Source: Variovorax paradoxus (GTDB lineage: Bacteria; Pseudomonadota; Gammaproteobacteria; Burkholderiales; Burkholderiaceae_C). Taken from it: 64,000 nt of DNA. Position numbers and translations under genes: made by a program. How positions within the stretch are numbered: position 1 is the first letter of the stretch; every line of letters begins with the position of its first letter. Below, one piece after another: positions 1-64,000 of the stretch. Below the pieces are notes generated by a model. It saw nothing but the letters and a program-made list of their open reading frames with translations. It did no database searches and was not told the DNA's origin. The stretch covers positions 1,674,001 to 1,738,000 of the forward strand of contig NZ_CP123990.1 of NCBI RefSeq assembly GCF_029919115.1, read 5' to 3'.

Positions 1-2
1 AG

Positions 3-1967
3 GGCAACGACCTGGTCACCCGCTCCTGGAGCCGTTGCCTCAACCAATACCAGCTCGATCCGGGCCGGCCGCGCGAACCGGTGGTCATTGCGTCTTCGGC
101 CCTGCAGAGCCGGCGCAACCAGCATGCCGACGTCATCGAATGCGCGCGCTACGAGATGACCACGCTCTACCAGCAGTTGGCAGATGCGGAATCCGCCGTG
201 GTGCTGACCGATACCGACGGCGTCATCGTGCACATGGTGTCCTCGCCCGAGTTTGCCGCCGAAGCCGAGCCCATGGGCCTGCGTGCGGGCGGCATGTGGG
301 GCGAGGCCGAAGCCGGTACCAACGGCATGGGCACCTGCCTCGCGGCCGCGCACCCCATCTCCGTGCGGCGCGAAGAACATTTCTTCAGCCACTTCACGCA
401 GCTCACGTGTTCGGCAGTGCCGGTGTTCGATCCGTCCGGCGAAATCATCGCTGTGCTCGACGTGACCAGCCGCTCCAGCCTCATGCAGCAGCACGTGCTG
501 GTGCTGCTTGGCATGACCGCACGCATGATCGAGAACCGGCTGATCGACAAGCGCTTTTCGAATGCGCATCCGCTGCACTTCCACAGCCGGCCGGAGTTCG
601 TCTACACGCTGCATGAAGGCAAGCTCGCCGTCGGCGATGACGGGCGCATTCTTGCGGCCAACCGCAGCGCCTTGTTCCAGCTTGGCGTGCAGACGATGGA
701 CGAGATTCGCACGCAGCGCATCGACGACCTGTTCCAGACCTCGCTCGAAGATATCGTGCAGCGCAGTCTTTCTTCTTCGTTCCATCCGGTGGTCGCGTAC
801 CGGGCCAACGCGGCGCTGCGTTTCTTTGCGGTGGCGCGTCGGCCTGCATCCGATGCGGCAACGCCGGCGCGCGCACGCGCGGGCGGTGCGGTAGCCGCCC
901 CCATGGCCATCGAAGCGGGTGCCGAGGCCTTTCGTGCGCCTTTGCGAACCGCTGCAGCACGCGCCCCTGGCATTCGCACCTTCAAGGATGCGCGGCTAGT
1001 TGCGCACCTGGACACTGCGCGGCGCGTGGTTGCGCGCCGAACCCCCGTGCTGCTGTGCGGCGAAACGGGCTCGGGCAAAGAGGTTTTCGCGCGCGCCATC
1101 CACGAGACCAGTCCGCATGCCGAAGGTGCGTTCGTCGCAGTCAACTGCGCGAGCCTGCCGGAGACGCTGATCGAATCGGAGCTCTTCGGCTACAAGGCCG
1201 GCGCCTTCACCGGCGCACAGCGCAGCGGCCGGCGCGGCAAGATCTTGCAGGCCGATGGCGGCACGCTGTTTCTCGACGAAATTGCCGATATGCCTCTGGA
1301 GCTGCAGGCCCGCCTGCTGCGCGTGCTCGACGAGCGGCAGGTCACGCCGCTGGGCACCGAAGACACGCATCCGGTCGACTTTCAGCTCGTGAGCGCAAGC
1401 CACCAGCACTTGCCAAGCCTGGTGCGGGAAGGCCGCTTCCGCGAAGACCTGTACTACCGGCTTGCCGGCATCGAGCTCGACCTGCCTGCGCTGCGCGACC
1501 GTACCGACAAGCGCGAGCTGATCCACGACGTGCTGAAGGACGAGGGCGGTAGCGACTGCAGGCTTGGCGAAGATGCCGAGCGCGTGCTGATGGCCTATCC
1601 GTGGCCCGGCAACCTGCGCCAGCTGCGGCACGTGCTGCGCAGCGCAGCCGCACTGGCTGATGGAAAAACCATCACGCGCGAGCACCTGCCTTCGCTGGCT
1701 GCAAGGCCGGTGCCTTCGCCCGCGTCGGCCTACGCATTGCCTGCGGCCGCCGAGCCGGCTGAAGCGCAAGGCGAAGCAGCGGCTTCCGATGCGCCCCCGG
1801 CCGTCAAACTCAATCCGATCCAGGCCAACGAGCGGCAGGTGCTGCTGCAGATGCTCGAGCAGCATCGCTGGAACGTGAGCAACGTCGCCAAGGCGCTCGA
1901 TGTCAGCCGCAACACCTTGTACCGGAAACTCCACAAGCTTCACATCGAAATCTCTCCACCCGATTGA
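3..1967 (+). CDS. Sigma-54-dependent Fis-family activator, AcoR-like (5' end cut by window)
   Basis: The reading frame is open to the left edge, so the N-terminus is missing. The first visible residues (TRSWSRC, then LDP) resemble the start of AcoR-type regulators. A GAF-like sensory region occupies roughly the first 190 visible residues. An AAA+ domain follows with Walker A GETGSGKE, an intact GAFTGA loop that contacts sigma-54, and Walker B GGTLFLDE. The C-terminus is a Fis-type helix-turn-helix (NVSNVAKALDVSRNTLYRK). The protein should activate RpoN-dependent promoters in response to a small molecule. It is the first gene before the C1 cofactor operon, and sigma-54-like promoters lie upstream of fhcB, xoxF and the transporter operon, so a role in methanol or aldehyde sensing is inferred. 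The effector is unknown. Confidence 0.9.
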   Translation, partial: GNDLVTRSWSRCLNQYQLDPGRPREPVVIASSALQSRRNQHADVIECARYEMTTLYQQLADAESAVVLTDTDGVIVHMVSSPEFAAEAEPMGLRAGGMWGEAEAGTNGMGTCLAAAHPISVRREEHFFSHFTQLTCSAVPVFDPSGEIIAVLDVTSRSSLMQQHVLVLLGMTARMIENRLIDKRFSNAHPLHFHSRPEFVYTLHEGKLAVGDDGRILAANRSALFQLGVQTMDEIRTQRIDDLFQTSLEDIVQRSLSSSFHPVVAYRANAALRFFAVARRPASDAATPARARAGGAVAAPMAIEAGAEAFRAPLRTAAARAPGIRTFKDARLVAHLDTARRVVARRTPVLLCGETGSGKEVFARAIHETSPHAEGAFVAVNCASLPETLIESELFGYKAGAFTGAQRSGRRGKILQADGGTLFLDEIADMPLELQARLLRVLDERQVTPLGTEDTHPVDFQLVSASHQHLPSLVREGRFREDLYYRLAGIELDLPALRDRTDKRELIHDVLKDEGGSDCRLGEDAERVLMAYPWPGNLRQLRHVLRSAAALADGKTITREHLPSLAARPVPSPASAYALPAAAEPAEAQGEAAASDAPPAVKLNPIQANERQVLLQMLEQHRWNVSNVAKALDVSRNTLYRKLHKLHIEISPPD

Positions 1968-1989
1968 GCCCGCAGGCTCACCAGACACG

Positions 1990-2640
1990 ATGAACGGAGG
2001 GGCACAGGGTACGGGCAAGATCGATCCACGCGGCACAGGCCTGGCAGCGGCTGACGAAGAGCCGCCGTTGCCCGCCTCGCCGCCGCGCTCGCGGCTGGCC
2101 TGGTGCATTACCGGTTCGGGCCACTTTCTCGAGGAATCGCTGGCGCTTGCAGGGCGGCTGCCCTCGGTAGACCTGTTTCTTTCCGCCGCGGCAGAAGAAG
2201 TGCTGCCCATCTACAAGCTGCACATCGAGGCGCTGAAGTCGCGCTTCAGGGTGTTCCGCGACAAGACGGCCAGCGGCGTGCCCGTGGGCATGCTTTACGA
2301 CGACATCTATCACACCGTGGTGGTAGCGCCTGCCACCAGCAACACCGTGGCCAAGTGCGCATTCGGCATCAGCGACTCGCTGCCGACCAACATGTTTGCC
2401 CAGGCCGGCAAGCTCGGCATTCCTGGCATCGTGTTTGCATGTGACACGGAACCGGTGGTGGTGACCAAATCGCCGCACGACTGGGTCACGCTGCGGCCCC
2501 GCCGTATCGAACTGGACAACGTGGAGCGGCTGCGCGGCATCGATTTTTGCCAGGTGGTCTCGTCGCCCGCCGAACTCGAAGCCGTGCTCGATGCACGCAT
2601 GAAGGAACTCTCTCTCGCATGGAACACATCGTCTTCCTGA
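1990..2640 (+). CDS. dmrB: Archaeal-type flavoprotein, probable dihydromethanopterin reductase DmrB
   Basis: This 216-residue flavoprotein-family (Rossmann-like, FMN-binding) protein has an N-terminal ITGSGHFLEES loop and a PATSNTVAKCAFGISD segment typical of the family. Bacterial homologues in tetrahydromethanopterin gene clusters (DmrB, described from Burkholderia) reduce dihydromethanopterin to the active cofactor. The ATG at 1990 was chosen because it follows the regulator's stop by 22 bp and leaves a short variable N-terminus; the frame stays open further upstream. The end overlaps the next gene by 22 bp, which implies translational coupling. An archaeoflavoprotein of other function cannot be excluded, but the neighbours favour the cofactor role. 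Confidence 0.75.
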   Translation: MNGGAQGTGKIDPRGTGLAAADEEPPLPASPPRSRLAWCITGSGHFLEESLALAGRLPSVDLFLSAAAEEVLPIYKLHIEALKSRFRVFRDKTASGVPVGMLYDDIYHTVVVAPATSNTVAKCAFGISDSLPTNMFAQAGKLGIPGIVFACDTEPVVVTKSPHDWVTLRPRRIELDNVERLRGIDFCQVVSSPAELEAVLDARMKELSLAWNTSSS

Positions 2641-4091
2641 CCGGGCGCCTCGCCCAAGCCAGCCTCTCGCGGGTGCTGGCCGGCATGGAGGCGGCACCGT
2701 TCACATGGGAAGTGCGGGAGATCGGGTTGCAGGTGGCGGCGCTGATGACGGCCGACATGATCCGCCGCCGCGTTGCGGCACCTGTGATTACCGAGGCTGA
2801 AGGCGAGGGCACCGTCGCACGCCGCGCCGACCGCATCATGGTGCCGGGCCGCTGCCGCGGCGACGTCGAGGCTCTGAGCCAGCACTTCGGCGTTCCGGTG
2901 GAGCGCGGGCCGCAAGAGCTGAAGGATTTGCCGCGCCACTTCAACCGCAGCGCGCGCGCCGTGGATCTCAACGAGTACGAGGTCGCCATCTTTGCGGAGA
3001 TCGTCGATGCACCGCGGCTTACTGTGGCACAGATCATCGAACGCGCCCGGCTGCTTGCGGCCGACGGTGCCAACGTGATCGACCTGGGCTGCCTGCCCGA
3101 GACGCGCTTCGACCACCTGGCCGAAAGCGTGCAGGCGCTGAAGGCCGCGGGCTTTCAGGTGAGCGTCGATTCGAGCGACCCGAAAGAGCTGCTGCTCGGC
3201 GGCAAGGCGGGTGCCGACTACCTGCTGAGCCTGACGCTCGACAGCCTGTGGATTGCCGACGAAGTGGCCGCAACCCCGGTGCTGATACCGCGCGTTCCGG
3301 CCGACGAAGAATCGCTGTACGAAGCGGTGGCGCACATGCAGCAGCGTGGCCGCGCATTCCTCGCCGATTCGATTCTCGACCCCATACCCTTCGGCCTGAC
3401 CGCCTCCATCGTTCGCTACCACCGGCTGCGCGAGCGCTTTCCGGATGCGCCGATCATGCTCGGCGTAGGCAACGTCACCGAACTCACCGAAGCCGACACC
3501 AGCGGCATCAACGCGGTGCTGTTCGGCATTGCCGCCGAGCTGAACGTGGCGGCCGTGCTGACCACCCAGGTGAGCCAGCATGCGCGCCGCGCGGTGAGCG
3601 AGGCCGACTGGGCCCGCCGGATCATGCACGCCGCGGCTCGCAACGCCACGCTGCCCAAGGGGATGAGCGATGCATTGATGACGGTGCATGCCAAGCATCC
3701 GTTCCCCGATACGCCCGAAGAAATCGGCGAGATCGCCTCGCAGGTGCGCGACCCCAATTTTCGGGTGCAGATATCGCCGCTGGGCCTGCACGTGTACAAC
3801 CGCGACGGCTTGCGGCTGGGGCAGGGCGCCTTCGAACTGTGGCCGCAGCTCAAGCTGCAGGACGACGCCGACCATGCCTTCTACATGGGTGTGGAGCTTG
3901 CCCGCGCCGAGATCGCCTGGCAGCTCGGCAAGCGCTATGTGCAAGACCAGCCGCTCGACTGGGGCTGCGCCGCGCCGCGGCCCACCGAAGACCTTGCGCG
4001 CTGGTGCGCGCCGGGTACCACCATGAAGACATCGAAGAACAACGCGCAAGAGGCCGGTGCCGTGAGCGCCGCCGCGCCGTCACCCACATGA
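2619..4091 (+). CDS. Dihydropteroate-synthase-like protein of tetrahydromethanopterin biosynthesis
   Basis: This 490-residue protein has a central TIM-barrel region related to dihydropteroate synthase (for example DGANVIDLGCLPE and FLADSILDPIPFG). It matches my recollection of the archaeal DHPS-related family found in methanopterin gene sets and in methylotroph H4MPT clusters. By analogy it would help join the pterin and arylamine halves of H4MPT, but the exact reaction is not established from sequence. The ATG at 2619 lies inside the end of dmrB. The stop overlaps the next start as ATGA. The last 20 or so residues are low-complexity and probably a disordered tail. Confidence 0.75.
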   Translation: MEHIVFLTGRLAQASLSRVLAGMEAAPFTWEVREIGLQVAALMTADMIRRRVAAPVITEAEGEGTVARRADRIMVPGRCRGDVEALSQHFGVPVERGPQELKDLPRHFNRSARAVDLNEYEVAIFAEIVDAPRLTVAQIIERARLLAADGANVIDLGCLPETRFDHLAESVQALKAAGFQVSVDSSDPKELLLGGKAGADYLLSLTLDSLWIADEVAATPVLIPRVPADEESLYEAVAHMQQRGRAFLADSILDPIPFGLTASIVRYHRLRERFPDAPIMLGVGNVTELTEADTSGINAVLFGIAAELNVAAVLTTQVSQHARRAVSEADWARRIMHAAARNATLPKGMSDALMTVHAKHPFPDTPEEIGEIASQVRDPNFRVQISPLGLHVYNRDGLRLGQGAFELWPQLKLQDDADHAFYMGVELARAEIAWQLGKRYVQDQPLDWGCAAPRPTEDLARWCAPGTTMKTSKNNAQEAGAVSAAAPSPT

Positions 4092-4669
4092 ACGACCAGA
4101 TCTTCGAAGCCGTGGTCACCACCGTCGCACCCGGCGGCAAACCGCATGTGGCGCCAATGGGCATACGCTACCGCGAAGACGGCATCCTGCTGATGCCGTT
4201 CAAGCCCTCCACCACGCACGACAACATCGTGGCCACCGGCCATGCGGTGCTCAACATCGTGTGCGACACGCGCGTGTTCGCAGGCTGTGTCACTGGCCGC
4301 AAGGTTTGGCCCACGCTGCCGGCCGAGCGCGTCGACGGCGTGCGGCTGGCTGCGGCGCTGCGGCACGTAGAACTTGAACTGGCCGAGCAGCGTGACGACG
4401 TGCAACGGCCGGTGCTGCGCATGGTGCCGGTGCACGAGGCCACCCATGCGCCTTTCGTTGGCTTCAACCGCGCGCAGGCCGCGGTGATCGAAGGTGCCGT
4501 GCTGGTCAGCCGCTTGCACATGCTGCCCCCCGAGAAAGTGGAAACCGAAATGACCTACCTGCAGATTGCCATCGACAAGACCGCCGGCCCCGAAGAGCAC
4601 GAGGCCTGGGAGTGGCTGCGCGCCGCTGTCGCGCAGCACCGCAACGGCACGCCGGAGCGCGCATCGTGA
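4088..4669 (+). CDS. DUF447-family protein, flavin-reductase-like fold
   Basis: This 193-residue protein begins MNDQIFEAVVTTV and resembles the DUF447 family, which has a split-barrel FMN-binding fold and recurs in H4MPT/methanofuran gene clusters of archaea and methylotrophs. Its substrate is unknown. A role in making or maintaining a C1 carrier is inferred from position between the DHPS-like gene and mfnB. Both junctions are overlapping (ATGA upstream, GTGA downstream), so it belongs to the same translationally coupled operon. No signal peptide or membrane segment is visible. Confidence 0.7.
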   Translation: MNDQIFEAVVTTVAPGGKPHVAPMGIRYREDGILLMPFKPSTTHDNIVATGHAVLNIVCDTRVFAGCVTGRKVWPTLPAERVDGVRLAAALRHVELELAEQRDDVQRPVLRMVPVHEATHAPFVGFNRAQAAVIEGAVLVSRLHMLPPEKVETEMTYLQIAIDKTAGPEEHEAWEWLRAAVAQHRNGTPERAS

Positions 4670-5367
4670 CCCGCATGCTGGTGAGCGTGCGCAGCGTGGA
4701 TGAAGCCTTGACTGCCGCGCGGGGCGGGGCGGACTTCATCGACCTGAAAGAGCCGAACGACGGCGCGCTGGGCGGCTTGCCCGTCGCAACCATCGGCGCC
4801 GTCGTGCATGCGCTGCGGGCGCACGGCATCGGCCTGCCGGTGAGCGCAACGATCGGCGACCTGCCCATGCATGCGCTGGACGGCATCCTCGCGCAAGTCG
4901 ATGCGGTCGGTGCTTGCGGTGTCGACTACGTGAAGGTCGGCATCGAGCGCGGCCCCGCGGCCTTTGCGGTGCTCGATGCGCTCGCTGCCTGCGAGTGGGC
5001 GGTGGTGCCGGTCTTCATTGCCGATCAAGGCCTTGACACTGCACTGGTCGCGCATGCCTGCAGCTTGGGTTTTCCCGCGCTCATGGCCGATACGGCCGAC
5101 AAGCTGGCTGGCAGCCTGTTCGATGCGGTGCCGACGGCAGACCTGCGCGCCTTTGTTGCCCAGGTGCGCGCCGCGGGCCGGCTGGTCGGCCTGGCGGGCG
5201 CGCTGCGCATGGCGCATGTTCCCTTGCTGCAGTCGCTGGCGCCCGATTTCGCCGGCTTTCGAAGTGCTGTTTGCGTTGCCGACCGCAAGACGGCGCTGTG
5301 CCCGGAGCGGCTTGCCGCGCTGGCTGCGTCGCTGCACGCAGAGGCTGCGGAGGCTGCAACGGCCTGA
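4666..5367 (+). CDS. mfnB: (5-formylfuran-3-yl)methyl phosphate synthase, MfnB
   Basis: This 233-residue TIM-barrel protein carries the MfnB (UPF0264) signature: an N-terminal SVRSVDEA, then GGADFIDLKEP with the catalytic lysine, and VDYVKVGI. MfnB condenses two glyceraldehyde-3-phosphates into the furan phosphate precursor of methanofuran or methylofuran. The GTG start at 4666 overlaps the previous stop as GTGA; an ATG three codons later (4675) is the alternative. It ends the first plus-strand operon, converging on the minus-strand kinase gene that completes the furan branch. Confidence 0.88.
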   Translation: MTRMLVSVRSVDEALTAARGGADFIDLKEPNDGALGGLPVATIGAVVHALRAHGIGLPVSATIGDLPMHALDGILAQVDAVGACGVDYVKVGIERGPAAFAVLDALAACEWAVVPVFIADQGLDTALVAHACSLGFPALMADTADKLAGSLFDAVPTADLRAFVAQVRAAGRLVGLAGALRMAHVPLLQSLAPDFAGFRSAVCVADRKTALCPERLAALAASLHAEAAEAATA

Positions 5368-5398
5368 GTGCCTGGCCTGGGCTGCCATGCCCGCAGGT

Positions 5399-5998
5399 TC
5401 AGCGCGGGACGAAGGTGGCTTCGCCCAACAGCAGCGCCCGCATGGTCTCCAACTGGTTCTTGTGAAGCAGCGTGATCGGAAACGCGGCGTCTCCAGAGCG
5501 GCCGGCAAACTGCTGGTCGACCACTCCCGCCTCGCCCAGCTCGTCCAGCGTCATCTGCGGATCGATGGCGCAAGACTTGACCAGCACGAGTTGCTCGGCA
5601 TTCAGGTGCTTTGCCAGGTCGAGTGCAATCGTGTCTGAAGTGGCCTCCCAGCCCGTGCGCGAATCGGGCTTGTCGCGCCGAAGTTCCAGCGGCAGCCACA
5701 GCGCTGTTTTTCCGCGCCGAAGCAGCTCGGGGATTTCGGTCTTGCGTGTTGCGAGCTGCAGCGCCGGGTTCAGTGCATGCAGCTGATACGCCGTTTGCGC
5801 CATGGCCAGCACCGCCATGTTGTGCGCGGCCAGGTCGTTGAACTGCCAGTGCGCCTGCACGCGCCGCACTTCGTCGGCAAAGGTGCCGCCGCCGCAGACC
5901 ACGGTCACCCGTCCGCCGCCGATCTGCGTGAGCAGATCGAGCCACTGCGGCAGCACCGGGTCAGAGCAAAGGCTGCCGCCGATCTTGACGACCCACAT
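5399..5998 (-). CDS. Amino-acid-kinase-fold protein, MfnE-like furan phosphate kinase
   Basis: This 199-residue protein of the amino acid kinase superfamily starts MWVVKIGGSL and has a GGRVTVVCGGGTFAD nucleotide-binding loop and DTIALDLAKHL near the middle. In archaeal methanofuran synthesis, MfnE of this fold phosphorylates aminomethylfuran phosphate to the diphosphate. The neighbouring mfnB, mfnF-like and mfnD-like genes make the same job likely here for methylofuran. The start overlaps the upstream stop as ATGA. It converges on mfnB with a gap of about 30 bp. Confidence 0.78.
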   Translation of the reverse strand: MWVVKIGGSLCSDPVLPQWLDLLTQIGGGRVTVVCGGGTFADEVRRVQAHWQFNDLAAHNMAVLAMAQTAYQLHALNPALQLATRKTEIPELLRRGKTALWLPLELRRDKPDSRTGWEATSDTIALDLAKHLNAEQLVLVKSCAIDPQMTLDELGEAGVVDQQFAGRSGDAAFPITLLHKNQLETMRALLLGEATFVPR

Positions 5999-7089
5999 CA
6001 GTCGTGCTCCCTTTCGAACAGTGCCGCCACCGCCACGCTGGGTGCGCACACCTGAGCCCATGCGCCGGTGCCCGCGGCGGCATGGCGCGCCACGCTGGCG
6101 ACGTCGCCGCCATAAGAGGCAAGGCGGTGCGGCGCGGACGCGGCTGTTGCCGCCGCCGCTGCAAGGTCCGGCACCAGGAACGCGCCGCAGCCTGCGCTCA
6201 CGATCACGGCCTCGCGCTTGAGCGCATGCGCGGCCAGTACGCGGCGCAGCTGCGAACCGATGGCCTCGACCTGCGCCCCGCGCCAGGCACGCGCAAGCTC
6301 CAGCCATTCGTCGGCGGAGGCATCGCGCTCGTCCAGGCCCACCATGCGCGCAAGCCGCTGGCGCGTGGCGGGCAGGGTCTTGGCGGCGTTGTCGGCGCTC
6401 GGGTACAGGTCGTGCGCGGGGTCGAGTTCGCCGCACAGCCGGTAGACGTCGGCCGTGGTGGCGAAGAATTCGTTCATCACGTGGCTTGCCCGGCCGCGCC
6501 ATTCGATGCGCTGCGTGAGCGCACACACGGGCGTGCGCACCACGCCGTGGTAGGCAAGCTCTCCGCTCACCAGGCGCTCGGCATCGGTGCGGCTGGTGGC
6601 CAGCACGCGTTCGTTGCCGAAGGCGATCAGGTCGGTGGTGGTGCTGCCGATGTCGACCAGCACGCCTTGCGGAAACACCAGCGCGGCATGCCGCGCGGTG
6701 GCGAGCCAGTTGGCCGAGGCAATGTGCTCCCAATGCCGCGTGACTTGCGCGGGTGTGCACCAGCCGGCGTCTCCGGCAAAGAAATGCAAGGCACCCGGCC
6801 CTGAAGGAAGCGTTGCCGCCAGCGCAGCCGCAATGCCCCGCACGCCGGCTTCGCGGTCGGGGAACAGGTCGACCATTTCGCCCGTCATGGTCACGGCATG
6901 GCGTGCCTCGCCGAAAGCCGGCCAGCGCGCGCGGGCGGCCTGCAGCGCACGCGCCAGGTGGTCCAGGCCTTGCCAGAGCGGGCAACCCCATTGCGCCACG
7001 TCGACCACCTCGCCGCCTTGCAGCAGGCACGCCTTGACGTGCGCACCGCCTATGTCCCACCCGACGGTGATTCGTTCAGGCGACGGCAC
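5998..7089 (-). CDS. Hydantoinase/oxoprolinase-type protein, MfnF-like
   Basis: This protein of about 363 residues has an ASKHA-type N-terminus (VGWDIGGAHVKACLL) and a second phosphate-binding segment (VLVDIGSTTTDLIAFG), as in the hydantoinase/oxoprolinase-related family that includes MfnF. MfnF couples the furan diphosphate to glutamyl-tyramine in archaeal methanofuran. I chose the GTG at 7089 because it lies just before the conserved region and overlaps the upstream gene by 14 bp; the frame is open to 7182. The downstream kinase starts on its stop codon. The methylofuran role is inferred from family and neighbours. Confidence 0.75.
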   Translation of the reverse strand: MPSPERITVGWDIGGAHVKACLLQGGEVVDVAQWGCPLWQGLDHLARALQAARARWPAFGEARHAVTMTGEMVDLFPDREAGVRGIAAALAATLPSGPGALHFFAGDAGWCTPAQVTRHWEHIASANWLATARHAALVFPQGVLVDIGSTTTDLIAFGNERVLATSRTDAERLVSGELAYHGVVRTPVCALTQRIEWRGRASHVMNEFFATTADVYRLCGELDPAHDLYPSADNAAKTLPATRQRLARMVGLDERDASADEWLELARAWRGAQVEAIGSQLRRVLAAHALKREAVIVSAGCGAFLVPDLAAAAATAASAPHRLASYGGDVASVARHAAAGTGAWAQVCAPSVAVAALFEREHD

Positions 7090-8062
7090 GTGCAGGTTCC
7101 CGTTGCTGGGCTTCGCCGCGGAAGCGGTCTGCCAGCAGTTCGGCCGCAAGGTTGCGGCCCAGTGCGGCCGAGAGCCCGACATAGGCGCAAGTGACGCGCG
7201 GGTTCACCTCGATGACCACTGCCCCGTGCCGCGGGTGCCACACCAGGTCGATACCCGTGAACCCGCTGAGGCCGGGGACGGCACGCGCCACCTGCATGGC
7301 CAGTGCGGCCAGCGGCTGCCAGCGCGGGTCATCGCGGCCAAGCGCATCGACGCTCACACCGTCGAACGACAGGCTTCCGTGTGCATCGATCGAAATGCAC
7401 TGGCGGTTGATGCTCAGCATTTCGGCATTTTGCTCCGTGCAAAGCAGCGAGAGGCTCAGGGCTTCGCCCTCTATCCAGGGCTCCAGCGTCAAGGTTGCGC
7501 CGGCATGCGTGCGCCGAGCCCGGTCTTCGAGCGCATCCGCATGGCGGGTGTGCACATGGGTGGCCACGCCGCCGGCGCCGTCATCGGGTTTGACCACCCA
7601 GCGTTCTATTTCGGGCGCGTTCACAAACGCCAGGGGCGTTGGCACGCCGTGGGCCGCCAAGTGCGCGAGCGTGGCCTTCTTGCCCGCTGTCAGTTCGATG
7701 GCGCCGGCGCTGCAGCCCAGCCAGCGTGCATTGCCAACCGTGCGTTGGAACCTGGCCAACAGCCCGTCCGTCTCGGGCGCGACCAGCCACACCACGTCGT
7801 GCAGCACGCTCTGGCGCGCGACAAAGTCGAAGGCCGATTCATTGGCGAGCGGCCGCAGCGGCATGGCTCCGGCGGGCAGGGTGTTCCCCGGTTCGCAGAC
7901 TGCCGCCGAGACCGAACAATCGGCCACGCGCATCAAGTCGGCCACCATGGCGTCGCGCATCGAGAGGCCGAGCGGCAGCAATTCATCGGCGGCCGCGTCG
8001 TCGCCGTAGTCGCTCCAGCCGCCACCGCTGAGATACTCGTAGACAAATACGCGTGTCGTCAT
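7076..8062 (-). CDS. ATP-grasp ligase, MfnD-like (tyramine-glutamate ligase type)
   Basis: This 328-residue ATP-grasp protein begins MTTRVFVYEYLSGGG. Recognisable pieces are the VVKPDDGAGG ATP-binding loop, the LTLEPWIEGEALSLS strand and the metal site VIEVNPRVT near the C-terminus. MfnD-type enzymes join glutamate to tyramine in methanofuran synthesis. The ATG at 8062 is the first of a three-gene minus-strand operon (this gene, MfnF-like, MfnE-like). It starts 41 bp from the divergent HisA-like gene, so both promoters must lie in or very near that short gap. Confidence 0.78.
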   Translation of the reverse strand: MTTRVFVYEYLSGGGWSDYGDDAAADELLPLGLSMRDAMVADLMRVADCSVSAAVCEPGNTLPAGAMPLRPLANESAFDFVARQSVLHDVVWLVAPETDGLLARFQRTVGNARWLGCSAGAIELTAGKKATLAHLAAHGVPTPLAFVNAPEIERWVVKPDDGAGGVATHVHTRHADALEDRARRTHAGATLTLEPWIEGEALSLSLLCTEQNAEMLSINRQCISIDAHGSLSFDGVSVDALGRDDPRWQPLAALAMQVARAVPGLSGFTGIDLVWHPRHGAVVIEVNPRVTCAYVGLSAALGRNLAAELLADRFRGEAQQREPARAVA

Positions 8063-8103
8063 TTCATCATCCACTTTCCGGGTACGTTCCCCATCACTTG
8101 CCA

Positions 8104-8841
8104 ATGACTTCCCAACTGAACCTGATCCCCGTCGTCGACTTGCTGAAGGGCCAGGTGGTAAGGGCGGTGCGAGGCGATCGCAAGTCTTACCGGCCGATCG
8201 TCTCGGCGCTGTGCGCAAGCAGCGATCCGGTGACGGTGGCGCGCATCCTTTGCGACCACTGCGCGGCGCGGCAGCTCTACGTGGCCGACCTCGACGCGCT
8301 GCAAGGCGGCGCGGTGCAGGTCGCGGTGCTCGCCGACATGCTGGAGGCGTTGCCCCATATCGAACTCTGGCTTGACGCGGGTCTGGCGGATGCCGCGGCT
8401 GGCGAGGCACTGCAGAAGCAGCTCGGGGCCTTTGCCTCGCGCATCGTGCTGGTGTTCGGAAGCGAATCGCTGCGTTCGCGCGAAGCCCTTGAGCGCTGTT
8501 TCGAAAACGCCGACGGCGATGCTGAAGGGGACGCGCCTGGCGCAGCCTTGTCGCTGGACCGCCGCGACGGCCAGCGGCTCGACCATGCCGGCTGTTGGGA
8601 CGCGGTCGACCTGTGGCCGCGTCGGCTCATCGTGATGACGCTCGAGCGTGTCGGCTCCGGCGCCGGGCCCGACCTGGAAACCCTGCAAGAGGTGCGGCGG
8701 CTGGCCCCCGGCGCCATGGTCATAGGCGCCGGCGGAATCCGCAGCCCCGAAGACCTGGCGCTTGCCAGTGCTGCCGGCGCCGACGCCTGGCTGGTCGCCA
8801 GCGCGCTGCACGACCTGCAGTTGCCGCGCGTGCACCGCTGA
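8104..8841 (+). CDS. HisA/HisF-like TIM-barrel protein of the C1 cofactor cluster
   Basis: This 245-residue beta/alpha barrel resembles HisA, starting with LIPVVDLLKGQVVRAV and ending with the phosphate-binding GAGGIRSPEDLALASAAGADAWLVAS. HisA-like paralogues occur in H4MPT/methylofuran clusters of methylotrophs, but no reaction is assigned. Position suggests cofactor biosynthesis rather than histidine synthesis, since no his genes are nearby. The ATG at 8104 was preferred over upstream in-frame starts that would run into the divergent MfnD-like gene. Confidence 0.7.
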   Translation: MTSQLNLIPVVDLLKGQVVRAVRGDRKSYRPIVSALCASSDPVTVARILCDHCAARQLYVADLDALQGGAVQVAVLADMLEALPHIELWLDAGLADAAAGEALQKQLGAFASRIVLVFGSESLRSREALERCFENADGDAEGDAPGAALSLDRRDGQRLDHAGCWDAVDLWPRRLIVMTLERVGSGAGPDLETLQEVRRLAPGAMVIGAGGIRSPEDLALASAAGADAWLVASALHDLQLPRVHR

Positions 8842-8908
8842 TCCGGCGGATCCGGCGCAACGGGGGTGGGTGAGGCATGCCATCAACCCGCCGCACACAC
8901 GAACCGTG

Positions 8909-9092
8909 CCATATGGGCAGGGGCTTGCATGTACTGCCGATGGCCTCTGCCGGCACGCATTGACCGCCAAAAGCGCAACACTGTGTCTCAAACCCGTGTG
9001 TCATGAGGGCGCGCTGGCGGGCGGCCAGCCAAGGCACCGCTGGGCGCGCCCGCCGCGGGGGCTGAATGGCACATGGCTTGCGTAGTTGCCAG
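8909..9092 (+). promoter_or_regulatory. Spacer before fhcB with two sigma-54-like elements
   Basis: The 254-bp gap between the HisA-like gene and fhcB holds no gene I can support. A strong -24/-12 match, TGGCAC-N5-TTGC, lies at 9067-9081 and predicts a start near 9092, only about 4 nt before the fhcB ATG. A weaker TGG-N9-TTGCAT element at 8914-8930 keeps the GG/GC pair 12 bp apart and predicts a start near 8939. Either could serve the fhc operon. The very short leader from the better match is the main doubt. Confidence 0.4.
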
Positions 9093-9095
9093 CCC

Positions 9096-10340
9096 ATGAG
9101 CGAACTCGACCCCGCCGCCGCGCAGCCCGGCCACCCTCCGTGGACCTGCCCGTTCTGCCCCCTGTTGTGCGATACCTTCGGCGTCGACCTCGGCCCGCCC
9201 GGCACGTCGCTGAAGCTCGTCGGCAGCGATTGCCCACGGGCGAACGCCGCGCTGGCTGCGTTCGACGGCGCGCCCGTCGCTTTGCAGCCACAGGTCGATG
9301 GGCGCGACTGCGACCTCGATGCCGCCATTGCCGCGGCGGCCTCGCTGCTCGCGGCCAGCCATCAGCCTCTGTTCGGCGGCCTTGGAACCGACGTGGCAGG
9401 CGCCCGCGCGCTGTATGCATTGGCCTGCGAAACCGGCGCCATCTGCGACCCGGCGCAGGGGCAGGCCATGATGCATGGGCTGCGCGCACTGCAAGACCGT
9501 GGCGGGTTTACCACCACGCTGGCTGAAATAAAAACGCGGGCCGAGCTGATCGTCTGCATGACGGGCGACCCCACGGCGCGGTATCCCGAATTCTTTCGCC
9601 GATGCGGCGTAGGCGAGCGTGATGACGTTCAAACCGAAATGCTGCCCATGTCGGGCGACATGTTCGATACCGTGGGCCTGCTCGCGGCTTTGGTGGCGGG
9701 CCGCGTTCCGGCAGGCGACGAGCGCGTGCCGGCCGAGTTGATGGCCTTGGCGGCGCGGTTGCAGGCGGCGCGCTATTCGGTGCTGGTGTACGAGCCTGGC
9801 CGCCTGCCGGGGCAGGGCGCATTGATCGTCGAGGCCATCCAGCGCATCGTCGCCACGCTCAACCGGAGCACGCGCGCGGCGTCGCTCTCGTTGGGCGGCG
9901 GTGACGGCGCTGCCACCGTCAACCAGGTGTTCGCCTGGCTTTCCGGCTTGCCGCTGCGCTCGCGCGCCGGGCCGTTGGGCCTGGAACATGAGCCGCTGTG
10001 CTTCGATGCCGGTCGCCTGTTGGCCGACGACGCCGTCGACATGCTGCTGTGGGTCTCGAGCTACGGCCCCGAGCCCGCTCCGCCCCAGGCCGGCATGCCG
10101 CGCATCATGCTCGGGCATCCGGGCATGCGGCCGCAGGGTGGGGAGGCGAGTGCGCGAAGGCAGGTGTTCATCCCCGTATCGACACCCGGCATCGGTTGCA
10201 GCGGCCATCTGTTTCGCACCGACGGCTCGGTGCTGCTGCCGTTGCGTCCGTTGTACGAAGACGGATTGCCCGGTGTGGACGATGTCGTCAAACGCCTGAC
10301 GCAGGCGGTAAAGGCGCTGAAGCGGGAGCGGGCGCAATGA
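9096..10340 (+). CDS. fhcB: Formyltransferase/hydrolase complex subunit B
   Basis: This 414-residue homologue of formylmethanofuran dehydrogenase subunit B has the N-terminal WTCPFCPLLCD cysteine motif and a later CMTGDPTARYPEF segment. In methylotrophs the FhcABCD complex moves the formyl group from formyl-H4MPT to methylofuran and hydrolyses it to formate; the bacterial B subunit is thought to have lost the metal-pterin oxidoreductase activity of its archaeal relative. The ATG at 9096 is the first that keeps the conserved N-terminus. Its stop overlaps fhcA as ATGA, starting the order B-A-D-C. Confidence 0.92.
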   Translation: MSELDPAAAQPGHPPWTCPFCPLLCDTFGVDLGPPGTSLKLVGSDCPRANAALAAFDGAPVALQPQVDGRDCDLDAAIAAAASLLAASHQPLFGGLGTDVAGARALYALACETGAICDPAQGQAMMHGLRALQDRGGFTTTLAEIKTRAELIVCMTGDPTARYPEFFRRCGVGERDDVQTEMLPMSGDMFDTVGLLAALVAGRVPAGDERVPAELMALAARLQAARYSVLVYEPGRLPGQGALIVEAIQRIVATLNRSTRAASLSLGGGDGAATVNQVFAWLSGLPLRSRAGPLGLEHEPLCFDAGRLLADDAVDMLLWVSSYGPEPAPPQAGMPRIMLGHPGMRPQGGEASARRQVFIPVSTPGIGCSGHLFRTDGSVLLPLRPLYEDGLPGVDDVVKRLTQAVKALKRERAQ

Positions 10341-12019
10341 CGACGCTGTGCCTGCGCGGCGGCCGCATCATCGACCCCACCAACGGCCGCGACGAAGTTC
10401 GCGACCTGTACGTGCGCGACGGCCGCATGGTGGAGCTTGCGCCGCACGAGGCCGCCACCGAAGAGATCGACATCGGCGGCTGCATCGTCATGGCCGGCGG
10501 CATCGACATGCACACCCACATCGGCGGCGGCAAGGTCAACCTTGCGCGCATGCTGCTGCCCGAAGACCATCGCGCCAACGCCAACCCCCTGGCGCTGCCG
10601 GACAACCTGCTGGAGCTTGCATCGTGCGGCGGCTGCGCGCCCGGCACGCTGGCCACCGGCTACCGCTATGTGGAGATGGGCTACACGGCGGCCTTCGAGC
10701 CGGCCATGATGGCTTGCAACGCACGCCACACACACATGGAAATGGGCGACACGCCCATCCTCGACCATGGCGCATACGTCATGCTCGGCAACGACGAGCT
10801 CTTCTTGCGCATGCTGGCCGAGGGATGGGACTTCGAGCGCATTCGCGACTACGCCGGTTGGACCATCAACGCCAGCAAGGCCATGGGCGTGAAGGTGGTG
10901 AACCCGGGCGGCATCTCGGCCTTCAAGTTCAACCAGCGCAAGCTCGATGTCGACGAGAACCATGTGCACTGGCAGGTCACGCCCAGGCAGGTGGTGCACA
11001 CGCTGGCTCGCGCGCTGCGCGAGCTTGGCGTCCCGCATCCGCTGCACATCCACGGCAGCAACCTGGGGGTGGCGGGCAACATCCAGTCCACGCTCGACAC
11101 CATCGCCGCGCTCGACGGCTTGCCCGGCCACCTGACGCACATCCAGTTCCACGCCTACGGCACCGAGGGGCCGAAGAAATTTTCTTCCGCCGCGCTGCAG
11201 CTTTCGGAGGTGGTGAACGCCAACAAGAACGTGAGCATCGACGTCGGCCAGATCATGTTCGGGCAGACCGTCACGGCCTCGGGCGACACCATGCGCCAGC
11301 ATGCCCAATCGGGCCTGGCCGATCCGCGCAAGTGGATCGGCGCCGACATCGAATGCGAAGCCGGCTGCGGCGTGGTGCCGTTCCGCTACCGCGAGCAGAG
11401 CTATGTGAACGCGCTGCAGTGGGTCATCGGGCTCGAAATTTTCTTGCTGGTCGACGATCCATGGCGCGTGGTGCTCACCACCGACCACCCCAACGGTGGC
11501 CCGTTCACCAGCTACCCGCACCTGATCCGCCTGCTGATGGACCGCAGCTTTCGCGAGGAGCAGCTGGCCAAGCTGCACCCCGAGGTGGCGGCACAGGCCG
11601 CGCTGCGTTCGATCACGCGCGAGCTTTCGCTCTACGAGATTGCCATCATGACCCGCGCAGGGCCCGCCCGCCTGCTCGGCCTTCGGGACCGCGGACACCT
11701 GGGTGCGGGCGCCGCGGCCGACATCGCGGTGTACCGCGAGAATGAAAACCGCGAGGCCATGTTCGCCACGCCCGAATACGTGTTCAAGGACGGCGTGCTT
11801 GTTTCGCGCGCCGGGCGTGTCACCGCGGTGCCCACTGGCGGCACGCACTTTGTGGCGCCGGAGTACGACCGCGGCATCGAGCAGCGGCTGCGCCGGCATC
11901 TGGCGGCGCACGGCTCGGTCAACTTCGACCACATTGCCATTGGCCACGACGAGCTTTGCCGCTGCTGCAACGGCGGGCGCCTGCTGCCGGCCGAGTGTTT
12001 CCAGGAGGCGTCGTCATGA
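10337..12019 (+). CDS. fhcA: Formyltransferase/hydrolase complex subunit A (formyl hydrolase)
   Basis: This 560-residue amidohydrolase-superfamily protein has the metal motif MHTHIGGGK near residue 60, later histidines in LHIHGSN and HIQFHAYG, and the catalytic aspartate in LTTDHPNGGPF. It hydrolyses formyl-methylofuran to formate, the energy-yielding end of the H4MPT route. A C-terminal cysteine-rich ELCRCCNGG stretch is unusual to the eye and may be a metal or structural site. The start overlaps the fhcB stop (ATGA). fhcD begins 16 bp after its stop. Confidence 0.94.
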   Translation: MTTLCLRGGRIIDPTNGRDEVRDLYVRDGRMVELAPHEAATEEIDIGGCIVMAGGIDMHTHIGGGKVNLARMLLPEDHRANANPLALPDNLLELASCGGCAPGTLATGYRYVEMGYTAAFEPAMMACNARHTHMEMGDTPILDHGAYVMLGNDELFLRMLAEGWDFERIRDYAGWTINASKAMGVKVVNPGGISAFKFNQRKLDVDENHVHWQVTPRQVVHTLARALRELGVPHPLHIHGSNLGVAGNIQSTLDTIAALDGLPGHLTHIQFHAYGTEGPKKFSSAALQLSEVVNANKNVSIDVGQIMFGQTVTASGDTMRQHAQSGLADPRKWIGADIECEAGCGVVPFRYREQSYVNALQWVIGLEIFLLVDDPWRVVLTTDHPNGGPFTSYPHLIRLLMDRSFREEQLAKLHPEVAAQAALRSITRELSLYEIAIMTRAGPARLLGLRDRGHLGAGAAADIAVYRENENREAMFATPEYVFKDGVLVSRAGRVTAVPTGGTHFVAPEYDRGIEQRLRRHLAAHGSVNFDHIAIGHDELCRCCNGGRLLPAECFQEASS

Positions 12020-12035
12020 CAAAGGCGTGCGCCGC

Positions 12036-12995
12036 ATGACCGACTCATCATCTGTCCAGCGCAACGGCGTCGTCATCGACGCGACCTTTGCCGAAGCCTT
12101 TCCGATGAAGGCCACCCGCATCGTCATCACGGCGCACACGCCCGAGTGGGCGCGCCATGCGGCGGTATCGGCCACAGGCTTTGCAACCTCGGTGATCGCT
12201 TGCGGCTGCGAGGCGGGCATCGAGCGCGAGCTGGGCCCGCACGAAACACCCGACGGGCGGCCGGGCGTGAACGTGCTGATCTTCTCGATGTCGGGCAAGG
12301 AGCTGGGCAAGCAGCTGGAGCGCCGTGTCGGCCAGTGCGTGCTGACCTGCCCGACCACGGCGGTGTTTGCCGGCCTGCCGCGCACGGCCGGCGGAGACGT
12401 GGCGGCGCTGGGCAAGAACCTGCGCTTCTTCGGCGACGGCTGGCAGATTTCGAAGGTGATCGACGGTGTGCGCTATTGGCGCGTGCCGGTGATGGACGGC
12501 GAATTCGTTGCCCAGGAAGACACGCCCGTGGTCAAGGCCGTGGGTGGCGGCAACCTGCTGCTGCTCGCGCGCGACACCGACGGCGCACTGGCGGCTGCCG
12601 AGGCGGCAGTGGCTGCGATGAAGCGGCTGCCGAACGTGGTCATGCCTTTTCCGGGCGGCGTGGTGCGCTCGGGCTCGAAGGTGGGGAGCCGCTACGCGAA
12701 CCTGAACGCGTCGACCAACGATGCGTTTTGCCCCAGCCTCGTCGGACTGGTGCCTCACAGCGAACTGGCAAGCAAGGGTGGCGCGCATGCAGGGATCGGC
12801 TGCGTGATGGAGATCGTGATCGACGGCCTGACCGAAGGCGATGTGGCAGCAGCCATGCGCGTGGGCATGCAAGCCGCCATCGGCATTGGCCCGGCCGGTG
12901 GCCTGCTGCGCATTTCGGCGGGCAACTACGGCGGCAAGCTGGGCCCGTTTCACTTTCATCTGCACAAGCTGCTCGGCGTGGGAGATGGGCCATGA
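12036..12995 (+). CDS. fhcD: Formylmethanofuran:H4MPT formyltransferase subunit D
   Basis: This 319-residue member of the Ftr family has GFATSVIACGCEAGIE near the N-terminus and the paired second half (VMPFPGGVVRSGSKVGSRY, GGAHAGIGCVMEIVIDG) expected of this two-lobed enzyme. It transfers the formyl group between H4MPT and methylofuran within the FhcABCD complex. Length matches the family. The stop overlaps fhcC as ATGA, so the subunits are made in a coupled series. Confidence 0.94.
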   Translation: MTDSSSVQRNGVVIDATFAEAFPMKATRIVITAHTPEWARHAAVSATGFATSVIACGCEAGIERELGPHETPDGRPGVNVLIFSMSGKELGKQLERRVGQCVLTCPTTAVFAGLPRTAGGDVAALGKNLRFFGDGWQISKVIDGVRYWRVPVMDGEFVAQEDTPVVKAVGGGNLLLLARDTDGALAAAEAAVAAMKRLPNVVMPFPGGVVRSGSKVGSRYANLNASTNDAFCPSLVGLVPHSELASKGGAHAGIGCVMEIVIDGLTEGDVAAAMRVGMQAAIGIGPAGGLLRISAGNYGGKLGPFHFHLHKLLGVGDGP

Positions 12996-13822
12996 GTGGA
13001 TGGAACCTCAGGCTGCGGCAAGTGCCCGCAATGCGCGTGGACTTGCGCGGCATCACGCCGTCGGCGCTGGCGGAGCTCTCGGCCGCCCAGGTCGAGCAGC
13101 TGCCCGTGGGCCATGGCAACGAGTTGATCGCGCTGGCCGAACTGTTCGACATTGCGCCGGGCAACGAAGAGGGCGTGCTTCGCCTCGAAGGCAACCTCGA
13201 GCGCTTCGATCGCATCGGCTGGCAGATGGACGCCGGCCGCATCCGCATCGAAGGCCATGCCGGCCACTATGCGGGCGGCTGCATGCGCGGCGGCGAACTG
13301 CGCATCGAAGGCCGCGCCGGCCTGCTGGCCGCCTGCGAAATGGCCGGCGGCACCATCGACGTGAAGGGCGACGTGGGCGACTTTGCCGCAAGCACCTTGC
13401 CCGGCAGCATGGACGGCATGCGTGGCGGCACCTTCGTCGTTCATGGCAACGCGGGCGAGCGCTTCGGCGACCGCATGCGCCGCGGCACTGCGCTGGTTCA
13501 TGGCGGGGCGGGCGCCTTCCTGGGGTCGCGCATGGTGGCCGGCACGATTGCCGTGGGCGGCAATGTCGGCGCGCATGCGGGCTATGGCATGCGCCGCGGC
13601 AGCATCGTTTTTGCGGAGGCGCGGGCGGCCTTGCCCGAAGGCACCCGGCCGGCGCCGACCTTCGTGCCGAACCGTGCCGCGACGCCGGTGTTCTGGGCAC
13701 TGCTGGCCCGCGATCTTGCGCGGCACGGCGGGCTCTTCAGCGACTTGCCGATGCGCCGCATCGAGCGCCACCTGGGCGACCTTTCCGCCGACGGGAAGGG
13801 TGAACTCGTCGTGTGCCTGTGA
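12992..13822 (+). CDS. fhcC: Formyltransferase/hydrolase complex subunit C
   Basis: This 276-residue protein is built of repeated glycine-rich units (GGxxxxxGxAG, for example MRGGELRIEGRAG, MAGGTIDVKGDVG and MRGGTFVVHGNAG), the right-handed beta-helix shared with subunit C of formylmethanofuran dehydrogenase and the glutamate synthase C-terminal domain. It is a structural subunit of the Fhc complex. It starts on the fhcD stop codon and closes fhcBADC. A Fae-family gene follows after 51 bp. Confidence 0.92.
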   Translation: MSGWNLRLRQVPAMRVDLRGITPSALAELSAAQVEQLPVGHGNELIALAELFDIAPGNEEGVLRLEGNLERFDRIGWQMDAGRIRIEGHAGHYAGGCMRGGELRIEGRAGLLAACEMAGGTIDVKGDVGDFAASTLPGSMDGMRGGTFVVHGNAGERFGDRMRRGTALVHGGAGAFLGSRMVAGTIAVGGNVGAHAGYGMRRGSIVFAEARAALPEGTRPAPTFVPNRAATPVFWALLARDLARHGGLFSDLPMRRIERHLGDLSADGKGELVVCL

Positions 13823-13873
13823 CCCGCTTGCTCAAGTTTCTTCGAAAACCCTTCTCCTGAATCCTCCATTCAT

Positions 13874-14407
13874 ATGACGCATCCTTATATTTTTCACGCC
13901 GGCGAAGCCACCGTTCTTGCGAGGGAGGGGCAGTTCACCGATGCCATGCCCGAGATCCTGATCGGCGCCACCGACGGACCGGTGGGCCATGCCTTTGCGG
14001 GCATGATGGCCCAGAGCAAGGGCCACACCGCGATGTTCGCGATTCGGGCCTGCAACCAGCTCGTGCGGCCCGCGACCATCATGGTCCCCAAGGTCACGCT
14101 GAAGGATTCGGCCAACATCGACCTGTTTGGCGGGGTGGTGCAAAGCGCAACGGCCGACGCGGTGGTCGACTGCCTGATCGATGGCATCATTCCCAGGGAC
14201 AGTGCCAATACGCTGTGCATCATCAGCCTGGTGTGGATCGATCCGCGCTGCGCCAAGGATGAGAACCTCGACAAGAAAGACATGTACCGCACCAACTACG
14301 AAGCCACCAAGCTCGCCATTCGGCGCGCGCTGAGCAACGAGCCGTCGGTGGACGAGCTGATTGCCAACCGCCACCGCATCAAGCACGACATGGACGACTG
14401 GAGCTGA
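13874..14407 (+). CDS. Fae-family protein (formaldehyde-activating enzyme paralogue) lacking the catalytic His
   Basis: The 177 residues are clearly Fae: N-terminal HAGEATV, a central PKVTLKD, FGGVVQ, DGIIP and C-terminal NYEATKLAIRRAL. Fae condenses formaldehyde with H4MPT. In the Methylobacterium enzyme, as I recall it, the catalytic His sits in a HIDLIIG motif. Here the aligned segment reads MPEILIG, so Met25 replaces His and Glu27 replaces the following Asp, while the substrate-binding Lys and Thr of KVT and a Gln appear kept. This suggests a Fae paralogue with altered or no catalytic rate rather than the main enzyme. The gene lies between fhcC and pabBC, so expression with the pathway is likely. 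Confidence 0.85.
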   Translation: MTHPYIFHAGEATVLAREGQFTDAMPEILIGATDGPVGHAFAGMMAQSKGHTAMFAIRACNQLVRPATIMVPKVTLKDSANIDLFGGVVQSATADAVVDCLIDGIIPRDSANTLCIISLVWIDPRCAKDENLDKKDMYRTNYEATKLAIRRALSNEPSVDELIANRHRIKHDMDDWS

Positions 14408-14409
14408 CC

Positions 14410-16326
14410 TTGCCTGCCTTCGCGCTTCTCGACGACTGCGGCTCCACCGCCGGGCGGCCCACCAGCCGGCTGCACACCGGGTTCGTCCGCGAACACCGGT
14501 GCACAGAGGCAGCCCGGCTCGATGAAGTGTGGGCGCAGGTCGATGCCGACTTGCGCGAAGGCCTGCACGCGGTGCTGCTGGCCGACTACGAATGGGGCGC
14601 CAAGCTGCTGCACGCGGGGCAGGCGCGGCTTGCTCCGGACGACGCCTCGGCATTGCGTGTGCTGATGTTCCGTGAATGCGCCAGGCTCTCGGCCGACGAG
14701 GCAGGCGCCTGGCTGGCAAGGCTCGAACAGCGCGAGGCCGGCGGGTTGCAAGCACCCGGCCAGCCGCAGCCCGCCGGCGTGATGGACCTGCACCCCAGCA
14801 TCGACGAAGCGGCGTTCACGGCGGCCATCGCGCGCATTCACGAGGCCATCGCCGCGGGCGAGACCTACCAGGTCAACTTTACCTACCGGCTGCATGGCCG
14901 GAGCTACGGCTCGCCCGTGGCCTTGTACCGGCGCCTGCGCGAGCGGCAGCCTGTGGCCTATGGCGCGCTGATCGCCTTGCCTGAGGGCACCGGCGAGGCC
15001 GGCGAGAGCGATGCGACCCACGTGCTCTCCTGTTCGCCCGAACTCTTTTTGCGCCATGACTCGGGCGTGCTTACCGCGCGCCCCATGAAAGGCACCGCCG
15101 CGCGTGCCGATGCGCCCGAGGGCGACAGCGAAATGGCGCGCCTGCTTTCGGTCGACACCAAGAACCGCGCCGAGAACGTGATGATCGTCGACCTGCTGCG
15201 CAACGACATCGGCCGTGTGGCCGAGGTCGGCTCGGTCAAGGTGCCCACGCTCTTTGCCGTCGAACCCTACGCCACGGTGTTCCAGATGACATCGACCGTG
15301 CAGGCAAAGCTGCGCGCGAACGTCGGCATGCCCGAGCTGCTGCGCGCGGTGTTTCCCTGTGGCTCCATCACCGGCGCGCCCAAGCACCGCACCATGGAAT
15401 GGATTGCAGAGCTCGAGAGCACGCCCCGCGGCCTTTACTGCGGGGCCATCGGCTGGATCGATGCGCCGGGGCAGGGCGCGTCGATCGGCGACTTCTGCCT
15501 CTCGGTGGCCATTCGCACGCTCACGCTGGGAGACGACGCCGAAGGCCTGCGGACGCTGCGCCTGGGCGTCGGGGCGGGCATCGTGCAAGACAGCGTCGCG
15601 GCCGACGAGTTCGAAGAGTGCTTGCTCAAGGCGCGCTTTCTCACTGCGCTCGACCCCGGCTTCGAGCTTTTCGAAACCATGCTGGTTGCACCGGGCGACG
15701 GCATCCGCTACCTCGACCGGCACCTGGGCCGGCTGGCGGGCAGCGCACGTGCGCTGGGCTTCAGGTTCAGCCGCGATGCCGCAATGGAAGCACTGCAAAG
15801 TGCACTGCCCGCGCTTTCGCCCAACCAGCCGTCGCGGCTGCGCCTGGCGCTCGCGCACGACGGGCGCGTCGGCATCACGCACTCGCCATTGCCGCCTCTG
15901 CCTCCCGGCGCGGTAAAGCTCATCGTGGCCGACCAGCGCCTGCCCAATGCCAACCCGCTGGGCGCGTTCAAGACCACCGTGCGCCAACACTACGATGCCG
16001 GCGTGCGCGCCGCCGAACGCGCCGGCGCCTTCGACAGCCTGTTCTTCACCGAAGACGGCCGGCTTGTCGAAGGCGGGCGCAGCACGCTCTTCGCGCGCAT
16101 CGACGGGCGCTGGTGGACGCCGCCCGTTGCGGACGGTGCGCTGCCCGGCGTGATGCGTGGCGTGCTCATCGAAGACTCCATCTGGGAGGCCGCGGAACGC
16201 AGCCTGTATCTGCCAGACCTGCAGGCAGCGCAAAAGCTCGTGGTGTGCAACGCTTTGCGCGGCGTGCTGCCTGCGCAGCTGCTCACGCAAGCGCAGCTCC
16301 AGCCGCAGGAGGCTTCGGCCGCCTGA
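14410..16326 (+). CDS. pabBC: Aminodeoxychorismate synthase component I fused to aminodeoxychorismate lyase (PabB-PabC)
   Basis: This 638-residue fusion has an N-terminal chorismate-binding half with RPMKGTAARAD and IVDLLRNDIGR, and a GSITGAPK segment. The C-terminal half, from about residue 415, is a class IV PLP lyase (FETMLV, VEGGRSTLF). Together they make 4-aminobenzoate, a precursor of both folate and tetrahydromethanopterin. The start is TTG at 14410, two bases after the fae-like stop; the conserved FALLDDC begins four residues later, so a later ATG would remove conserved sequence. Its place in this operon suggests dedicated pABA supply for the C1 carrier. Confidence 0.9.
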   Translation: MPAFALLDDCGSTAGRPTSRLHTGFVREHRCTEAARLDEVWAQVDADLREGLHAVLLADYEWGAKLLHAGQARLAPDDASALRVLMFRECARLSADEAGAWLARLEQREAGGLQAPGQPQPAGVMDLHPSIDEAAFTAAIARIHEAIAAGETYQVNFTYRLHGRSYGSPVALYRRLRERQPVAYGALIALPEGTGEAGESDATHVLSCSPELFLRHDSGVLTARPMKGTAARADAPEGDSEMARLLSVDTKNRAENVMIVDLLRNDIGRVAEVGSVKVPTLFAVEPYATVFQMTSTVQAKLRANVGMPELLRAVFPCGSITGAPKHRTMEWIAELESTPRGLYCGAIGWIDAPGQGASIGDFCLSVAIRTLTLGDDAEGLRTLRLGVGAGIVQDSVAADEFEECLLKARFLTALDPGFELFETMLVAPGDGIRYLDRHLGRLAGSARALGFRFSRDAAMEALQSALPALSPNQPSRLRLALAHDGRVGITHSPLPPLPPGAVKLIVADQRLPNANPLGAFKTTVRQHYDAGVRAAERAGAFDSLFFTEDGRLVEGGRSTLFARIDGRWWTPPVADGALPGVMRGVLIEDSIWEAAERSLYLPDLQAAQKLVVCNALRGVLPAQLLTQAQLQPQEASAA

Positions 16327-16358
16327 CGCATCAGCGGTTGGCGGCCGGTTTGCATGCA

Positions 16359-17015
16359 ATGAAACTGGCGCTCTTCGACCTCGACCACACGCTCATTCCG
16401 TTCGACAGCGGCATGGCGTGGACGCAGTTCCTGGTGGCGCGCGGCGTGCTGCCGGCGGATGCCGTAACGGTCTACCTCGGCTATTGCCAGCAGTATGTCG
16501 ATGGCACGCTCGACATCCGCGAGCTGCACCGCGTGAGCGTTGCGCCGCTGGCAAGCTTCGGCATGGCGAGGCTGCGAAAGTGGGCGGCCGAATTCGAAGC
16601 CGAGATAGAACCTCGGGTTCCAGGCCAGATGCGTGCGCTGGTGCGAAAGCATCAAGACGCCGGCCACCTCTGCGCCATCGTCACCGCCACGACCCGCTTC
16701 ATCGCCGAACCCTTCGGACGCGTATTCGGCGTTGCCGACGTGCTGGCCACGCGCTCACTCGTGATCGACGACACGCTCGACGGCGGCATAGACGGCGATC
16801 CGTGCTTCGGCGTTCACAAGCTGGCGCATGTGAATGAATGGCTGGCGCTGCGCGGCACGCGGCTCGATGCGCTGGAGCAGTCGTGGTTCTATTCCGATTC
16901 GGCGAGCGATCTGCCGTTGCTGGAGGCGGTGTCGAGTCCGGTGGTTGTAGCACCGGATGAGCGCTTGCGTGCAAGGGCCGTGCTGAGCGGCTGGCCGGTT
17001 GTCGAGCGCAGCTGA
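16359..17015 (+). CDS. HAD-IB family hydrolase (phosphatase)
   Basis: This 218-residue HAD-superfamily protein has motif I LFDLDHTLIPFDSG, motif II IVTATTRF and motif III/IV around FYSDSASDLPLLEAV, as in SerB-like HAD-IB phosphatases. The substrate is unknown. It follows pabBC by 32 bp on the same strand, so a phosphatase step in H4MPT or pABA-derived metabolism is possible but unproven. The gene converges on the response regulator gene with a 9-bp gap. Confidence 0.8.
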   Translation: MKLALFDLDHTLIPFDSGMAWTQFLVARGVLPADAVTVYLGYCQQYVDGTLDIRELHRVSVAPLASFGMARLRKWAAEFEAEIEPRVPGQMRALVRKHQDAGHLCAIVTATTRFIAEPFGRVFGVADVLATRSLVIDDTLDGGIDGDPCFGVHKLAHVNEWLALRGTRLDALEQSWFYSDSASDLPLLEAVSSPVVVAPDERLRARAVLSGWPVVERS

Positions 17016-17024
17016 CGAGCCGAG

Positions 17025-17681
17025 CTACACCTGAATCAACCCCCACCGCAGCGCCACCCACGTCAGCTCCGCCTGGTTGGTCGCCCCCAGCTTCTGCTTC
17101 ACGCGGTACAGGTGCGAACCCACCGTGCTGAGCGAAAGGTTCAGCGTGCTCGCAATCTGCGCCACCGTCATGCCGCGCGCAAGCTGGATGAAGACCGAGA
17201 ACTCGCGCTCGCTGAGCAGGTCGGCGGGGTTGGCTTCGCCCTCTATCTGCGCCGTGGCCAGCGCCTGGGCGGTGTTCGCGTCGATGTAGCGCTCGCCGCG
17301 CGCCACGGCCTTGACAGCGGCAATCAGCGCTTCGGGCGCGCTGCGCTTGGCCAGGTAGCCCAGGGCACCGGCGCGCAGCACGCGGCGCGGATGAATCGTG
17401 TCCTCGTGCGCCGACAGGGCGAGCACGCGCGCCTTCGGGTCGTGGGCCAGCAGGCGGCGCAAGGCTTCGAGGCCGCCCATGCCGGGCATCGAAAGGTCCA
17501 TCACCACCAGGTCGGGCCGCACCTGCGGGTAGTCCTGGCAGGCCTGTTCACCGGTGTCGGCTTCGGCTGCCACTTCGATCTGCGCGTCGGCCAGCAGCAT
17601 GCGAAAGCCCATGCGCACCAGCGCATGGTCGTCTACCAGCATCACTCGAATCGGCTTGGCCGCCTGAACTGCCTGGGTCAT
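17025..17681 (-). CDS. LuxR/NarL-family response regulator
   Basis: This 218-residue two-domain regulator has an N-terminal receiver with the acidic pair in VMLVDDHALV, phospho-acceptor Asp in VVMDLSMPGMGG and a lysine in YLAKRSAPEAL. The C-terminal LuxR-type helix-turn-helix covers LSEREFSVFIQLARGMTVAQIA. It should bind DNA when phosphorylated by the adjacent kinase, whose stop overlaps its start (ATGA). Candidate targets are the pqqA/peptidase spacer and other methanol genes, by analogy with LuxR-type regulators of methanol or formaldehyde oxidation in other methylotrophs. That link is inference. Confidence 0.9.
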   Translation of the reverse strand: MTQAVQAAKPIRVMLVDDHALVRMGFRMLLADAQIEVAAEADTGEQACQDYPQVRPDLVVMDLSMPGMGGLEALRRLLAHDPKARVLALSAHEDTIHPRRVLRAGALGYLAKRSAPEALIAAVKAVARGERYIDANTAQALATAQIEGEANPADLLSEREFSVFIQLARGMTVAQIASTLNLSLSTVGSHLYRVKQKLGATNQAELTWVALRWGLIQV

Positions 17682-19063
17682 GTGTCTGTGTTCTCCGTTT
17701 CGCCTGCGCGCATGGGCAGCCGCACCGTCAATCGGGCGCCGCTGGGCACGGCGGGTTCGAGGCGCAATTCGCCGCCCAGGCTGTCGATGCGCTCCGCGAG
17801 CCACCGCAGGCCATAGTGCCCGGTGCTGGTTTCCCTTGCAGCCTCAGGGCCGGGCAGGCCGCGGCCGTCGTCGGTGAGGGTGAGCTTTACCGATTGTTCG
17901 TCGCCCCGCAGCGCCAGCACGATGCGGTGCGCCTCGCCATGGCGCAGGGCATTGGTAATGCCTTCCTGCGCGGCACGATAAAGCACCAGCGCGGTGTCGG
18001 TGTCGAGTCGAAGGCGGTCTAGCTCGAGCTCCAGGCTCCATTCGACCTGCACGTCGCCGTGGCTGTTGCGCGTGCGCTCCACCAGGTCTTCCAGGGCGGC
18101 GACCAGGCCGAACTTGTCGAGCACCAAGGGCGTGAGGCGGGGAATCATGCCGTGCATGGCGGTGTAGAGCCGGCCCGATTCTTCGGCGATCAGGCGTGCG
18201 GCCTGCTCGGCCTGCGGATCGAGCGCCTGCACGCGCTGCGCAATCGAAAGCGCCATGCTGCGCATCGCGGTCACCGATTGCCCCAACTCGTCGTGCAGCT
18301 CGCGCGCGATGAGGCGGCGCTCCTGCTCGATCTTCTGGTCGACCCAGCGGCCGAGTTCGCGGCTTTCGGAAAGGCGGCTTTCGGCCCGCACGGCGCGCCG
18401 CTCGGTTTCGATGTGCTGCTGCAGCATGCCGACCATGCGGTTGAACGCAGCGCCGATGGCCGCGGCCTCGGTGCCGGGCAGGGCGCGTAGCGCCACGTCG
18501 AAGCGCCCGCTCTCGAGCTGGTTGAGGGCATGGACGATGTCGGCGAATGGCCGGGTCGCACGCCCCACGAGCCAGAACACGCCCGCATTGACGACCGCCA
18601 ACAGGCCGAGCGCGCTGAGCATCAGCAGCACGAAGTCGTCCCACGCATCGAGCACCGCACGCGATGCGTTCGACAGCACCATCAGCCGCCCGCCCGGAAA
18701 CGCGATGGACAGTTGCGAGGGCGGCGGCGAGACCAGGCCGGCGAACCAGTCCGGCGCATCGCGCCCGGCCTTGTAGACCGAGGTCGGCGAGCTGTACAGC
18801 ACGCGGTCGTCGTTGTCGAGCAGCGTGATGTCGTTGGACCGGACGCGCCCCACACCCTGCAGAAACGACAGCATGGCCGGCGTGCCCTGCGCCGCGTAGA
18901 GCCAGGCGGTGCGGTTGAGCAACTGCGCGGCCACGCGATTGGCAGCCACGACTTCTTCATGCACCGATTCGCGCATGGCGCGCACCTGCAGCGCGAGCAT
19001 GGCCGCGACGAACAGCAGCGTGAGCAGGCTGACGATCAGGTTGATTTTCAGGCGCAGCGTCAT
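17678..19063 (-). CDS. Membrane sensor histidine kinase (HisKA_3, NarL-partner type)
   Basis: This 461-residue kinase has an N-terminal membrane helix (about residues 7-27), a periplasmic loop of about 120 residues, a second helix near residue 160 and a HAMP region. A HisKA_3 dimerisation site follows with RELHDELGQS, and the ATPase has AAQEGITNALRHG and LTDDGRGL. It pairs with the downstream LuxR-type regulator. The signal is unknown; the periplasmic domain could sense products of periplasmic alcohol oxidation. Starts and stops overlap on both sides, so hydrolase, kinase and regulator form one operon. Confidence 0.9.
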   Translation of the reverse strand: MTLRLKINLIVSLLTLLFVAAMLALQVRAMRESVHEEVVAANRVAAQLLNRTAWLYAAQGTPAMLSFLQGVGRVRSNDITLLDNDDRVLYSSPTSVYKAGRDAPDWFAGLVSPPPSQLSIAFPGGRLMVLSNASRAVLDAWDDFVLLMLSALGLLAVVNAGVFWLVGRATRPFADIVHALNQLESGRFDVALRALPGTEAAAIGAAFNRMVGMLQQHIETERRAVRAESRLSESRELGRWVDQKIEQERRLIARELHDELGQSVTAMRSMALSIAQRVQALDPQAEQAARLIAEESGRLYTAMHGMIPRLTPLVLDKFGLVAALEDLVERTRNSHGDVQVEWSLELELDRLRLDTDTALVLYRAAQEGITNALRHGEAHRIVLALRGDEQSVKLTLTDDGRGLPGPEAARETSTGHYGLRWLAERIDSLGGELRLEPAVPSGARLTVRLPMRAGETENTDT

Positions 19064-20061
19064 GACGCGGGCCCATCGCCGAAGTGGCCATGCAGCGCAT
19101 AGCTGTCGAGCGCGGCGACCATGGCCGATGCCATTGCCGGATGCGAAGGGTCGTGGCCCGCGCCATCGACCCAGCGCAGCTGGCCGTGCGCGATGCGCTC
19201 GTGCACCGCCTGTGCGCCTTCTGGCCGGCAGATGCGGTCGTCGCGCGAGTGCAGCAGCAGAGTGGGTACCTGGGGGAGCGCATCGAGCCGGTCGAGAAGG
19301 GGAGGCGAATCGAGCCAGCAGCAGTGCAGCAGGTAATGGCTCTGCACGCGGTAGCGATCGACCAGCGCGTCGAGCGTCTCGCGGTCGGGTTGTGGCTCGG
19401 CGTTCGATAGGGGTTGGCTGCTGGACAGTGTTCTCTCCCAATGCCACCAAGCGAGGGCAAGCCGCCGGGGCAAGTCTGCATCGGCTCCGGTCGTGGGCTC
19501 CTGCAGGCCGCGAGCCAGATAGCCCAGCATGTCGTGGCGCTGATCAGGCGGCACTGCCGATGCAAACCGCACCCATGCGTCAGGCGCACGGCCCGCGGTG
19601 TCCTGGAAGAAATCTTCGATGTCTTCGGCCCGCGCCAAGAAGACCGCGCGCAGCAGCAAGGCCGCAACTGCCTGCGGCTCGAATGCGCCATACGCAAGCG
19701 CCAGCGTGGCGCCCCACGAACCACCGACAACCAGCCAGCGCGGCACTTCGAGCCGCTCGCGCACAAGGCGCAAATCCTCGAGCAGATCCTCCGTGCGGTT
19801 GTGCGCCGTCGCACCGCGCGGTCGGCTCCGGCCCGCACCGCGCTGGTCGATGCTGATCACGCGGTACCGCCCAGGGTCGAAGAAGCGGCGCAGCAGCGGC
19901 GAGCTGCCCGAGCCAGGCCCGCCATGCAGCACCACGGCGCAGAGGCCGGCCGGATCACCACTTTCTTCTACATGCAGCACGTGGCCGTGCGGCACCTCGA
20001 TGGCGTGGGTGCGCCAGGGCTGGGTTTCTGGGTACAGGCCGGTAGAAAGCACGAGGGCCAT
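19060..20061 (-). CDS. pip: Proline iminopeptidase-like alpha/beta hydrolase
   Basis: This protein of about 333 residues resembles proline iminopeptidase: LYPETQPW near the start, oxyanion HGGPGSGSSPLL, the DQRGAGRS strand, nucleophile elbow VVGGSWGATLAL, and C-terminal Asp/His regions (HSRDDRI, GAGHDPSHP). The ATG at 20061 sits six codons inside the longest frame (20079). Its usual role is removal of N-terminal proline from peptides in the cytoplasm. It is divergent from pqqA and co-transcribed with the two-component genes. No pqqF-type protease is in the window, so help in processing the PqqA peptide is a speculative possibility. Confidence 0.85.
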   Translation of the reverse strand: MALVLSTGLYPETQPWRTHAIEVPHGHVLHVEESGDPAGLCAVVLHGGPGSGSSPLLRRFFDPGRYRVISIDQRGAGRSRPRGATAHNRTEDLLEDLRLVRERLEVPRWLVVGGSWGATLALAYGAFEPQAVAALLLRAVFLARAEDIEDFFQDTAGRAPDAWVRFASAVPPDQRHDMLGYLARGLQEPTTGADADLPRRLALAWWHWERTLSSSQPLSNAEPQPDRETLDALVDRYRVQSHYLLHCCWLDSPPLLDRLDALPQVPTLLLHSRDDRICRPEGAQAVHERIAHGQLRWVDGAGHDPSHPAMASAMVAALDSYALHGHFGDGPAS

Positions 20062-20088
20062 GGTACGCGGTGGCCCCATTGCCGCTAT

Positions 20089-20120
20089 TCATGAAAATCA
20101 TGAAGTCCCATTCATGATTT
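20089..20120. promoter_or_regulatory. Palindromic operator-like element between pip and pqqA
   Basis: A perfect 10-bp inverted repeat, AAATCATGAA-N6-TTCATGATTT, spans 20095-20120. The core TTCATGA occurs a third time at 20089-20095, so three copies lie within 32 bp. The spacer separates the divergent pip operon and pqqA. The AT-rich symmetry against GC-rich surroundings suggests a dimeric regulator site, possibly for the response regulator encoded in the pip operon. That assignment is inference. Confidence 0.5.
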
Positions 20121-20222
20121 CACGGCTAGGTTGCGGCGGTGCATCGGTTCAATATGCGTCCTGGAGCACTCGAAGTTCCCGCAGCAGCCAGGTGGTGCTG
20201 TGTAACCTTTTCAGGAGACTCT

Positions 20223-20297
20223 ATGAAATGGGAAACCCCGACGGCAACTGATCTTCGCTTCGGCTTCGAGATCACGATGTACGTCAGCGCACGCTGA
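20223..20297 (+). CDS. pqqA: PQQ precursor peptide PqqA
   Basis: This 24-residue peptide gene reads MKWETPTATDLRF and ends with EITMYVSAR. The conserved Glu16 and Tyr20, the two residues fused into PQQ, are spaced E-x3-y as required. A good ribosome site (AGGAG) lies 6-10 bp upstream of the ATG. It is too short for normal gene finders and precedes pqqB by 70 bp with a hairpin between, the classic arrangement that gives excess pqqA transcript. Confidence 0.96.
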   Translation: MKWETPTATDLRFGFEITMYVSAR

Positions 20298-20311
20298 TTG
20301 CGCGCTTCTTC

Positions 20312-20343
20312 ACAACCCGTCCCGGCACGCCAGGGCGGGTTGT
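20312..20343 (+). terminator. Hairpin between pqqA and pqqB (attenuator or partial terminator)
   Basis: ACAACCCG-T-CCC pairs with GGGCGGGTTGT across a 9-nt loop, giving an 11-bp stem with one bulge. It is followed by TTCGAACCCC rather than a run of T, so termination would be incomplete. It sits in the only sizeable gap of the pqq operon and probably sets the pqqA to pqqB ratio. Confidence 0.65.
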
Positions 20344-20367
20344 TTCGAACCCCTTCTTTCTTATTCG

Positions 20368-21288
20368 ATGCGCATTACCGTTCTGGGCTCGGCCGCGGGC
20401 GGCGGCTTTCCGCAATGGAACTGCAACTGTCCCAACTGCGCGGGTGTGCGTTCCGGCACTGTGCGTGCCAAGCCGCGCACGCAGTCGTCGATCTTCGTGC
20501 GGCCCGACGACAGCGACGACGGCGTGCTGTTCAATGCGTCGCCCGACATCCTCGAGCAGATCCGCAGCAGCCCGGTGCTGCAACCGGGCCGCGCGCTGCG
20601 CGACACCGCCATTGCCGGCGTGGTGCTGATCGACGGACAGGTCGACCATGCCACGGGCCTTTTCATGCTGCGCGAGCGGGGCACGCCGCTGCCACTGTGG
20701 TGCACCGACCCTGTCGCCGAAGACCTGAGCCAGGGTAATCCCGTGCTTCGCGTGCTCTCGCATTACTGCGGCGTGGCGCGCCACCCGATTGCGCTCGACG
20801 GCAATGCCTTCGAAGTGCCGGGCGTGCCCGGCCTGAGTTTTCGCGCAATGGCGCTCACCGGCAAGGCCGCGCCGTATTCGCCGCACCGCGAACAGCAGGT
20901 GCCGGGCGACAACATCGGCGTGACCCTGTTCGACCGCAAGAGCGGCAAGAGCCTGTTCTATGCCCCGGGACTGGGCGCGATCACGCCGCCCGTGTTCGAC
21001 GCCATGGCAACGGCCGACGCGGTCATGGTCGACGGCACCTTCTGGACCGATGACGAAATGGTGCGCCTTGGCGTCAGCGGCAAGCGCGCGCGCGAGATCG
21101 GCCACCTGCCGCAGTCGGGCGAGGGCGGAATGATCGAGTGGCTCACACGGCTGCCCGCGGGCACGCGGCGCATGCTGATTCACATCAACAACACCAACCC
21201 CATCCTCGACGAAGACTCCGACGAGCACGCCCAACTGCGGCGCGCGGGCATCGAGCCCTGCGAGGACGGGATGACGATTCAACTCTGA
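20368..21288 (+). CDS. pqqB: PQQ biosynthesis protein PqqB
   Basis: This 306-residue metallo-beta-lactamase-fold protein starts MRITVLGSAAGGGFPQWNC and has the PqqB features NCPNCAGVRSG, QVDHATGLFML and HINNTNPIL. PqqB hydroxylates the Glu-Tyr diamino acid intermediate in PQQ synthesis. Length is normal. It is followed by pqqC after 24 bp. Confidence 0.95.
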   Translation: MRITVLGSAAGGGFPQWNCNCPNCAGVRSGTVRAKPRTQSSIFVRPDDSDDGVLFNASPDILEQIRSSPVLQPGRALRDTAIAGVVLIDGQVDHATGLFMLRERGTPLPLWCTDPVAEDLSQGNPVLRVLSHYCGVARHPIALDGNAFEVPGVPGLSFRAMALTGKAAPYSPHREQQVPGDNIGVTLFDRKSGKSLFYAPGLGAITPPVFDAMATADAVMVDGTFWTDDEMVRLGVSGKRAREIGHLPQSGEGGMIEWLTRLPAGTRRMLIHINNTNPILDEDSDEHAQLRRAGIEPCEDGMTIQL

Positions 21289-21312
21289 AGCCTGAACGCC
21301 AGGCCCACGACC

Positions 21313-22077
21313 ATGCACGCCGACAGAATCCAGGATCCGTTTCGACCGGCCGCGGGCAGCGAAGAAAACGCGCCGGCATGGACGCGCGACGAGTTCGAAG
21401 CCAGGCTGCGCGAGCGCGGCCGCAGCTATCACATCCACCATCCGTTCAACGTCATGCTGAACAGCGGCCGAGCCACGCCGGAGCAGATCCGCGGCTGGGT
21501 GGCCAACCGCTTCTATTACCAGATAGCGATCCCCATCAAGGACGGCGCGGTGATCTCGAACTGCCCCGATCCCGCGGTGCGGCGCGGCTGGGTGCAGCGC
21601 ATTCTCGACCACGACGGCTTCGAACTCGGCGGCATCAAGGACGAAGGCGGCATCGAGGCCTGGTTGCGCCTGGCCGAAGCCGTGGGCTTGTCGCGCGAAG
21701 AGGTGACCGACCTCCGCCACGTGGTGCCGGCCATGCGCTTTGCGGTCGATGCCTACGTGAACTTTGCGCGCCGCGCGCCCTGGCAAGAGGCGGTGTGTTC
21801 GTCGCTCACCGAGCTCTTCGCGCCCGAAATCCACAAGCAGCGCCTGGCCACTTGGCCGGAGCACTACAGCTGGATCGAGCCAGACGGCCTGAGCTACTTT
21901 CGCAACCGGGTGAGCCAGGCACGGCGCGACGTGGAGCAGGGCCTGGCGATCACGCTCGACCACTTCGATACCCGTGCGCTGCAAGAGCGCGCGCTGGAGG
22001 TGCTGCAGTTCAAGCTCGACATTCTCTGGGCCATGAACGATGCAATGGCCACGCGCTACGGGGTCAGCAGCACATGA
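21313..22077 (+). CDS. pqqC: PQQ synthase PqqC
   Basis: This 254-residue all-helical oxidase carries [33 protein letters not shown] and the [10 protein letters not shown] segment typical of PqqC. The enzyme performs the final ring closure and oxidation to PQQ. The stop overlaps the pqqD start (ATGA). Confidence 0.95.
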
Positions 22078-22367
22078 CAGCAACCAGAGCCATGCTCACC
22101 GCCGAAAGCAAACCCCGTGTCGGCCCCGGCTTTCGCCTGCAATGGGAGCCGGCGCAAGACTGCCACGTGCTGCTGTACCCCGAGGGCATGGTGCGGCTGA
22201 ACGGCAGCGCGGGCGAGATCATGAAGCGCTGCAACGGCGAACGCAGCGTCGCACAAATAGTGGCCGACCTCGAGCAAGCCTTCGACACCACCGGCCTCGA
22301 ACCCGAGGTGCGCGGCTTCGTCGAAATGGCGGCGCAGCAGAACTGGCTGCGCTGGGACCCTGCATAA
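22074..22367 (+). CDS. pqqD: PQQ peptide chaperone PqqD
   Basis: This 97-residue protein has the PqqD core [18 protein letters not shown] and the [21 protein letters not shown] helix region. PqqD binds PqqA and presents it to the radical SAM enzyme PqqE. It starts on the pqqC stop codon and is followed immediately by the unusual pqqE start array. Confidence 0.93.
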
Positions 22368-22372
22368 CGCCC

Positions 22373-22408
22373 ATGACGCCCATGACGCCCATGACGCCCA
22401 TGACGAAC
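22373..22408 (+). repeat. 9-bp tandem repeat of start codons at the head of pqqE
   Basis: The unit ATGACGCCC occurs three full times plus a partial fourth (ATGACGAAC), giving in-frame ATGs at 22373, 22382, 22391 and 22400 and an N-terminus [12 protein letters not shown]. Any of the four could start pqqE, since the unit is three codons and slippage never breaks the frame. Confidence 0.85.
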
Positions 22409-23551
22409 GCCGCACCCCGCCCCGGACCACCGCTCTGGCTGCTGGCCGAGTTGACCTACCGCTGCCCGCTGCATTGCGTTTTCTGCTTCAACCCGGTCGA
22501 CTTTGCCAAACAGGAGGACGAGCTCGGCACCGACGACTGGCTGCGCGTGTTGCGCGAAGGCCGCGAACTCGGCGCCGTGCAGTGCGGCCTTTCAGGCGGC
22601 GAGCCGTTGCTGCGCGACGACCTCGAAATCATCATCGCCGAGGCCGCGCGCCTGGGCTACTACACCAACCTGCTGACCTCGGGTGTCGGCCTCACGGCGC
22701 AGCGCGCCGCCGCGCTCAAGGCCGCGGGCCTGGACCACGTGCAGCTGTCGTTCCAGGACTCCACGCGCGAGATGAACGACTTTCTCTCGCACACCAAGAC
22801 CTTCGAGCTTAAGAACCGGGTGGCCAGGATCATCAAGGAGCAGGGCTGGCCGATGGTGCTGAACGTGGTGATCCACCGCATGAACATCGACCACATCGAC
22901 CGCATCATCGAAATGGCACACGAGATGGGGGCCGAGTACCTGGAGCTTGCCAACACGCAGTACTACTCGTGGGCCTTCGTCAACCGCGACCAGTTGCTGC
23001 CCACGCACGAGCAGCTGCGCCATGCGGAGGAAGTGACCGATGCCTGGCGCAAGCGCCTGGGTGAGCGCATGCGCATCTTCTTCGTGGCACCCGACTACCA
23101 CGAGGGCAAGGCCAAGAAGTGCGTCAACGGCTGGGGCAGCATGTTCCTTACCGTGGCGCCCGATGGCACCGCGCTGCCTTGCCACACTGCCAAGATGCTG
23201 CCGGGACTCGAGTTTCCGAACGTGAAGGCGCAGGGCCTCCGCGAGATCTGGTTCGACTCCGAAGGCTTCAACCGCTACCGCGGCACCGGCTGGATGAAGG
23301 AGCCCTGCGCAAGCTGCGACCAGCGCGAGCAAGACCTGGGCGGTTGCCGCTGCCAGGCCTACCTGCTGGCGCAAGATGCGGCCGCGGCCGACCCCGTGTG
23401 CGCAAAGAGCCCGGACCACCATCGCGTGGTCGAGGCGGTGGAGCGCGCTGCAGCGCGCGACCCGGCGGCGCCGGTGGAGCATCCGCTGGTGTTTCGCGAT
23501 CCGGCCAATTCGCGGCGGCTTTCGGCAGCACTCGTCACGCCGGGCGAGTGA
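22373..23551 (+). CDS. pqqE: PqqA peptide cyclase, radical SAM enzyme PqqE
   Basis: This protein of about 392 residues has the radical SAM motif CPLHCVFC (C31, C35, C38 from the first ATG), GGEP at QCGLSGGEPLL and a SPASM domain with CHTAKMLPG and CASCDQREQDLGGCRC binding auxiliary Fe-S clusters. It links Glu and Tyr of PqqA through a C-C bond. Start choice is ambiguous among four repeated ATGs. The 3' end overlaps the convergent mxaL gene by 17 bp, so the pqq and mxa transcripts run into each other. Confidence 0.95.
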   Translation: MTPMTPMTPMTNAAPRPGPPLWLLAELTYRCPLHCVFCFNPVDFAKQEDELGTDDWLRVLREGRELGAVQCGLSGGEPLLRDDLEIIIAEAARLGYYTNLLTSGVGLTAQRAAALKAAGLDHVQLSFQDSTREMNDFLSHTKTFELKNRVARIIKEQGWPMVLNVVIHRMNIDHIDRIIEMAHEMGAEYLELANTQYYSWAFVNRDQLLPTHEQLRHAEEVTDAWRKRLGERMRIFFVAPDYHEGKAKKCVNGWGSMFLTVAPDGTALPCHTAKMLPGLEFPNVKAQGLREIWFDSEGFNRYRGTGWMKEPCASCDQREQDLGGCRCQAYLLAQDAAAADPVCAKSPDHHRVVEAVERAAARDPAAPVEHPLVFRDPANSRRLSAALVTPGE

Positions 23552-24533
23552 GCCCGCGCGGCCGGGCGGTGCCGGTCGCCTTCTTCTCCTGCCTCTTCGG
23601 CTGCCGCTCGCGCAGCCAGCCGAAATCGGGTGCAAAGCGCCACGCGAGCAGCAGCAAAGCAAGCAGTGCGGGAATCCACCGCAGGTCGGTTTCTGTCGGC
23701 ACCTGTTGCGCGTAGCGGCTGTCGAGCATGGCGGTCAGCAGGGCATCGGGCTTGTTCAGGCGCCGGTAGTTCACACCCATCAACTCCGCCACCGAGCGCA
23801 AGTGGTCTTGCCGCAGTTCGGAAAGATGTTCGTGGTTCAGCGCGCCGCCCATGGCCGAGCCTTGCACCACCTCGTCGGCTCGCCAGTAGCCCGCGGGCTC
23901 GCCATTGCTGCCGGTCTTCGGGATCGGCACGGGCACATCACCCCCTACGCCGATGAGCCAGCCTTTCACATCGCCGGGCTTGATGTCGGTCATCGGCGGC
24001 GTTTCGTTGATGCGCAGCGGCGGCGATTCCTGCCCGTCGCTGATGAAGACGAAGCTTGTGTCCGGCCCGATGCTGCGCGCCCCGCGCACCGCCCACGTCA
24101 CGCCCTTGCTGACGTTGCTCGCATTGGCCCACCGCATGCGCCCGTCGATGCGCTCGAGCGAGGCCAGCAGTTCTTCGTAATGGCTGCAGACTTCGACTGG
24201 CGTGAGGATCACCACCGAGCGGTAGTCTGCAAAAACGCTCCAGCCCACCTTGGAGCCGCAGGGGAGCGCTCCCAGCACGTCGCGCATGGCCGCACGCGCC
24301 AGCGCGAGCCGGCTTACGGCGGCCTGGTTGAGCTCGACGTCTTCGACGTTCATGCTTTGGGTGATGTCGAAGCTCACTTGCCAGTTGAACACCGGGCGCT
24401 GCAGCTGCACGCGCGGCGGCCAGACGGCAAGCGCCAGCAGCACAAGGGCGAGCAGCAGCGGCCCGTTGCCGGAGCTGCCGCCGAAGCGCCGCCAAACGGA
24501 CAGCCATCGACTGGCCCGCAACGGCAGCCTCAC
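23535..24533 (-). CDS. mxaL: MxaL-like von Willebrand factor A protein
   Basis: This 332-residue protein has two membrane segments (near residues 25-40 and 295-310) around a vWA domain with the MIDAS motif DITQS and later VFISDGQES. It corresponds to MxaL, one of the accessory proteins of the mxaRSACKL set needed to activate methanol dehydrogenase, classically by calcium insertion. The GTG at 24533 overlaps the mxaK stop (GTGA). The C-terminus is basic and probably cytoplasmic. It is the last gene of the long xox/mxa run. Confidence 0.8.
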   Translation of the reverse strand: MRLPLRASRWLSVWRRFGGSSGNGPLLLALVLLALAVWPPRVQLQRPVFNWQVSFDITQSMNVEDVELNQAAVSRLALARAAMRDVLGALPCGSKVGWSVFADYRSVVILTPVEVCSHYEELLASLERIDGRMRWANASNVSKGVTWAVRGARSIGPDTSFVFISDGQESPPLRINETPPMTDIKPGDVKGWLIGVGGDVPVPIPKTGSNGEPAGYWRADEVVQGSAMGGALNHEHLSELRQDHLRSVAELMGVNYRRLNKPDALLTAMLDSRYAQQVPTETDLRWIPALLALLLLAWRFAPDFGWLRERQPKRQEKKATGTARPRGLTRPA

Positions 24534-25081
24534 GGCAAGTCTCCGGCGACGAAGCCCGGCACCCGCACCCGCCGCTGCTCGTGCGCCGGTTGCTGCTCGG
24601 CTGAAAAGGCTTCCTGGTCCTCGGGCGCCAGGCGCAGCGCACGCTCCAGGTTGTAGCGAGCGTCCCAGTCTTGCGGTGCGGCCCGCAGCAGGTCGCGCAG
24701 GCGCTGCTTGCCCAGTTCGAAGAGGGGCAGGGCACCCGCTTCTTGCGCCATGCCCTGGCGCAGGTACATGTTGCCCAGGTTGAACATGGCCTGCTGCGCA
24801 ACGGGGTCGCGCTCGCCGCTCTGGATGAGCGCCGCATAGCCCTTGAGCGCCGCATCGTGCGCGCCGGCTTTCGAAAGCGCCAGCGCTTGCGCCAACTGCA
24901 ACTGGCGCGGCGCTGAAACGGGTGCGGGCGCTGCATCCTTGCCCACCGGGGCCGCAGCGATGCGGGCGATTTCGGCGTTCAAGCCGGTTGCCTGGCGCAG
25001 GCGCAACCCGCGCTCCATTGCCACGCCAACGCAGCACAGGCTCAACACGCCGAACACCAGGTGAACGGTACGCCGCTTCAT
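24530..25081 (-). CDS. mxaK: MxaK-like protein
   Basis: This 183-residue protein has one N-terminal membrane helix (residues 5-22) and a TPR-like helical body (QLAQALALSKAGAHDAALKGYAAL; AMFNLGNMYLRQG). Position between the two vWA genes and the size match MxaK of the methanol dehydrogenase activation set. It starts on the mxaC stop and ends on the mxaL start. Its biochemical role is unknown. Confidence 0.75.
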   Translation of the reverse strand: MKRRTVHLVFGVLSLCCVGVAMERGLRLRQATGLNAEIARIAAAPVGKDAAPAPVSAPRQLQLAQALALSKAGAHDAALKGYAALIQSGERDPVAQQAMFNLGNMYLRQGMAQEAGALPLFELGKQRLRDLLRAAPQDWDARYNLERALRLAPEDQEAFSAEQQPAHEQRRVRVPGFVAGDLP

Positions 25082-26079
25082 GCGTTCTTTCGCCAGCTTT
25101 GCAGCTGGACCGCGCGGCAGGCGAGCAGGCCCGCGCAGCACAGCATGGCCGCAATATAGAAGGCCGCGCCGTGGTCCCGCCGCGGCACGCGCTCATGAAT
25201 CGTCAGCGGAAAATTCTGCTGACGGTCGATCTCGGCCATGGCAGCCGCCATGGCATTGGAGTCGTCCACCTGGTAGAGCCGGTAGGGTGTGCCCAGCGTC
25301 TTGAAGAACTGGTGCAGCGCCAGTTCTTCGCCCAGACCATAGGCCGAGGCCGACTCGGTGTTGAGATTGGGCGAGTTCGGGCCGCTGCGTACATAGATCC
25401 AGTACAGGCCGATCTTCTCGCGCGCAAGGCCGGCATTCACGCGCTGGCGCGTCGCCTCGTCGAGCTGGGCTCCGCCGTCCGAAACGATCAGGATCACGCG
25501 GCTTCCTGAATAGCTGCGGCCTTCGAACTCTTCGATCGCCGCCAGCAGTGCGGCGCCCATGCGTGTTTCGGGCAGGCCGCGGCCAATGGCGGTGGCGGCG
25601 AGTGCAGCCTGCACGGTGTCTGTTTTCTGCGTGAACGGCACCGCGACGATCGGCACCGTGCTGAAGGTCATGAAAGCGAAGCGGTTGTCGGGCCGCTTGG
25701 CAACGAATTCGCTCAGCAGGTCGCGCACGACCTTGGCCTTGGGCTCCTGCGACATGCGGCCTGCCGTCTGCAGGCCGTTGGTGTGTACCGTCGCATCCAT
25801 GCTGCTGCTGCGGTCCATGAGAATGAGCACCTCCGCGCCGCGGCCGGCACGCTCCACCACCGCACCCGATTGGCCGGGCCCCGCAAGGCCGAGCACGGTA
25901 AAAGCCATGGCACCCACCGCGAACGCGCGCCACAGAAAGCCCACGAGGCGGCCGATGCGATCCGCCGGCAGCCACGCCAGGTACGAAAAGCCCAGCGTGT
26001 CGCTGCGCCTGCGCAGCAGCGGCAGCAGCGCAAGCGGCAGCAGCACGAGCATCCAGGGTTGGGCAAGGTCGAATCGCAT
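25078..26079 (-). CDS. mxaC: MxaC-like von Willebrand factor A protein
   Basis: This 333-residue BatA-type protein has N-terminal membrane helices (PWMLVLLPLALLPLL and the region near residue 50), a vWA domain with an intact DRSSSM metal site, then VILIVSDGG, and a C-terminal helix. It matches MxaC of the MoxR/vWA complex that matures methanol dehydrogenase in the periplasm. Gap to mxaA is 16 bp. Confidence 0.82.
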   Translation of the reverse strand: MRFDLAQPWMLVLLPLALLPLLRRRSDTLGFSYLAWLPADRIGRLVGFLWRAFAVGAMAFTVLGLAGPGQSGAVVERAGRGAEVLILMDRSSSMDATVHTNGLQTAGRMSQEPKAKVVRDLLSEFVAKRPDNRFAFMTFSTVPIVAVPFTQKTDTVQAALAATAIGRGLPETRMGAALLAAIEEFEGRSYSGSRVILIVSDGGAQLDEATRQRVNAGLAREKIGLYWIYVRSGPNSPNLNTESASAYGLGEELALHQFFKTLGTPYRLYQVDDSNAMAAAMAEIDRQQNFPLTIHERVPRRDHGAAFYIAAMLCCAGLLACRAVQLQSWRKNA

Positions 26080-26095
26080 GGCTCGGGCGGGGAGG

Positions 26096-26977
26096 TCAGT
26101 GCCGGTGGCGCTTTTCGGCGTTGCGCAGCGCACGGCAGAGCGGCTTGAGCGGGTAGGCGCCCTGTGGTCGCGCCGACGCGGCCGCGGCGCTCTCGGCAAA
26201 GAAGAAGCGCCGCGTGGATTCACGGAAGAAATCCTCGAGGCGCGGCTGCAGCGGCTGCAGGTAGGGCACCGCCACAAGCAGCTGCGGCAGGCTGGCGCCG
26301 TGCACCACGCGGCCGGCGCTGCGGTTGAGCGCACGGTGCACCACGCGCCAAGCTTCCGGGCTGCCGGGGTCGCCGATTCGCTTGAGCTCGCGGCAGGCGC
26401 TTGCAAACGGAAGCTGCTGCGCTTCGCTCCTGTTGCGCCATGCCCACCAGCCGAGCCAGGCCGCCACCACCGCCAGCAGCGCAAGAAGCGAAAACTTCAG
26501 GTGCTGCTCGACGGCGTAGGTAGAAAGCGCGGCCACCGGCCGATCGGGTCGCAGCGGTTGCAGATCGCCTTGCGCCTGCACTTCGAGCGGCGTGAGCGGC
26601 CCGATGCTCACCGGCCACGCGGGCACCGCCAGTGCGTCGCCCGACGCGGTCGCAATGTCGAGCGCGGGCAGCGAAATGGCGGTGAGCGCGCGCGGCGCAT
26701 TGATGACCTGGTAGTCGATGGCCAGCCAGCGCCGCCTCTCGGCATCGGTCTCGATGCGCGAGGGCCTTCGCTCCAGCCAGAGGTCGATGCGCGCGGCGCT
26801 GGGAAGCGCACCGGGCTGCACCGGCCGGCCGGCCTGCTCCAGCAGCACGCGCTGGGTGAGAACGTCGCCGATCACGTGGCCGAAGGCGCGCGGCTGCTCG
26901 ACGGTGGCGGTTGCCGCCGTGCACGCTCCGGCTGCAGCCATGGCCAGCACCAGCACGGCCGCACGGAGCCGGTTCAT
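26096..26977 (-). CDS. mxaA: MxaA-like periplasmic/membrane protein
   Basis: This 293-residue protein has an N-terminal signal or lipoprotein-like sequence (VLVLAMAAAGAC), a beta-rich periplasmic part, a membrane helix (FSLLALLAVVAAWLGWWAW, near 163-181) and a cytoplasmic C-terminal tail. It fits MxaA, associated with metal insertion into methanol dehydrogenase. The start overlaps mxaS (ATGA). Confidence 0.75.
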   Translation of the reverse strand: MNRLRAAVLVLAMAAAGACTAATATVEQPRAFGHVIGDVLTQRVLLEQAGRPVQPGALPSAARIDLWLERRPSRIETDAERRRWLAIDYQVINAPRALTAISLPALDIATASGDALAVPAWPVSIGPLTPLEVQAQGDLQPLRPDRPVAALSTYAVEQHLKFSLLALLAVVAAWLGWWAWRNRSEAQQLPFASACRELKRIGDPGSPEAWRVVHRALNRSAGRVVHGASLPQLLVAVPYLQPLQPRLEDFFRESTRRFFFAESAAAASARPQGAYPLKPLCRALRNAEKRHRH

Positions 26978-27849
26978 GCCGTCGTCTCCATGAAGTACCG
27001 CGTGAGTGCTTCGGCGTCGAAGCGGCCGTTCAGCTGAAAGGGCGGCATGCCGTGCGCGTTGAACAAGGCGGTGAGTTCGGCGCGACGCCTTGCGACCGAT
27101 TCGCGCCACCGGGTGCGCAGCGATTCGCGCATCCACAGGCTGCGCCGCACGCCGGTTTCGGCATCGCTCAGGGCAACCAGTGCGCGCGCGTCGGGCGGTT
27201 CCATCTCCGCCGGGTCCCACACCACCAGCGGAACGACGCAGGCCGGCGCGAACTGCGCAAGCAGCTCGCCGAGTGCGTCGATCGACCAGTGAAAGTCGGA
27301 CGCCAGAAACACCAGCCCGCCGCGGCCCACCAGGCGCTCGGTGGCGCGCTGCAGGCCCGTCAGCGCCCAGTCGTCGGTGGGCGGCGCGCCGGGCGTTGCA
27401 TGGCATTCGCGCAGCATCCGCGCCATCAGGCTGCCGTTGCCGCGGCTGTGGCGTGCGGGCACAAAAAGGTCTTCGCGCTCGCGCTGGTCAAAAGCCAACA
27501 GGCCGACCGTGTCGCCCGCGCGAAACGCGCTGTAGCCCAGCGCCTCCACCAGGTCGGCCACCACGTCGAGCTTGCGCCGCTCGGCGCCAAAGTGCATGGA
27601 CGCCGACACGTCCACCACCACATGCACGGGAATGGCGACCCGAAGGCGATGGATGCGCACCAGCCAGTCGCCGCGGCCGTCGCGCACGCTGGCGCGCAGG
27701 TCGATGCGGCGCGGATCGGGGTGGTCGAACAAGCGCCGGTGCGCCGCAAACTCCTGCCCGCTGCCCTGGCTCAGCCCGCGCTGCGCACCCGGGCGCCAGC
27801 CGCCGAAGCGGCGCGGCAGCTGATAGTGGAATTCGTCGATGCGCTCCAT
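26974..27849 (-). CDS. mxaS: MxaS-like DUF58 protein
   Basis: This 291-residue DUF58-family protein starts MERIDEFHYQLPRRFGG, has a conserved SGQEFAAHRRLF-DPRRIDLRAS core and a vWA-like VVVDVSASMHFG site. DUF58 proteins work with MoxR ATPases. It sits between mxaR and mxaA as in the mxaRSACKL order. An earlier non-ATG start is possible because the frame is open upstream and the ATG lies 16 bp after the mxaR stop. Confidence 0.82.
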   Translation of the reverse strand: MERIDEFHYQLPRRFGGWRPGAQRGLSQGSGQEFAAHRRLFDHPDPRRIDLRASVRDGRGDWLVRIHRLRVAIPVHVVVDVSASMHFGAERRKLDVVADLVEALGYSAFRAGDTVGLLAFDQREREDLFVPARHSRGNGSLMARMLRECHATPGAPPTDDWALTGLQRATERLVGRGGLVFLASDFHWSIDALGELLAQFAPACVVPLVVWDPAEMEPPDARALVALSDAETGVRRSLWMRESLRTRWRESVARRRAELTALFNAHGMPPFQLNGRFDAEALTRYFMETTA

Positions 27850-27865
27850 GGCGGGCTCGGCGGCG

Positions 27866-28885
27866 TCAAGGCGCCGCAATCCTGTCCATGATCTGGGACA
27901 CCAGAGCTTCCGACAGCTCCGCACGCCGCAATTCGTACACCGGCGTAAAGAACACGCGGTGCCCAAGCACCGAAGGCAGCACCGCGGCAAGATCGGCCGG
28001 CTCCAGGTGCGAGCGGCCCTCGAGCCAGGCCACGGTGCGCGCCGCGCGCAGCAGCGCACTCATGCCGCGGGGGCTGGCGCCGGCAAGAATCAGCCGGTCC
28101 ATGTCCACGTTGTCGAGCCGGATGCCGAACTTCTGCGGCACCTCAGTGGCTTCCCACACATCGAGCACATAGCGCTCGATGGTCTCGCTGGCGCGCACGC
28201 TGCGCTGCACCTCTGCGGCAATGGCGTTGAGCCGGTCCCACGGCAGTATGGCGGGCGCCACCTTGTCGATGAGGCTTTCGGTGTCGTGGTAAGCCGTATC
28301 GAACACCAGCGACTGGCGGATGGCGCGGTCGCTCGGCTTGGGCATGTTCAGCTCGAACATGAAGCGGTCGCGCGCCGCCGAGGCCAGTTCGAAGGTTTCT
28401 TCGCGCTCGACCTTGTTGCGATCGGCAAACACCGTCATGTGCGGAAAGCTGTATTCGCGGTCGAAGGCCGACACCGTGCGTTCGGCCATGGCGCGCAGCA
28501 GCAGTGACTGCACCTGCGGCCGAGCCCGGTTGATCTCGTTGAAGAAGAAGGTGACCAGGCGCTCGCCGTGCCGCAGCAAGGGCCCGGGGTCGATGCGCGG
28601 GCGCCCCTGCGCATCGACATAGGTGTGATAGACCAGGTCGCCCGGCATCAGGTCGACCGTGCCTTCCACCCGCTCGAAATCGCCGCCGATGGCGCGCGAG
28701 AAAGCGCGCAGCACCGTCGTCTTGCCCACGCCCACGTCGCCCTCGAGCAGCACATGGCCGCGCGCGAACAGCGCCACGTTGATGAGGCGAATCGTCTCGG
28801 TCTGCCCGATGACCGCCTTGGCGACTTCGCTCTCCACGCGCAGCGCAAGGCGCCGCCAGTCTTCGAGTTGTTCCTGGGAGCCCAT
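27866..28885 (-). CDS. mxaR: MoxR-family AAA+ ATPase MxaR
   Basis: This 339-residue AAA+ ATPase has Walker A EGDVGVGKTT, Walker B FFNEINRARPQVQ, sensor 1 in VFADRNKVE and arginine-rich DRFMF. MoxR ATPases act as chaperones in metal or cofactor insertion; MxaR belongs to methanol dehydrogenase maturation. Sensor 1 reads FADRN where many MoxR proteins have ATQNP, in keeping with the divergent MxaR branch. It heads the mxaRSACKL part of the run. Confidence 0.86.
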   Translation of the reverse strand: MGSQEQLEDWRRLALRVESEVAKAVIGQTETIRLINVALFARGHVLLEGDVGVGKTTVLRAFSRAIGGDFERVEGTVDLMPGDLVYHTYVDAQGRPRIDPGPLLRHGERLVTFFFNEINRARPQVQSLLLRAMAERTVSAFDREYSFPHMTVFADRNKVEREETFELASAARDRFMFELNMPKPSDRAIRQSLVFDTAYHDTESLIDKVAPAILPWDRLNAIAAEVQRSVRASETIERYVLDVWEATEVPQKFGIRLDNVDMDRLILAGASPRGMSALLRAARTVAWLEGRSHLEPADLAAVLPSVLGHRVFFTPVYELRRAELSEALVSQIMDRIAAP

Positions 28886-28913
28886 GGTGTGTGATTGAAG
28901 GAGGCCCGGGGGA

Positions 28914-29459
28914 CTACTTCGCCTCCATCATCTTCTTGAGATTGGCGAGCCCGCCGCGGTAGACGCCGGTCACGGCCTTGATGGCGGCTTCGTCGTTCTT
29001 GTCCGGCGGCGGATCGTTGTTGGGATAGCCGCGGTAGAAGGCGCCGCGCCACTCGACGACGGATTTGCCGCCGTCTGCCACCACTGAAAGGGTTGAGGTG
29101 TAGTTGGTGACCGGCAGGGCGCCGCCGTCCTTTGCGCGGTAGCTGTATTTTTTCTGCGCGTCGTCGTAGCTTTCGAGCGTTTCGATCAGCGCGCCGCCGT
29201 CCTTGAGCTTGACGGTGCGAACCGACCCTTCGGCATTGCCCTTGTCAGCGGGGCTGTCGGCCACGGCTGGGTGCCAATCTTTCAGCGCATTGAAGTTCTT
29301 TATCTTGGCCCACACGGCATCGGCCGGCGCCTCGATGGTGACTTTTTCGCTCACCTTCTGGCGTGTCGGCCCGTGGGCCAGGCTAGAAGCCGATGCGGCC
29401 AGCAGAACGGATGCAAGAAGAACGGGGAGTGTTCGTCGGCTGAAGGGATGAGTCGGCAT
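28914..29459 (-). CDS. mxaD: MxaD-like SRPBCC-fold periplasmic protein
   Basis: This 181-residue exported protein has a signal peptide (RRTLPVLLASVLLAASASSLAHG) and an SRPBCC/polyketide-cyclase-like fold (KVTIEAPADAVWAKIKNFNALKDWHP). It resembles MxaD, which was reported to aid interaction between methanol dehydrogenase and its cytochrome. The ATG at 29459 places the signal peptide correctly. It lies just upstream of mxaR. Confidence 0.78.
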   Translation of the reverse strand: MPTHPFSRRTLPVLLASVLLAASASSLAHGPTRQKVSEKVTIEAPADAVWAKIKNFNALKDWHPAVADSPADKGNAEGSVRTVKLKDGGALIETLESYDDAQKKYSYRAKDGGALPVTNYTSTLSVVADGGKSVVEWRGAFYRGYPNNDPPPDKNDEAAIKAVTGVYRGGLANLKKMMEAK

Positions 29460-29506
29460 GGAAACGTCCGTGATGAAAAAACTTGGGAAGGGTCGGTCGA
29501 AAAGAT

Positions 29507-30496
29507 TCAATGCTCCACTGGCGCGCCGATGAAAGCGCCGAAGCCTCGGCTGTTCTGCCCCGTGGCAATGGTCTTGAGCTTTTGTCCGGTTGCGGCGTCG
29601 AGCACCTGCACGTTGTCGTCCATCCAGTTGACGACATACACACGGTTGCCATGTGCGGCAATGCCTTCGGGGTAGCCGAAGCCGGGCAGGGTGCGCAGCA
29701 CCTTGAGCGAAGCGGCGTCGATCACGCTCACGGAGTCTTCGTGCTGGTTGGTCACGTACAGCAGCGCGCCGCCTTGTGCAAGCGCCGCGCCGTAGGGCGC
29801 CTTGCCCACCTTCACGGTTGCAACCACGGCCGGCCGGCGAATGTCGCGCACGTCGATCACCGAAACATCGTTGCTCTGCACATTGAGTGCATAGAGCCGG
29901 GCGCGCGGCGCGTCGTAGAGCAGCGCAAACGGATGGCTGCCGACGCGCACCCGTGCCAGCACGCGCTGAGACCGGGCATCCAGCACGGCCACGCTGTCGT
30001 CGTCGCGCTCAGCCACAAACACGGTGGCGGCATCCGAATGCGCCGCTACGCCAGCCGGCGCGCGGCCGACCGCAATGGAGGCGAGCGGCTTCGAGGCGCC
30101 TTCGGCCAGTGCATCGAACACCAGCAGCCGGCTGCTGTACCAGTCGGCCACGTACAGGTGCTTTCCGTCGCCGGATATGTCGATGCCCACCGGCCCGTCT
30201 CCGGCGGCCAGCGTGTTCACCACCTGCTGCCGGCGCATGTCGATGACCGAGATCGTCTTGCCGTCGGGGTTGGAGACGAAGGCCCGGCCCGCGCGGCTGG
30301 ACGCCACCACGCCCGCGGGCGACCGGCCCACAGGCACGGTGGCCACCACTTGCTGCGATGCAAGGTCGATGACCGACACGTCGTGGCTGCCCTGGTTGGT
30401 GATGTACGCAAACGGCGCGGCCAAGGCCGAGGTGCAGCAGAGCACCATGGCTGCAAGCCCGATGCGCACAGGTGCCGCGTAACCCGTCATCGCCAT
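29507..30496 (-). CDS. Periplasmic YVTN beta-propeller protein
   Basis: This 329-residue exported protein has a signal peptide and about seven repeated blades (FAYITNQGSHDVSVIDLASQ, FVSNPDGKTISVID, LYVTNQHEDSVSVID). YVTN/NHL-type propellers often accompany PQQ dehydrogenases, but the function is unknown; electron-transfer scaffolding or ligand binding are options. A second start lies at 30490. It overlaps or nearly abuts the small exported gene upstream and belongs to the xox/mxa run. Confidence 0.8.
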   Translation of the reverse strand: MAMTGYAAPVRIGLAAMVLCCTSALAAPFAYITNQGSHDVSVIDLASQQVVATVPVGRSPAGVVASSRAGRAFVSNPDGKTISVIDMRRQQVVNTLAAGDGPVGIDISGDGKHLYVADWYSSRLLVFDALAEGASKPLASIAVGRAPAGVAAHSDAATVFVAERDDDSVAVLDARSQRVLARVRVGSHPFALLYDAPRARLYALNVQSNDVSVIDVRDIRRPAVVATVKVGKAPYGAALAQGGALLYVTNQHEDSVSVIDAASLKVLRTLPGFGYPEGIAAHGNRVYVVNWMDDNVQVLDAATGQKLKTIATGQNSRGFGAFIGAPVEH

Positions 30497-30515
30497 GTGC
30501 CCGGGTTGCTGCGGC

Positions 30516-30887
30516 TCAGCGCGCGGTGGGAGGGCCGATGAAGCAGCCCTTGTTCACCTTGGCCTGCAGCGCCTTGTAGCGCTTGATGTCGGCCTGCAGC
30601 TTTTCGGAGTCGCGAATGTAGCCGCCACGTTCGCCGCCGATGGTTGTGGCCTTGGCCGCGGTGCTCAGGTCCACGTATTCCGAGTACCTGACTTCCTTGG
30701 CCATGGCGTCGACCGCGCAGGAGCACTTGCTCGTCATTTCGAACTTGCCCGCGTCCGGATGCGCGCCAATGCATTCCTGCACGTAGAGCACGCGGTCGAT
30801 GGTGGGAAAGTCGTTGGCATGCTGCGGGGCGCCATGCACGGCCATGGGCAGGCCGAGAAGGCAAAGCACGCGTAGGATTTTTTTCAT
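30516..30887 (-). CDS. Small exported Cys-containing protein, unrecognised
   Basis: This 123-residue protein has a signal peptide (MKKILRVLCLLGLPMAVHG). The mature part carries four cysteines: VQECIGAHP, the pair SKCSCAVDAM, and KGCFIG near the end, which suggests two disulfides or a metal site. I do not recognise the family. It is encoded between xoxJ and mxaD and could correspond by position to one of the small unassigned mxa gene products (MxaE or MxaH), but that is a guess. Confidence 0.65.
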   Translation of the reverse strand: MKKILRVLCLLGLPMAVHGAPQHANDFPTIDRVLYVQECIGAHPDAGKFEMTSKCSCAVDAMAKEVRYSEYVDLSTAAKATTIGGERGGYIRDSEKLQADIKRYKALQAKVNKGCFIGPPTAR

Positions 30888-30919
30888 GGCGTTCGCTGGA
30901 ATATCGAAGAAGGGCTGTG

Positions 30920-31630
30920 CTAGCGCGCCGGCGCCTTGGCCCCGTCGATGAGCAGTTCCTCGACGACGAGGGGCTGGGCCGTGGCGCTTTCGCCCGGTAT
31001 GTAGGTGCGAATGCCGTAGACGCCGCCCGGCACTGCATCGGACAAGGTGAAGCGATAGTTCTTTGTCGCAAATTTTTCGTACTTGGGCCGGTTCGGGTCG
31101 TCCAGGAACGGGCTGAACGCAATCTCCTTGCCCTTGACCGTGCGGCCCTGGTAGCGCAAAGACACGTCGCGCACCTCGGCGTCCTGGTAGATCGCCATGC
31201 GGATGCGCTTGCGAAAATGGTTCTCGGAGCCGCGGGTGAGGCGCTTCATTTCTCGCACGTCATGCTCCAGGAAATAGAGGATGACGGGGTTGCCCTCGGC
31301 CGCAGGCACGTCGGGCACGGCAAGCTTGCGGGCACCGCTCAGGAACGCGCCCTTTGCGTCGCAGCAGCTGCCGTTGGCCTTGGCAATGAGTGCCACGGTC
31401 ACGTTGTCGGCAAACGCTTCCTCGAAGCTCCCGTCCTTGCCAAAGGTGTAGCGCAGCAGCATGGGCGCTTGCAGGCCCTGCAGCTGCGGCGTCATGAACA
31501 GGAGCCGCTCGGCGGCCGAGAAGTCGCGCTTGTCGGCCTCGGCATACGAAGCCGGGGGAGCACCGAGCAGGGCACAGAGCAGGGCGCAGGCAGAAGAAGA
31601 ACGAAGCGAAAAGACAGTGGCGAAGCGCAT
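30920..31630 (-). CDS. Exported protein of unknown function in the xox/mxa run
   Basis: This 236-residue protein has a signal peptide ending near PASYAEA. The mature region is beta-rich by eye (MLLRYTFGKDGSFEEAF, NPVILYFLEHDVREMKRLT, YRFTLSDAVPGGVYGIRTYIPG) and contains a NGSCCDAKG pair of cysteines. The family is not recognised; the first half looks immunoglobulin-like. It follows xoxJ by about 15 bp and is probably periplasmic with the methanol dehydrogenase. Confidence 0.65.
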   Translation of the reverse strand: MRFATVFSLRSSSACALLCALLGAPPASYAEADKRDFSAAERLLFMTPQLQGLQAPMLLRYTFGKDGSFEEAFADNVTVALIAKANGSCCDAKGAFLSGARKLAVPDVPAAEGNPVILYFLEHDVREMKRLTRGSENHFRKRIRMAIYQDAEVRDVSLRYQGRTVKGKEIAFSPFLDDPNRPKYEKFATKNYRFTLSDAVPGGVYGIRTYIPGESATAQPLVVEELLIDGAKAPAR

Positions 31631-31645
31631 GGATGGGAACCCCGG

Positions 31646-32554
31646 TCAGTTGTTGGGCGCTCCGAACGATGCATCGACCAGCGGAACGCCGTACTCCTTC
31701 AGGATGGCCTGGATCTCGGGCGCCTTCGATTCGATCAGCCCCTCGATCTGCTGCTTCCATTCGCGTTCGCCGTAGCGCACGCCCATGGCCATCTGGTAGT
31801 CGAGCCGCAGGCCTTTTTCAGACTTGAGCGGCACCACGACAAGCGCGGGCGTCTTGACGCGCCGGGCGAAGTAGCCGGCAATCGGCCCCCACACCACCAC
31901 CGCGTCGAGCTTGCCTTCGGCCAGGTCCTTCTCGACGATCTCGCCGGGGTATTGCGCGGGGTCGGCGCTCATGAGCTTGTAGGGAATGCCTTGCTCGAGC
32001 AGGCCGTGGCGGTTGAGCCATTGCGAAGCCGGCGAACGGTCGTAGATGCCGATGCGCAGCGACTTGAGCTTGGCCGGATCGAGCTTCAGGAAGTCCTCTG
32101 CCGAAGCCACGTTGTCCATGCCCTTGCCCTTGGGAAAGACCAGTGCATAGGTCGAGCGGTAGTAGGGCTTGGTAACCGAGACTTCGTCGAGCCCGACGGG
32201 CACACCCATCACGATGTCGCAAGGGTAGTCCTGCCCCGGCAGCTTGAAGCGCAGCGTGTTGCGAAAGAAGGCCAGGCGCTGAGGAAACGAGTAGTACACA
32301 ACCGGCAGGCCTAGCGTCTTGCCGAACAGCTCGGCAATGCGGTTCTCGATGCCTTCTCCCTTGGTGTTGGAGAAGGGCATGTTGTTGGGGTCCTGGCAAA
32401 CGCGAAACTCCTTGCGCGGAGGCGTTTCCTGCGCCTGGGCGGGAAGCGGTGCGCAGCAGAGCGCCGCGCCGGCAAGGCCCACCAGGCCCAGGAGGCTGGC
32501 TCGCAGGCGAGCATCGACCGAAAGGGGGTTGGCAGCACGCTGCCGGGCGGTCAT
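31646..32554 (-). CDS. xoxJ: XoxJ periplasmic solute-binding-like protein
   Basis: This 302-residue exported protein has a signal peptide ending PAQAQE and a type 2 periplasmic-binding fold (FRVCQDPNNMPFSNTKGEGIENRIAELF reads as the family opening, split here for length: FRVCQDPNNMPFSN then GEGIENRIAELF). XoxJ/MxaJ are associated with quinoprotein methanol dehydrogenases and may help activate the enzyme. The start overlaps the xoxG stop (ATGA). Confidence 0.9.
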   Translation of the reverse strand: MTARQRAANPLSVDARLRASLLGLVGLAGAALCCAPLPAQAQETPPRKEFRVCQDPNNMPFSNTKGEGIENRIAELFGKTLGLPVVYYSFPQRLAFFRNTLRFKLPGQDYPCDIVMGVPVGLDEVSVTKPYYRSTYALVFPKGKGMDNVASAEDFLKLDPAKLKSLRIGIYDRSPASQWLNRHGLLEQGIPYKLMSADPAQYPGEIVEKDLAEGKLDAVVVWGPIAGYFARRVKTPALVVVPLKSEKGLRLDYQMAMGVRYGEREWKQQIEGLIESKAPEIQAILKEYGVPLVDASFGAPNN

Positions 32555-32961
32555 TTGTTTTCTTCCACTCGGGCGCGGGTGATCGCGCCGTCGGACCGGC
32601 CCTTCAGGTAGGCATAGAGCTGGTTGATGTTTTCCATCACCGCGGGGTTGTTGCCGAAGCTCTGCATGCCCTTGTCGAGCCGTCCGTCGCGAACGGTCTT
32701 GATGAAGTCTTCCTTCTTCATGGTCTTCAGGCTGTTGATCAGCGACGGGCCGACCATGCCCTCCTGGTTGGGGCCGTGGCAACGGTCGCAGGCTGCGGAG
32801 CGCCAGGTGCGGAAACCCTTCATGGTTTCCGGGTCCACCTTGTAGCCGTCGGTTACCTTGTAGGGCGCGGGGTCGGGCGCAGCGGCCACAGCCAATGTGC
32901 AGGCGACGCCGGCAAGCAATACGAGGGAAGGCAGCAACGTTGACTTACTACGAAATTTCAT
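32551..32961 (-). CDS. xoxG: Cytochrome c XoxG
   Basis: This 136-residue exported c-type cytochrome has a signal peptide, a single heme site CDRCH at residues 58-62 and a probable Met ligand around GKGMQSFG. It is the electron acceptor expected for XoxF, passing electrons towards a terminal oxidase. It follows xoxF with a 139-bp gap that contains a strong hairpin. Confidence 0.9.
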   Translation of the reverse strand: MKFRSKSTLLPSLVLLAGVACTLAVAAAPDPAPYKVTDGYKVDPETMKGFRTWRSAACDRCHGPNQEGMVGPSLINSLKTMKKEDFIKTVRDGRLDKGMQSFGNNPAVMENINQLYAYLKGRSDGAITRARVEENK

Positions 32962-32996
32962 GGCTCCAGGGTCTCCGGTATCTTTGAAGGTACGGG

Positions 32997-33024
32997 GGGA
33001 GAGCCCTCGAGCGAGTGCTCTCCC
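32997..33024 (-). terminator. Hairpin between xoxF and xoxG
   Basis: A perfect 8-bp stem, GGGAGAGC with GCTCTCCC, encloses a 12-nt loop. On the minus strand it is followed by C-rich sequence rather than T, so it may attenuate read-through or protect the 3' end of xoxF mRNA instead of terminating fully. It would favour xoxF over the downstream genes. Confidence 0.55.
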
Positions 33025-33100
33025 TGTCCGCATGTTGCGTCTATCTATCTCTCGACGCCTTGGTAATAACCTCAGTCACTTGAATTGAACTTCAGTTGCT

Positions 33101-34930
33101 TCAATTGCTCGGCAGCGCAAAGACGGTGAGCGAGCCGCCCAGTTCGGTGTACTGGCTCAGTTCCTTGTAGCCACCCACGGCGCCCAGGCCTTCGGTGCTC
33201 TTCTCGGGGTCGATGCCCGCAGCCATGCCGATGCCGGCCCAGCCGCCAATGCCCGAGAACACGCCGATGTATTGCTTGCCCTTGTGCTCATAAGTGAACA
33301 CGTTGCCGATGATTCCGGACGGCGTCTTGAACTTGAAGAGCTCCTTGTTGATGTCCTTGGCATCCACGCACTTCAGGTAGCCCTCGAGCGTGCCGTAGCA
33401 GGAGATTCCGCCGGCGGTGTTCAGCGAACCGCTCCACACCGAGAACTTCTCGGCCTTGGTCTGCACGATCTTGCCGGTGCCCGCGTCCCAGGCAATGAAG
33501 TTGCCCATGCCGCCATGGCTGCCCGGCGTGGGGTACATCGACAGCGTGGCGCCCACATACGGCTGGCCCGCGGTGTACTCGACCTTGAACGGCTCGTAGT
33601 CCATGCAGACGTGGTTCGTCGGCACGTAGAAGAGCTTGGTGTTGGGGTCGTACGAGGCGGGTTGCTGGTCCTTGCTGCCCAGTGCTGCGGGGCAAACGCC
33701 CTTGGTGTTGACATCGGCGCCGTTCTGCGCGGTCGAATACTTGGCAACCACTTGCGGGCGGCCGGTCTTCATGTCGACGTGCGTGGCCCAGTTCACCTTG
33801 GGGTCGTACTTTTCGGCCACCAGCAGCGCGCCGGTCACGCGGTCGAGCGTGTAGGCAAAGCCGTTGCGGTCGAAGTGCACCAGCGCCTTGGTGGGCTTGC
33901 CCTTCACGTTGATGTCGGCCAGGATCATTTCGTTGATGCCGTCGAAGTCCCACTCGTCGTACGGCGTCATCTGGTACACCCAGTTGACCTTGCCCGTGTC
34001 GACGTCGCGCGACCAGATGCTCATCGACCACTTGTTGTCGCCGGGCCGCTGCGCCGGGTTCCAGGTCGACGGGTTTCCGGTGCCGTAGTAAACGGCATTG
34101 GTCGCCTTGTCGTAGCTGTACCAGCCCCAGGTGGTGCCGCCGCCGATTTTCCACTGGTCGCCCTTCCAGGTCTTCAGCGAAGAGTCCTTGCCCACGGGGG
34201 CCATCTTGCCGTCGGTCCAGGTCATGGTCTTGGCCGGGTCCATCAGCATCTCTTCGTCCGGCCCCGTGCTGAAGCCCTTCCAGGCCAGCTTGCCGTCCTT
34301 GATGTTGTAGGCAGCCAGGTAGCCGCGTACGCCGAACTCGCCGCCGCTGATGCCGGTGATCACCTTGTCCTTGAAGACGTGGGGGGCGTTGGTGTTGGTG
34401 GCGCCAACCTTCGGATCGCCGTTCTTCACCGTCCACACGACCTTGCCGGTCTTGCTGTCCAGTGCAACCAGCGTGGTGTCGGCCTGTTGCAGGAAGACCT
34501 TTCCTTCGGCGTAGGCAAGCCCGCGGTTCACCGTGTCGCAGCACATCACCGCGATCACTGACTGGTCCTGCTTGGGTTCGTACTTCCACAGGATCTTCTG
34601 GGTTTCGACGTCGACCGCGAACACCTTGTTCGGGAACGGCGAGTGCAGGTACATCGTGCCGTCGACCACCAGGGGCGAGCCCTCGTGACCGCGCAGCACG
34701 CCGGTGGAGAACGTCCACGCAACCTGCATCTTGCCCACGTTGCTCTTGGTGATCTGATTCAACTTGCTGTAGCGCTGGTTGAACATATCGCCCGCTTGCG
34801 TGGCCCAGTTCTTGGAGTTGGCGATGTTTTTCTCTACATCGGCATTGGCAAGCGCCAAAGCCGGAAGAGCCAACATCGCGACGCCGATATGCCGTACGAG
34901 ACGGCCGGCGATCTGCCTGGAAAACTTCAT
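33101..34930 (-). CDS. xoxF: Lanthanide-dependent methanol dehydrogenase XoxF
   Basis: This 609-residue PQQ-dependent alcohol dehydrogenase has a signal peptide of about 28 residues, the adjacent cysteine pair C130-C131 ([10 protein letters not shown]) that forms the disulfide over PQQ, and eight W-motif propeller blades. The segment PYDEWDFDG places the catalytic Asp at 328 and a second Asp at 330; calcium-type MxaF has Ala at the second place, so this is the rare-earth form. It oxidises methanol in the periplasm. A good ribosome site (GAGGAGAC) precedes the ATG at 34930. A sigma-54-like promoter lies about 90-100 bp upstream. Confidence 0.96.
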
Positions 34931-35018
34931 AAATGTCTCCTCACATTTCAGTGGGTTTCGAACACGATCTGGCAGCAGCCCGCGGATCTTTCGATCGCTT
35001 TGGCGAATGCTGCGGTCC

Positions 35019-35033
35019 GCAACATCCATGCCT
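35019..35033 (-). promoter_or_regulatory. Sigma-54-like promoter for xoxF
   Basis: On the minus strand the sequence is AGGCAT-GGATG-TTGC, matching the consensus TGGCAC-N5-TTGC at GG, CA and all of TTGC with the required 12-bp spacing. The predicted start is near 35008, giving a leader of about 78 nt to the xoxF ATG. Confidence 0.5.
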
Positions 35034-35110
35034 GCCGTTTTCAACCGTTGTCACGCCATGGCGCATCGCGCGTTCGATGCAACGGCCCGCGGCACCACTC
35101 GCAGGAGCGC

Positions 35111-35154
35111 ATTGCGCCACCGCACCCTTGCTGCGTGCGGTGGTGTGCCGCAAT
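35111..35154. promoter_or_regulatory. Nested inverted repeat, possible shared enhancer site
   Basis: CCACCGCAC (35117-35125) and GTGCGGTGG (35135-35143) are a perfect 9-bp inverted repeat with a 9-nt gap. Outer arms ATTGCG (35111-35116) and CGCAAT (35149-35154) extend it with a 5-nt asymmetry. It lies about 120 bp upstream of the predicted xoxF start and about 260 bp upstream of the opposite start, suitable for a sigma-54 activator. The binding protein is inferred only. Confidence 0.4.
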
Positions 35155-35365
35155 GGGACGCTTACCTAGGGAAATCCCGGGCGTTCGAAAGCATTGCGCA
35201 GCGCAGCACAACACGCATGCGGTGGCCTGCGCGCGAAATGCGCATCCAAATTTGACGCAAAGTGTCTCGTGCGAAGTACGCATGCCAGGCCCTGATGAGC
35301 CGCGTGGGCGGCCTGCGCAGGCAAATGAGTAGGGACTCATCACAGTGAAAACCCTTGCCGGCCAG

Positions 35366-35380
35366 AGGCACAGAATTTGC
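35366..35380 (+). promoter_or_regulatory. Sigma-54-like promoter for the ABC/TonB uptake operon
   Basis: AGGCAC-AGAAT-TTGC matches the -24/-12 consensus TGGCAC-N5-TTGC at every position except the first T. The predicted start is near 35391, 55 nt before the ATPase gene. Confidence 0.55.
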
Positions 35381-35445
35381 GGATCGAATGGCAAACGGCA
35401 AATAACATTGAAGCCCGAACAGCTCGACAAATCACACCGCCCTAC

Positions 35446-36159
35446 ATGCTGCGAACCATCGACTTAACCAAGCGCTATGGCACGCGCACGGCGCTGCGGT
35501 CGTTGTCGCTGCAGCTGGCTGCGGGCCAGTTCGTGGCACTGCTCGGCCCCAACGGCGCGGGCAAGTCGACGCTGTTCCAGGTGTTGACGGGCATGTTCGC
35601 TGCCGACGAAGGCGAGGTCGAGGTCGCCGGCCATTCGCTGCGCCGCTCGGCCACTGCTGCACTGCGGCATATCGGCGTGGTGTTCCAGCAGATGTCGCTC
35701 GACCTGGACCTGAGCATCCGGCGCAACCTGCTGTTCCAGGCCGACCTGCACGGCCTGCCGCGGCGGCTGGCCGAAGAGCGCATTGCTTCGGCCTGCGAAC
35801 GCCTGAACATCGACGCAGACCTGAACCGCAAGGTGCGCGAACTGTCGGGCGGCAACCGGCGCAAGGTGGAGCTTGCGCGCGCGGGCCTGCACCGGCCGGC
35901 CGTGCTGCTGATGGACGAAGCCACCGTGGGGCTCGACCCGAAGTCGCGGCAAGACCTTTTGGCCGCACTGCGCGCCGACGTGCGCGAGCGCGGCGTGTGC
36001 GTGCTGTGGGCCACGCACCGGGTCGAAGAAGCCGAAGAGGCCGACCGGGTGCTCGTGCTGCACAAGGGTTCCCTGCTGGCGGACGGCACGCCCGCAGAGG
36101 TGGGCCAGCTGCTCGGCGGCGCCACGCTGGAGGCGGGCTTCATCGCGCGCACTGCCTGA
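35446..36159 (+). CDS. ABC transporter ATPase, PQQ-dehydrogenase-linked (PedB/LutE-like)
   Basis: This 237-residue ATPase has Walker A GPNGAGKST, Q-loop VVFQQMS, signature RELSGGNRRKVELA, Walker B VLLMDEATVGLD and switch histidine in WATHRVEEAEEA. With the following propeller, binding protein and permease it reproduces the ABC set found beside PQQ alcohol dehydrogenases, called PedA1A2BC in Pseudomonas and related to Lut proteins of Methylobacterium, both linked to lanthanide uptake. The substrate here is inferred from family and from xoxF next door. The ATG at 35446 was preferred to upstream in-frame starts lacking conserved sequence. Confidence 0.85.
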   Translation: MLRTIDLTKRYGTRTALRSLSLQLAAGQFVALLGPNGAGKSTLFQVLTGMFAADEGEVEVAGHSLRRSATAALRHIGVVFQQMSLDLDLSIRRNLLFQADLHGLPRRLAEERIASACERLNIDADLNRKVRELSGGNRRKVELARAGLHRPAVLLMDEATVGLDPKSRQDLLAALRADVRERGVCVLWATHRVEEAEEADRVLVLHKGSLLADGTPAEVGQLLGGATLEAGFIARTA

Positions 36160-36201
36160 ACACAAAGAAAGAATTCGAGTCAAGAAAAATGGAGACATCG
36201 C

Positions 36202-37224
36202 ATGCGGCAACCTTCTTTCCCTTCGCTTCGTCGCGCGTCTGTTCGAACTGCCTGCCGCTCTAGCGCTGTCGTTGCCGCACTTGCGCTCCTGCTGGCCGCC
36301 GGGGGCAACGCCGCGCTGGCGCAGGGCACCGCCTATGTGTCGAGCGAAAAAGACAGCGCGCTGACGATGATCGACCTGGCAACGCTGGCCGTGAAGGGCA
36401 CCATTGCCACCTGCAAGCGCGCGCGCCACATCCAGCTGACACCCGAGCGGCAGATCATGGTGGCGTGCACCGACTCCAACCAGGCCGACCTGATCGACCC
36501 CGCGACCGGCAAATCGGTGCGCCGCATTCCGCTGGGCGACGAGCCCGAGGCCTTCGACCTTTCGCCGGACGGCAAGGTGATTTATGTTTCGAATGAAGAC
36601 GCGGGCGAGGCCAGCTTCATCGACACGGCCAGCGGCAAGAAGCTGCGCTCGGTGAAGGTGGGCGCGGAGCCAGAGGGCGTAAAGGTGAGCGCCGACGGCA
36701 AGACCCTGTACGTGACCTCGGAAGTGGCAAGCCTGGTGCACGTGATCGACACCGCCAGCGGCAAGGTCGTCAAGAACATCCGCGTGGGCAAGCGCCCGCG
36801 GCGCATGGCCATCACGCCGGACGGAAAAGAGCTGTGGGTCACCAATGAGCTGGGCGCCAGCGTCAGCATTGTCTCGACCGCCACCAACGAGGTGATCGAC
36901 ACGCTCAAGTTCGAAGTGAAGGGCGCACGCGCCGAAGACATCACGCCCGTCGGCATCCAGATGACGAGCGACGGCAAGCGCGCGTTCGTGGGCCTTGGCC
37001 GCGCCAACCACGTGGCCTTTGTCGACGTGCCCGGCCGCAAGGTCGGTTCGCTGGTGCTGGTCGGCAAGCGGGCCTGGAACGTCACGCTCGACAAGGCGCA
37101 GGCCCGGCTCTATGTGGTCAACGGCCTGAGCGACGACGTCACCGTGGTCGACGTGGCCGGTGCCAAGGCAGTGAAGAGCGTTCCGGTAGGGCGCGTGCCC
37201 TATGGGCTCGTGATCGTCGAATGA
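36202..37224 (+). CDS. Periplasmic beta-propeller protein of the PQQ-linked ABC operon (PedA2/LutB-like)
   Basis: This 340-residue exported protein has a signal peptide (SSAVVAALALLLAAGGNAALAQ) and YVTN-type blades (AYVSSEKDSALTMIDLA, IYVSNEDAGEASFIDTASG, LWVTNELGASVSIV). The family accompanies the PQQ-linked ABC transporter. Its role is unknown; periplasmic metal or metallophore handling is possible. It starts 42 bp after the ATPase gene, and its stop overlaps the next start (ATGA). Confidence 0.82.
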   Translation: MRQPSFPSLRRASVRTACRSSAVVAALALLLAAGGNAALAQGTAYVSSEKDSALTMIDLATLAVKGTIATCKRARHIQLTPERQIMVACTDSNQADLIDPATGKSVRRIPLGDEPEAFDLSPDGKVIYVSNEDAGEASFIDTASGKKLRSVKVGAEPEGVKVSADGKTLYVTSEVASLVHVIDTASGKVVKNIRVGKRPRRMAITPDGKELWVTNELGASVSIVSTATNEVIDTLKFEVKGARAEDITPVGIQMTSDGKRAFVGLGRANHVAFVDVPGRKVGSLVLVGKRAWNVTLDKAQARLYVVNGLSDDVTVVDVAGAKAVKSVPVGRVPYGLVIVE

Positions 37225-38411
37225 GGACGCGCGCAAAGGCAAAGTGCCCTGCGGGCGCGTGGTTGATGGCCGTGGCGCTCGTTTCGCTCATGGCGCCGGT
37301 GGCGGCGGGCGCGGCTGTGCTCAAGGCCACGCTGATCACGCCCGATGACGATCCGCGGCTGGAGCGGTCGCGGGTGGAGCGCGCCTACCTCGGCCATCCG
37401 GGCGGGCCGCTGTCCGACGGGCTCGAGGTGGCGCTCGAAGAAACCCGGTTCGAGCTGGAGGCGGTGGGTGCCGAAGTGGCGCTGGCCACCGCGCCGGCCG
37501 CGTCCATCGAGGCCGCGCGCGCCGCGGCTGTGGCTGCCGAGAAAGCCGGCGCAGCGGTGCTGCTGACCGACCTGCCCGCCGATTGGACGCTGGCCGTGGC
37601 CGACGCCGTGAAGCTGCCGGTGCTCAACCTCGGCGACGCAGCCGACCGCCTGCGCCAGCAGGACTGCCGCGCGCGCCTTTTTCACCTGATGCCGAGCGAA
37701 CGCATGCGCAGCGACGCGCTCGCGCAAACGCTGGTGTCCCGCAAGTGGAACAAGCTGCTCCTGCTGGTGGGCGGCAGCCCGCAGGATGCGTTGCGCGCAG
37801 CCACCGCTCAGGCATCGATCAAGCGCTACGGCCTGCAGGTGGTGGCGAGCAAGCCGTTCAAGCTTTCGGCCGATCCGCGTGAGCGCGATCTGGCCAACCC
37901 GCTGCTGCTGACGGCCGGCAACGGCTATGACGCCGTGTGGGTGGTCGACAGCGACGGAGAATTTGCCCGCACGCTGCCCTACCGCACGGTGCTGCCGCGC
38001 CCGGTGGTGGGCGATGGCGGGCTGGTGGCGGTGGCCTGGCATGCGCAGTTCGAGCGCTATGGCGCGCCGCAGGTCTCGCGGCGCTTTGCCAAGGCCGCCA
38101 GGCGGCCGATGACGGCGCACGACTGGTCTGCCTGGATGGCCGGCAAGACCCTGGCGGCCATCGCGATTGCGGCGCCCAAGGGGCCGGTTGCGGCCTGGGC
38201 CCAGGCCATCGGCAAGACCACGCTCGACGGCTCCAAGGGCACCACCCTGAGCTTTCGCGCCTGGGACGGCCAATTGCGCCAGCCCATGCTGCTGACCGAC
38301 GGGCAGGGCGTGATTGCGCAGGCGCCTGCCGAAGGCGTGCTGCATGCGCGCAACGTGCTCGACACGCTGGGTGCCGATGCGCCGGAGAAGCTATGTCCGA
38401 ACGCACGCTGA
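37221..38411 (+). CDS. ABC transporter periplasmic binding protein, PQQ-linked (PedA1/LutA-like)
   Basis: This 396-residue exported protein has a signal peptide and a type 1 periplasmic-binding fold (LITPDDDPRLERSRVERAY near the start; ATAQASIKRYGLQVVASKPF; GNGYDAVWVVDSDGEFA). It matches the binding protein class that travels with the PQQ-linked ABC transporter and probably delivers a rare-earth ion or complex. Its end overlaps the permease gene by 19 bp. Confidence 0.82.
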   Translation: MRTRAKAKCPAGAWLMAVALVSLMAPVAAGAAVLKATLITPDDDPRLERSRVERAYLGHPGGPLSDGLEVALEETRFELEAVGAEVALATAPAASIEAARAAAVAAEKAGAAVLLTDLPADWTLAVADAVKLPVLNLGDAADRLRQQDCRARLFHLMPSERMRSDALAQTLVSRKWNKLLLLVGGSPQDALRAATAQASIKRYGLQVVASKPFKLSADPRERDLANPLLLTAGNGYDAVWVVDSDGEFARTLPYRTVLPRPVVGDGGLVAVAWHAQFERYGAPQVSRRFAKAARRPMTAHDWSAWMAGKTLAAIAIAAPKGPVAAWAQAIGKTTLDGSKGTTLSFRAWDGQLRQPMLLTDGQGVIAQAPAEGVLHARNVLDTLGADAPEKLCPNAR

Positions 38412-39280
38412 AAACGCAAACGCCCGCCGGCGAACATGCCGAGCCCACCGCCAGGCGAGGCCTGGTCCACGCGCTGCAGGCCATGCGCGCCATCGTGCTG
38501 CGCGAGCTCTACAAGTTTTCGCAGCAGACCGGGCGGTTGGTGTCGGCGCTGGTACGGCCGCTCTTGTGGCTGGCCGTGTTTGCGGCGGGTTTCCGCAATG
38601 TGTTCGGCGTGGCGATCGTCGAGCCCTACGACACCTACATTCCGTACGACGTGTACATCGTGCCCGGGCTGGTCGGCATGGTGCTGCTGTTCAACGGCAT
38701 GCAGTCGTCATTGGCCATGGTGTACGACCGCGAGATGGGGCTGATGCGCCTTTTGCTCACGGCGCCGCTGCCGCGGCCCTGGCTTCTGTTTTCCAAGCTG
38801 TGCGCCACGGCGCTGCTTTCGGTGCTGCAGGCGCTGGTGTTCGTTGTCGTGGCGGCGCTCATCGGCACCGAACTGCCGCTGCTGTCGCTTGCCGGCCTGC
38901 ATGCGCTCGTGGCGCTGGCGGCCGGCGCGCTCATGCTGGGAGCGCTCGGGCTGCTGCTGTCGGTGCACATCAAGCAGCTGGAGAACTTTGCGGGCACGAT
39001 GAACTTCGTCATCTTTCCGATGTACTTCCTGTCGACCGCACTCTATCCGCTGTGGAAGCTGCAGGAGTCGGGTGCCGAATGGGTGTACCAGCTGGCGCGC
39101 TTCAATCCCTTTACCTATGCGGTGGAGTGGATTCGCTTTGCCCTCTACGGCAAGGACCCGGGCCTTGCGCCCTATGTGGTGCTGGGCTGCCTGATCGTCT
39201 TCTTCGGGTTTGCCTGCTGGGGCTACGACCCGCAGCGCGGCTTTGGCGGACTGACCAAGCGCGGAGGCGGTGGGCCATGA
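38393..39280 (+). CDS. ABC transporter permease, PQQ-linked (PedC/LutF-like)
   Basis: This 295-residue ABC-2 type permease has about six membrane helices (for example LVRPLLWLAVFAAGF, VPGLVGMVLLFNGM, VLQALVFVVVAALIG, LGCLIVFFGFACWGY). ABC-2 permeases are mostly exporters, yet this family is tied to lanthanide import phenotypes, so direction needs caution. The start lies inside the end of the binding protein gene; the stop overlaps the TctC-type gene (ATGA). Confidence 0.85.
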   Translation: MSERTLKTQTPAGEHAEPTARRGLVHALQAMRAIVLRELYKFSQQTGRLVSALVRPLLWLAVFAAGFRNVFGVAIVEPYDTYIPYDVYIVPGLVGMVLLFNGMQSSLAMVYDREMGLMRLLLTAPLPRPWLLFSKLCATALLSVLQALVFVVVAALIGTELPLLSLAGLHALVALAAGALMLGALGLLLSVHIKQLENFAGTMNFVIFPMYFLSTALYPLWKLQESGAEWVYQLARFNPFTYAVEWIRFALYGKDPGLAPYVVLGCLIVFFGFACWGYDPQRGFGGLTKRGGGGP

Positions 39281-40275
39281 GCGAACAGGGCGGCGATGTC
39301 ACCCGGCGCCGCTGGCTGCAGCATGCGGCCGCGCTAGGGCTGGGCGCATCGGCCATGCCGCGCGCGGTGGCTTCGAACGAGCCGTTTCCGTCCCGCCCGA
39401 TCACGCTGTGGGTGCCATGGCCCGCCGGCGGGGCCACCGACATCTCGCTGCGGATTCTTGCCGAACTGGCCTCCGTGCCGCTCGGCCAGCCGGTGCTGAC
39501 CGAAAACCGCGGCGGCGCCGGCGGCACGCTGGCCATGCCGGTGCTGCAGCAGGCCAAGCCCGACGGCTACACCATCGCGCAAATGCCGCAGCCGGTGTTC
39601 CGGGCGCCGCACGTGCAGAAGGTGCTCTGGGACCCGATCCGCGATGTGACGCCGATCATCCAGGTGTCCAGCGTGACCTTCGGCATGCTGGTTGCGGCGG
39701 GCAGCTCCGTGCGTTCGCTCGAGGACATGTTCGCCTTTGCGCGAGCGCGGCCGGGCGAGCTGACCATTGCCACCAACGGCATCGGCACCACGCCGCACAT
39801 GGTGCTGGAGGCGCTGTTCACGGCGCGGGGGCTGCGCTACATCCATGTGCCCTACAAGGGCACGGCCGAGCAGCTGAACGCCATTGCGGGCGGGCAGGTG
39901 ATGGCGGGCGTCAATTCCACCGGGTTCGGGCCGGCGGTGGACGCCGGCACGCTGCGGCTGCTGGCCATCTTTTCAAGCGAGCGCTCCAGGCGGTGGCCGC
40001 AAGTGCCGGTGCTGCGCGAACTCGGGTTCGACATCGTGGCGAAGTCGCCCTACGGCCTGTCCGGGCCGCGCGGCATGTCGCCGGCGGTGATCGGCGTGCT
40101 GCACGACGCTTTCAAGAAGGCCATGTTCGACCAGCGCTTCAAGGACGAACTGGCCAAGTACGACCAGGAGGTCGACTACCTCGGGCCGGAGGCCTATGCG
40201 CAGTCGTGCCGCGAGATCTTCGCGCAGGAGCGCGCCATGGTGGAGAAGCTGGGCCTCACGCGCACCGGCACCTGA
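39277..40275 (+). CDS. TctC/Bug-family periplasmic receptor within the uptake operon
   Basis: This 332-residue receptor has a twin-arginine-like signal (TRRRWLQHAAALGLGASA) and Bug-family hallmarks (ITLWVPWPAGGATDIS, PVLTENRGGAGG, VPYKGTAEQLNAIAGGQVMAG). Such receptors bind tricarboxylates or other carboxylates. No TctA or TctB partner is present. Its ATGA coupling to the permease and position before the TonB receptor suggest a part in the same process, perhaps binding a metal-carboxylate, which is speculative. Confidence 0.85.
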   Translation: MSEQGGDVTRRRWLQHAAALGLGASAMPRAVASNEPFPSRPITLWVPWPAGGATDISLRILAELASVPLGQPVLTENRGGAGGTLAMPVLQQAKPDGYTIAQMPQPVFRAPHVQKVLWDPIRDVTPIIQVSSVTFGMLVAAGSSVRSLEDMFAFARARPGELTIATNGIGTTPHMVLEALFTARGLRYIHVPYKGTAEQLNAIAGGQVMAGVNSTGFGPAVDAGTLRLLAIFSSERSRRWPQVPVLRELGFDIVAKSPYGLSGPRGMSPAVIGVLHDAFKKAMFDQRFKDELAKYDQEVDYLGPEAYAQSCREIFAQERAMVEKLGLTRTGT

Positions 40276-40291
40276 AAACAGGAGGGAACCC

Positions 40292-42607
40292 GTGAGCCGA
40301 CCGAACAAGAAAAAAGGCAACCGCCGCCTCGTCGGCCTCGACATGGCGGCCCTGGCCGCGGTGGCCGCCGCAGCCTGCCCGATGATGGGCCACGCGCAGG
40401 ACGCCGCGCCGCAGGCGGGCAGCCTGCCGACCGTCGAAGTGGTCAGCACCACGCCCGTGCCGGGCATCGAGGTGCCCAGGGACCAGATTCCGTCGAACGT
40501 GCAGACGGCGGACGACCGGCAGCTGCGCCGCGCGCAAAGCCTGAACTTGCCCGACTTCATGGCCACGCAGCTGCCGAGCGTCAACGTGAACGAGATCCAG
40601 GGCAATCCGTACCAGGTCGACGTGAACTACCGCGGCTTTACCGCGAGCCCGGTGCTGGGCACGCCGCAGGGCCTCTCGGTGTACCAGGACGGCGTGCGCG
40701 TGAACGAACCCTTCGGCGACGTGGTGAACTGGGACCTGATTCCGAAGGCAGCCATATCGAGCATCACGCTGCTGCCGGGCTCCAACCCGCTGTTCGGGCT
40801 GAACACGCTCGGCGGCGCGCTGTCGCTGCAGACCAAGCGGGGCGACACGCATCCGGGTACCGAGCTGGAACTGCAGGCCGGCTCTTTCGGCCGCGTGAGC
40901 ACCGAGCTCACGCATGGCCGCAAGCTGGGCGAGGGCGGGCACCTCTTTCTTGCATTCGGCGGCCTCAACGAAGACGGTTGGCGCAACTATTCGCCTTCCC
41001 GCGTGCGGCAGCTGTTTGCCAAGGTGGGGCAAGACAGCGGCAAGCTCTCGTGGGACCTGAGCCTTACCCACGGCGACAACCGCATGGTGGGCAACGGCCT
41101 GCTGCCGGAGTCGATGCTGGCGCAGAACCGCAAGCAGGTGTACACGCGGCCAGACCGCACCGACAACCTCATGTCGATGCTCACGCTCAACGCCAGCTAC
41201 CGCCTGAGCGACGTGCAGACGATTTCCATGACCGCGTACACGCGGCGCTCGCGCTACAGCACGCTCAACGGCGACCTGAACGACGGCTTTGCGCCGCCCG
41301 ACGTCGAGGCGTCCGGCGTGGAGAACCGCACCTACACGCGGCAGCAGGGCGAGGGCGTGGCACTGCAATCGACCTATACGGCCGGCATTCACCAGCTCAC
41401 CTTCGGCGCCTCGTTCGACCGTGCACGCACGCGCTTTTTGCAGACCGAAGCGGAAGGCTTTCTCGACGGCACGCGCGCCGTGGTGCCGCAAGAAGAGGCC
41501 GAGGTCGACGCGCTGCTCTCGGGCAAGAGCCGCACCGCCAGCCTCTATTTCTCCGACCTGATCACATTGCAGCCGAACCTGCAGCTCAGCCTTTCCGGCC
41601 GCTACAACGACACCCGCGTTTCCACCCGCGACGACGGCCGCGCCTGGCTCGGGCTTTCGACCCAGCTCGACGGCGAAGGCCGCTACAAGAAGTTCAACCC
41701 TGCCATCGGCCTCACATGGCAGGCCACGCCGCGGCTCACGGCCTATGCCGGCTGGAGCCAGGGCAGCCGCGCGCCGAGCCCTATCGAGCTGGGCTGCTCC
41801 GATCCGGCCAACGCGTGTGTGCTGCCCAATGCGCTGCAGTCCGATCCGCCGCTCAAGCAGGTGGTTTCGCAGACCTTCGAAACAGGGTTGCGCGGCACGT
41901 TTGAAGACGGGCTGCGATGGAATGCATCGGTGTTCCGCACAGTCAACAAGGACGACCTGCTGTTCGTCAGCAGCGGGCTTTCGCGCGGGTACTTCAGCAA
42001 CTTTGGGCGCACGCTGCGCCAAGGCGTCGAGCTCGGCCTTTCGCAGCAGGGCGACCGCGTCGACTGGTCGCTGTCGTACAGCTATCTGCGCGCAAGGTAC
42101 GACTCGCCGGCATGCCTGGTGTCCGAATCGAACAGCAGCGCCGAGACCAACCCCGCCTGCACCGGCGAAGGCGAGATTGCCGTGCGGCCCGGAGACCGCC
42201 TGCCGGGCCTGCCGGCGCACTCGCTCAAGTTCAACGTCGACTGGCGGGTTACGCCAAGCTGGAGCCTGGGCGCGCAATACCGCGTGTATTCACGGCAGAC
42301 CGTGCGCGGCAACGAGAACGGGCTGCACGTGCCCGACGGGGCGGACTTCAGCGGCAGCGGCCGCATCGGCGGCTATGCGCTGCTCGACCTCACCACGCGT
42401 TGGAAGCTCGGGCGCAATGTGGAGCTTTTTGCCAAGGTGGCCAACGTGTTCAACCGCCGCTATGCCACCGCGGGACAGTTGGGGCACAACGGCTTTGACG
42501 CCAGCGGCGTGGTGGCGTCGCCGGACGCGTGGCGCAACTCGCAGTTCGTGGCGCCGGGTGCGCCTCGGGCGGTGTGGGTGGGGCTGCGCATGCAGTTGGG
42601 GGTTTGA
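40292..42607 (+). CDS. TonB-dependent outer-membrane receptor (candidate lanthanide/lanthanophore receptor)
   Basis: This 771-residue receptor has a signal peptide, a plug domain (LPSVNVNEIQGNPYQVDVNYRGF is the region; key part VDVNYRGF, then GLSVYQDGVRVNEPFGDVVN) and a beta-barrel ending in an aromatic-poor but hydrophobic strand (VWVGLRMQLGV). A GTG start at 40292 follows a consensus AGGAGG. No TonB box can be named with confidence. By operon position it may import a rare-earth complex, like LutH. It converges on cbbR with a 19-bp gap. Confidence 0.88.
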   Translation: MSRPNKKKGNRRLVGLDMAALAAVAAAACPMMGHAQDAAPQAGSLPTVEVVSTTPVPGIEVPRDQIPSNVQTADDRQLRRAQSLNLPDFMATQLPSVNVNEIQGNPYQVDVNYRGFTASPVLGTPQGLSVYQDGVRVNEPFGDVVNWDLIPKAAISSITLLPGSNPLFGLNTLGGALSLQTKRGDTHPGTELELQAGSFGRVSTELTHGRKLGEGGHLFLAFGGLNEDGWRNYSPSRVRQLFAKVGQDSGKLSWDLSLTHGDNRMVGNGLLPESMLAQNRKQVYTRPDRTDNLMSMLTLNASYRLSDVQTISMTAYTRRSRYSTLNGDLNDGFAPPDVEASGVENRTYTRQQGEGVALQSTYTAGIHQLTFGASFDRARTRFLQTEAEGFLDGTRAVVPQEEAEVDALLSGKSRTASLYFSDLITLQPNLQLSLSGRYNDTRVSTRDDGRAWLGLSTQLDGEGRYKKFNPAIGLTWQATPRLTAYAGWSQGSRAPSPIELGCSDPANACVLPNALQSDPPLKQVVSQTFETGLRGTFEDGLRWNASVFRTVNKDDLLFVSSGLSRGYFSNFGRTLRQGVELGLSQQGDRVDWSLSYSYLRARYDSPACLVSESNSSAETNPACTGEGEIAVRPGDRLPGLPAHSLKFNVDWRVTPSWSLGAQYRVYSRQTVRGNENGLHVPDGADFSGSGRIGGYALLDLTTRWKLGRNVELFAKVANVFNRRYATAGQLGHNGFDASGVVASPDAWRNSQFVAPGAPRAVWVGLRMQLGV

Positions 42608-42626
42608 GCCGGCGCACCCGGGGGCT

Positions 42627-43604
42627 TCAGGCGGCGCGGCGTGCGCTGCGTTTCTTGGCCGGGGCACGCGCCGCGGGCAATGAACCCAGCTGATGCTGGA
42701 TCTGCGCCTGTCCATGCACGCGCAGGTACTCCTCGAAAGCCAGTGCCACTTGCGGCAGTTGCCGCGACGCAAGGTGCATCACGTACCAGTCGCGCACCAC
42801 CGGGTTGCCGGGCACGGGCAGCACGCCCAGCAGCCCTGCGTTCATTTCGAGCACGCAGGTGTGCATCGACAGAAAGGCGATGCCGAAGCCCGCGGCGCAC
42901 ATCTGCTTGATGGCCTCGTTGCTCGACAGCTCGGAGCCGATGCGCAGCGGCAGCCCCTGGTCCTTGAAGAAGCGTTCGACCGTGGTGCGCGTGCCCGAGC
43001 CGCGCTCGCGCACCAGCATGCGCGTGTCTGACAGCATGGCAAGCGTGGGCTTGGCCGCCGACATGAGCGGATGGCTCGGCGCAGCGAGAAAAGCCATCGG
43101 GTGCTTGGCGAAGGCGCTGGAATTTGTCTTCAGCTCGGCAGGGGGGCGGCCCATGATGGCGATGTCGATCTCCTGCCCCGCGAGCATGCGCACGATCTCG
43201 TCGCGGTTGCCGACCTGTAGCTTGACCTTCACCTTCGGGTGTTCCTTGGCGAAGTTCACCAGGATGGGCGGCAGCAGGTATTCGGCCGTGGTGATGGCGC
43301 CCACGCGCAGCGTGCCCGAGAACACCCCCTGCAGCATGGCCATTTCGTCGCCGGCCTCGCGCCACAGGTCGAGGATGCGGCCCGCATAACCCGCCAGCAG
43401 TTCGCCCGCCTCGGTCAGCCGGATGCCGCGCCCTGTGCGCTGCAACAGCGGCGTGCCGGCCGATTCCTCGAGCGTGCCGATCTGGATCGACACCGCCGGT
43501 TGCGTCAGGTGCATTTCGTCTGCAGCAAGCGAAACGCTGCCGAGCCGCGCCACGGCGTGAAAGGTGGCGAGCTGGCGAAAGCTCGCGTGCTTGGAAAGGG
43601 GCAT
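42627..43604 (-). CDS. cbbR: LysR-type regulator CbbR
   Basis: This 325-residue LysR regulator has the N-terminal helix-turn-helix FRQLATFHAVARLGSVSLAA and HLTQPAVSIQI, and a co-inducer domain. It is divergent from cbbLS, the standard arrangement for the activator of the Calvin operon. The C-terminus ends in a basic, alanine-rich tail. Confidence 0.92.
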   Translation of the reverse strand: MPLSKHASFRQLATFHAVARLGSVSLAADEMHLTQPAVSIQIGTLEESAGTPLLQRTGRGIRLTEAGELLAGYAGRILDLWREAGDEMAMLQGVFSGTLRVGAITTAEYLLPPILVNFAKEHPKVKVKLQVGNRDEIVRMLAGQEIDIAIMGRPPAELKTNSSAFAKHPMAFLAAPSHPLMSAAKPTLAMLSDTRMLVRERGSGTRTTVERFFKDQGLPLRIGSELSSNEAIKQMCAAGFGIAFLSMHTCVLEMNAGLLGVLPVPGNPVVRDWYVMHLASRQLPQVALAFEEYLRVHGQAQIQHQLGSLPAARAPAKKRSARRAA

Positions 43605-45189
<1,585 letters not shown>

Positions 45190-45224
45190 CGCCGCCCGTT
45201 CACCTTTTTCCTGGAGCAACCGAC

Positions 45225-45644
45225 ATGCGAATCACACAAGGCACCTTCTCCTTCCTGCCCGACCTGAGCAACGAGCAGATCAGCCGCCAGGTCGAGTACT
45301 GCCTGGACAAAGGCTGGGCCATCGGCCTCGAATACACCGACGACCCGCATCCGCGCAACACCTTTTGGGAAATGTTCGGCAACCCGATGTTCGACATCAA
45401 GGATGCGGCCGGCGTCATGCTCGAGCTTGCGTCCTGCCGCAAGACTTTTCCGCAGCAGTACATCCGCGTGACGGCGTTCGACTCGACGCACGGCACCGAG
45501 TCGGTCGTGATGTCGTTCATTGTCAACCGGCCTTCGAACGAACCGGGCTTTCGCCTTATTCGCACCGAAGAGCCGGGCCGGACCATCCGCTACAGCATGG
45601 AAAGCTACGCGGCGCAGGCGCGGCCTGAAGGCAGCCGGTACTGA
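45225..45644 (+). CDS. cbbS: Ribulose-bisphosphate carboxylase small subunit, red type
   Basis: This 139-residue small subunit begins [15 protein letters not shown] and has [16 protein letters not shown]. The C-terminal extension after residue 100 ([19 protein letters not shown]) is typical of red-type small subunits. It follows cbbL by 35 bp. Confidence 0.96.
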
Positions 45645-45676
45645 GCGGACCACGCCACGCATCGCAAGAGGCACGC

Positions 45677-46606
45677 ATGGACGCCACCGAAACGACCGTC
45701 GCCGCAGCCGTTCCTACGGCGCCGAAACAGCTCTTCGAGTCTTCGGGCGTGAAGGCGCTGCTCGACCATCTCGATGCCGAGCTGATCGGCCTGGCGCCGG
45801 TGAAGGGCCGCATCCGCGACATTGCGGCGCTGCTGTTGATCGACAAGCTGCGGCAGGAGCAGGGGCTGCAGTCGCAGCCGCCTTCGCTGCATATGTCCTT
45901 TACCGGCAACCCGGGCACCGGCAAGACCACGGTGGCCATGCGCATGGCCGAGGTGCTCAAGCAGCTGGGCTACGTGCGCAAGGGCCACCTGGTGGCGGTG
46001 ACGCGCGACGACCTGGTGGGCCAGTTCATCGGCCACACGGCGCCCAAGACCAAGGAAGTGATCAAGAAGGCGATGGGCGGGGTGCTGTTCATCGACGAGG
46101 CCTACTACCTGTACCGGCCCGAGAACGAGCGCGACTACGGGCAGGAGTCGATCGAGATACTGCTGCAGGTGATGGAGAACCAGCGCGACGACCTGGTGGT
46201 GATTCTTGCGGGCTACAAGGACCGCATGGAGACCTTCTTCAGCAGCAACCCGGGCATGGCTTCGCGCATTGCGCACCACATCGATTTTCCGGACTACAGC
46301 GAAGCCGAGCTCATGCAGATTGCGCAGCTCATGCTGGGGCGGCTGAACTACAGCTTCGACGATGGCGCGGCCTCCACCTTTGGGCGGTATGTGAGCCTCC
46401 GGCGCAGGCAGCCGCACTTTGCCAATGCGCGATCGATCCGCAATGCACTCGACCGAATCCGGCTGCGCCACGCCACGCGGCTCTTCGGCAGCGAGAACGC
46501 CTTGACGCGCGAGCAGCTTTGCACGCTCGAGGCGCAGGACATCCTCGCCAGCCGCGTCTTCAACCCGCCGGCAGATTCAACGCCGGCAGAAGGAGCAAGC
46601 AAATGA
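45677..46606 (+). CDS. cbbX: Red-type Rubisco activase CbbX
   Basis: This 309-residue AAA+ protein has Walker [10 protein letters not shown], Walker [14 protein letters not shown] and [16 protein letters not shown]. CbbX remodels inhibited red-type Rubisco by pulling on the CbbL C-terminus and is activated by RuBP. Its presence agrees with a form IC enzyme. The stop overlaps cbbY (ATGA). Confidence 0.95.
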
Positions 46607-47406
46607 GCATCGAAGCCCTTGTATTCGACGTGGACGGCACCCTGGCCGACACCGAGGAAGTGCATCGCATGGCCTTCAACCTTGCGTTCGACCAGCTGGG
46701 GCTCGGCTGGCACTGGGAGCAGGCTGACTACCGCTCGCTGCTGGCCGTGACTGGCGGCAAGGAACGCATGAAGGCCTACATCGATTCGCTGCCGCTGGGC
46801 ACAGCCGAGAAAAAGCGCCTGCACGAACGCGTGCCCGAGATCCACGCCGCCAAGACGCAGCACTACACCGACATTGCGCGCCGCGGTGGCATTGCACTGC
46901 GCCCCGGGGTGCTGCGCTTTCTCGAAGAGGCGCAGAGCGCCGGCTTGCGGCTGGCCATCGCCAGCACCACCACCGCAGTCAATATCGACGCGCTGCTGCA
47001 GGCCACGCTGGGACCGCGCGGCCTCACGATGTTCGACGTGATTGCGTGCGGCGACCAGGTGCGCGCAAAGAAGCCGGCCTCCGACATCTACCTGCTGGCG
47101 CTCGAAACGCTGGGCGTGCCGCCCGAGCGCGCCATCGCCATCGAAGATTCGCCCAACGGCTTGCGCTCCGCGCTGGGTGCCGGCCTGTGGACTCTTGTCA
47201 CGCCGACCTTCTGGACCGAAGGCAGCGACTTTCGCGGCGCGGGGCTGGTGCTGCCCGGGCTGGGAGACACCACCGATCCGCTGCCCGGTGAACCTGGCGG
47301 CCAGCTCCAGCGTGCGCCATGGCTCGGAATCGACGAACTGCTGGCCATGGCCTCCACGGCGCCGCAGCTCAATGCGGTGCAGGCGCTCTACCGGGAGGAC
47401 TGTTGA
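46603..47406 (+). CDS. cbbY: CbbY HAD phosphatase
   Basis: This 267-residue HAD hydrolase has motif [15 protein letters not shown] and the late motif [13 protein letters not shown]. CbbY dephosphorylates xylulose-1,5-bisphosphate, a misfire inhibitor of Rubisco. Cap domain and length fit the family. It is coupled to cbbX and ends just before cbbE. Confidence 0.93.
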
Positions 47407-47407
47407 C

Positions 47408-48133
47408 ATGCAGAACCCGAAAACCGCTCCGCCGCGATCCGGCCAGCCGATGCGCATTGCGCCCAGCCTGCTGTCCGCCAAATTCGCACGGCTGGGCGAA
47501 GAGGTGTCGGCGGTCATCGAGGCCGGCGCCGACCTGATCCATTTCGATGTCATGGACAACCACTATGTACCGAATCTGACAATCGGGCCGCTGGTGTGCG
47601 AGGCCATCAAGCCCTACGCGACGGTGCCGATCGACGTGCACCTGATGGTCAAGCCGGTCGATGCGCTGATCCCCATGTTCGCGGAGGCGGGCGCCTCGAT
47701 CATCTCTTTTCACCCCGAAGCCACCGAGCACATCGACCGCACGATCCGCCTCATCACGGCCAGCGGCTGCAAGGCCGGGCTGGTGCTCAACCCCGCCACG
47801 CCGCTGCAGGGGCTCGACCATGTGCTGGACCAGCTCGACCTGGTGCTGCTGATGTCGGTCAACCCCGGTTTCGGCGGGCAGAGTTTCATCGAGAGCGTGC
47901 TGCCGAAGATCGAGGCGGTGCGCCGACGCATCGATGCGAGCGGGCGCGACATCTGGCTTGAGGTGGACGGCGGCGTGAAGCCCGGCAACGCGGCGCGCAT
48001 TGGCGCAGCGGGTGCCGACACGCTGGTGGCGGGCTCGGCTGTCTTCAGCGGCGGCCGCTACCGCGATGCCATCGACGCAATCCGCAGCCAGGCGCTGCAG
48101 GGACGGCATGCCATGGAAGGGTGTCCCGCATGA
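47408..48133 (+). CDS. cbbE: Ribulose-phosphate 3-epimerase
   Basis: This 241-residue TIM-barrel enzyme has [34 protein letters not shown] and [10 protein letters not shown], all standard Rpe motifs. It interconverts xylulose-5-P and ribulose-5-P in the Calvin and pentose phosphate pathways. The ATG at 47408 directly follows the cbbY stop; a later Met precedes the core RIAPSLL. Confidence 0.95.
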
Positions 48134-48858
48134 CGAAAGACCTGCGCGCCATCGACGCCATTGCCTTCGACCTGGACGGCACGCTGGTCGACAGTGCGCC
48201 CGACATTCGCGAGGCGCTGAACGCCGCGCTCCAGCAGGAAGGGCTGGCCCGCTTCGACCTGGACACCGTGCGCGCGTGGATCGGCGACGGGCCCGATGCG
48301 CTCATTCTGCAGGCGCTGCGCCGGCAAGGCGTGCCGGGCGACGAGGCACTGCGCTTGCGGCTGCGCGCCGCGTTCGATGCCGTGACGCTGGCGGCGCCAT
48401 TGCAGTTCGGCGGCGTGTTCGAAGGCATTGCGGAACTGGTTGCCGGGCTGCGCCGCGCGCTGCCGATGGTGGTGGTGACCAACAAGCCGACGCCGCTGGC
48501 ACGCGCCGTGCTGGATGCAGCGGGTCTGCTGCCGGCGATGGCGGGGGTCTACGGCGCCGACGCCGCGGCGCAGCGCAAGCCCGCGCCTTTCCTGTTGCAG
48601 GCCGCGGCGCGCCAGTTGGGTGTGGAACCCGCGCGGCTGCTGATGGTGGGCGACGGTCCGGCCGACCTGCTGGCGGCGCATGCGGCGGGTTGTCCGGCGG
48701 CGCTGGTGGCGTGGGGCTATGGCGGCCACGCGGCGGCGGCCGGCGCAGCGCCAGCCTGGCGCGTTGCCACGCCGCAGCAGCTGCTGTTGACGGTGCGCGA
48801 GTCGCGCCCCGTGCGCCGCGATGAAGAAACGACGACGACGGCAACGACCAGAGTTTGA
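48130..48858 (+). CDS. cbbZ: Phosphoglycolate phosphatase
   Basis: This 242-residue HAD phosphatase has [21 protein letters not shown] and [12 protein letters not shown]. It removes 2-phosphoglycolate made by Rubisco oxygenation. I chose ATG 48130, which overlaps the cbbE stop (ATGA); a GTG at 48121 is the alternative. The C-terminal tail (a threonine-rich run) is unusual and probably disordered. Confidence 0.93.
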
Positions 48859-48878
48859 AAATCCAACAGGAGACGATC

Positions 48879-49952
48879 ATGCCCATTGCAGGCAAGGCCA
48901 CGCTGACCCAGTACATCATCGAGGAGCGCCGCCGCCACCCCGGTGCCACGGGCGCGCTCAACGCGCTCATCACCGACGTCTCGCTGGCTTGCAAGGCAAT
49001 CTCGCGCAAGGTGGCGCTCGGCGCGCTGGGCGATGTGCTGGGCAGCGCCCGCACGCAGAACGTGCAGGGCGAGGAACAGAAGACGCTCGACGTGCTGAGC
49101 AACGACATGTTCCTGCGCGCCAACGAATGGGGCGGCCACGTGGCGGGCATGGTCTCGGAAGAGATGGAAGAGCCCTACCTTCCGCCGCAGCAGTACCCGC
49201 GCGGCAAGTACCTGCTGCTGTTCGATCCGCTCGATGGCTCGTCGAACATCGATGTGAACGTGGCGGTGGGCAGCATCTTCTCGATACTGCGCGCGCCGAC
49301 GCTCGATGCCGATGCAAAGCCCGAAGACTTTTTGCAGCCGGGCACGGAGCAGGTGGGCGCCGGTTATGCGATCTACGGCCCTTCGACCATGCTGGTGCTC
49401 ACGCTGGGCAACGGCACGCATGCGTTCACGCTCGACCCGCAGCTGGGCGAATGGGTGCTGAGCCATCCGAACCTGAGCATTCCGCGGCAGACCAGCGAAT
49501 TTGCAATCAACGCGTCGAACAGCCGCTTCTGGGAGCCGGCGGTGAAGCGCTACGTGGATGAGTGCCTGGCCGGCAGAGAGGGGCCGCGCGGCATCGACTT
49601 CAACATGCGGTGGATTGCCTCGCTGGTGGCCGAGACGCATCGCATCCTGATGCGCGGCGGCGTCTTCATGTACCCGCGCGACAGCAAGGAATCGGGCCGC
49701 GACGGGCGCCTGCGGCTGCTGTACGAGGCCAACCCGATTTCATTCTTGATCGAGCAGGCCGGCGGCATGGCCAGCACCGGACGGCGGCGGCTGATGGCGG
49801 TGGAGCCGGAGTCGATTCACCAGCGCATCGGTTTCGTCTTCGGCTCGTCGGAAGAGGTGGCGCGCGTGGAGGCCTACCACAGCGAAGACCCGCAGGACAC
49901 CTACCAGGCGCCGCTCTTCGGCAAGCGCGGACTCTTTGCGACCGCTGCCTGA
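48879..49952 (+). CDS. cbbF: Class I fructose-1,6-bisphosphatase
   Basis: This 357-residue enzyme has the metal-site motif [14 protein letters not shown] and the C-terminal [15 protein letters not shown]. It hydrolyses fructose-1,6-bisphosphate (and may act on sedoheptulose bisphosphate) in RuBP regeneration. The ATG at 48879 has the ribosome site CAGGAGA and matches the family N-terminus; an upstream TTG at 48855 is less likely. Confidence 0.94.
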
Positions 49953-50004
49953 GCAGTTGCAGAGCGGTTGCGGCACACAGCTTTTTTATCTCCCCAAGGC
50001 CACC

Positions 50005-50883
50005 ATGTCAGCCAAACATCCCATCGTTGCCATTACCGGCTCGTCCGGCGCGGGCACCACGTCCGTCACGCGAACCTTCGAAAACATCTTTCGGCGCGAG
50101 AGCGTCAAGGCGGCCATTGTGGAAGGCGACAGCTTTCACCGCTACGACCGCAATTCAATGAAGGTGGCCATGGCCGAAGCCGAGGCCGCGGGCAATCGCA
50201 ACTTCAGCCACTTCGGCGAAGACGCGAACCTGTTCGCGGAACTGGAGGCGCTGTTTCGCGACTACGGCGAATGCGGCGCCGGCCGCAGCCGCAAGTACCT
50301 GCACGACGCGCAGGAAGCCGCGCCCTACAAGCAGGAGCCCGGCACCTTCACCGAATGGGAAACGCTGCCCGCCAGCGAGCTGCTGTTCTACGAAGGGCTG
50401 CACGGCGGCGTGACGACGGAGAAGGTCGACATTGCGCGCCATGTGGACCTGCTGATCGGCGTGGTGCCGGTGATCAACCTCGAGTGGATCCAGAAGCTCC
50501 ACCGCGACAAGAATACGCGCGGCTATTCGACCGAGGCCGTGACCGATGTGATTCTCAGGCGCATGAACGAATATGTGCACTACATCTGCCCGCAGTTCAC
50601 GCGCACGCACATCAACTTTCAGCGCGTGCCGGTAGTCGACACCTCCGACCCGTTCATTGCGCGAACTATTCCAAGCCCGGACGAAAGCCTGGTGGTGATC
50701 CGCTTCGCCAACCCGATCGGCTTCGACTTTCCATACTTGCTGAGCATGCTGCACGACTCGTTCATGTCGCGCGCCAACACGCTGGTGGTGCCGGGCGGAA
50801 AGATGGAGCTGGCCATGCAGCTGATCTTCACGCCGATGATCCTGCGCCTGATGGAGCGCCGCAAGAAGGCCTATGCGATCTGA
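50005..50883 (+). CDS. cbbP: Phosphoribulokinase
   Basis: This 292-residue bacterial-type phosphoribulokinase has P-loop GSSGAGTTSVTR, then GDSFHRYDRNSMK and YEGLHGG. It makes RuBP from ribulose-5-phosphate and ATP, the committing step with Rubisco. It follows cbbF by 52 bp on the same strand. Confidence 0.95.
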   Translation: MSAKHPIVAITGSSGAGTTSVTRTFENIFRRESVKAAIVEGDSFHRYDRNSMKVAMAEAEAAGNRNFSHFGEDANLFAELEALFRDYGECGAGRSRKYLHDAQEAAPYKQEPGTFTEWETLPASELLFYEGLHGGVTTEKVDIARHVDLLIGVVPVINLEWIQKLHRDKNTRGYSTEAVTDVILRRMNEYVHYICPQFTRTHINFQRVPVVDTSDPFIARTIPSPDESLVVIRFANPIGFDFPYLLSMLHDSFMSRANTLVVPGGKMELAMQLIFTPMILRLMERRKKAYAI

Positions 50884-50935
50884 CGCGCCGCGCCCTGCCT
50901 GCACACCGCACAAAACTCTCACCAGGATATTCGGC

Positions 50936-52969
50936 ATGACGATTGAAGACCTTGCCTTGCGCACGCAGTGCGCCAACGCCATTCGCGCGCTGGCCATGGA
51001 CGCCGTGCAAGCCGCCAATTCGGGCCACCCCGGCATGCCGATGGGCATGGCCGACATCGCGGAGGCGCTGTGGCGCCACCGGCTGCGGCACGACCCGGCC
51101 AACCCGCGCTGGATGAACCGCGACCGCTTCGTGGTTTCCAACGGCCACGGCTCGATGCTGCTGTATGCGCTGCTGCACCTGAGCGGCTATGCGCTGCCGA
51201 TGGAGGAGCTTCGGCGCTTTCGGCAGTTGCATTCGCGCACGCCGGGGCACCCGGAGTTTGGGCTTACGCCCGGCGTTGAAACCACCACTGGGCCGCTGGG
51301 GCAGGGCATCAGCAACGCAGTGGGCATGGCCCTGGCCGAGAAGCTGCTGGCCGAAGAATTCAACCGGCCCGGCCATGAGGTGATCGACCACCGCACCTAT
51401 GTGTTCCTGGGTGACGGATGCCTGATGGAAGGCATCAGCCACGAGGCATGCTCGCTCGCGGGCACATGGCGGCTCCACAAGCTGGTGGCTTTCTATGACG
51501 ACAACGGCATCTCGATCGATGGCGAAGTCGGCGGCTGGTTCAGCGACGACACGCCGGGCCGCTTCGAGGCCTACGGCTGGACGGTGCTGCGCAATGTCGA
51601 CGGCCACGATGCCGCCGCGCTCGACGCGGCCATTGCGGCGGCCACCGCGGCGGACCGGCCGGTGCTGGTGTGCTGCAAGACGCGCATCGGCCACGGCTCG
51701 CCGAACCGCGCCGGCACGGCCAAGGCGCATGGCGAAGCATTGGGCGATGCAGAAATAGCGCTGACGCGGGAAGCGCTCGGCTGGAGCGCCGCGCCCTTCG
51801 AGGTACCGCATGCGGTTGCCCAGGCCTGGTCGGCGCGCGAGAAGGGCGCCGCATTGCACCAAGCGTGGCAAGAGCGCTTTGCGGCCTATGCGCACGAGCA
51901 CCCGGTGCTCGCGCGCGAGCTGCTGCGGCGCCACCGCACCGATGCGCCGCTCACCGCGCAGGTCGAAGACGCATTGGCTTCGGCCGCGGCCGGTGCGGAA
52001 CAGCGCAAGGCATCGGTCGCCACGCGCAAGGCCTCGCAGCAGGTGCTCGACGAGGTCGGCCCCGCCATGCCGGAGCTCATCGGCGGCTCGGCCGACCTGA
52101 CCGGATCGAACCTCACGGACTGGAAAGGCCACCGAGCGCTCAAGGGCTCAGGCACAGGCAACCATGTGCACTACGGCGTGCGCGAGTTCGGCATGGCGGC
52201 CATCATGAACGGGCTCGCGCTGCACGGCGGCTTTCGTCCGTTCGGCGGCACCTTCTTGACCTTTTCCGACTACGCGCGCAATGGCGTGCGCATGTCGGCG
52301 CTGATGAAGCTGCCGGTCATCTATGTTTTCACGCACGACTCCATCGGCCTTGGCGAAGACGGGCCGACGCACCAGCCGGTGGAGCATGCATCGAGCCTGC
52401 GGCTGATTCCCGATGTCGATGTCTGGCGGCCTGCGGATGCCACCGAAACCGCGGTGGCCTGGCGCGAGTCGCTGCGCCGCATGGACGGGCCGAGCTGCCT
52501 GCTTCTCACCCGCCAGGCGCTGCCGCATGCGGGTGAAGACAGCGCACGGATCGAATCGATTGCGCGCGGCGCCTACGTGCTGCGGCGCCCGCAATCGGAA
52601 TGCGTGGCCTTGCTGGCAAGCGGCTCCGAGGTCGGCGTGGCGCTGGCCGCCGCGGCATTGCTGGCAAAGGAGGGTGTTGAAGCCCGCGTGATCTCAGTGC
52701 CGTGCATGGACGTGTTCGAGCGCCAGGACGCCGCGTGGCGCCATGCGGTCATTCCGCGCCACCTGCCGCGGCTGGCGGTGGAGGCCGGCAGCACCGGCCT
52801 GTGGTGGAAGTTCGTCGGCGAATACGGCGACGTGGTCGGGCTCGACCGCTTCGGCGAATCGGCCCCGGCCGGCGACCTGTTCAAGCTGTTCGGCCTGACC
52901 GCGGAGGTGGTGGCCGAGCGTGCGCGCCGCCTGCTGGCCGCCGAGGCCCTGCAGGACGACCGCCGCTGA
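50936..52969 (+). CDS. cbbT: Transketolase
   Basis: This 677-residue ThDP enzyme has NSGHPGMPMGMADIAEAL, the ThDP motif GDGCLMEGISHEA (with DDNGISIDG) and the pyrimidine-domain HDSIGLGEDGPTHQP. It shuffles C2 units in the Calvin cycle. The length is normal. It is preceded by a 52-bp gap after cbbP and followed by cbbA. Confidence 0.95.
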   Translation: MTIEDLALRTQCANAIRALAMDAVQAANSGHPGMPMGMADIAEALWRHRLRHDPANPRWMNRDRFVVSNGHGSMLLYALLHLSGYALPMEELRRFRQLHSRTPGHPEFGLTPGVETTTGPLGQGISNAVGMALAEKLLAEEFNRPGHEVIDHRTYVFLGDGCLMEGISHEACSLAGTWRLHKLVAFYDDNGISIDGEVGGWFSDDTPGRFEAYGWTVLRNVDGHDAAALDAAIAAATAADRPVLVCCKTRIGHGSPNRAGTAKAHGEALGDAEIALTREALGWSAAPFEVPHAVAQAWSAREKGAALHQAWQERFAAYAHEHPVLARELLRRHRTDAPLTAQVEDALASAAAGAEQRKASVATRKASQQVLDEVGPAMPELIGGSADLTGSNLTDWKGHRALKGSGTGNHVHYGVREFGMAAIMNGLALHGGFRPFGGTFLTFSDYARNGVRMSALMKLPVIYVFTHDSIGLGEDGPTHQPVEHASSLRLIPDVDVWRPADATETAVAWRESLRRMDGPSCLLLTRQALPHAGEDSARIESIARGAYVLRRPQSECVALLASGSEVGVALAAAALLAKEGVEARVISVPCMDVFERQDAAWRHAVIPRHLPRLAVEAGSTGLWWKFVGEYGDVVGLDRFGESAPAGDLFKLFGLTAEVVAERARRLLAAEALQDDRR

Positions 52970-53008
52970 CCTCATCCATTTGATTCCCCACATCCACAGG
53001 AGCTTTCC

Positions 53009-54022
53009 ATGGCCATGATTTCGCTGCGTCAGCTGCTCGACCACGCGGCCGAGCACCAGTACGGCGTGCCGGCGTTCAACGTCAACAACCTGGAGCAGAT
53101 CCAGGCCATCATGCAGGCCGCAAAAAAGACCGACAGCCCGGTCATCCTGCAGGCCTCGGCCGGTGCGCGCAAATACGCGGGAGAGCCGTTCCTGCGCAAG
53201 ATGGTCGAAGCGGCGGTGGAGATGTACCCGGAGATCCCGATCGTGATGCACCAGGACCACGGCGCCAGCCCCTCGATGTGCATGCAGGCCATCCGTTCGG
53301 GCTTTACCAGCGTGATGATGGATGGCTCGCTGATGGAGGACGCCAAGACCCCGGCAAGCTACGACTACAACGTAGGCGTGACACGCCGCGTGGTCGAAAT
53401 GGCGCACGCGGTCGGCGTCTCGGTAGAGGGCGAGCTGGGCTGCCTGGGGTCGCTGGAGTCGGGCATGGCGGGCGAGGAAGACGGCAGCGGCGCCGAAGGC
53501 GTGCTTTCGCACGACCAGTTGCTGACCGATCCCCAGCAGGCGGCCGACTTCGTCTCGCGCACCGGGGTGGATGCATTGGCCATTGCCATCGGCACCTCGC
53601 ACGGCGCCTACAAGTTCAGCCGCAAGCCGACGGGCGACATTCTTGCAATCGACCGCATCAAGGACATTCACGCGCGCATTCCGAAGACGCACCTGGTGAT
53701 GCACGGCTCTTCTTCCGTGCCGCAGGAATGGCTGGCCGTGATCCGCGAATACGGCGGCGAGATCAAGGAAACCTACGGCGTGCCGGTGGAAGAAATACAG
53801 GAAGGCATTCGGCACGGCGTGCGCAAGGTCAACATCGACACCGACATCCGCCTGGCCATGACGGGCGCCATGCGCCGTGCCATGGGCAGCGACCGCAGCG
53901 AATTCGATCCGCGCAAGTTCCTGAAGGAGGCGACCGCGGCCGCGCGCGACCTGTGCATCGACCGGTTCCAGGCCTTCGGTGCCGCCGGCATGGCGGGCAG
54001 GATCAAGCCGGCGGCGCTGTAG
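53009..54022 (+). CDS. cbbA: Class II fructose-bisphosphate aldolase
   Basis: This 337-residue zinc aldolase has [21 protein letters not shown] with the zinc histidines, [10 protein letters not shown] and [10 protein letters not shown]. It makes fructose and sedoheptulose bisphosphates in the Calvin cycle. The ribosome site AGGAG lies upstream of the ATG. It closes the operon and converges on the tannase-like gene with a 6-bp gap and no obvious terminator. Confidence 0.95.
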
Positions 54023-54028
54023 CGTTGC

Positions 54029-55795
54029 CTAGCGGCAGACGAAGCTCGCGGCCGACTCGAGGCTGCCGCCCATGTAGGCCGCAATCTTGGGGTAGGGGCA
54101 CAGCGGCCGGGTGCGCGCGGGCGACCAGTTGGCGGGCAGCTCGGCATTGACCACGTTGGCGCCCGCTCCGCGCCCGGTGGCAACAACGGCGGCCGGAGCC
54201 TTGCCCTGTTCGACCCATGCCACCAGCGGCGTGAGCATGTCGAACTGGTCGGTGGACGGGCCGCCGCCGCAATGGTTCATGCCGGGCACGGGAAAGAAGC
54301 GTGCAAAGCCCGACGCATCGCCGCCGTTGGCCGCACGCAGCTGCTCGTACCAGCGGGTGGTGTCGTCCGACGAGAACACCGCATCGCTGGTGCCGTGGTA
54401 GACCATGAGCTTGCTGCCGCGGTCGCGAAGCACCGAGAGGTTGGCTGGGTTGGGCGGCGTCATGAAGGAGATCGACGATTCCGTGTAGAGCGCGGTGGTG
54501 GCAAAGATGCTCGGCGCATCGGTGTCCATGCTGAAGCCGAGCGCGAAATCGATTCCCGGTGGGCGGCTCGTCCCGAGCGGCGGGCTGCTGAAGACGAAGC
54601 CGACCGCGGCCGTATCGAGGTTTTGCGAGTTCGAGAATTCCCATTGCCGCCAGTCCGCACCCTTGATGCCCGCATCGAACGGAAAGCCGCTGTAGAGCGC
54701 GGCGCCGGCGGTGTTGCGTGCGCCGGCAAAGATGTTGCCGAGCACCTCTTTCTGCGTCGTCGTGAGGCAACTGCCATTGCGCGTTGCTGCGCATGTAGGC
54801 ACGTCGGCAGCAAGGTCGAAGGCCTGCTTGCACATCTGCACGTCCGCGACGATTCCGTCCGTTGCGCCGTCGAGGGCATCGCACCGTGCAAGCACCGCGT
54901 TGGCCACCGTGCTCATCTCTGCCGGGGTAAAGGCGGTCTGCAGGTCCGGCTTGCCGGCCGGCGTGTTGGCGGTGGTAACCCGTGCATATTGCTGAACGCC
55001 GTACAGCTGGGCCACCGCGGCCTTCGGCAGGTTGAAGCCGGGGTTGCCTGCCAGGATGCCGTCGTACTGGTTGGCAAAGCGCGCAGCGGCCACCATGGCG
55101 TGGCGCCCGCCGTTGGAGCAGCCTCCGAAGTAGGAACGATCGGGTGCGCGGCCATAGGCCTTGGCAATGAGGTTCTTGGCCATGGGCGTGAGCTGCGCGA
55201 CCGCGTTGTAGCCGTAGTCGAGCCGCGCCTGCGGATCGAGCCCGAAGGTCGGTATCTGCGCGCCCGAATGCCCCGCATCGGAACTGATGACCGCAAAACC
55301 CATGTGCAGCGCGGTGGTGGTAGGTGCGCCGCCGCCAACACCGCCAGTGGCCCGCGCCACATTGCCGTCGAGCCCGCCGTTGGCCTGGTAGAAGAAGCGG
55401 CCGTTCCAGTTGACGGGCAGGCGCATCTCGAAGCCGATGGCGTAGGTCTTGCCGTCGACGCTGCTGGTGCGCTGGTTCATCTGGCCCTGCACAAGGCAGT
55501 GCTCCGGCGCGGGCGTGGCCACGCCGGCCACGGTGAGCGTGCCCGCGGGCACGGAAGCCACGCTGGTGTAGACGGTGCTGCCGAATGCCGCCTTGCTCGC
55601 AAGATCGGTACACGACTGCAGCGTGCCCGGGCGCGCTTCGGTTGGTGGGGAGCCGCCGGTGGAGGGCGTGGATGGAATGAACGGAAAGGCGCCTCCGCCG
55701 CCCCCACCGCCACCCCCGCCGCACGCCGCCATCAGCGACGCCGCGGCAAGGGCCGCCCACGAGGGACGGAACGAAGAGAACACGGTTTCAACCAT
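54029..55795 (-). CDS. Tannase/feruloyl esterase-family lipoprotein
   Basis: This 588-residue secreted esterase has a lipoprotein-type signal ending SLMAAC and then a run of ten glycines before the mature domain. The catalytic elbow YFGGCSNGGRHA contains the CS-D-HC style serine site of tannases, and GMNHCGGGPSTDQFD carries the His. It probably cleaves aromatic esters from plant material at the cell envelope. It is not part of the methylotrophy set. Confidence 0.87.
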   Translation of the reverse strand: MVETVFSSFRPSWAALAAASLMAACGGGGGGGGGGAFPFIPSTPSTGGSPPTEARPGTLQSCTDLASKAAFGSTVYTSVASVPAGTLTVAGVATPAPEHCLVQGQMNQRTSSVDGKTYAIGFEMRLPVNWNGRFFYQANGGLDGNVARATGGVGGGAPTTTALHMGFAVISSDAGHSGAQIPTFGLDPQARLDYGYNAVAQLTPMAKNLIAKAYGRAPDRSYFGGCSNGGRHAMVAAARFANQYDGILAGNPGFNLPKAAVAQLYGVQQYARVTTANTPAGKPDLQTAFTPAEMSTVANAVLARCDALDGATDGIVADVQMCKQAFDLAADVPTCAATRNGSCLTTTQKEVLGNIFAGARNTAGAALYSGFPFDAGIKGADWRQWEFSNSQNLDTAAVGFVFSSPPLGTSRPPGIDFALGFSMDTDAPSIFATTALYTESSISFMTPPNPANLSVLRDRGSKLMVYHGTSDAVFSSDDTTRWYEQLRAANGGDASGFARFFPVPGMNHCGGGPSTDQFDMLTPLVAWVEQGKAPAAVVATGRGAGANVVNAELPANWSPARTRPLCPYPKIAAYMGGSLESAASFVCR

Positions 55796-55968
55796 GGCTG
55801 TCTCCTTCAGCCGGGGCGGCCCGGCGCGTTGATAAGGTTATTTCAAGTAATCAATATAGTTTTGTTTGATAACTAAAAAATAGGGCAAACCCTTGCGGCT
55901 TGCGGCATGGCAGACTTCGAGCACATCCCAAACCTTCCTGGCGGGACTGCCGCAACGAAAGAACGCCG

Positions 55969-56718
55969 ATGCTTGAACTCCTGACGGATCCCCAGGTCTG
56001 GATTGCCTTTGCCACCCTGACTGCGCTCGAGCTTGTGCTGGGCATCGACAACATCATCTTCATCTCGATATTGGTCGACAAGTTGCCGCCCGAAAAGCGC
56101 GAGTTCGCACGGCGGGTGGGGCTGTTCATGGCCATGTTCATGCGCATTGGGCTGCTGCTGGTGCTGGCGTGGATCGTGGGGCTGGTGAACCCGATCTTCA
56201 CGGTGCTCGAAAAGGGCATTTCGGGCCGCGACCTGATCCTGATCCTGGGCGGCCTGTTCCTTATATGGAAGAGCACGAGCGAGGTTCACCAATCGCTGGA
56301 GGGCGGGCACGAGCAGAAGTCGAGCGCCGTCAAGGCCACCTTTGCGGCGGTCATCCTGCAGATCATGGTCATCGACCTGGTGTTTTCGCTCGATTCGATC
56401 ATCACCGCCGTGGGCATGGTGGACGACGTGCGGGTAATGATTGCCGCGGTGATCGTGTCCGTGTTCCTGATGATGCTGTTCGCAGGCCCGATCGGGCGCT
56501 TCGTGTCGAACCACCCCACCATCAAGATGCTGGCGCTGGCCTTCCTGGTGGTGGTGGGCGTGGTGCTTGTTGCCGAGGGCTTCGGCCACCACGTGCCCAA
56601 GGGCTACGTGTACTTTGCAATGGCCTTCTCGCTGGCCGTGGAAATGCTCAACATCCGGCTGCGCAAGAAGGCGGCCAAGGCGGTGGAGCTGCGTCCGCCC
56701 CACATGCCGGGCGACTGA
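55969..56718 (+). CDS. TerC-family integral membrane protein
   Basis: This 249-residue protein has about seven membrane helices and the TerC motifs LELVLGIDNIIFISI and DLVFSLDSIITAVGM with acidic residues in the membrane. TerC proteins move metal ions such as manganese and can aid metallation of secreted enzymes. The ATG at 55969 leaves the first helix complete. It stands alone, convergent on the dodecin gene. Confidence 0.88.
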   Translation: MLELLTDPQVWIAFATLTALELVLGIDNIIFISILVDKLPPEKREFARRVGLFMAMFMRIGLLLVLAWIVGLVNPIFTVLEKGISGRDLILILGGLFLIWKSTSEVHQSLEGGHEQKSSAVKATFAAVILQIMVIDLVFSLDSIITAVGMVDDVRVMIAAVIVSVFLMMLFAGPIGRFVSNHPTIKMLALAFLVVVGVVLVAEGFGHHVPKGYVYFAMAFSLAVEMLNIRLRKKAAKAVELRPPHMPGD

Positions 56719-56925
56719 CTACTCCAGCGTGAAGCCGATCTTCACAGTGACCTGCCAGTGCGCAATCTTGCCGTCCACCACATGGCCGCGCGTTTCGGTC
56801 ACGGTGAACCACTGGATATTGCGGACCGTCTGGTGTGCCTTGGCGATGGCCGTTTGCACCGCGTCTTCGATGCTGACGGGCGACGAGCCCGTGAGCTCCA
56901 GCGACTTGTAAACGTGATTCGACAT
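56719..56925 (-). CDS. Dodecin family protein
   Basis: This 68-residue protein begins [16 protein letters not shown] and contains [11 protein letters not shown] and [12 protein letters not shown], the full dodecin fold. Dodecins form hollow dodecamers that store flavins. The gene sits tail to tail with terC without a gap. A 35-bp spacer separates it from the upstream ABC ATPase gene on the same strand. Confidence 0.92.
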
Positions 56926-56960
56926 GTCTGTGCTCCTTGTGAGTGGTGGGCACATCGTAG

Positions 56961-58028
56961 TCAGTTGAGCCGCTGTCCGCCCGCCGCATCGAAAAGATGC
57001 GCCTTTGCCGCCACGGGCCACAGCGGCAGGCGTTCGCCGGGGCGGGCATCGATGCGGTCGCGGAACGCGGCCATCACCGGGTGGCCGCCCAGGCGCAATG
57101 CCACCTGCGTTTCGGAGCCCGTCGGCTCGACCACCACCACGTCGGCCGGCAAGCCCTGGCCGGCGTCGATGGTGAAGTTCTCGGGCCGCGTGCCGTAGAG
57201 CACGCGGTCGCCATGCGTGCCGCTCGATGCGTTGGCCAGCGGCAGCCGCAGTCCGTCGTCCGTCAGTACATGCGGCGCGCCGTCGAGCTGCAACCGGCCG
57301 GGAATGAAGTTCATTGCGGGTGAGCCGATGAAGCCGGCCACGAATGCGTTGCGCGGACGGTCGTACAAGGCGAGCGGCTCGCCGACCTGTTCGACGCGTC
57401 CTTCCTTCAGCACCACGATGCGGTCGGCCATGGTCATGGCCTCGACTTGGTCGTGCGTCACGTACACCGTGGTGGTGCCCAGCCGCTGGTGCAGTGCCTT
57501 GATCTCGGTGCGCATCTGCACGCGCAGCTTGGCGTCCAGGTTCGACAGCGGCTCGTCGAACAGGAAGGCCTGCGGCTGCCGCACGATGGCCCGGCCCATG
57601 GCCACGCGCTGCCGCTGGCCGCCCGAGAGCTGGCGCGGGTGCCGCTGCAGCAGCTCGCCCAGGCCCAGAGTGTCGGCCGCCCGCTGCACGCGCCGCGCGA
57701 TCTGGTCCTTGGCAACACCCTTGATCTGCAGGCCGAAGCCCAGGTTCTGCGCCACCGTCATGTGCGGGTAGAGGGCATAGTTCTGGAACACCATCGCCAC
57801 GTCGCGGTCGCGCGGTGCGGTGTCGTTGATGCGCCGGTCGCCCAGAAGAATGTCGCCGGAATCGGCGGCTTCCAGCCCGGCAATCGCGCGCAGCAGCGTC
57901 GACTTGCCGCAGCCTGAAGGCCCCACCAGCGCCACGAACTCGCCGTCGCGAATATCGATGTCGATGCCGCGGATCACCTGCGTGGCGCCGAACTGCTTGA
58001 AGAGCTTGCGAATGGTGATGGAAGCCAT
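56961..58028 (-). CDS. Sugar-type ABC transporter ATPase (MalK/UgpC family)
   Basis: This 355-residue ATPase has Walker [10 protein letters not shown], signature [12 protein letters not shown], Walker [12 protein letters not shown] and [15 protein letters not shown], with the C-terminal regulatory OB-like domain after residue 235. It powers the importer formed with the two permeases and binding protein upstream in the same minus-strand operon. Substrate is unknown; sugar, polyol or glycerol phosphate are the usual choices. Confidence 0.92.
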
Positions 58029-58064
58029 GGTTTTTCTGTGTATTGCTGTTTGGCTGTGCCCGCA

Positions 58065-58973
58065 TCAGTCCTTGACGCCGCCGGCCATAAGGCCGCGCAC
58101 CAGGTACTTGCGCACCAGCACCGTGAAGACGATCACCGGAAACATCACCAGCGTGCCGCTCGCGGCAATCTTGGTCCACTCCCAGCCTTCGTACTGCAGG
58201 AAGTTGACGATGGCGACGGGCGCGGTGATGGCGTTGGTGCGAGTGAGGATGAGCGCGTAGAAAAAGTCGTTCCACGAGAAGATGAAGCACATCACCGCGG
58301 TGGCTGCGAGGCCCGGTGCAGTGAGCGGCAGCGCCACCCGCCAGAACGCCTGCCACACGCCGCAGCCGTCTATCCACGCCGCCTCTTCGAGCGATGCGGG
58401 TACCGCCTCGAAGAAGGTCTGCATGAGCCAGATCACGATGGCGAGGTTGAAGGTGAGGTACACGATGGCAAGGCCGATCACCGTGTCCTGCAGGCCGAGG
58501 TACTGGTAAGCCAGGAAGAACGGAATGGTGAAGGCAATGGGCGGCGCCATGCGCGTCACCAGAATCCACAGGGCGATGCGGTCGCGGCCCTTGAACTCCC
58601 AGCGTGTGAGCGCATACGCCGCGGGCACGCCGATCAGCAGCGAGAAGCCGGTGGAGAGCGTGCTCACCAGCAGGCTGTTGCCGAACGACTTGAGGAAGTT
58701 GCCCTGCAGCAGGCTTGCGAAGCCCTCCAGCGTGGGCACGAAGAGCAGGCTGTCGCCGAAGATGTCTGCCGCCGGCTTGAACGCAAGCTGCACCAGCCAG
58801 AGAAACGGCGACAGCACGAGCAGCACCAGCAGGACGACTGTGAGCGAGCGGCCGTGCACCCGCCACCAAGGCGGGCCCTGCCGTGGGGCGGAGTCGAGGC
58901 CTGCGAGGCCGGCGCCTTCTTCATGCGCGCCGGCCAGGTCGGCGGCGCCCAGGGTGCGGCTAGCGCTGTTCAT
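58065..58973 (-). CDS. Sugar-type ABC transporter permease (MalG family)
   Basis: This 302-residue permease has six membrane helices, the first at [19 protein letters not shown], and the EAA loop [20 protein letters not shown] that couples to the ATPase. Its start overlaps the end of the other permease gene by 14 bp. Together they form the inner-membrane channel of the importer. Confidence 0.92.
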
Positions 58974-59868
58974 GGTCGCTCCACCCCAGTTTGCCTACCA
59001 GCCAGCTCAGCACGAACACACCCACCAGCATGACGGTGGCAATGGCGCTGGCGTAGCCCCAGTACGAGAAGTTGAAAGCCTGGATGAAGCCGTAGTAGTT
59101 GGTGACCTCGGTCACGTTGCCCGGCCCTCCGTTGGTCAGCACGTAGATGAGCGGAAAAGCCTTGAAGCTGTCGATGAGCCTGAAGAGGCCGCACACCACC
59201 AGCACCGGCCGGATGTAGGGAAACACGATGTAGCGGAACAGCTGCCAGCGGTTGGCGCCTTCGAGCCGCGCGGCCTCCAGCGGGTCGTCCGGAATCATCT
59301 GCAGCGAGGCGAGCACCATCAGCATGGTGAACGGAAACCATTGCCAGGTGTCGGCCAGCGAGATGGCCCACAGCGCAGTCTCGGGGTTGGCAATGAGCGA
59401 ACGCACCGGCGAGCCCAAGTGCTCCAGGGCGCGGTGAACCGGGCTCACGTCGGGCGTGTACATGATCTTCCAGATCAGCGCGACGACGATAGGCGGCAGC
59501 ACCATCGGAATAAGAAAGAGCGTGCGCGCGCCCTCGAGCACGCGCGACTTTCCGTTCAAGAGCAGCGCGAGCCCGAGCCCGACCAGCAGTTGCAGCGCCA
59601 CGCTGGAGGCCGACAGCTTGAACTGCACCGCGATGGAGCCGAGAAAGCGGTTGTCTTGAAGCAGCTGCCGGTAGTTGACCAGCGGATCGTCGAAGCGGAA
59701 GGTCGCGGCTGGGTCGGTCAGGCTGAGCGGCGTGAAGCTTGCCACCAGCAGCGCAGCGGCCGGCACCAGCGTGATGACCAGCAGCACCGCCAGCGAAGGC
59801 GACAACCCGAGCAGGAAGGCGCGCCGCTGTTCGGCCCGCCAGCCCGGCGCAAGAAGCACGGAGGCCAT
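58960..59868 (-). CDS. Sugar-type ABC transporter permease (MalF family)
   Basis: This 302-residue permease begins with a short cytoplasmic part, then a helix at LAVLLVITLVPAAALLVASF, and has the EAA motif EAARLEGANRWQLFRYIVFP. It pairs with the overlapping downstream permease. It starts 11 bp after the binding-protein gene stop. Confidence 0.92.
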   Translation of the reverse strand: MASVLLAPGWRAEQRRAFLLGLSPSLAVLLVITLVPAAALLVASFTPLSLTDPAATFRFDDPLVNYRQLLQDNRFLGSIAVQFKLSASSVALQLLVGLGLALLLNGKSRVLEGARTLFLIPMVLPPIVVALIWKIMYTPDVSPVHRALEHLGSPVRSLIANPETALWAISLADTWQWFPFTMLMVLASLQMIPDDPLEAARLEGANRWQLFRYIVFPYIRPVLVVCGLFRLIDSFKAFPLIYVLTNGGPGNVTEVTNYYGFIQAFNFSYWGYASAIATVMLVGVFVLSWLVGKLGWSDHEQR

Positions 59869-59879
59869 TGCTCAGCGCC

Positions 59880-61241
59880 TCACAGCTTTTGGCCGGCGCG
59901 TTTCAGTTCGGCGATGGAGTTGGCCTGCGCCTGCTGGAACGCCTGCTTCGCCGAAAGCTGGCCGCTTGCGATCAGCTCGATGGCCTTGTTGAGCTGCTGA
60001 TCAATCTGCGGGTACACCGACACCGTGCGGTACTTCATGTGCCCGGTCTTCGATGCCAGCTCGATGGCGTCGAGCGAGAGCTTGGCCAGGTCGCTGCCGT
60101 TGATGACTTGCTTCTGGCGGAACTCGGCGGAGTCGATGTCGGAGCGCCGTGCCGGCGAACCGTAGCCCGCGGCCACCGCCTTGCGCGTGGTCTGCTTGCT
60201 GAGCGCCCACTGGATGAAGGCCCATGCGGCCTCCTTGTTCTTCGAGCCCGCCGGAATGCCGAGCCCGTGCACGGCGGTGCCCGGAAAGCGGCCTGCAGGG
60301 CCCTTTGGAACCTGCCCGAACCTGACAGTCTTCAATGTCTTGCTGGTCGCCGGGTCGCCCAATTGCGCCAGGTGCAGTTGCCCGGCGTCGGTGAAGTTGA
60401 CCCGGCCCAGCTTCAGCGCCTGCGTGACCTGGTCGGGCTGGTAGGTGATGGCGCCGTCGGGCCCGAACTCGCGCAGCAGGTTGGCGTAGTACTCGCCGGC
60501 GGCTATTGCCTCGGGCGTGTCGAGCGTCGGAAACAGGTCGTCGGGCGCCTTGCGGAACACATCGCCGCCAAACGCGTGCAGGTAGGGCACGAAGGTCCAG
60601 CCGTAGTGGTTGTCGGCCACGAAGCCGGCCACGCGCTCTTTCTTGTGGACGGCGCGCAGCACCTTCACCAGGTCGTCGGTGGTGTCGGGAAAGGCGAGGC
60701 CCGCTTTCTCCAGCAGGTCGAAGCGCGACGATGCGGTGAGCAGCGCCTCGGCAGTCCAGGGAATGCCGTAGAGCTTGCCGTCCTTGCCCGTTTCGGGCGC
60801 ACGCGCGCCGGGCAGGAAGTCGTTCAGGTCCCAATCGGCGCTGGTGAGGTTGGGGTTGCGGATGTAGTCGTCCAGCGGCGTAAGCCAGCCGGAGTTGATC
60901 CAGCGGCTCGAGTAGATGAAGGTGACGTTGACCACGTCGTAGGCCGAGCCGCGCGTGGAAAGCTCGAGGTCGACACGCTGGTTGTAGACCGGGAAAGAGG
61001 GTGCGTCGAAGTTCACCTTGGCACCCGTGAGCGCCTCGAACTCGGGCAGCCACTGCTGCAGCAGCTTGGGGTAGGTGGCGCTGAAGGTCGATACGTTCAG
61101 GGTGACGCCGGCAAACTTTTTAGCGCCGCCCTGCGCGGCGGCAAGGCCCGGGAGGCCGGGAAGAAGCGATGCGGCGCCGAGCGCGGCCGAGGTCTTGAGC
61201 AGGCTGCGCCGGTGCAGGCCGAAGGGGGTAGGGTGCGTCAT
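59880..61241 (-). CDS. ABC transporter extracellular solute-binding protein, family 1
   Basis: This 453-residue binding protein has a twin-arginine-like leader (HRRSLLKTSAALGAASLLPG) and a type 2 sugar-binding fold (VTLNVSTFSATYPKLLQQWLPEFE, GIPWTAEALL, VHGLGIPAGSKNKEAAWAFI). It captures the substrate in the periplasm for the downstream permeases and ATPase. Sequence alone does not identify the ligand. Confidence 0.9.
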   Translation of the reverse strand: MTHPTPFGLHRRSLLKTSAALGAASLLPGLPGLAAAQGGAKKFAGVTLNVSTFSATYPKLLQQWLPEFEALTGAKVNFDAPSFPVYNQRVDLELSTRGSAYDVVNVTFIYSSRWINSGWLTPLDDYIRNPNLTSADWDLNDFLPGARAPETGKDGKLYGIPWTAEALLTASSRFDLLEKAGLAFPDTTDDLVKVLRAVHKKERVAGFVADNHYGWTFVPYLHAFGGDVFRKAPDDLFPTLDTPEAIAAGEYYANLLREFGPDGAITYQPDQVTQALKLGRVNFTDAGQLHLAQLGDPATSKTLKTVRFGQVPKGPAGRFPGTAVHGLGIPAGSKNKEAAWAFIQWALSKQTTRKAVAAGYGSPARRSDIDSAEFRQKQVINGSDLAKLSLDAIELASKTGHMKYRTVSVYPQIDQQLNKAIELIASGQLSAKQAFQQAQANSIAELKRAGQKL

Positions 61242-61261
61242 GGTCGGTGCGGGCTGCGGCT

Positions 61262-62221
61262 TCAGGCGGAGGCGGAAATGACTTCGTCGATGCGCGCATC
61301 GTTCGTGGCCTCGGGCCGGCTGCGCGTGCGGCTGCGCTGGCCGTCGATGGCCACTGCGGCTTCGCCGTGCACCGTCACGCGCCGCACCAGGCGCGGCTGG
61401 TTGCCGTAGTCGTTGATTGCAAAGTGCTGCGTGGCGCGGTTGTCCCAGATTGCCACATCGTTTTGCCGCCAGCTCCAGCGCACCGTGTTCTCCAGGCGGA
61501 CCACGCGGTTCTGCAGCAGCTCGAAGATGCGCGCCGATTCGGTGCTCGAAAGTCCAACCAGCTTTTTCACGAAATGCCCGAGCAGCAGAGCGCGCTCGCC
61601 AGACACGGGGTGCACATGCACCACCGGGTGCTCGGCTTCATACACCGCCGAGACGAACACATTGCGGTGGTGGCGCAGGCGCTCTTCTTCCACCTGCACG
61701 CGGTCGGCGCCGTAGTCGTAGTCGTTGCTGTGCACAGCCCAGAGCTGGTCGGCCAGCTGCTTGAGGTGAGCCGGAAGGCGCTCGTAGGCCACGGCGGTGT
61801 TGGCCCACACGGTGTCGCCGCCGTAGGCCGGGATCTTCACGCCGCGCAGGATGGAGATCTTGGGAAAGGCATCGACGAAGGTCACGTCGGTGTGCCACGA
61901 ATCGGCGCGTCCGCCGCCCTTGGAGGCGTCCAGCTCGAACAGCTTGGTGCCCGTGGGCGAGGGCACCGTGGGGTGCGCCACGGTGCGGCCGAAGCGCGCA
62001 CCGAAGGCTTGGTGCTCAGCGTCGTCCAGGTGGTCTTGGCCGCGGAAGAACAGCACCTTGTGCTTCACGAGCGCGGCATTGACGTGCTCGATTTCTTCCT
62101 GGGAGAGGCTGGCCGAGAGCTTCAGGTTCTGCACCTCGCCGCCGATGTGGCCCGCAACACGCCGGATGCGCAGATCGCCAAAGCTCGTGTCGATGGAAGA
62201 AGGGGGCGCGCTGTCGCTCAT
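61262..62221 (-). CDS. TauD/TfdA-family Fe(II)/2-oxoglutarate dioxygenase
   Basis: This 319-residue enzyme has the iron-binding HxD in SWHTDVTFVD, the distal His in NRATQHFAIND and the 2-oxoglutarate arginine nearby (RLVRRVTVHGEA). The family hydroxylates sulfonates, sulfate esters or aryloxyacids. Substrate is unknown. The gene lies 20 bp upstream of the ABC binding-protein gene on the same strand, so the importer may carry its substrate. Confidence 0.9.
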   Translation of the reverse strand: MSDSAPPSSIDTSFGDLRIRRVAGHIGGEVQNLKLSASLSQEEIEHVNAALVKHKVLFFRGQDHLDDAEHQAFGARFGRTVAHPTVPSPTGTKLFELDASKGGGRADSWHTDVTFVDAFPKISILRGVKIPAYGGDTVWANTAVAYERLPAHLKQLADQLWAVHSNDYDYGADRVQVEEERLRHHRNVFVSAVYEAEHPVVHVHPVSGERALLLGHFVKKLVGLSSTESARIFELLQNRVVRLENTVRWSWRQNDVAIWDNRATQHFAINDYGNQPRLVRRVTVHGEAAVAIDGQRSRTRSRPEATNDARIDEVISASA

Positions 62222-62356
62222 CGGGGACTCCTGTTCGTTCGTGACGTGGCCCGGCACTGCCGGAAGCCGCAGATTCTGTGGTCACGTGCTGCAAGGGCAA
62301 ACGAAGGAATCGTTGTTTCGACATGCGCGAATCTTCTTTGGCGCGCTGGACCTCGA

Positions 62357-63331
62357 TCAGTCTGCGTACACGCCGGCCGCCTTGATGATGGGCGTCCACT
62401 TGGCGATTTCGTCCGCCACGAACTTCCTGTGGCCCTCGGGCTCGATGCGCCCGTCGGTGGCCACCACCGCGCCCAGCGCTTCTTCGCGCTTGATGAAGTC
62501 CGCATCGCGCAATGCGGCCTTCATGGCCTCGTTGAGCTTTTTCAGCACCGGTGCCGGCGTGCCCTTGGGGGCATACAGGCCGTGCCAGATGGTGACCTGG
62601 AAGTTCTTCAGGCCCGACTCGTCCAGCGTGGGCAGGTCTTTCAGCAGCGGCGTTGTCAGCCGCTTGGGCGTGGTGACCGCGTAGGCCTTGACCTTCTTCG
62701 CCTCGATCTGCGGCGAAGTGTTGGTGGTCTGATCGCACAACAGATCGATCTGCCCGCCGATCAGGTCGGTGATGGCCGGTGCGGTGCCCTTGTAGGGCAC
62801 GGGCGTCATGTCGGTCTTGGTGGCGCTTTGGTAGAGCAGGCCGCACAGGTGCGAGGCCGAGCCCACGCCCGCATTGCCGATGTTGATCTTGCCCTTGTTG
62901 GCCGCAATCCACGCGGTCAGTTCCTTGTAGTTGGCGGCCTCGATGGAGGGCTTGGAGATGAGCGTCATCGGCACGTCGTTGACGATGCCCAGGTACTCGA
63001 AATCGCTCTCAACCTTGAACGGCAGGTTGCGCACCAGCGTCGGCACGGTGGCCATTGCGATGTGGTTCAGCAGCAGGGTGTAGCCGTCGGGCTTGGCGCG
63101 TGCCACCTTGGCCGCGCCGATGGAACTGCCGGCACCGGGCACGTTGTCGATGATCACGCTCACACCGCCCAAGGGCTTGCGCAGCGCTTCGGCCAGGTCG
63201 CGCGCCACGCGGTCGGTGGGGCCGCCGGCTGCAAATGGCACGACGATGGTGACCGGCTTTCCGGCGGGAAAGTCTTGCGCATGCGCGCCCATGGCCAGGG
63301 CCAGCGCCGCAAAGGCGAACAGTTTTTTCAT
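62357..63331 (-). CDS. Bug/TctC-family periplasmic receptor
   Basis: This 324-residue exported receptor has a signal peptide (MKKLFAFAALALAMGAHAQ) and Bug motifs PVTIVVPFAAGGPTDRVAR, NVPGAGSSIGA and VPYKGTAPAITDLIGGQIDL. It should bind a carboxylate. It is an orphan, with no TctAB genes beside it, as is common in Burkholderiales. It lies 135 bp upstream of the dioxygenase gene and 30 bp downstream of the truncated hydrolase. Confidence 0.92.
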   Translation of the reverse strand: MKKLFAFAALALAMGAHAQDFPAGKPVTIVVPFAAGGPTDRVARDLAEALRKPLGGVSVIIDNVPGAGSSIGAAKVARAKPDGYTLLLNHIAMATVPTLVRNLPFKVESDFEYLGIVNDVPMTLISKPSIEAANYKELTAWIAANKGKINIGNAGVGSASHLCGLLYQSATKTDMTPVPYKGTAPAITDLIGGQIDLLCDQTTNTSPQIEAKKVKAYAVTTPKRLTTPLLKDLPTLDESGLKNFQVTIWHGLYAPKGTPAPVLKKLNEAMKAALRDADFIKREEALGAVVATDGRIEPEGHRKFVADEIAKWTPIIKAAGVYAD

Positions 63332-63361
63332 GGAAGTCTCCGTCAAGTAAAGAAATGGAAA

Positions 63362-64000
63362 TCAGGGGGCTCGCGCCGGCACGCGGCTCTCGAGCGCGGG
63401 CGGCTGCCAGTCGGGCTTGATGTGGCAGCCGTTCTTGCCGTCGGTGTCGTAGCGCGGCGCCAGCGATGCGCAGCGCTGCGCAAGGCTTTGGGGCGTGGGC
63501 TTTTCGCCCTTGTCGATCCAGTCGAGCAGGGCGGTGAAGAGCGCGGGGTATTCCGAATCGCTCAGGTAGCTGTGCTCGCGCTCCGCGCTGAAGCTCTGTA
63601 CCAGCTGGCTGCCGGTGCCGGCCGCGTCGCGGATGCGGCGATAGGCGTTTTCGAGCTCGACGAAAGCCGTCGGGTCTTCGATGGCATGCAATGCCAGCGT
63701 GGGCAGCGCGGTGCGCCCCGTCGGTTGGCTGTCGGCGGCCAAGGCGCCCTTGGCCTGCGGGTCGGCGGCATAGCGCAGCACGCCTGCGTTGAGCGCCGCA
63801 TCGTCGGCCGAGCCCTGGTAGACGACGCCGATGTTGCCGAACGGATTGCGGCCGTCCAGGCGTTTTTGCACCAGGTCCTGGAACAGCCAGGTCGCCCAGT
63901 TCAGGTGGCCCAGCAGCGAGCGCTCCTCGATCTTCACGACCGAGAGAATGGTCTTGAGCCGCGCGGCCTGCTCCGGCGTGCGCTGCGCGGCGGGCATGCC
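63362..64000 (-). CDS. C-terminal part of a probable alpha/beta hydrolase (cut by window)
   Basis: About 212 residues are visible and the frame runs off the right edge, so the N-terminus and nucleophile are unseen. The visible part looks like the end of an alpha/beta hydrolase: ALPTLALHAIEDPTAFVELE could hold the acid residue and AEREHSYLSDSEYPALFTALLDWI the catalytic His and last helix. I cannot name a substrate. It is on the same strand as the Bug receptor. Confidence 0.6.
   Translation of the reverse strand, partial: GMPAAQRTPEQAARLKTILSVVKIEERSLLGHLNWATWLFQDLVQKRLDGRNPFGNIGVVYQGSADDAALNAGVLRYAADPQAKGALAADSQPTGRTALPTLALHAIEDPTAFVELENAYRRIRDAAGTGSQLVQSFSAEREHSYLSDSEYPALFTALLDWIDKGEKPTPQSLAQRCASLAPRYDTDGKNGCHIKPDWQPPALESRVPARAP

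Follow-up and report, generated by a model that had tools for sequence, protein, structure and literature searches.

A predicted sigma-54 control region shared by xoxF and a putative lanthanide transporter operon in Variovorax paradoxus

Introduction

The exaA promoter of Azospirillum brasilense Sp7 is reportedly of the -24/-12 type. This gene for a PQQ alcohol dehydrogenase depends on sigma-54, with which a LuxR-type regulator is reported to act (cited in PMC6115532), and the same paper gave the particular sigma-factor need of PedS2/PedR2 in Pseudomonas putida as unknown in 2018. Among activators of C1 metabolism, PMC5874634 describes MmoR as a cluster-encoded GAF-group sigma-54 activator that runs soluble methane monooxygenase; PedA1A2BC is described in PMC12997753 as transporting lanthanides in Pseudomonas. 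The methanol dehydrogenase gene xoxF is common in Comamonadaceae, with 28 of 34 genera carrying it in one survey (PMC7065363).

The Variovorax locus described here resembles each of these systems in part. As with exaA, a PQQ dehydrogenase gene is associated with sigma-54, a dependence that is predicted in the Variovorax case; it differs in that the regulator of exaA is of LuxR type, whereas the Variovorax sites are tracked by a GAF/GAFTGA activator, XoxF takes the place of the exaA product, and the enhancer would serve two divergent operons, with fhc joining them. The sigma-54 mmo promoters of methanotrophs share with it the C1 oxidation genes and the in-cluster GAF-group activator, but MmoR targets soluble methane monooxygenase and not a lanthanide methanol dehydrogenase, a transporter or fhc. 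The PedS2/PedR2 system of P. putida also involves a PedA1A2BC-type operon, and a LuxR response regulator with its kinase is likewise present in the Variovorax island; P. putida, however, relies on a two-component LuxR system for this switch, whereas the conserved sites of Variovorax track a sigma-54 activator. NtrC sites have a 7-3-7 geometry, and the 17-bp 7-3-7 palindrome about 100 bp upstream resembles an NtrC-type enhancer, but its letters are YGANRCA-N3-TGYNNCR and it is linked to the GAF activator of a C1 island. Every part is of a known kind; in the literature searched, with subscription papers mostly outside its scope, we found neither this combination, nor a statement on sigma-54 control of xoxF, nor an answer to how xoxF is controlled in betaproteobacteria.

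Results

The window, by which we mean the whole stretch of 64,000 nucleotides analyzed, lies in a 5.81 Mb genome consisting of a single contig. The genes needed here are as follows (bit scores with family cut-offs).

81-1967 (+): activator with GAF, sigma-54 AAA+ (GAFTGA) and HTH_8 domains (Pfam PF01590, PF00158 Sigma54_activat, PF02954)
9096-10340 (+): fhcB-like gene, formylmethanofuran dehydrogenase B family (TIGR03129, 139.9 bits, under the cut-off of 327.8)
17025-17804 (-): LuxR-type response regulator (PF00072, PF00196), the rival regulator
17678-19450 (-): HAMP/HisKA_3 histidine kinase adjoining the LuxR-type regulator
31646-32782 (-): xoxJ-type periplasmic protein, downstream of xoxF (TIGR03871, 285.0 bits, cut-off 212.15)
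33101-34930 (-): xoxF, PQQ methanol dehydrogenase (TIGR03075, 728.8 bits, cut-off 480.05)
35446-36159 (+): ABC ATPase of PedB type, at the head of the divergent operon (TIGR03864, 317.7 bits, cut-off 302.25)
36202-37224 (+): PedA2-type beta-propeller protein (TIGR03866, 317.3 bits, cut-off 287.3)
37221-38411 (+): PedA1-type substrate-binding protein (TIGR03863, 352.2 bits, under the cut-off of 413.6)
38474-39280 (+): PedC-type permease, start approximate (TIGR03861, 357.8 bits, cut-off 241.35)
40196-42607 (+): TonB-dependent receptor (PF00593, PF07715)

The original prediction held that a sigma-54 activator gene opens the island, and such a gene is found there with its 5' end beyond the window: the frame is open across the left window edge (741 aa; likeliest ATG 75 bp outside). 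Its GAF, Sigma54_activat and HTH_8 domains, together with a GAFTGA motif at residue 374 (numbering from position 81), are those of a GAF-type sigma-54 enhancer-binding protein. The xoxF product belongs to the PQQ methanol/ethanol dehydrogenase family (TIGR03075), and its translation contains YDEWDFDG, i.e., the DFDG motif, which we take to mark the extra lanthanide Asp of XoxF. Facing away from xoxF, the ATPase, propeller, binding-protein and permease families of PedA1A2BC are adjacent, with TIGR03863 alone below its cut-off; judged by their spacing, these genes form one putative operon, predicted to encode a PedA1A2BC-type lanthanide transporter. A TctC-type gene and then the TonB-dependent receptor follow the PedC-family gene, and by its position the receptor would be the outer-membrane partner of the transporter. 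Downstream of the fhcB-like gene are amidohydrolase (Amidohydro_3) and FTR (FTR/FTR_C) genes, and the rest of the island holds FTR, Fae and other tetrahydromethanopterin-pathway genes, pqqB, pqqC and pqqE, with Calvin-cycle genes at the right. A sigma-54 DNA-binding domain (PF04552) is encoded by two genes of this genome (G000:C1:3181613 and 1511552), so single rpoN deletions may mislead.

The start codons of xoxF (ATG at 34930, -) and of the ABC ATPase (ATG at 35446, +) are separated by a spacer of 515 bp (34931-35445) that contains two elements similar to the sigma-54 consensus TGGCAC-N5-TTGC.

35019-35033 (-): -24/-12 element toward xoxF, AGGCAT-GGATG-TTGC, two mismatches, both outside GG/GC
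35366-35380 (+): -24/-12 element toward the ABC operon, AGGCAC-AGAAT-TTGC, one mismatch, outside GG/GC

Both elements have GG and GC at the fixed spacing of sigma-54 promoters, and their places, strands and geometry within the 515-bp spacer agree with the original prediction; the leaders, put there at 55 and 78 nt, come to ~54 nt (ABC side) and ~77 nt (xoxF side) if the C of TTGC is taken as -12. The accompanying argument from chance failed. Matches with at most two mismatches number 111 in the window (nine with at most one) versus 111.36 expected from shuffles, or ~0.9 per 515 bp, and letter counts were therefore dropped as proof of sigma-54 sites, leaving conservation as the evidence needed.

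For this we aligned throughout with the window the spacers of Variovorax loci L001-L003 and L057 and of 12 of 60 further Variovorax genomes (those whose spacers could be cut and aligned). The total was 21 spacers, with 17 from main-group Variovorax, of which 15 are distinct, including the window's own row. Mean identity to the window across these 15 is 0.72 (own row included), and the complete list of invariant runs of at least seven columns comprises 34933-34946 (the xoxF ribosome-site region), 35017-35032 (the xoxF element, the longest run), 35168-35174 (AGGGAAA), 35247-35254 (block CAAATTTG, which adjoins a palindrome), 35256-35269 (that palindrome) and 35365-35371 (the ABC -24). In the same spacers the xoxF element is invariant in 14 of 15 columns, with a constant N5, while the ABC element is invariant in all 10 columns outside N5 and varies in four of the five N5 columns. 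The two spacer sites stand above chance because they are conserved. A further block, CAGTGAAAACCCT at 35343-35355, directly upstream of the ABC promoter, is also well conserved.

The elements persist where the surrounding letters have changed. In the diverged Variovorax genomes G002, G043 and G054, with XoxF 85–86% identical, both are kept at constant gene distances with changed letters, as RGGCGC-GCATC-TTGCA before xoxF, at a distance of 112–113 nt, and as GGGCGC-(GCGTA, GGGTA or GCCTA)-TTGCW before the ABC gene, at 58 nt; L016, also a diverged Variovorax, has a spacer identical to that of G002. A fixed position with changing N5 was found on the ABC side within Variovorax, on both sides in the diverged group and on the xoxF side across taxa, and -24/-12 sites point in both directions at L004, L007 and L014. 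Using a -24/-12 matrix set by hand from the general consensus, we scanned positions 1-36200 of the window against ten relatives and obtained 36 candidate sites scoring at least 9, of which seven persist in all the relatives aligned. Three of the seven sit in variable DNA (local identity 0.67–0.84): 9067 (8/8 relatives), 35018, which is the xoxF element (9/9), and 35366 (9/9). The other four (2338, 2424, 7019 and 22740) were set aside as uninformative because the DNA around them is strongly conserved.

Beyond the original prediction, the analysis identified a palindrome in the spacer and a third promoter-like element, before the fhc operon, that has its own palindrome.

35253-35269 (no strand): palindrome, proposed shared UAS, CGAGACA-CTT-TGCGTCA as read on the minus strand
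8974-8990 (no strand): palindrome before fhc, put forward as an activator site (UAS), CGCAACACTGTGTCTCA (TGAGACA-CAG-TGTTGCG), kept in relatives
9067-9081 (+): third conserved -24/-12 element, before the fhc operon, TGGCAC-ATGGC-TTGC (TGGCACATGGCTTGC), an exact consensus match
35165-35178 (no strand): nearly invariant block CCTAGGGAAATCCC, with AGGGAAA invariant; GGGGAAACCC in diverged Variovorax

The spacer palindrome has 7-3-7 geometry, with 16 of 17 columns invariant in the 15 main-group spacers, and reads TGAAACA-CTC-TGTGTCG in diverged Variovorax; it is thus an upstream palindromic site of the kind that accompanies sigma-54 promoters, and its binding is predicted. With a matrix built from six seed sequences, among them the two sites of the window itself, exactly two matches of at least 13 bits occur in the 64-kb window, each paired with a -24/-12 site, versus 1, 0, 0, 0 and 0 such pairs in five shuffled windows. 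An exact pattern taken from the two window palindromes has three matches in the whole genome, two being those sites, a search that is circular because the pattern was derived from them; the third match (5413527) has only a weak -24/-12 site, 32 bp off, and was rejected. Among loci L060-L080 (Caballeronia, Paraburkholderia and kin), which contributed no seeds, TGACACA-GTA-TGTGTCG or close forms precede xoxF in 20 of 21, the absence being at L071. At the third element, the fhcB ATG lies 13–15 nt beyond the last C of TTGC in 16 of 16 sequences (the window and 15 loci) with varying letters between, so that, if this C stands at -12, transcription would begin 1–3 nt before the ATG and give a nearly leaderless mRNA.

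Several related patterns were seen elsewhere. No strong palindrome was found in the activator's own upstream DNA (best 10.7 bits). Seven further palindrome-like places in the same genome were scanned (L219-L225); at L219 (G000:C1:976901) a weak palindrome lies 63 bp before a good -24/-12-like site, AGGCACGCTGCTTGCA, ahead of a 759-aa frame, and at L220 a palindrome and a -24/-12-like site are paired 125 bp apart. Upstream of fhc, at 8896-8911, there is a CACG-N3-CGTG-like palindrome, present in several relatives and in other genera, which registers as a weak reverse-strand sigma-54 match. In Ramlibacter (L195) xoxF has no palindrome, and a palindrome with TGGCGC-GCAAG-TTGC adjoins the activator gene, before a gene that is presumably folB-like. 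Four Paraburkholderia/Caballeronia-type loci (L230, L231, L232 and L235) were compared beyond the palindrome: L230 and L235 also have a -24/-12 site there, pointing at what we take to be a pterin-carbinolamine-dehydratase-like gene, and L231 and L232 lack such a site.

To assign the palindrome to a regulator, we examined co-inheritance among xoxF-bearing genomes. Of at least 593 xoxF loci, the 80 best were retained, and the co-inheritance set is 50 genomes from those 80, excluding four Variovorax loci, 17 of the 21 in L060-L080 and nine others, and including the diverged Variovorax L016; several of these genomes are metagenome bins, possibly incomplete. A palindrome of at least 12 bits, a threshold fixed after the scores were known, precedes xoxF in 17 of the 50. 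An activator orthologue (at least 55% identity) is present in all 17 palindrome genomes versus 4 of the 33 others (Fisher p = 6e-10, or 4e-10 minus two partial-match genomes; both values overstate independence because the genomes are related). Matches to the activator are partial in L013 and L021. Without the four seed genomes, the palindrome occurs in 13 of 17 genomes with the orthologue and in 0 of 29 without it; L008, L010, L011 and L013 have the orthologue and neither palindrome nor site before xoxF. Sites of at least 8 bits facing xoxF at 70–230 nt were found in 17 of the 21 genomes with an activator orthologue of at least 55%, versus 1.2 expected from shuffles and 2 such genomes for the opposite strand. 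Across 61 Variovorax genomes, xoxF is present in 16 and the activator (at least 72%) in the identical 16, the next best match elsewhere being at most 45%. From this co-inheritance we infer that the activator binds the palindrome.

The alternative that survives best, although we regard it as improbable, is that the sigma-54 promoters are driven through the LuxR-type response regulator (17025-17804) in the manner of exaA, with the palindrome or a conserved block, GGGAAATCCC, as its site. A LuxR-type regulator acting with sigma-54 at a PQQ dehydrogenase has a precedent (PMC6115532), the regulator and its kinase lie inside the island, the regulator occurs in all 16 xoxF-bearing Variovorax of the 61 searched, and the GGGAAATCCC block would suit a second regulator. 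Since all palindrome-bearing Variovorax also have the LuxR regulator, activator and LuxR regulator are indistinguishable inside the genus. Outside it, however, the palindrome is not tied to the LuxR regulator, which at 55% or more is present in 11 of 17 palindrome genomes versus 16 of 33 others (p = 0.37), a control with the same relatedness as the activator comparison. The presence of the regulator thus does not track palindrome and promoter as that of an EraR-like LuxR protein should, and co-occurrence does not support it as owner of the palindrome. Moreover, four searched Paraburkholderia/Caballeronia-type genomes with palindrome and site have LuxR matches of merely 44–46%, and G025 (G025:C2:3705741) is the one Variovorax beyond the 16 with the LuxR regulator (87%), while xoxF and activator are absent from it at the thresholds used. 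The existence of a dedicated GAFTGA activator also argues against the LuxR route. A pattern search for the GGGAAATCCC block before xoxF in L001-L080 found it at nine loci, four of them main-group Variovorax; this type of block could accommodate a second regulator, perhaps the LuxR protein, which might convey lanthanide information. The block at 35165-35178 suggests a site for a further regulator.

We then considered whether the elements are sigma-54 promoters at all. That transcription of xoxF and the transporter comes from sigma-70 promoters of the usual kind, aided by activator sites, with an incidental -24/-12 likeness and conserved blocks that bind other proteins, is very unlikely in our view. 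In keeping with it, near-matches in the window are at chance level, and the main-group xoxF element is conserved including its N5, as another protein's site might be. By contrast, a scan of the spacer for sigma-70-like promoters gave none, which is weak evidence with only 0.2 expected in shuffles, and distant taxa change N5 and outer letters yet keep GG, TGC and the spacing, a pattern that is partly circular in that the sites of the frequency table were picked by score, which raises the GG and TTGC figures. The constant distance from the -12 C to the fhcB ATG in all 16 sequences also speaks against it. So does the company kept by the site at loci where a distant activator homologue lies within 5 kb of xoxF, 11 in number, of which nine were scored (L050 and L056 have no usable upstream): the -24/-12 site precedes xoxF in 7 of 7 with an intact GAFTGA and in 0 of 2 without it (L027 and L030, the loss being taken from a gapped pairwise alignment). 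The L027/L030 homologue, directly before xoxF and with GAFTGA seemingly lost, may be a partner of sigma-70. Among the 21 genomes of the 'neither' class, seven carry a -24/-12 site of at least 8 where 1.6 would be expected; control of xoxF by sigma-54 thus probably extends beyond this activator, and activators other than the 81-1967 protein may drive xoxF via sigma-54.

Finally, we give next to no credence to a real ABC-side element beside a decoy xoxF element, with xoxF read from an unrecognized promoter: the xoxF element is further from consensus and ~225 bp from the palindrome versus ~100 bp on the ABC side, but a site on the xoxF side is widespread outside Variovorax, in a survey where L047, L050, L055 and L056 had no usable upstream, and in the main group it exceeds every other invariant run of the spacer.

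Discussion

The above analyses suggest that sigma-54 very probably controls both sides of the spacer from a single enhancer common to them, at which the activator encoded at 81-1967 would act on xoxF, on the transporter operon and, through the second palindrome, on fhc via RpoN. The absence of a perfect consensus from both spacer elements counts against this explanation. The reading of the original prediction as an RpoN regulon is nonetheless supported on the grounds of conservation at fixed geometry, the palindrome, co-inheritance with the activator rather than the LuxR regulator, and the GAFTGA contrast, all of which are features of genome sequence.

In the mechanism that we propose, the GAF/AAA+/HTH_8 activator would sense a C1-related signal, a C1 compound being the simplest guess for the ligand of the GAF domain. 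Bound as a dimer to the 7-3-7 palindrome of the spacer (35253-35269), the activator would use its GAFTGA loop to remodel RpoN-RNA polymerase at both divergent -24/-12 promoters, the -24 being ~100 bp from the palindrome on the transporter side and ~225 bp on the xoxF side. Activator bound at the second palindrome (8974-8990) would drive fhc from the promoter at 9067. Joint induction would cover metal import, the enzyme that depends on this metal and the pathway removing the product of that enzyme.

Naming an activator, its site and three promoters makes the question of xoxF control testable, and offers a DNA signature for searching other genomes. One switch would govern the oxidation of methanol and of formaldehyde as well as lanthanide transport. 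More broadly, we see evenly balanced prospects for a conserved C1 regulon of Burkholderiales in which one dedicated sigma-54 activator, responding through its GAF domain to a C1 intermediate, would use the shared enhancer and its second copy to switch on the H4MPT formaldehyde pathway together with the lanthanide methanol dehydrogenase and the lanthanide transporter, with a nearly leaderless fhc mRNA, and would replace the two-component lanthanide switches of other bacteria.
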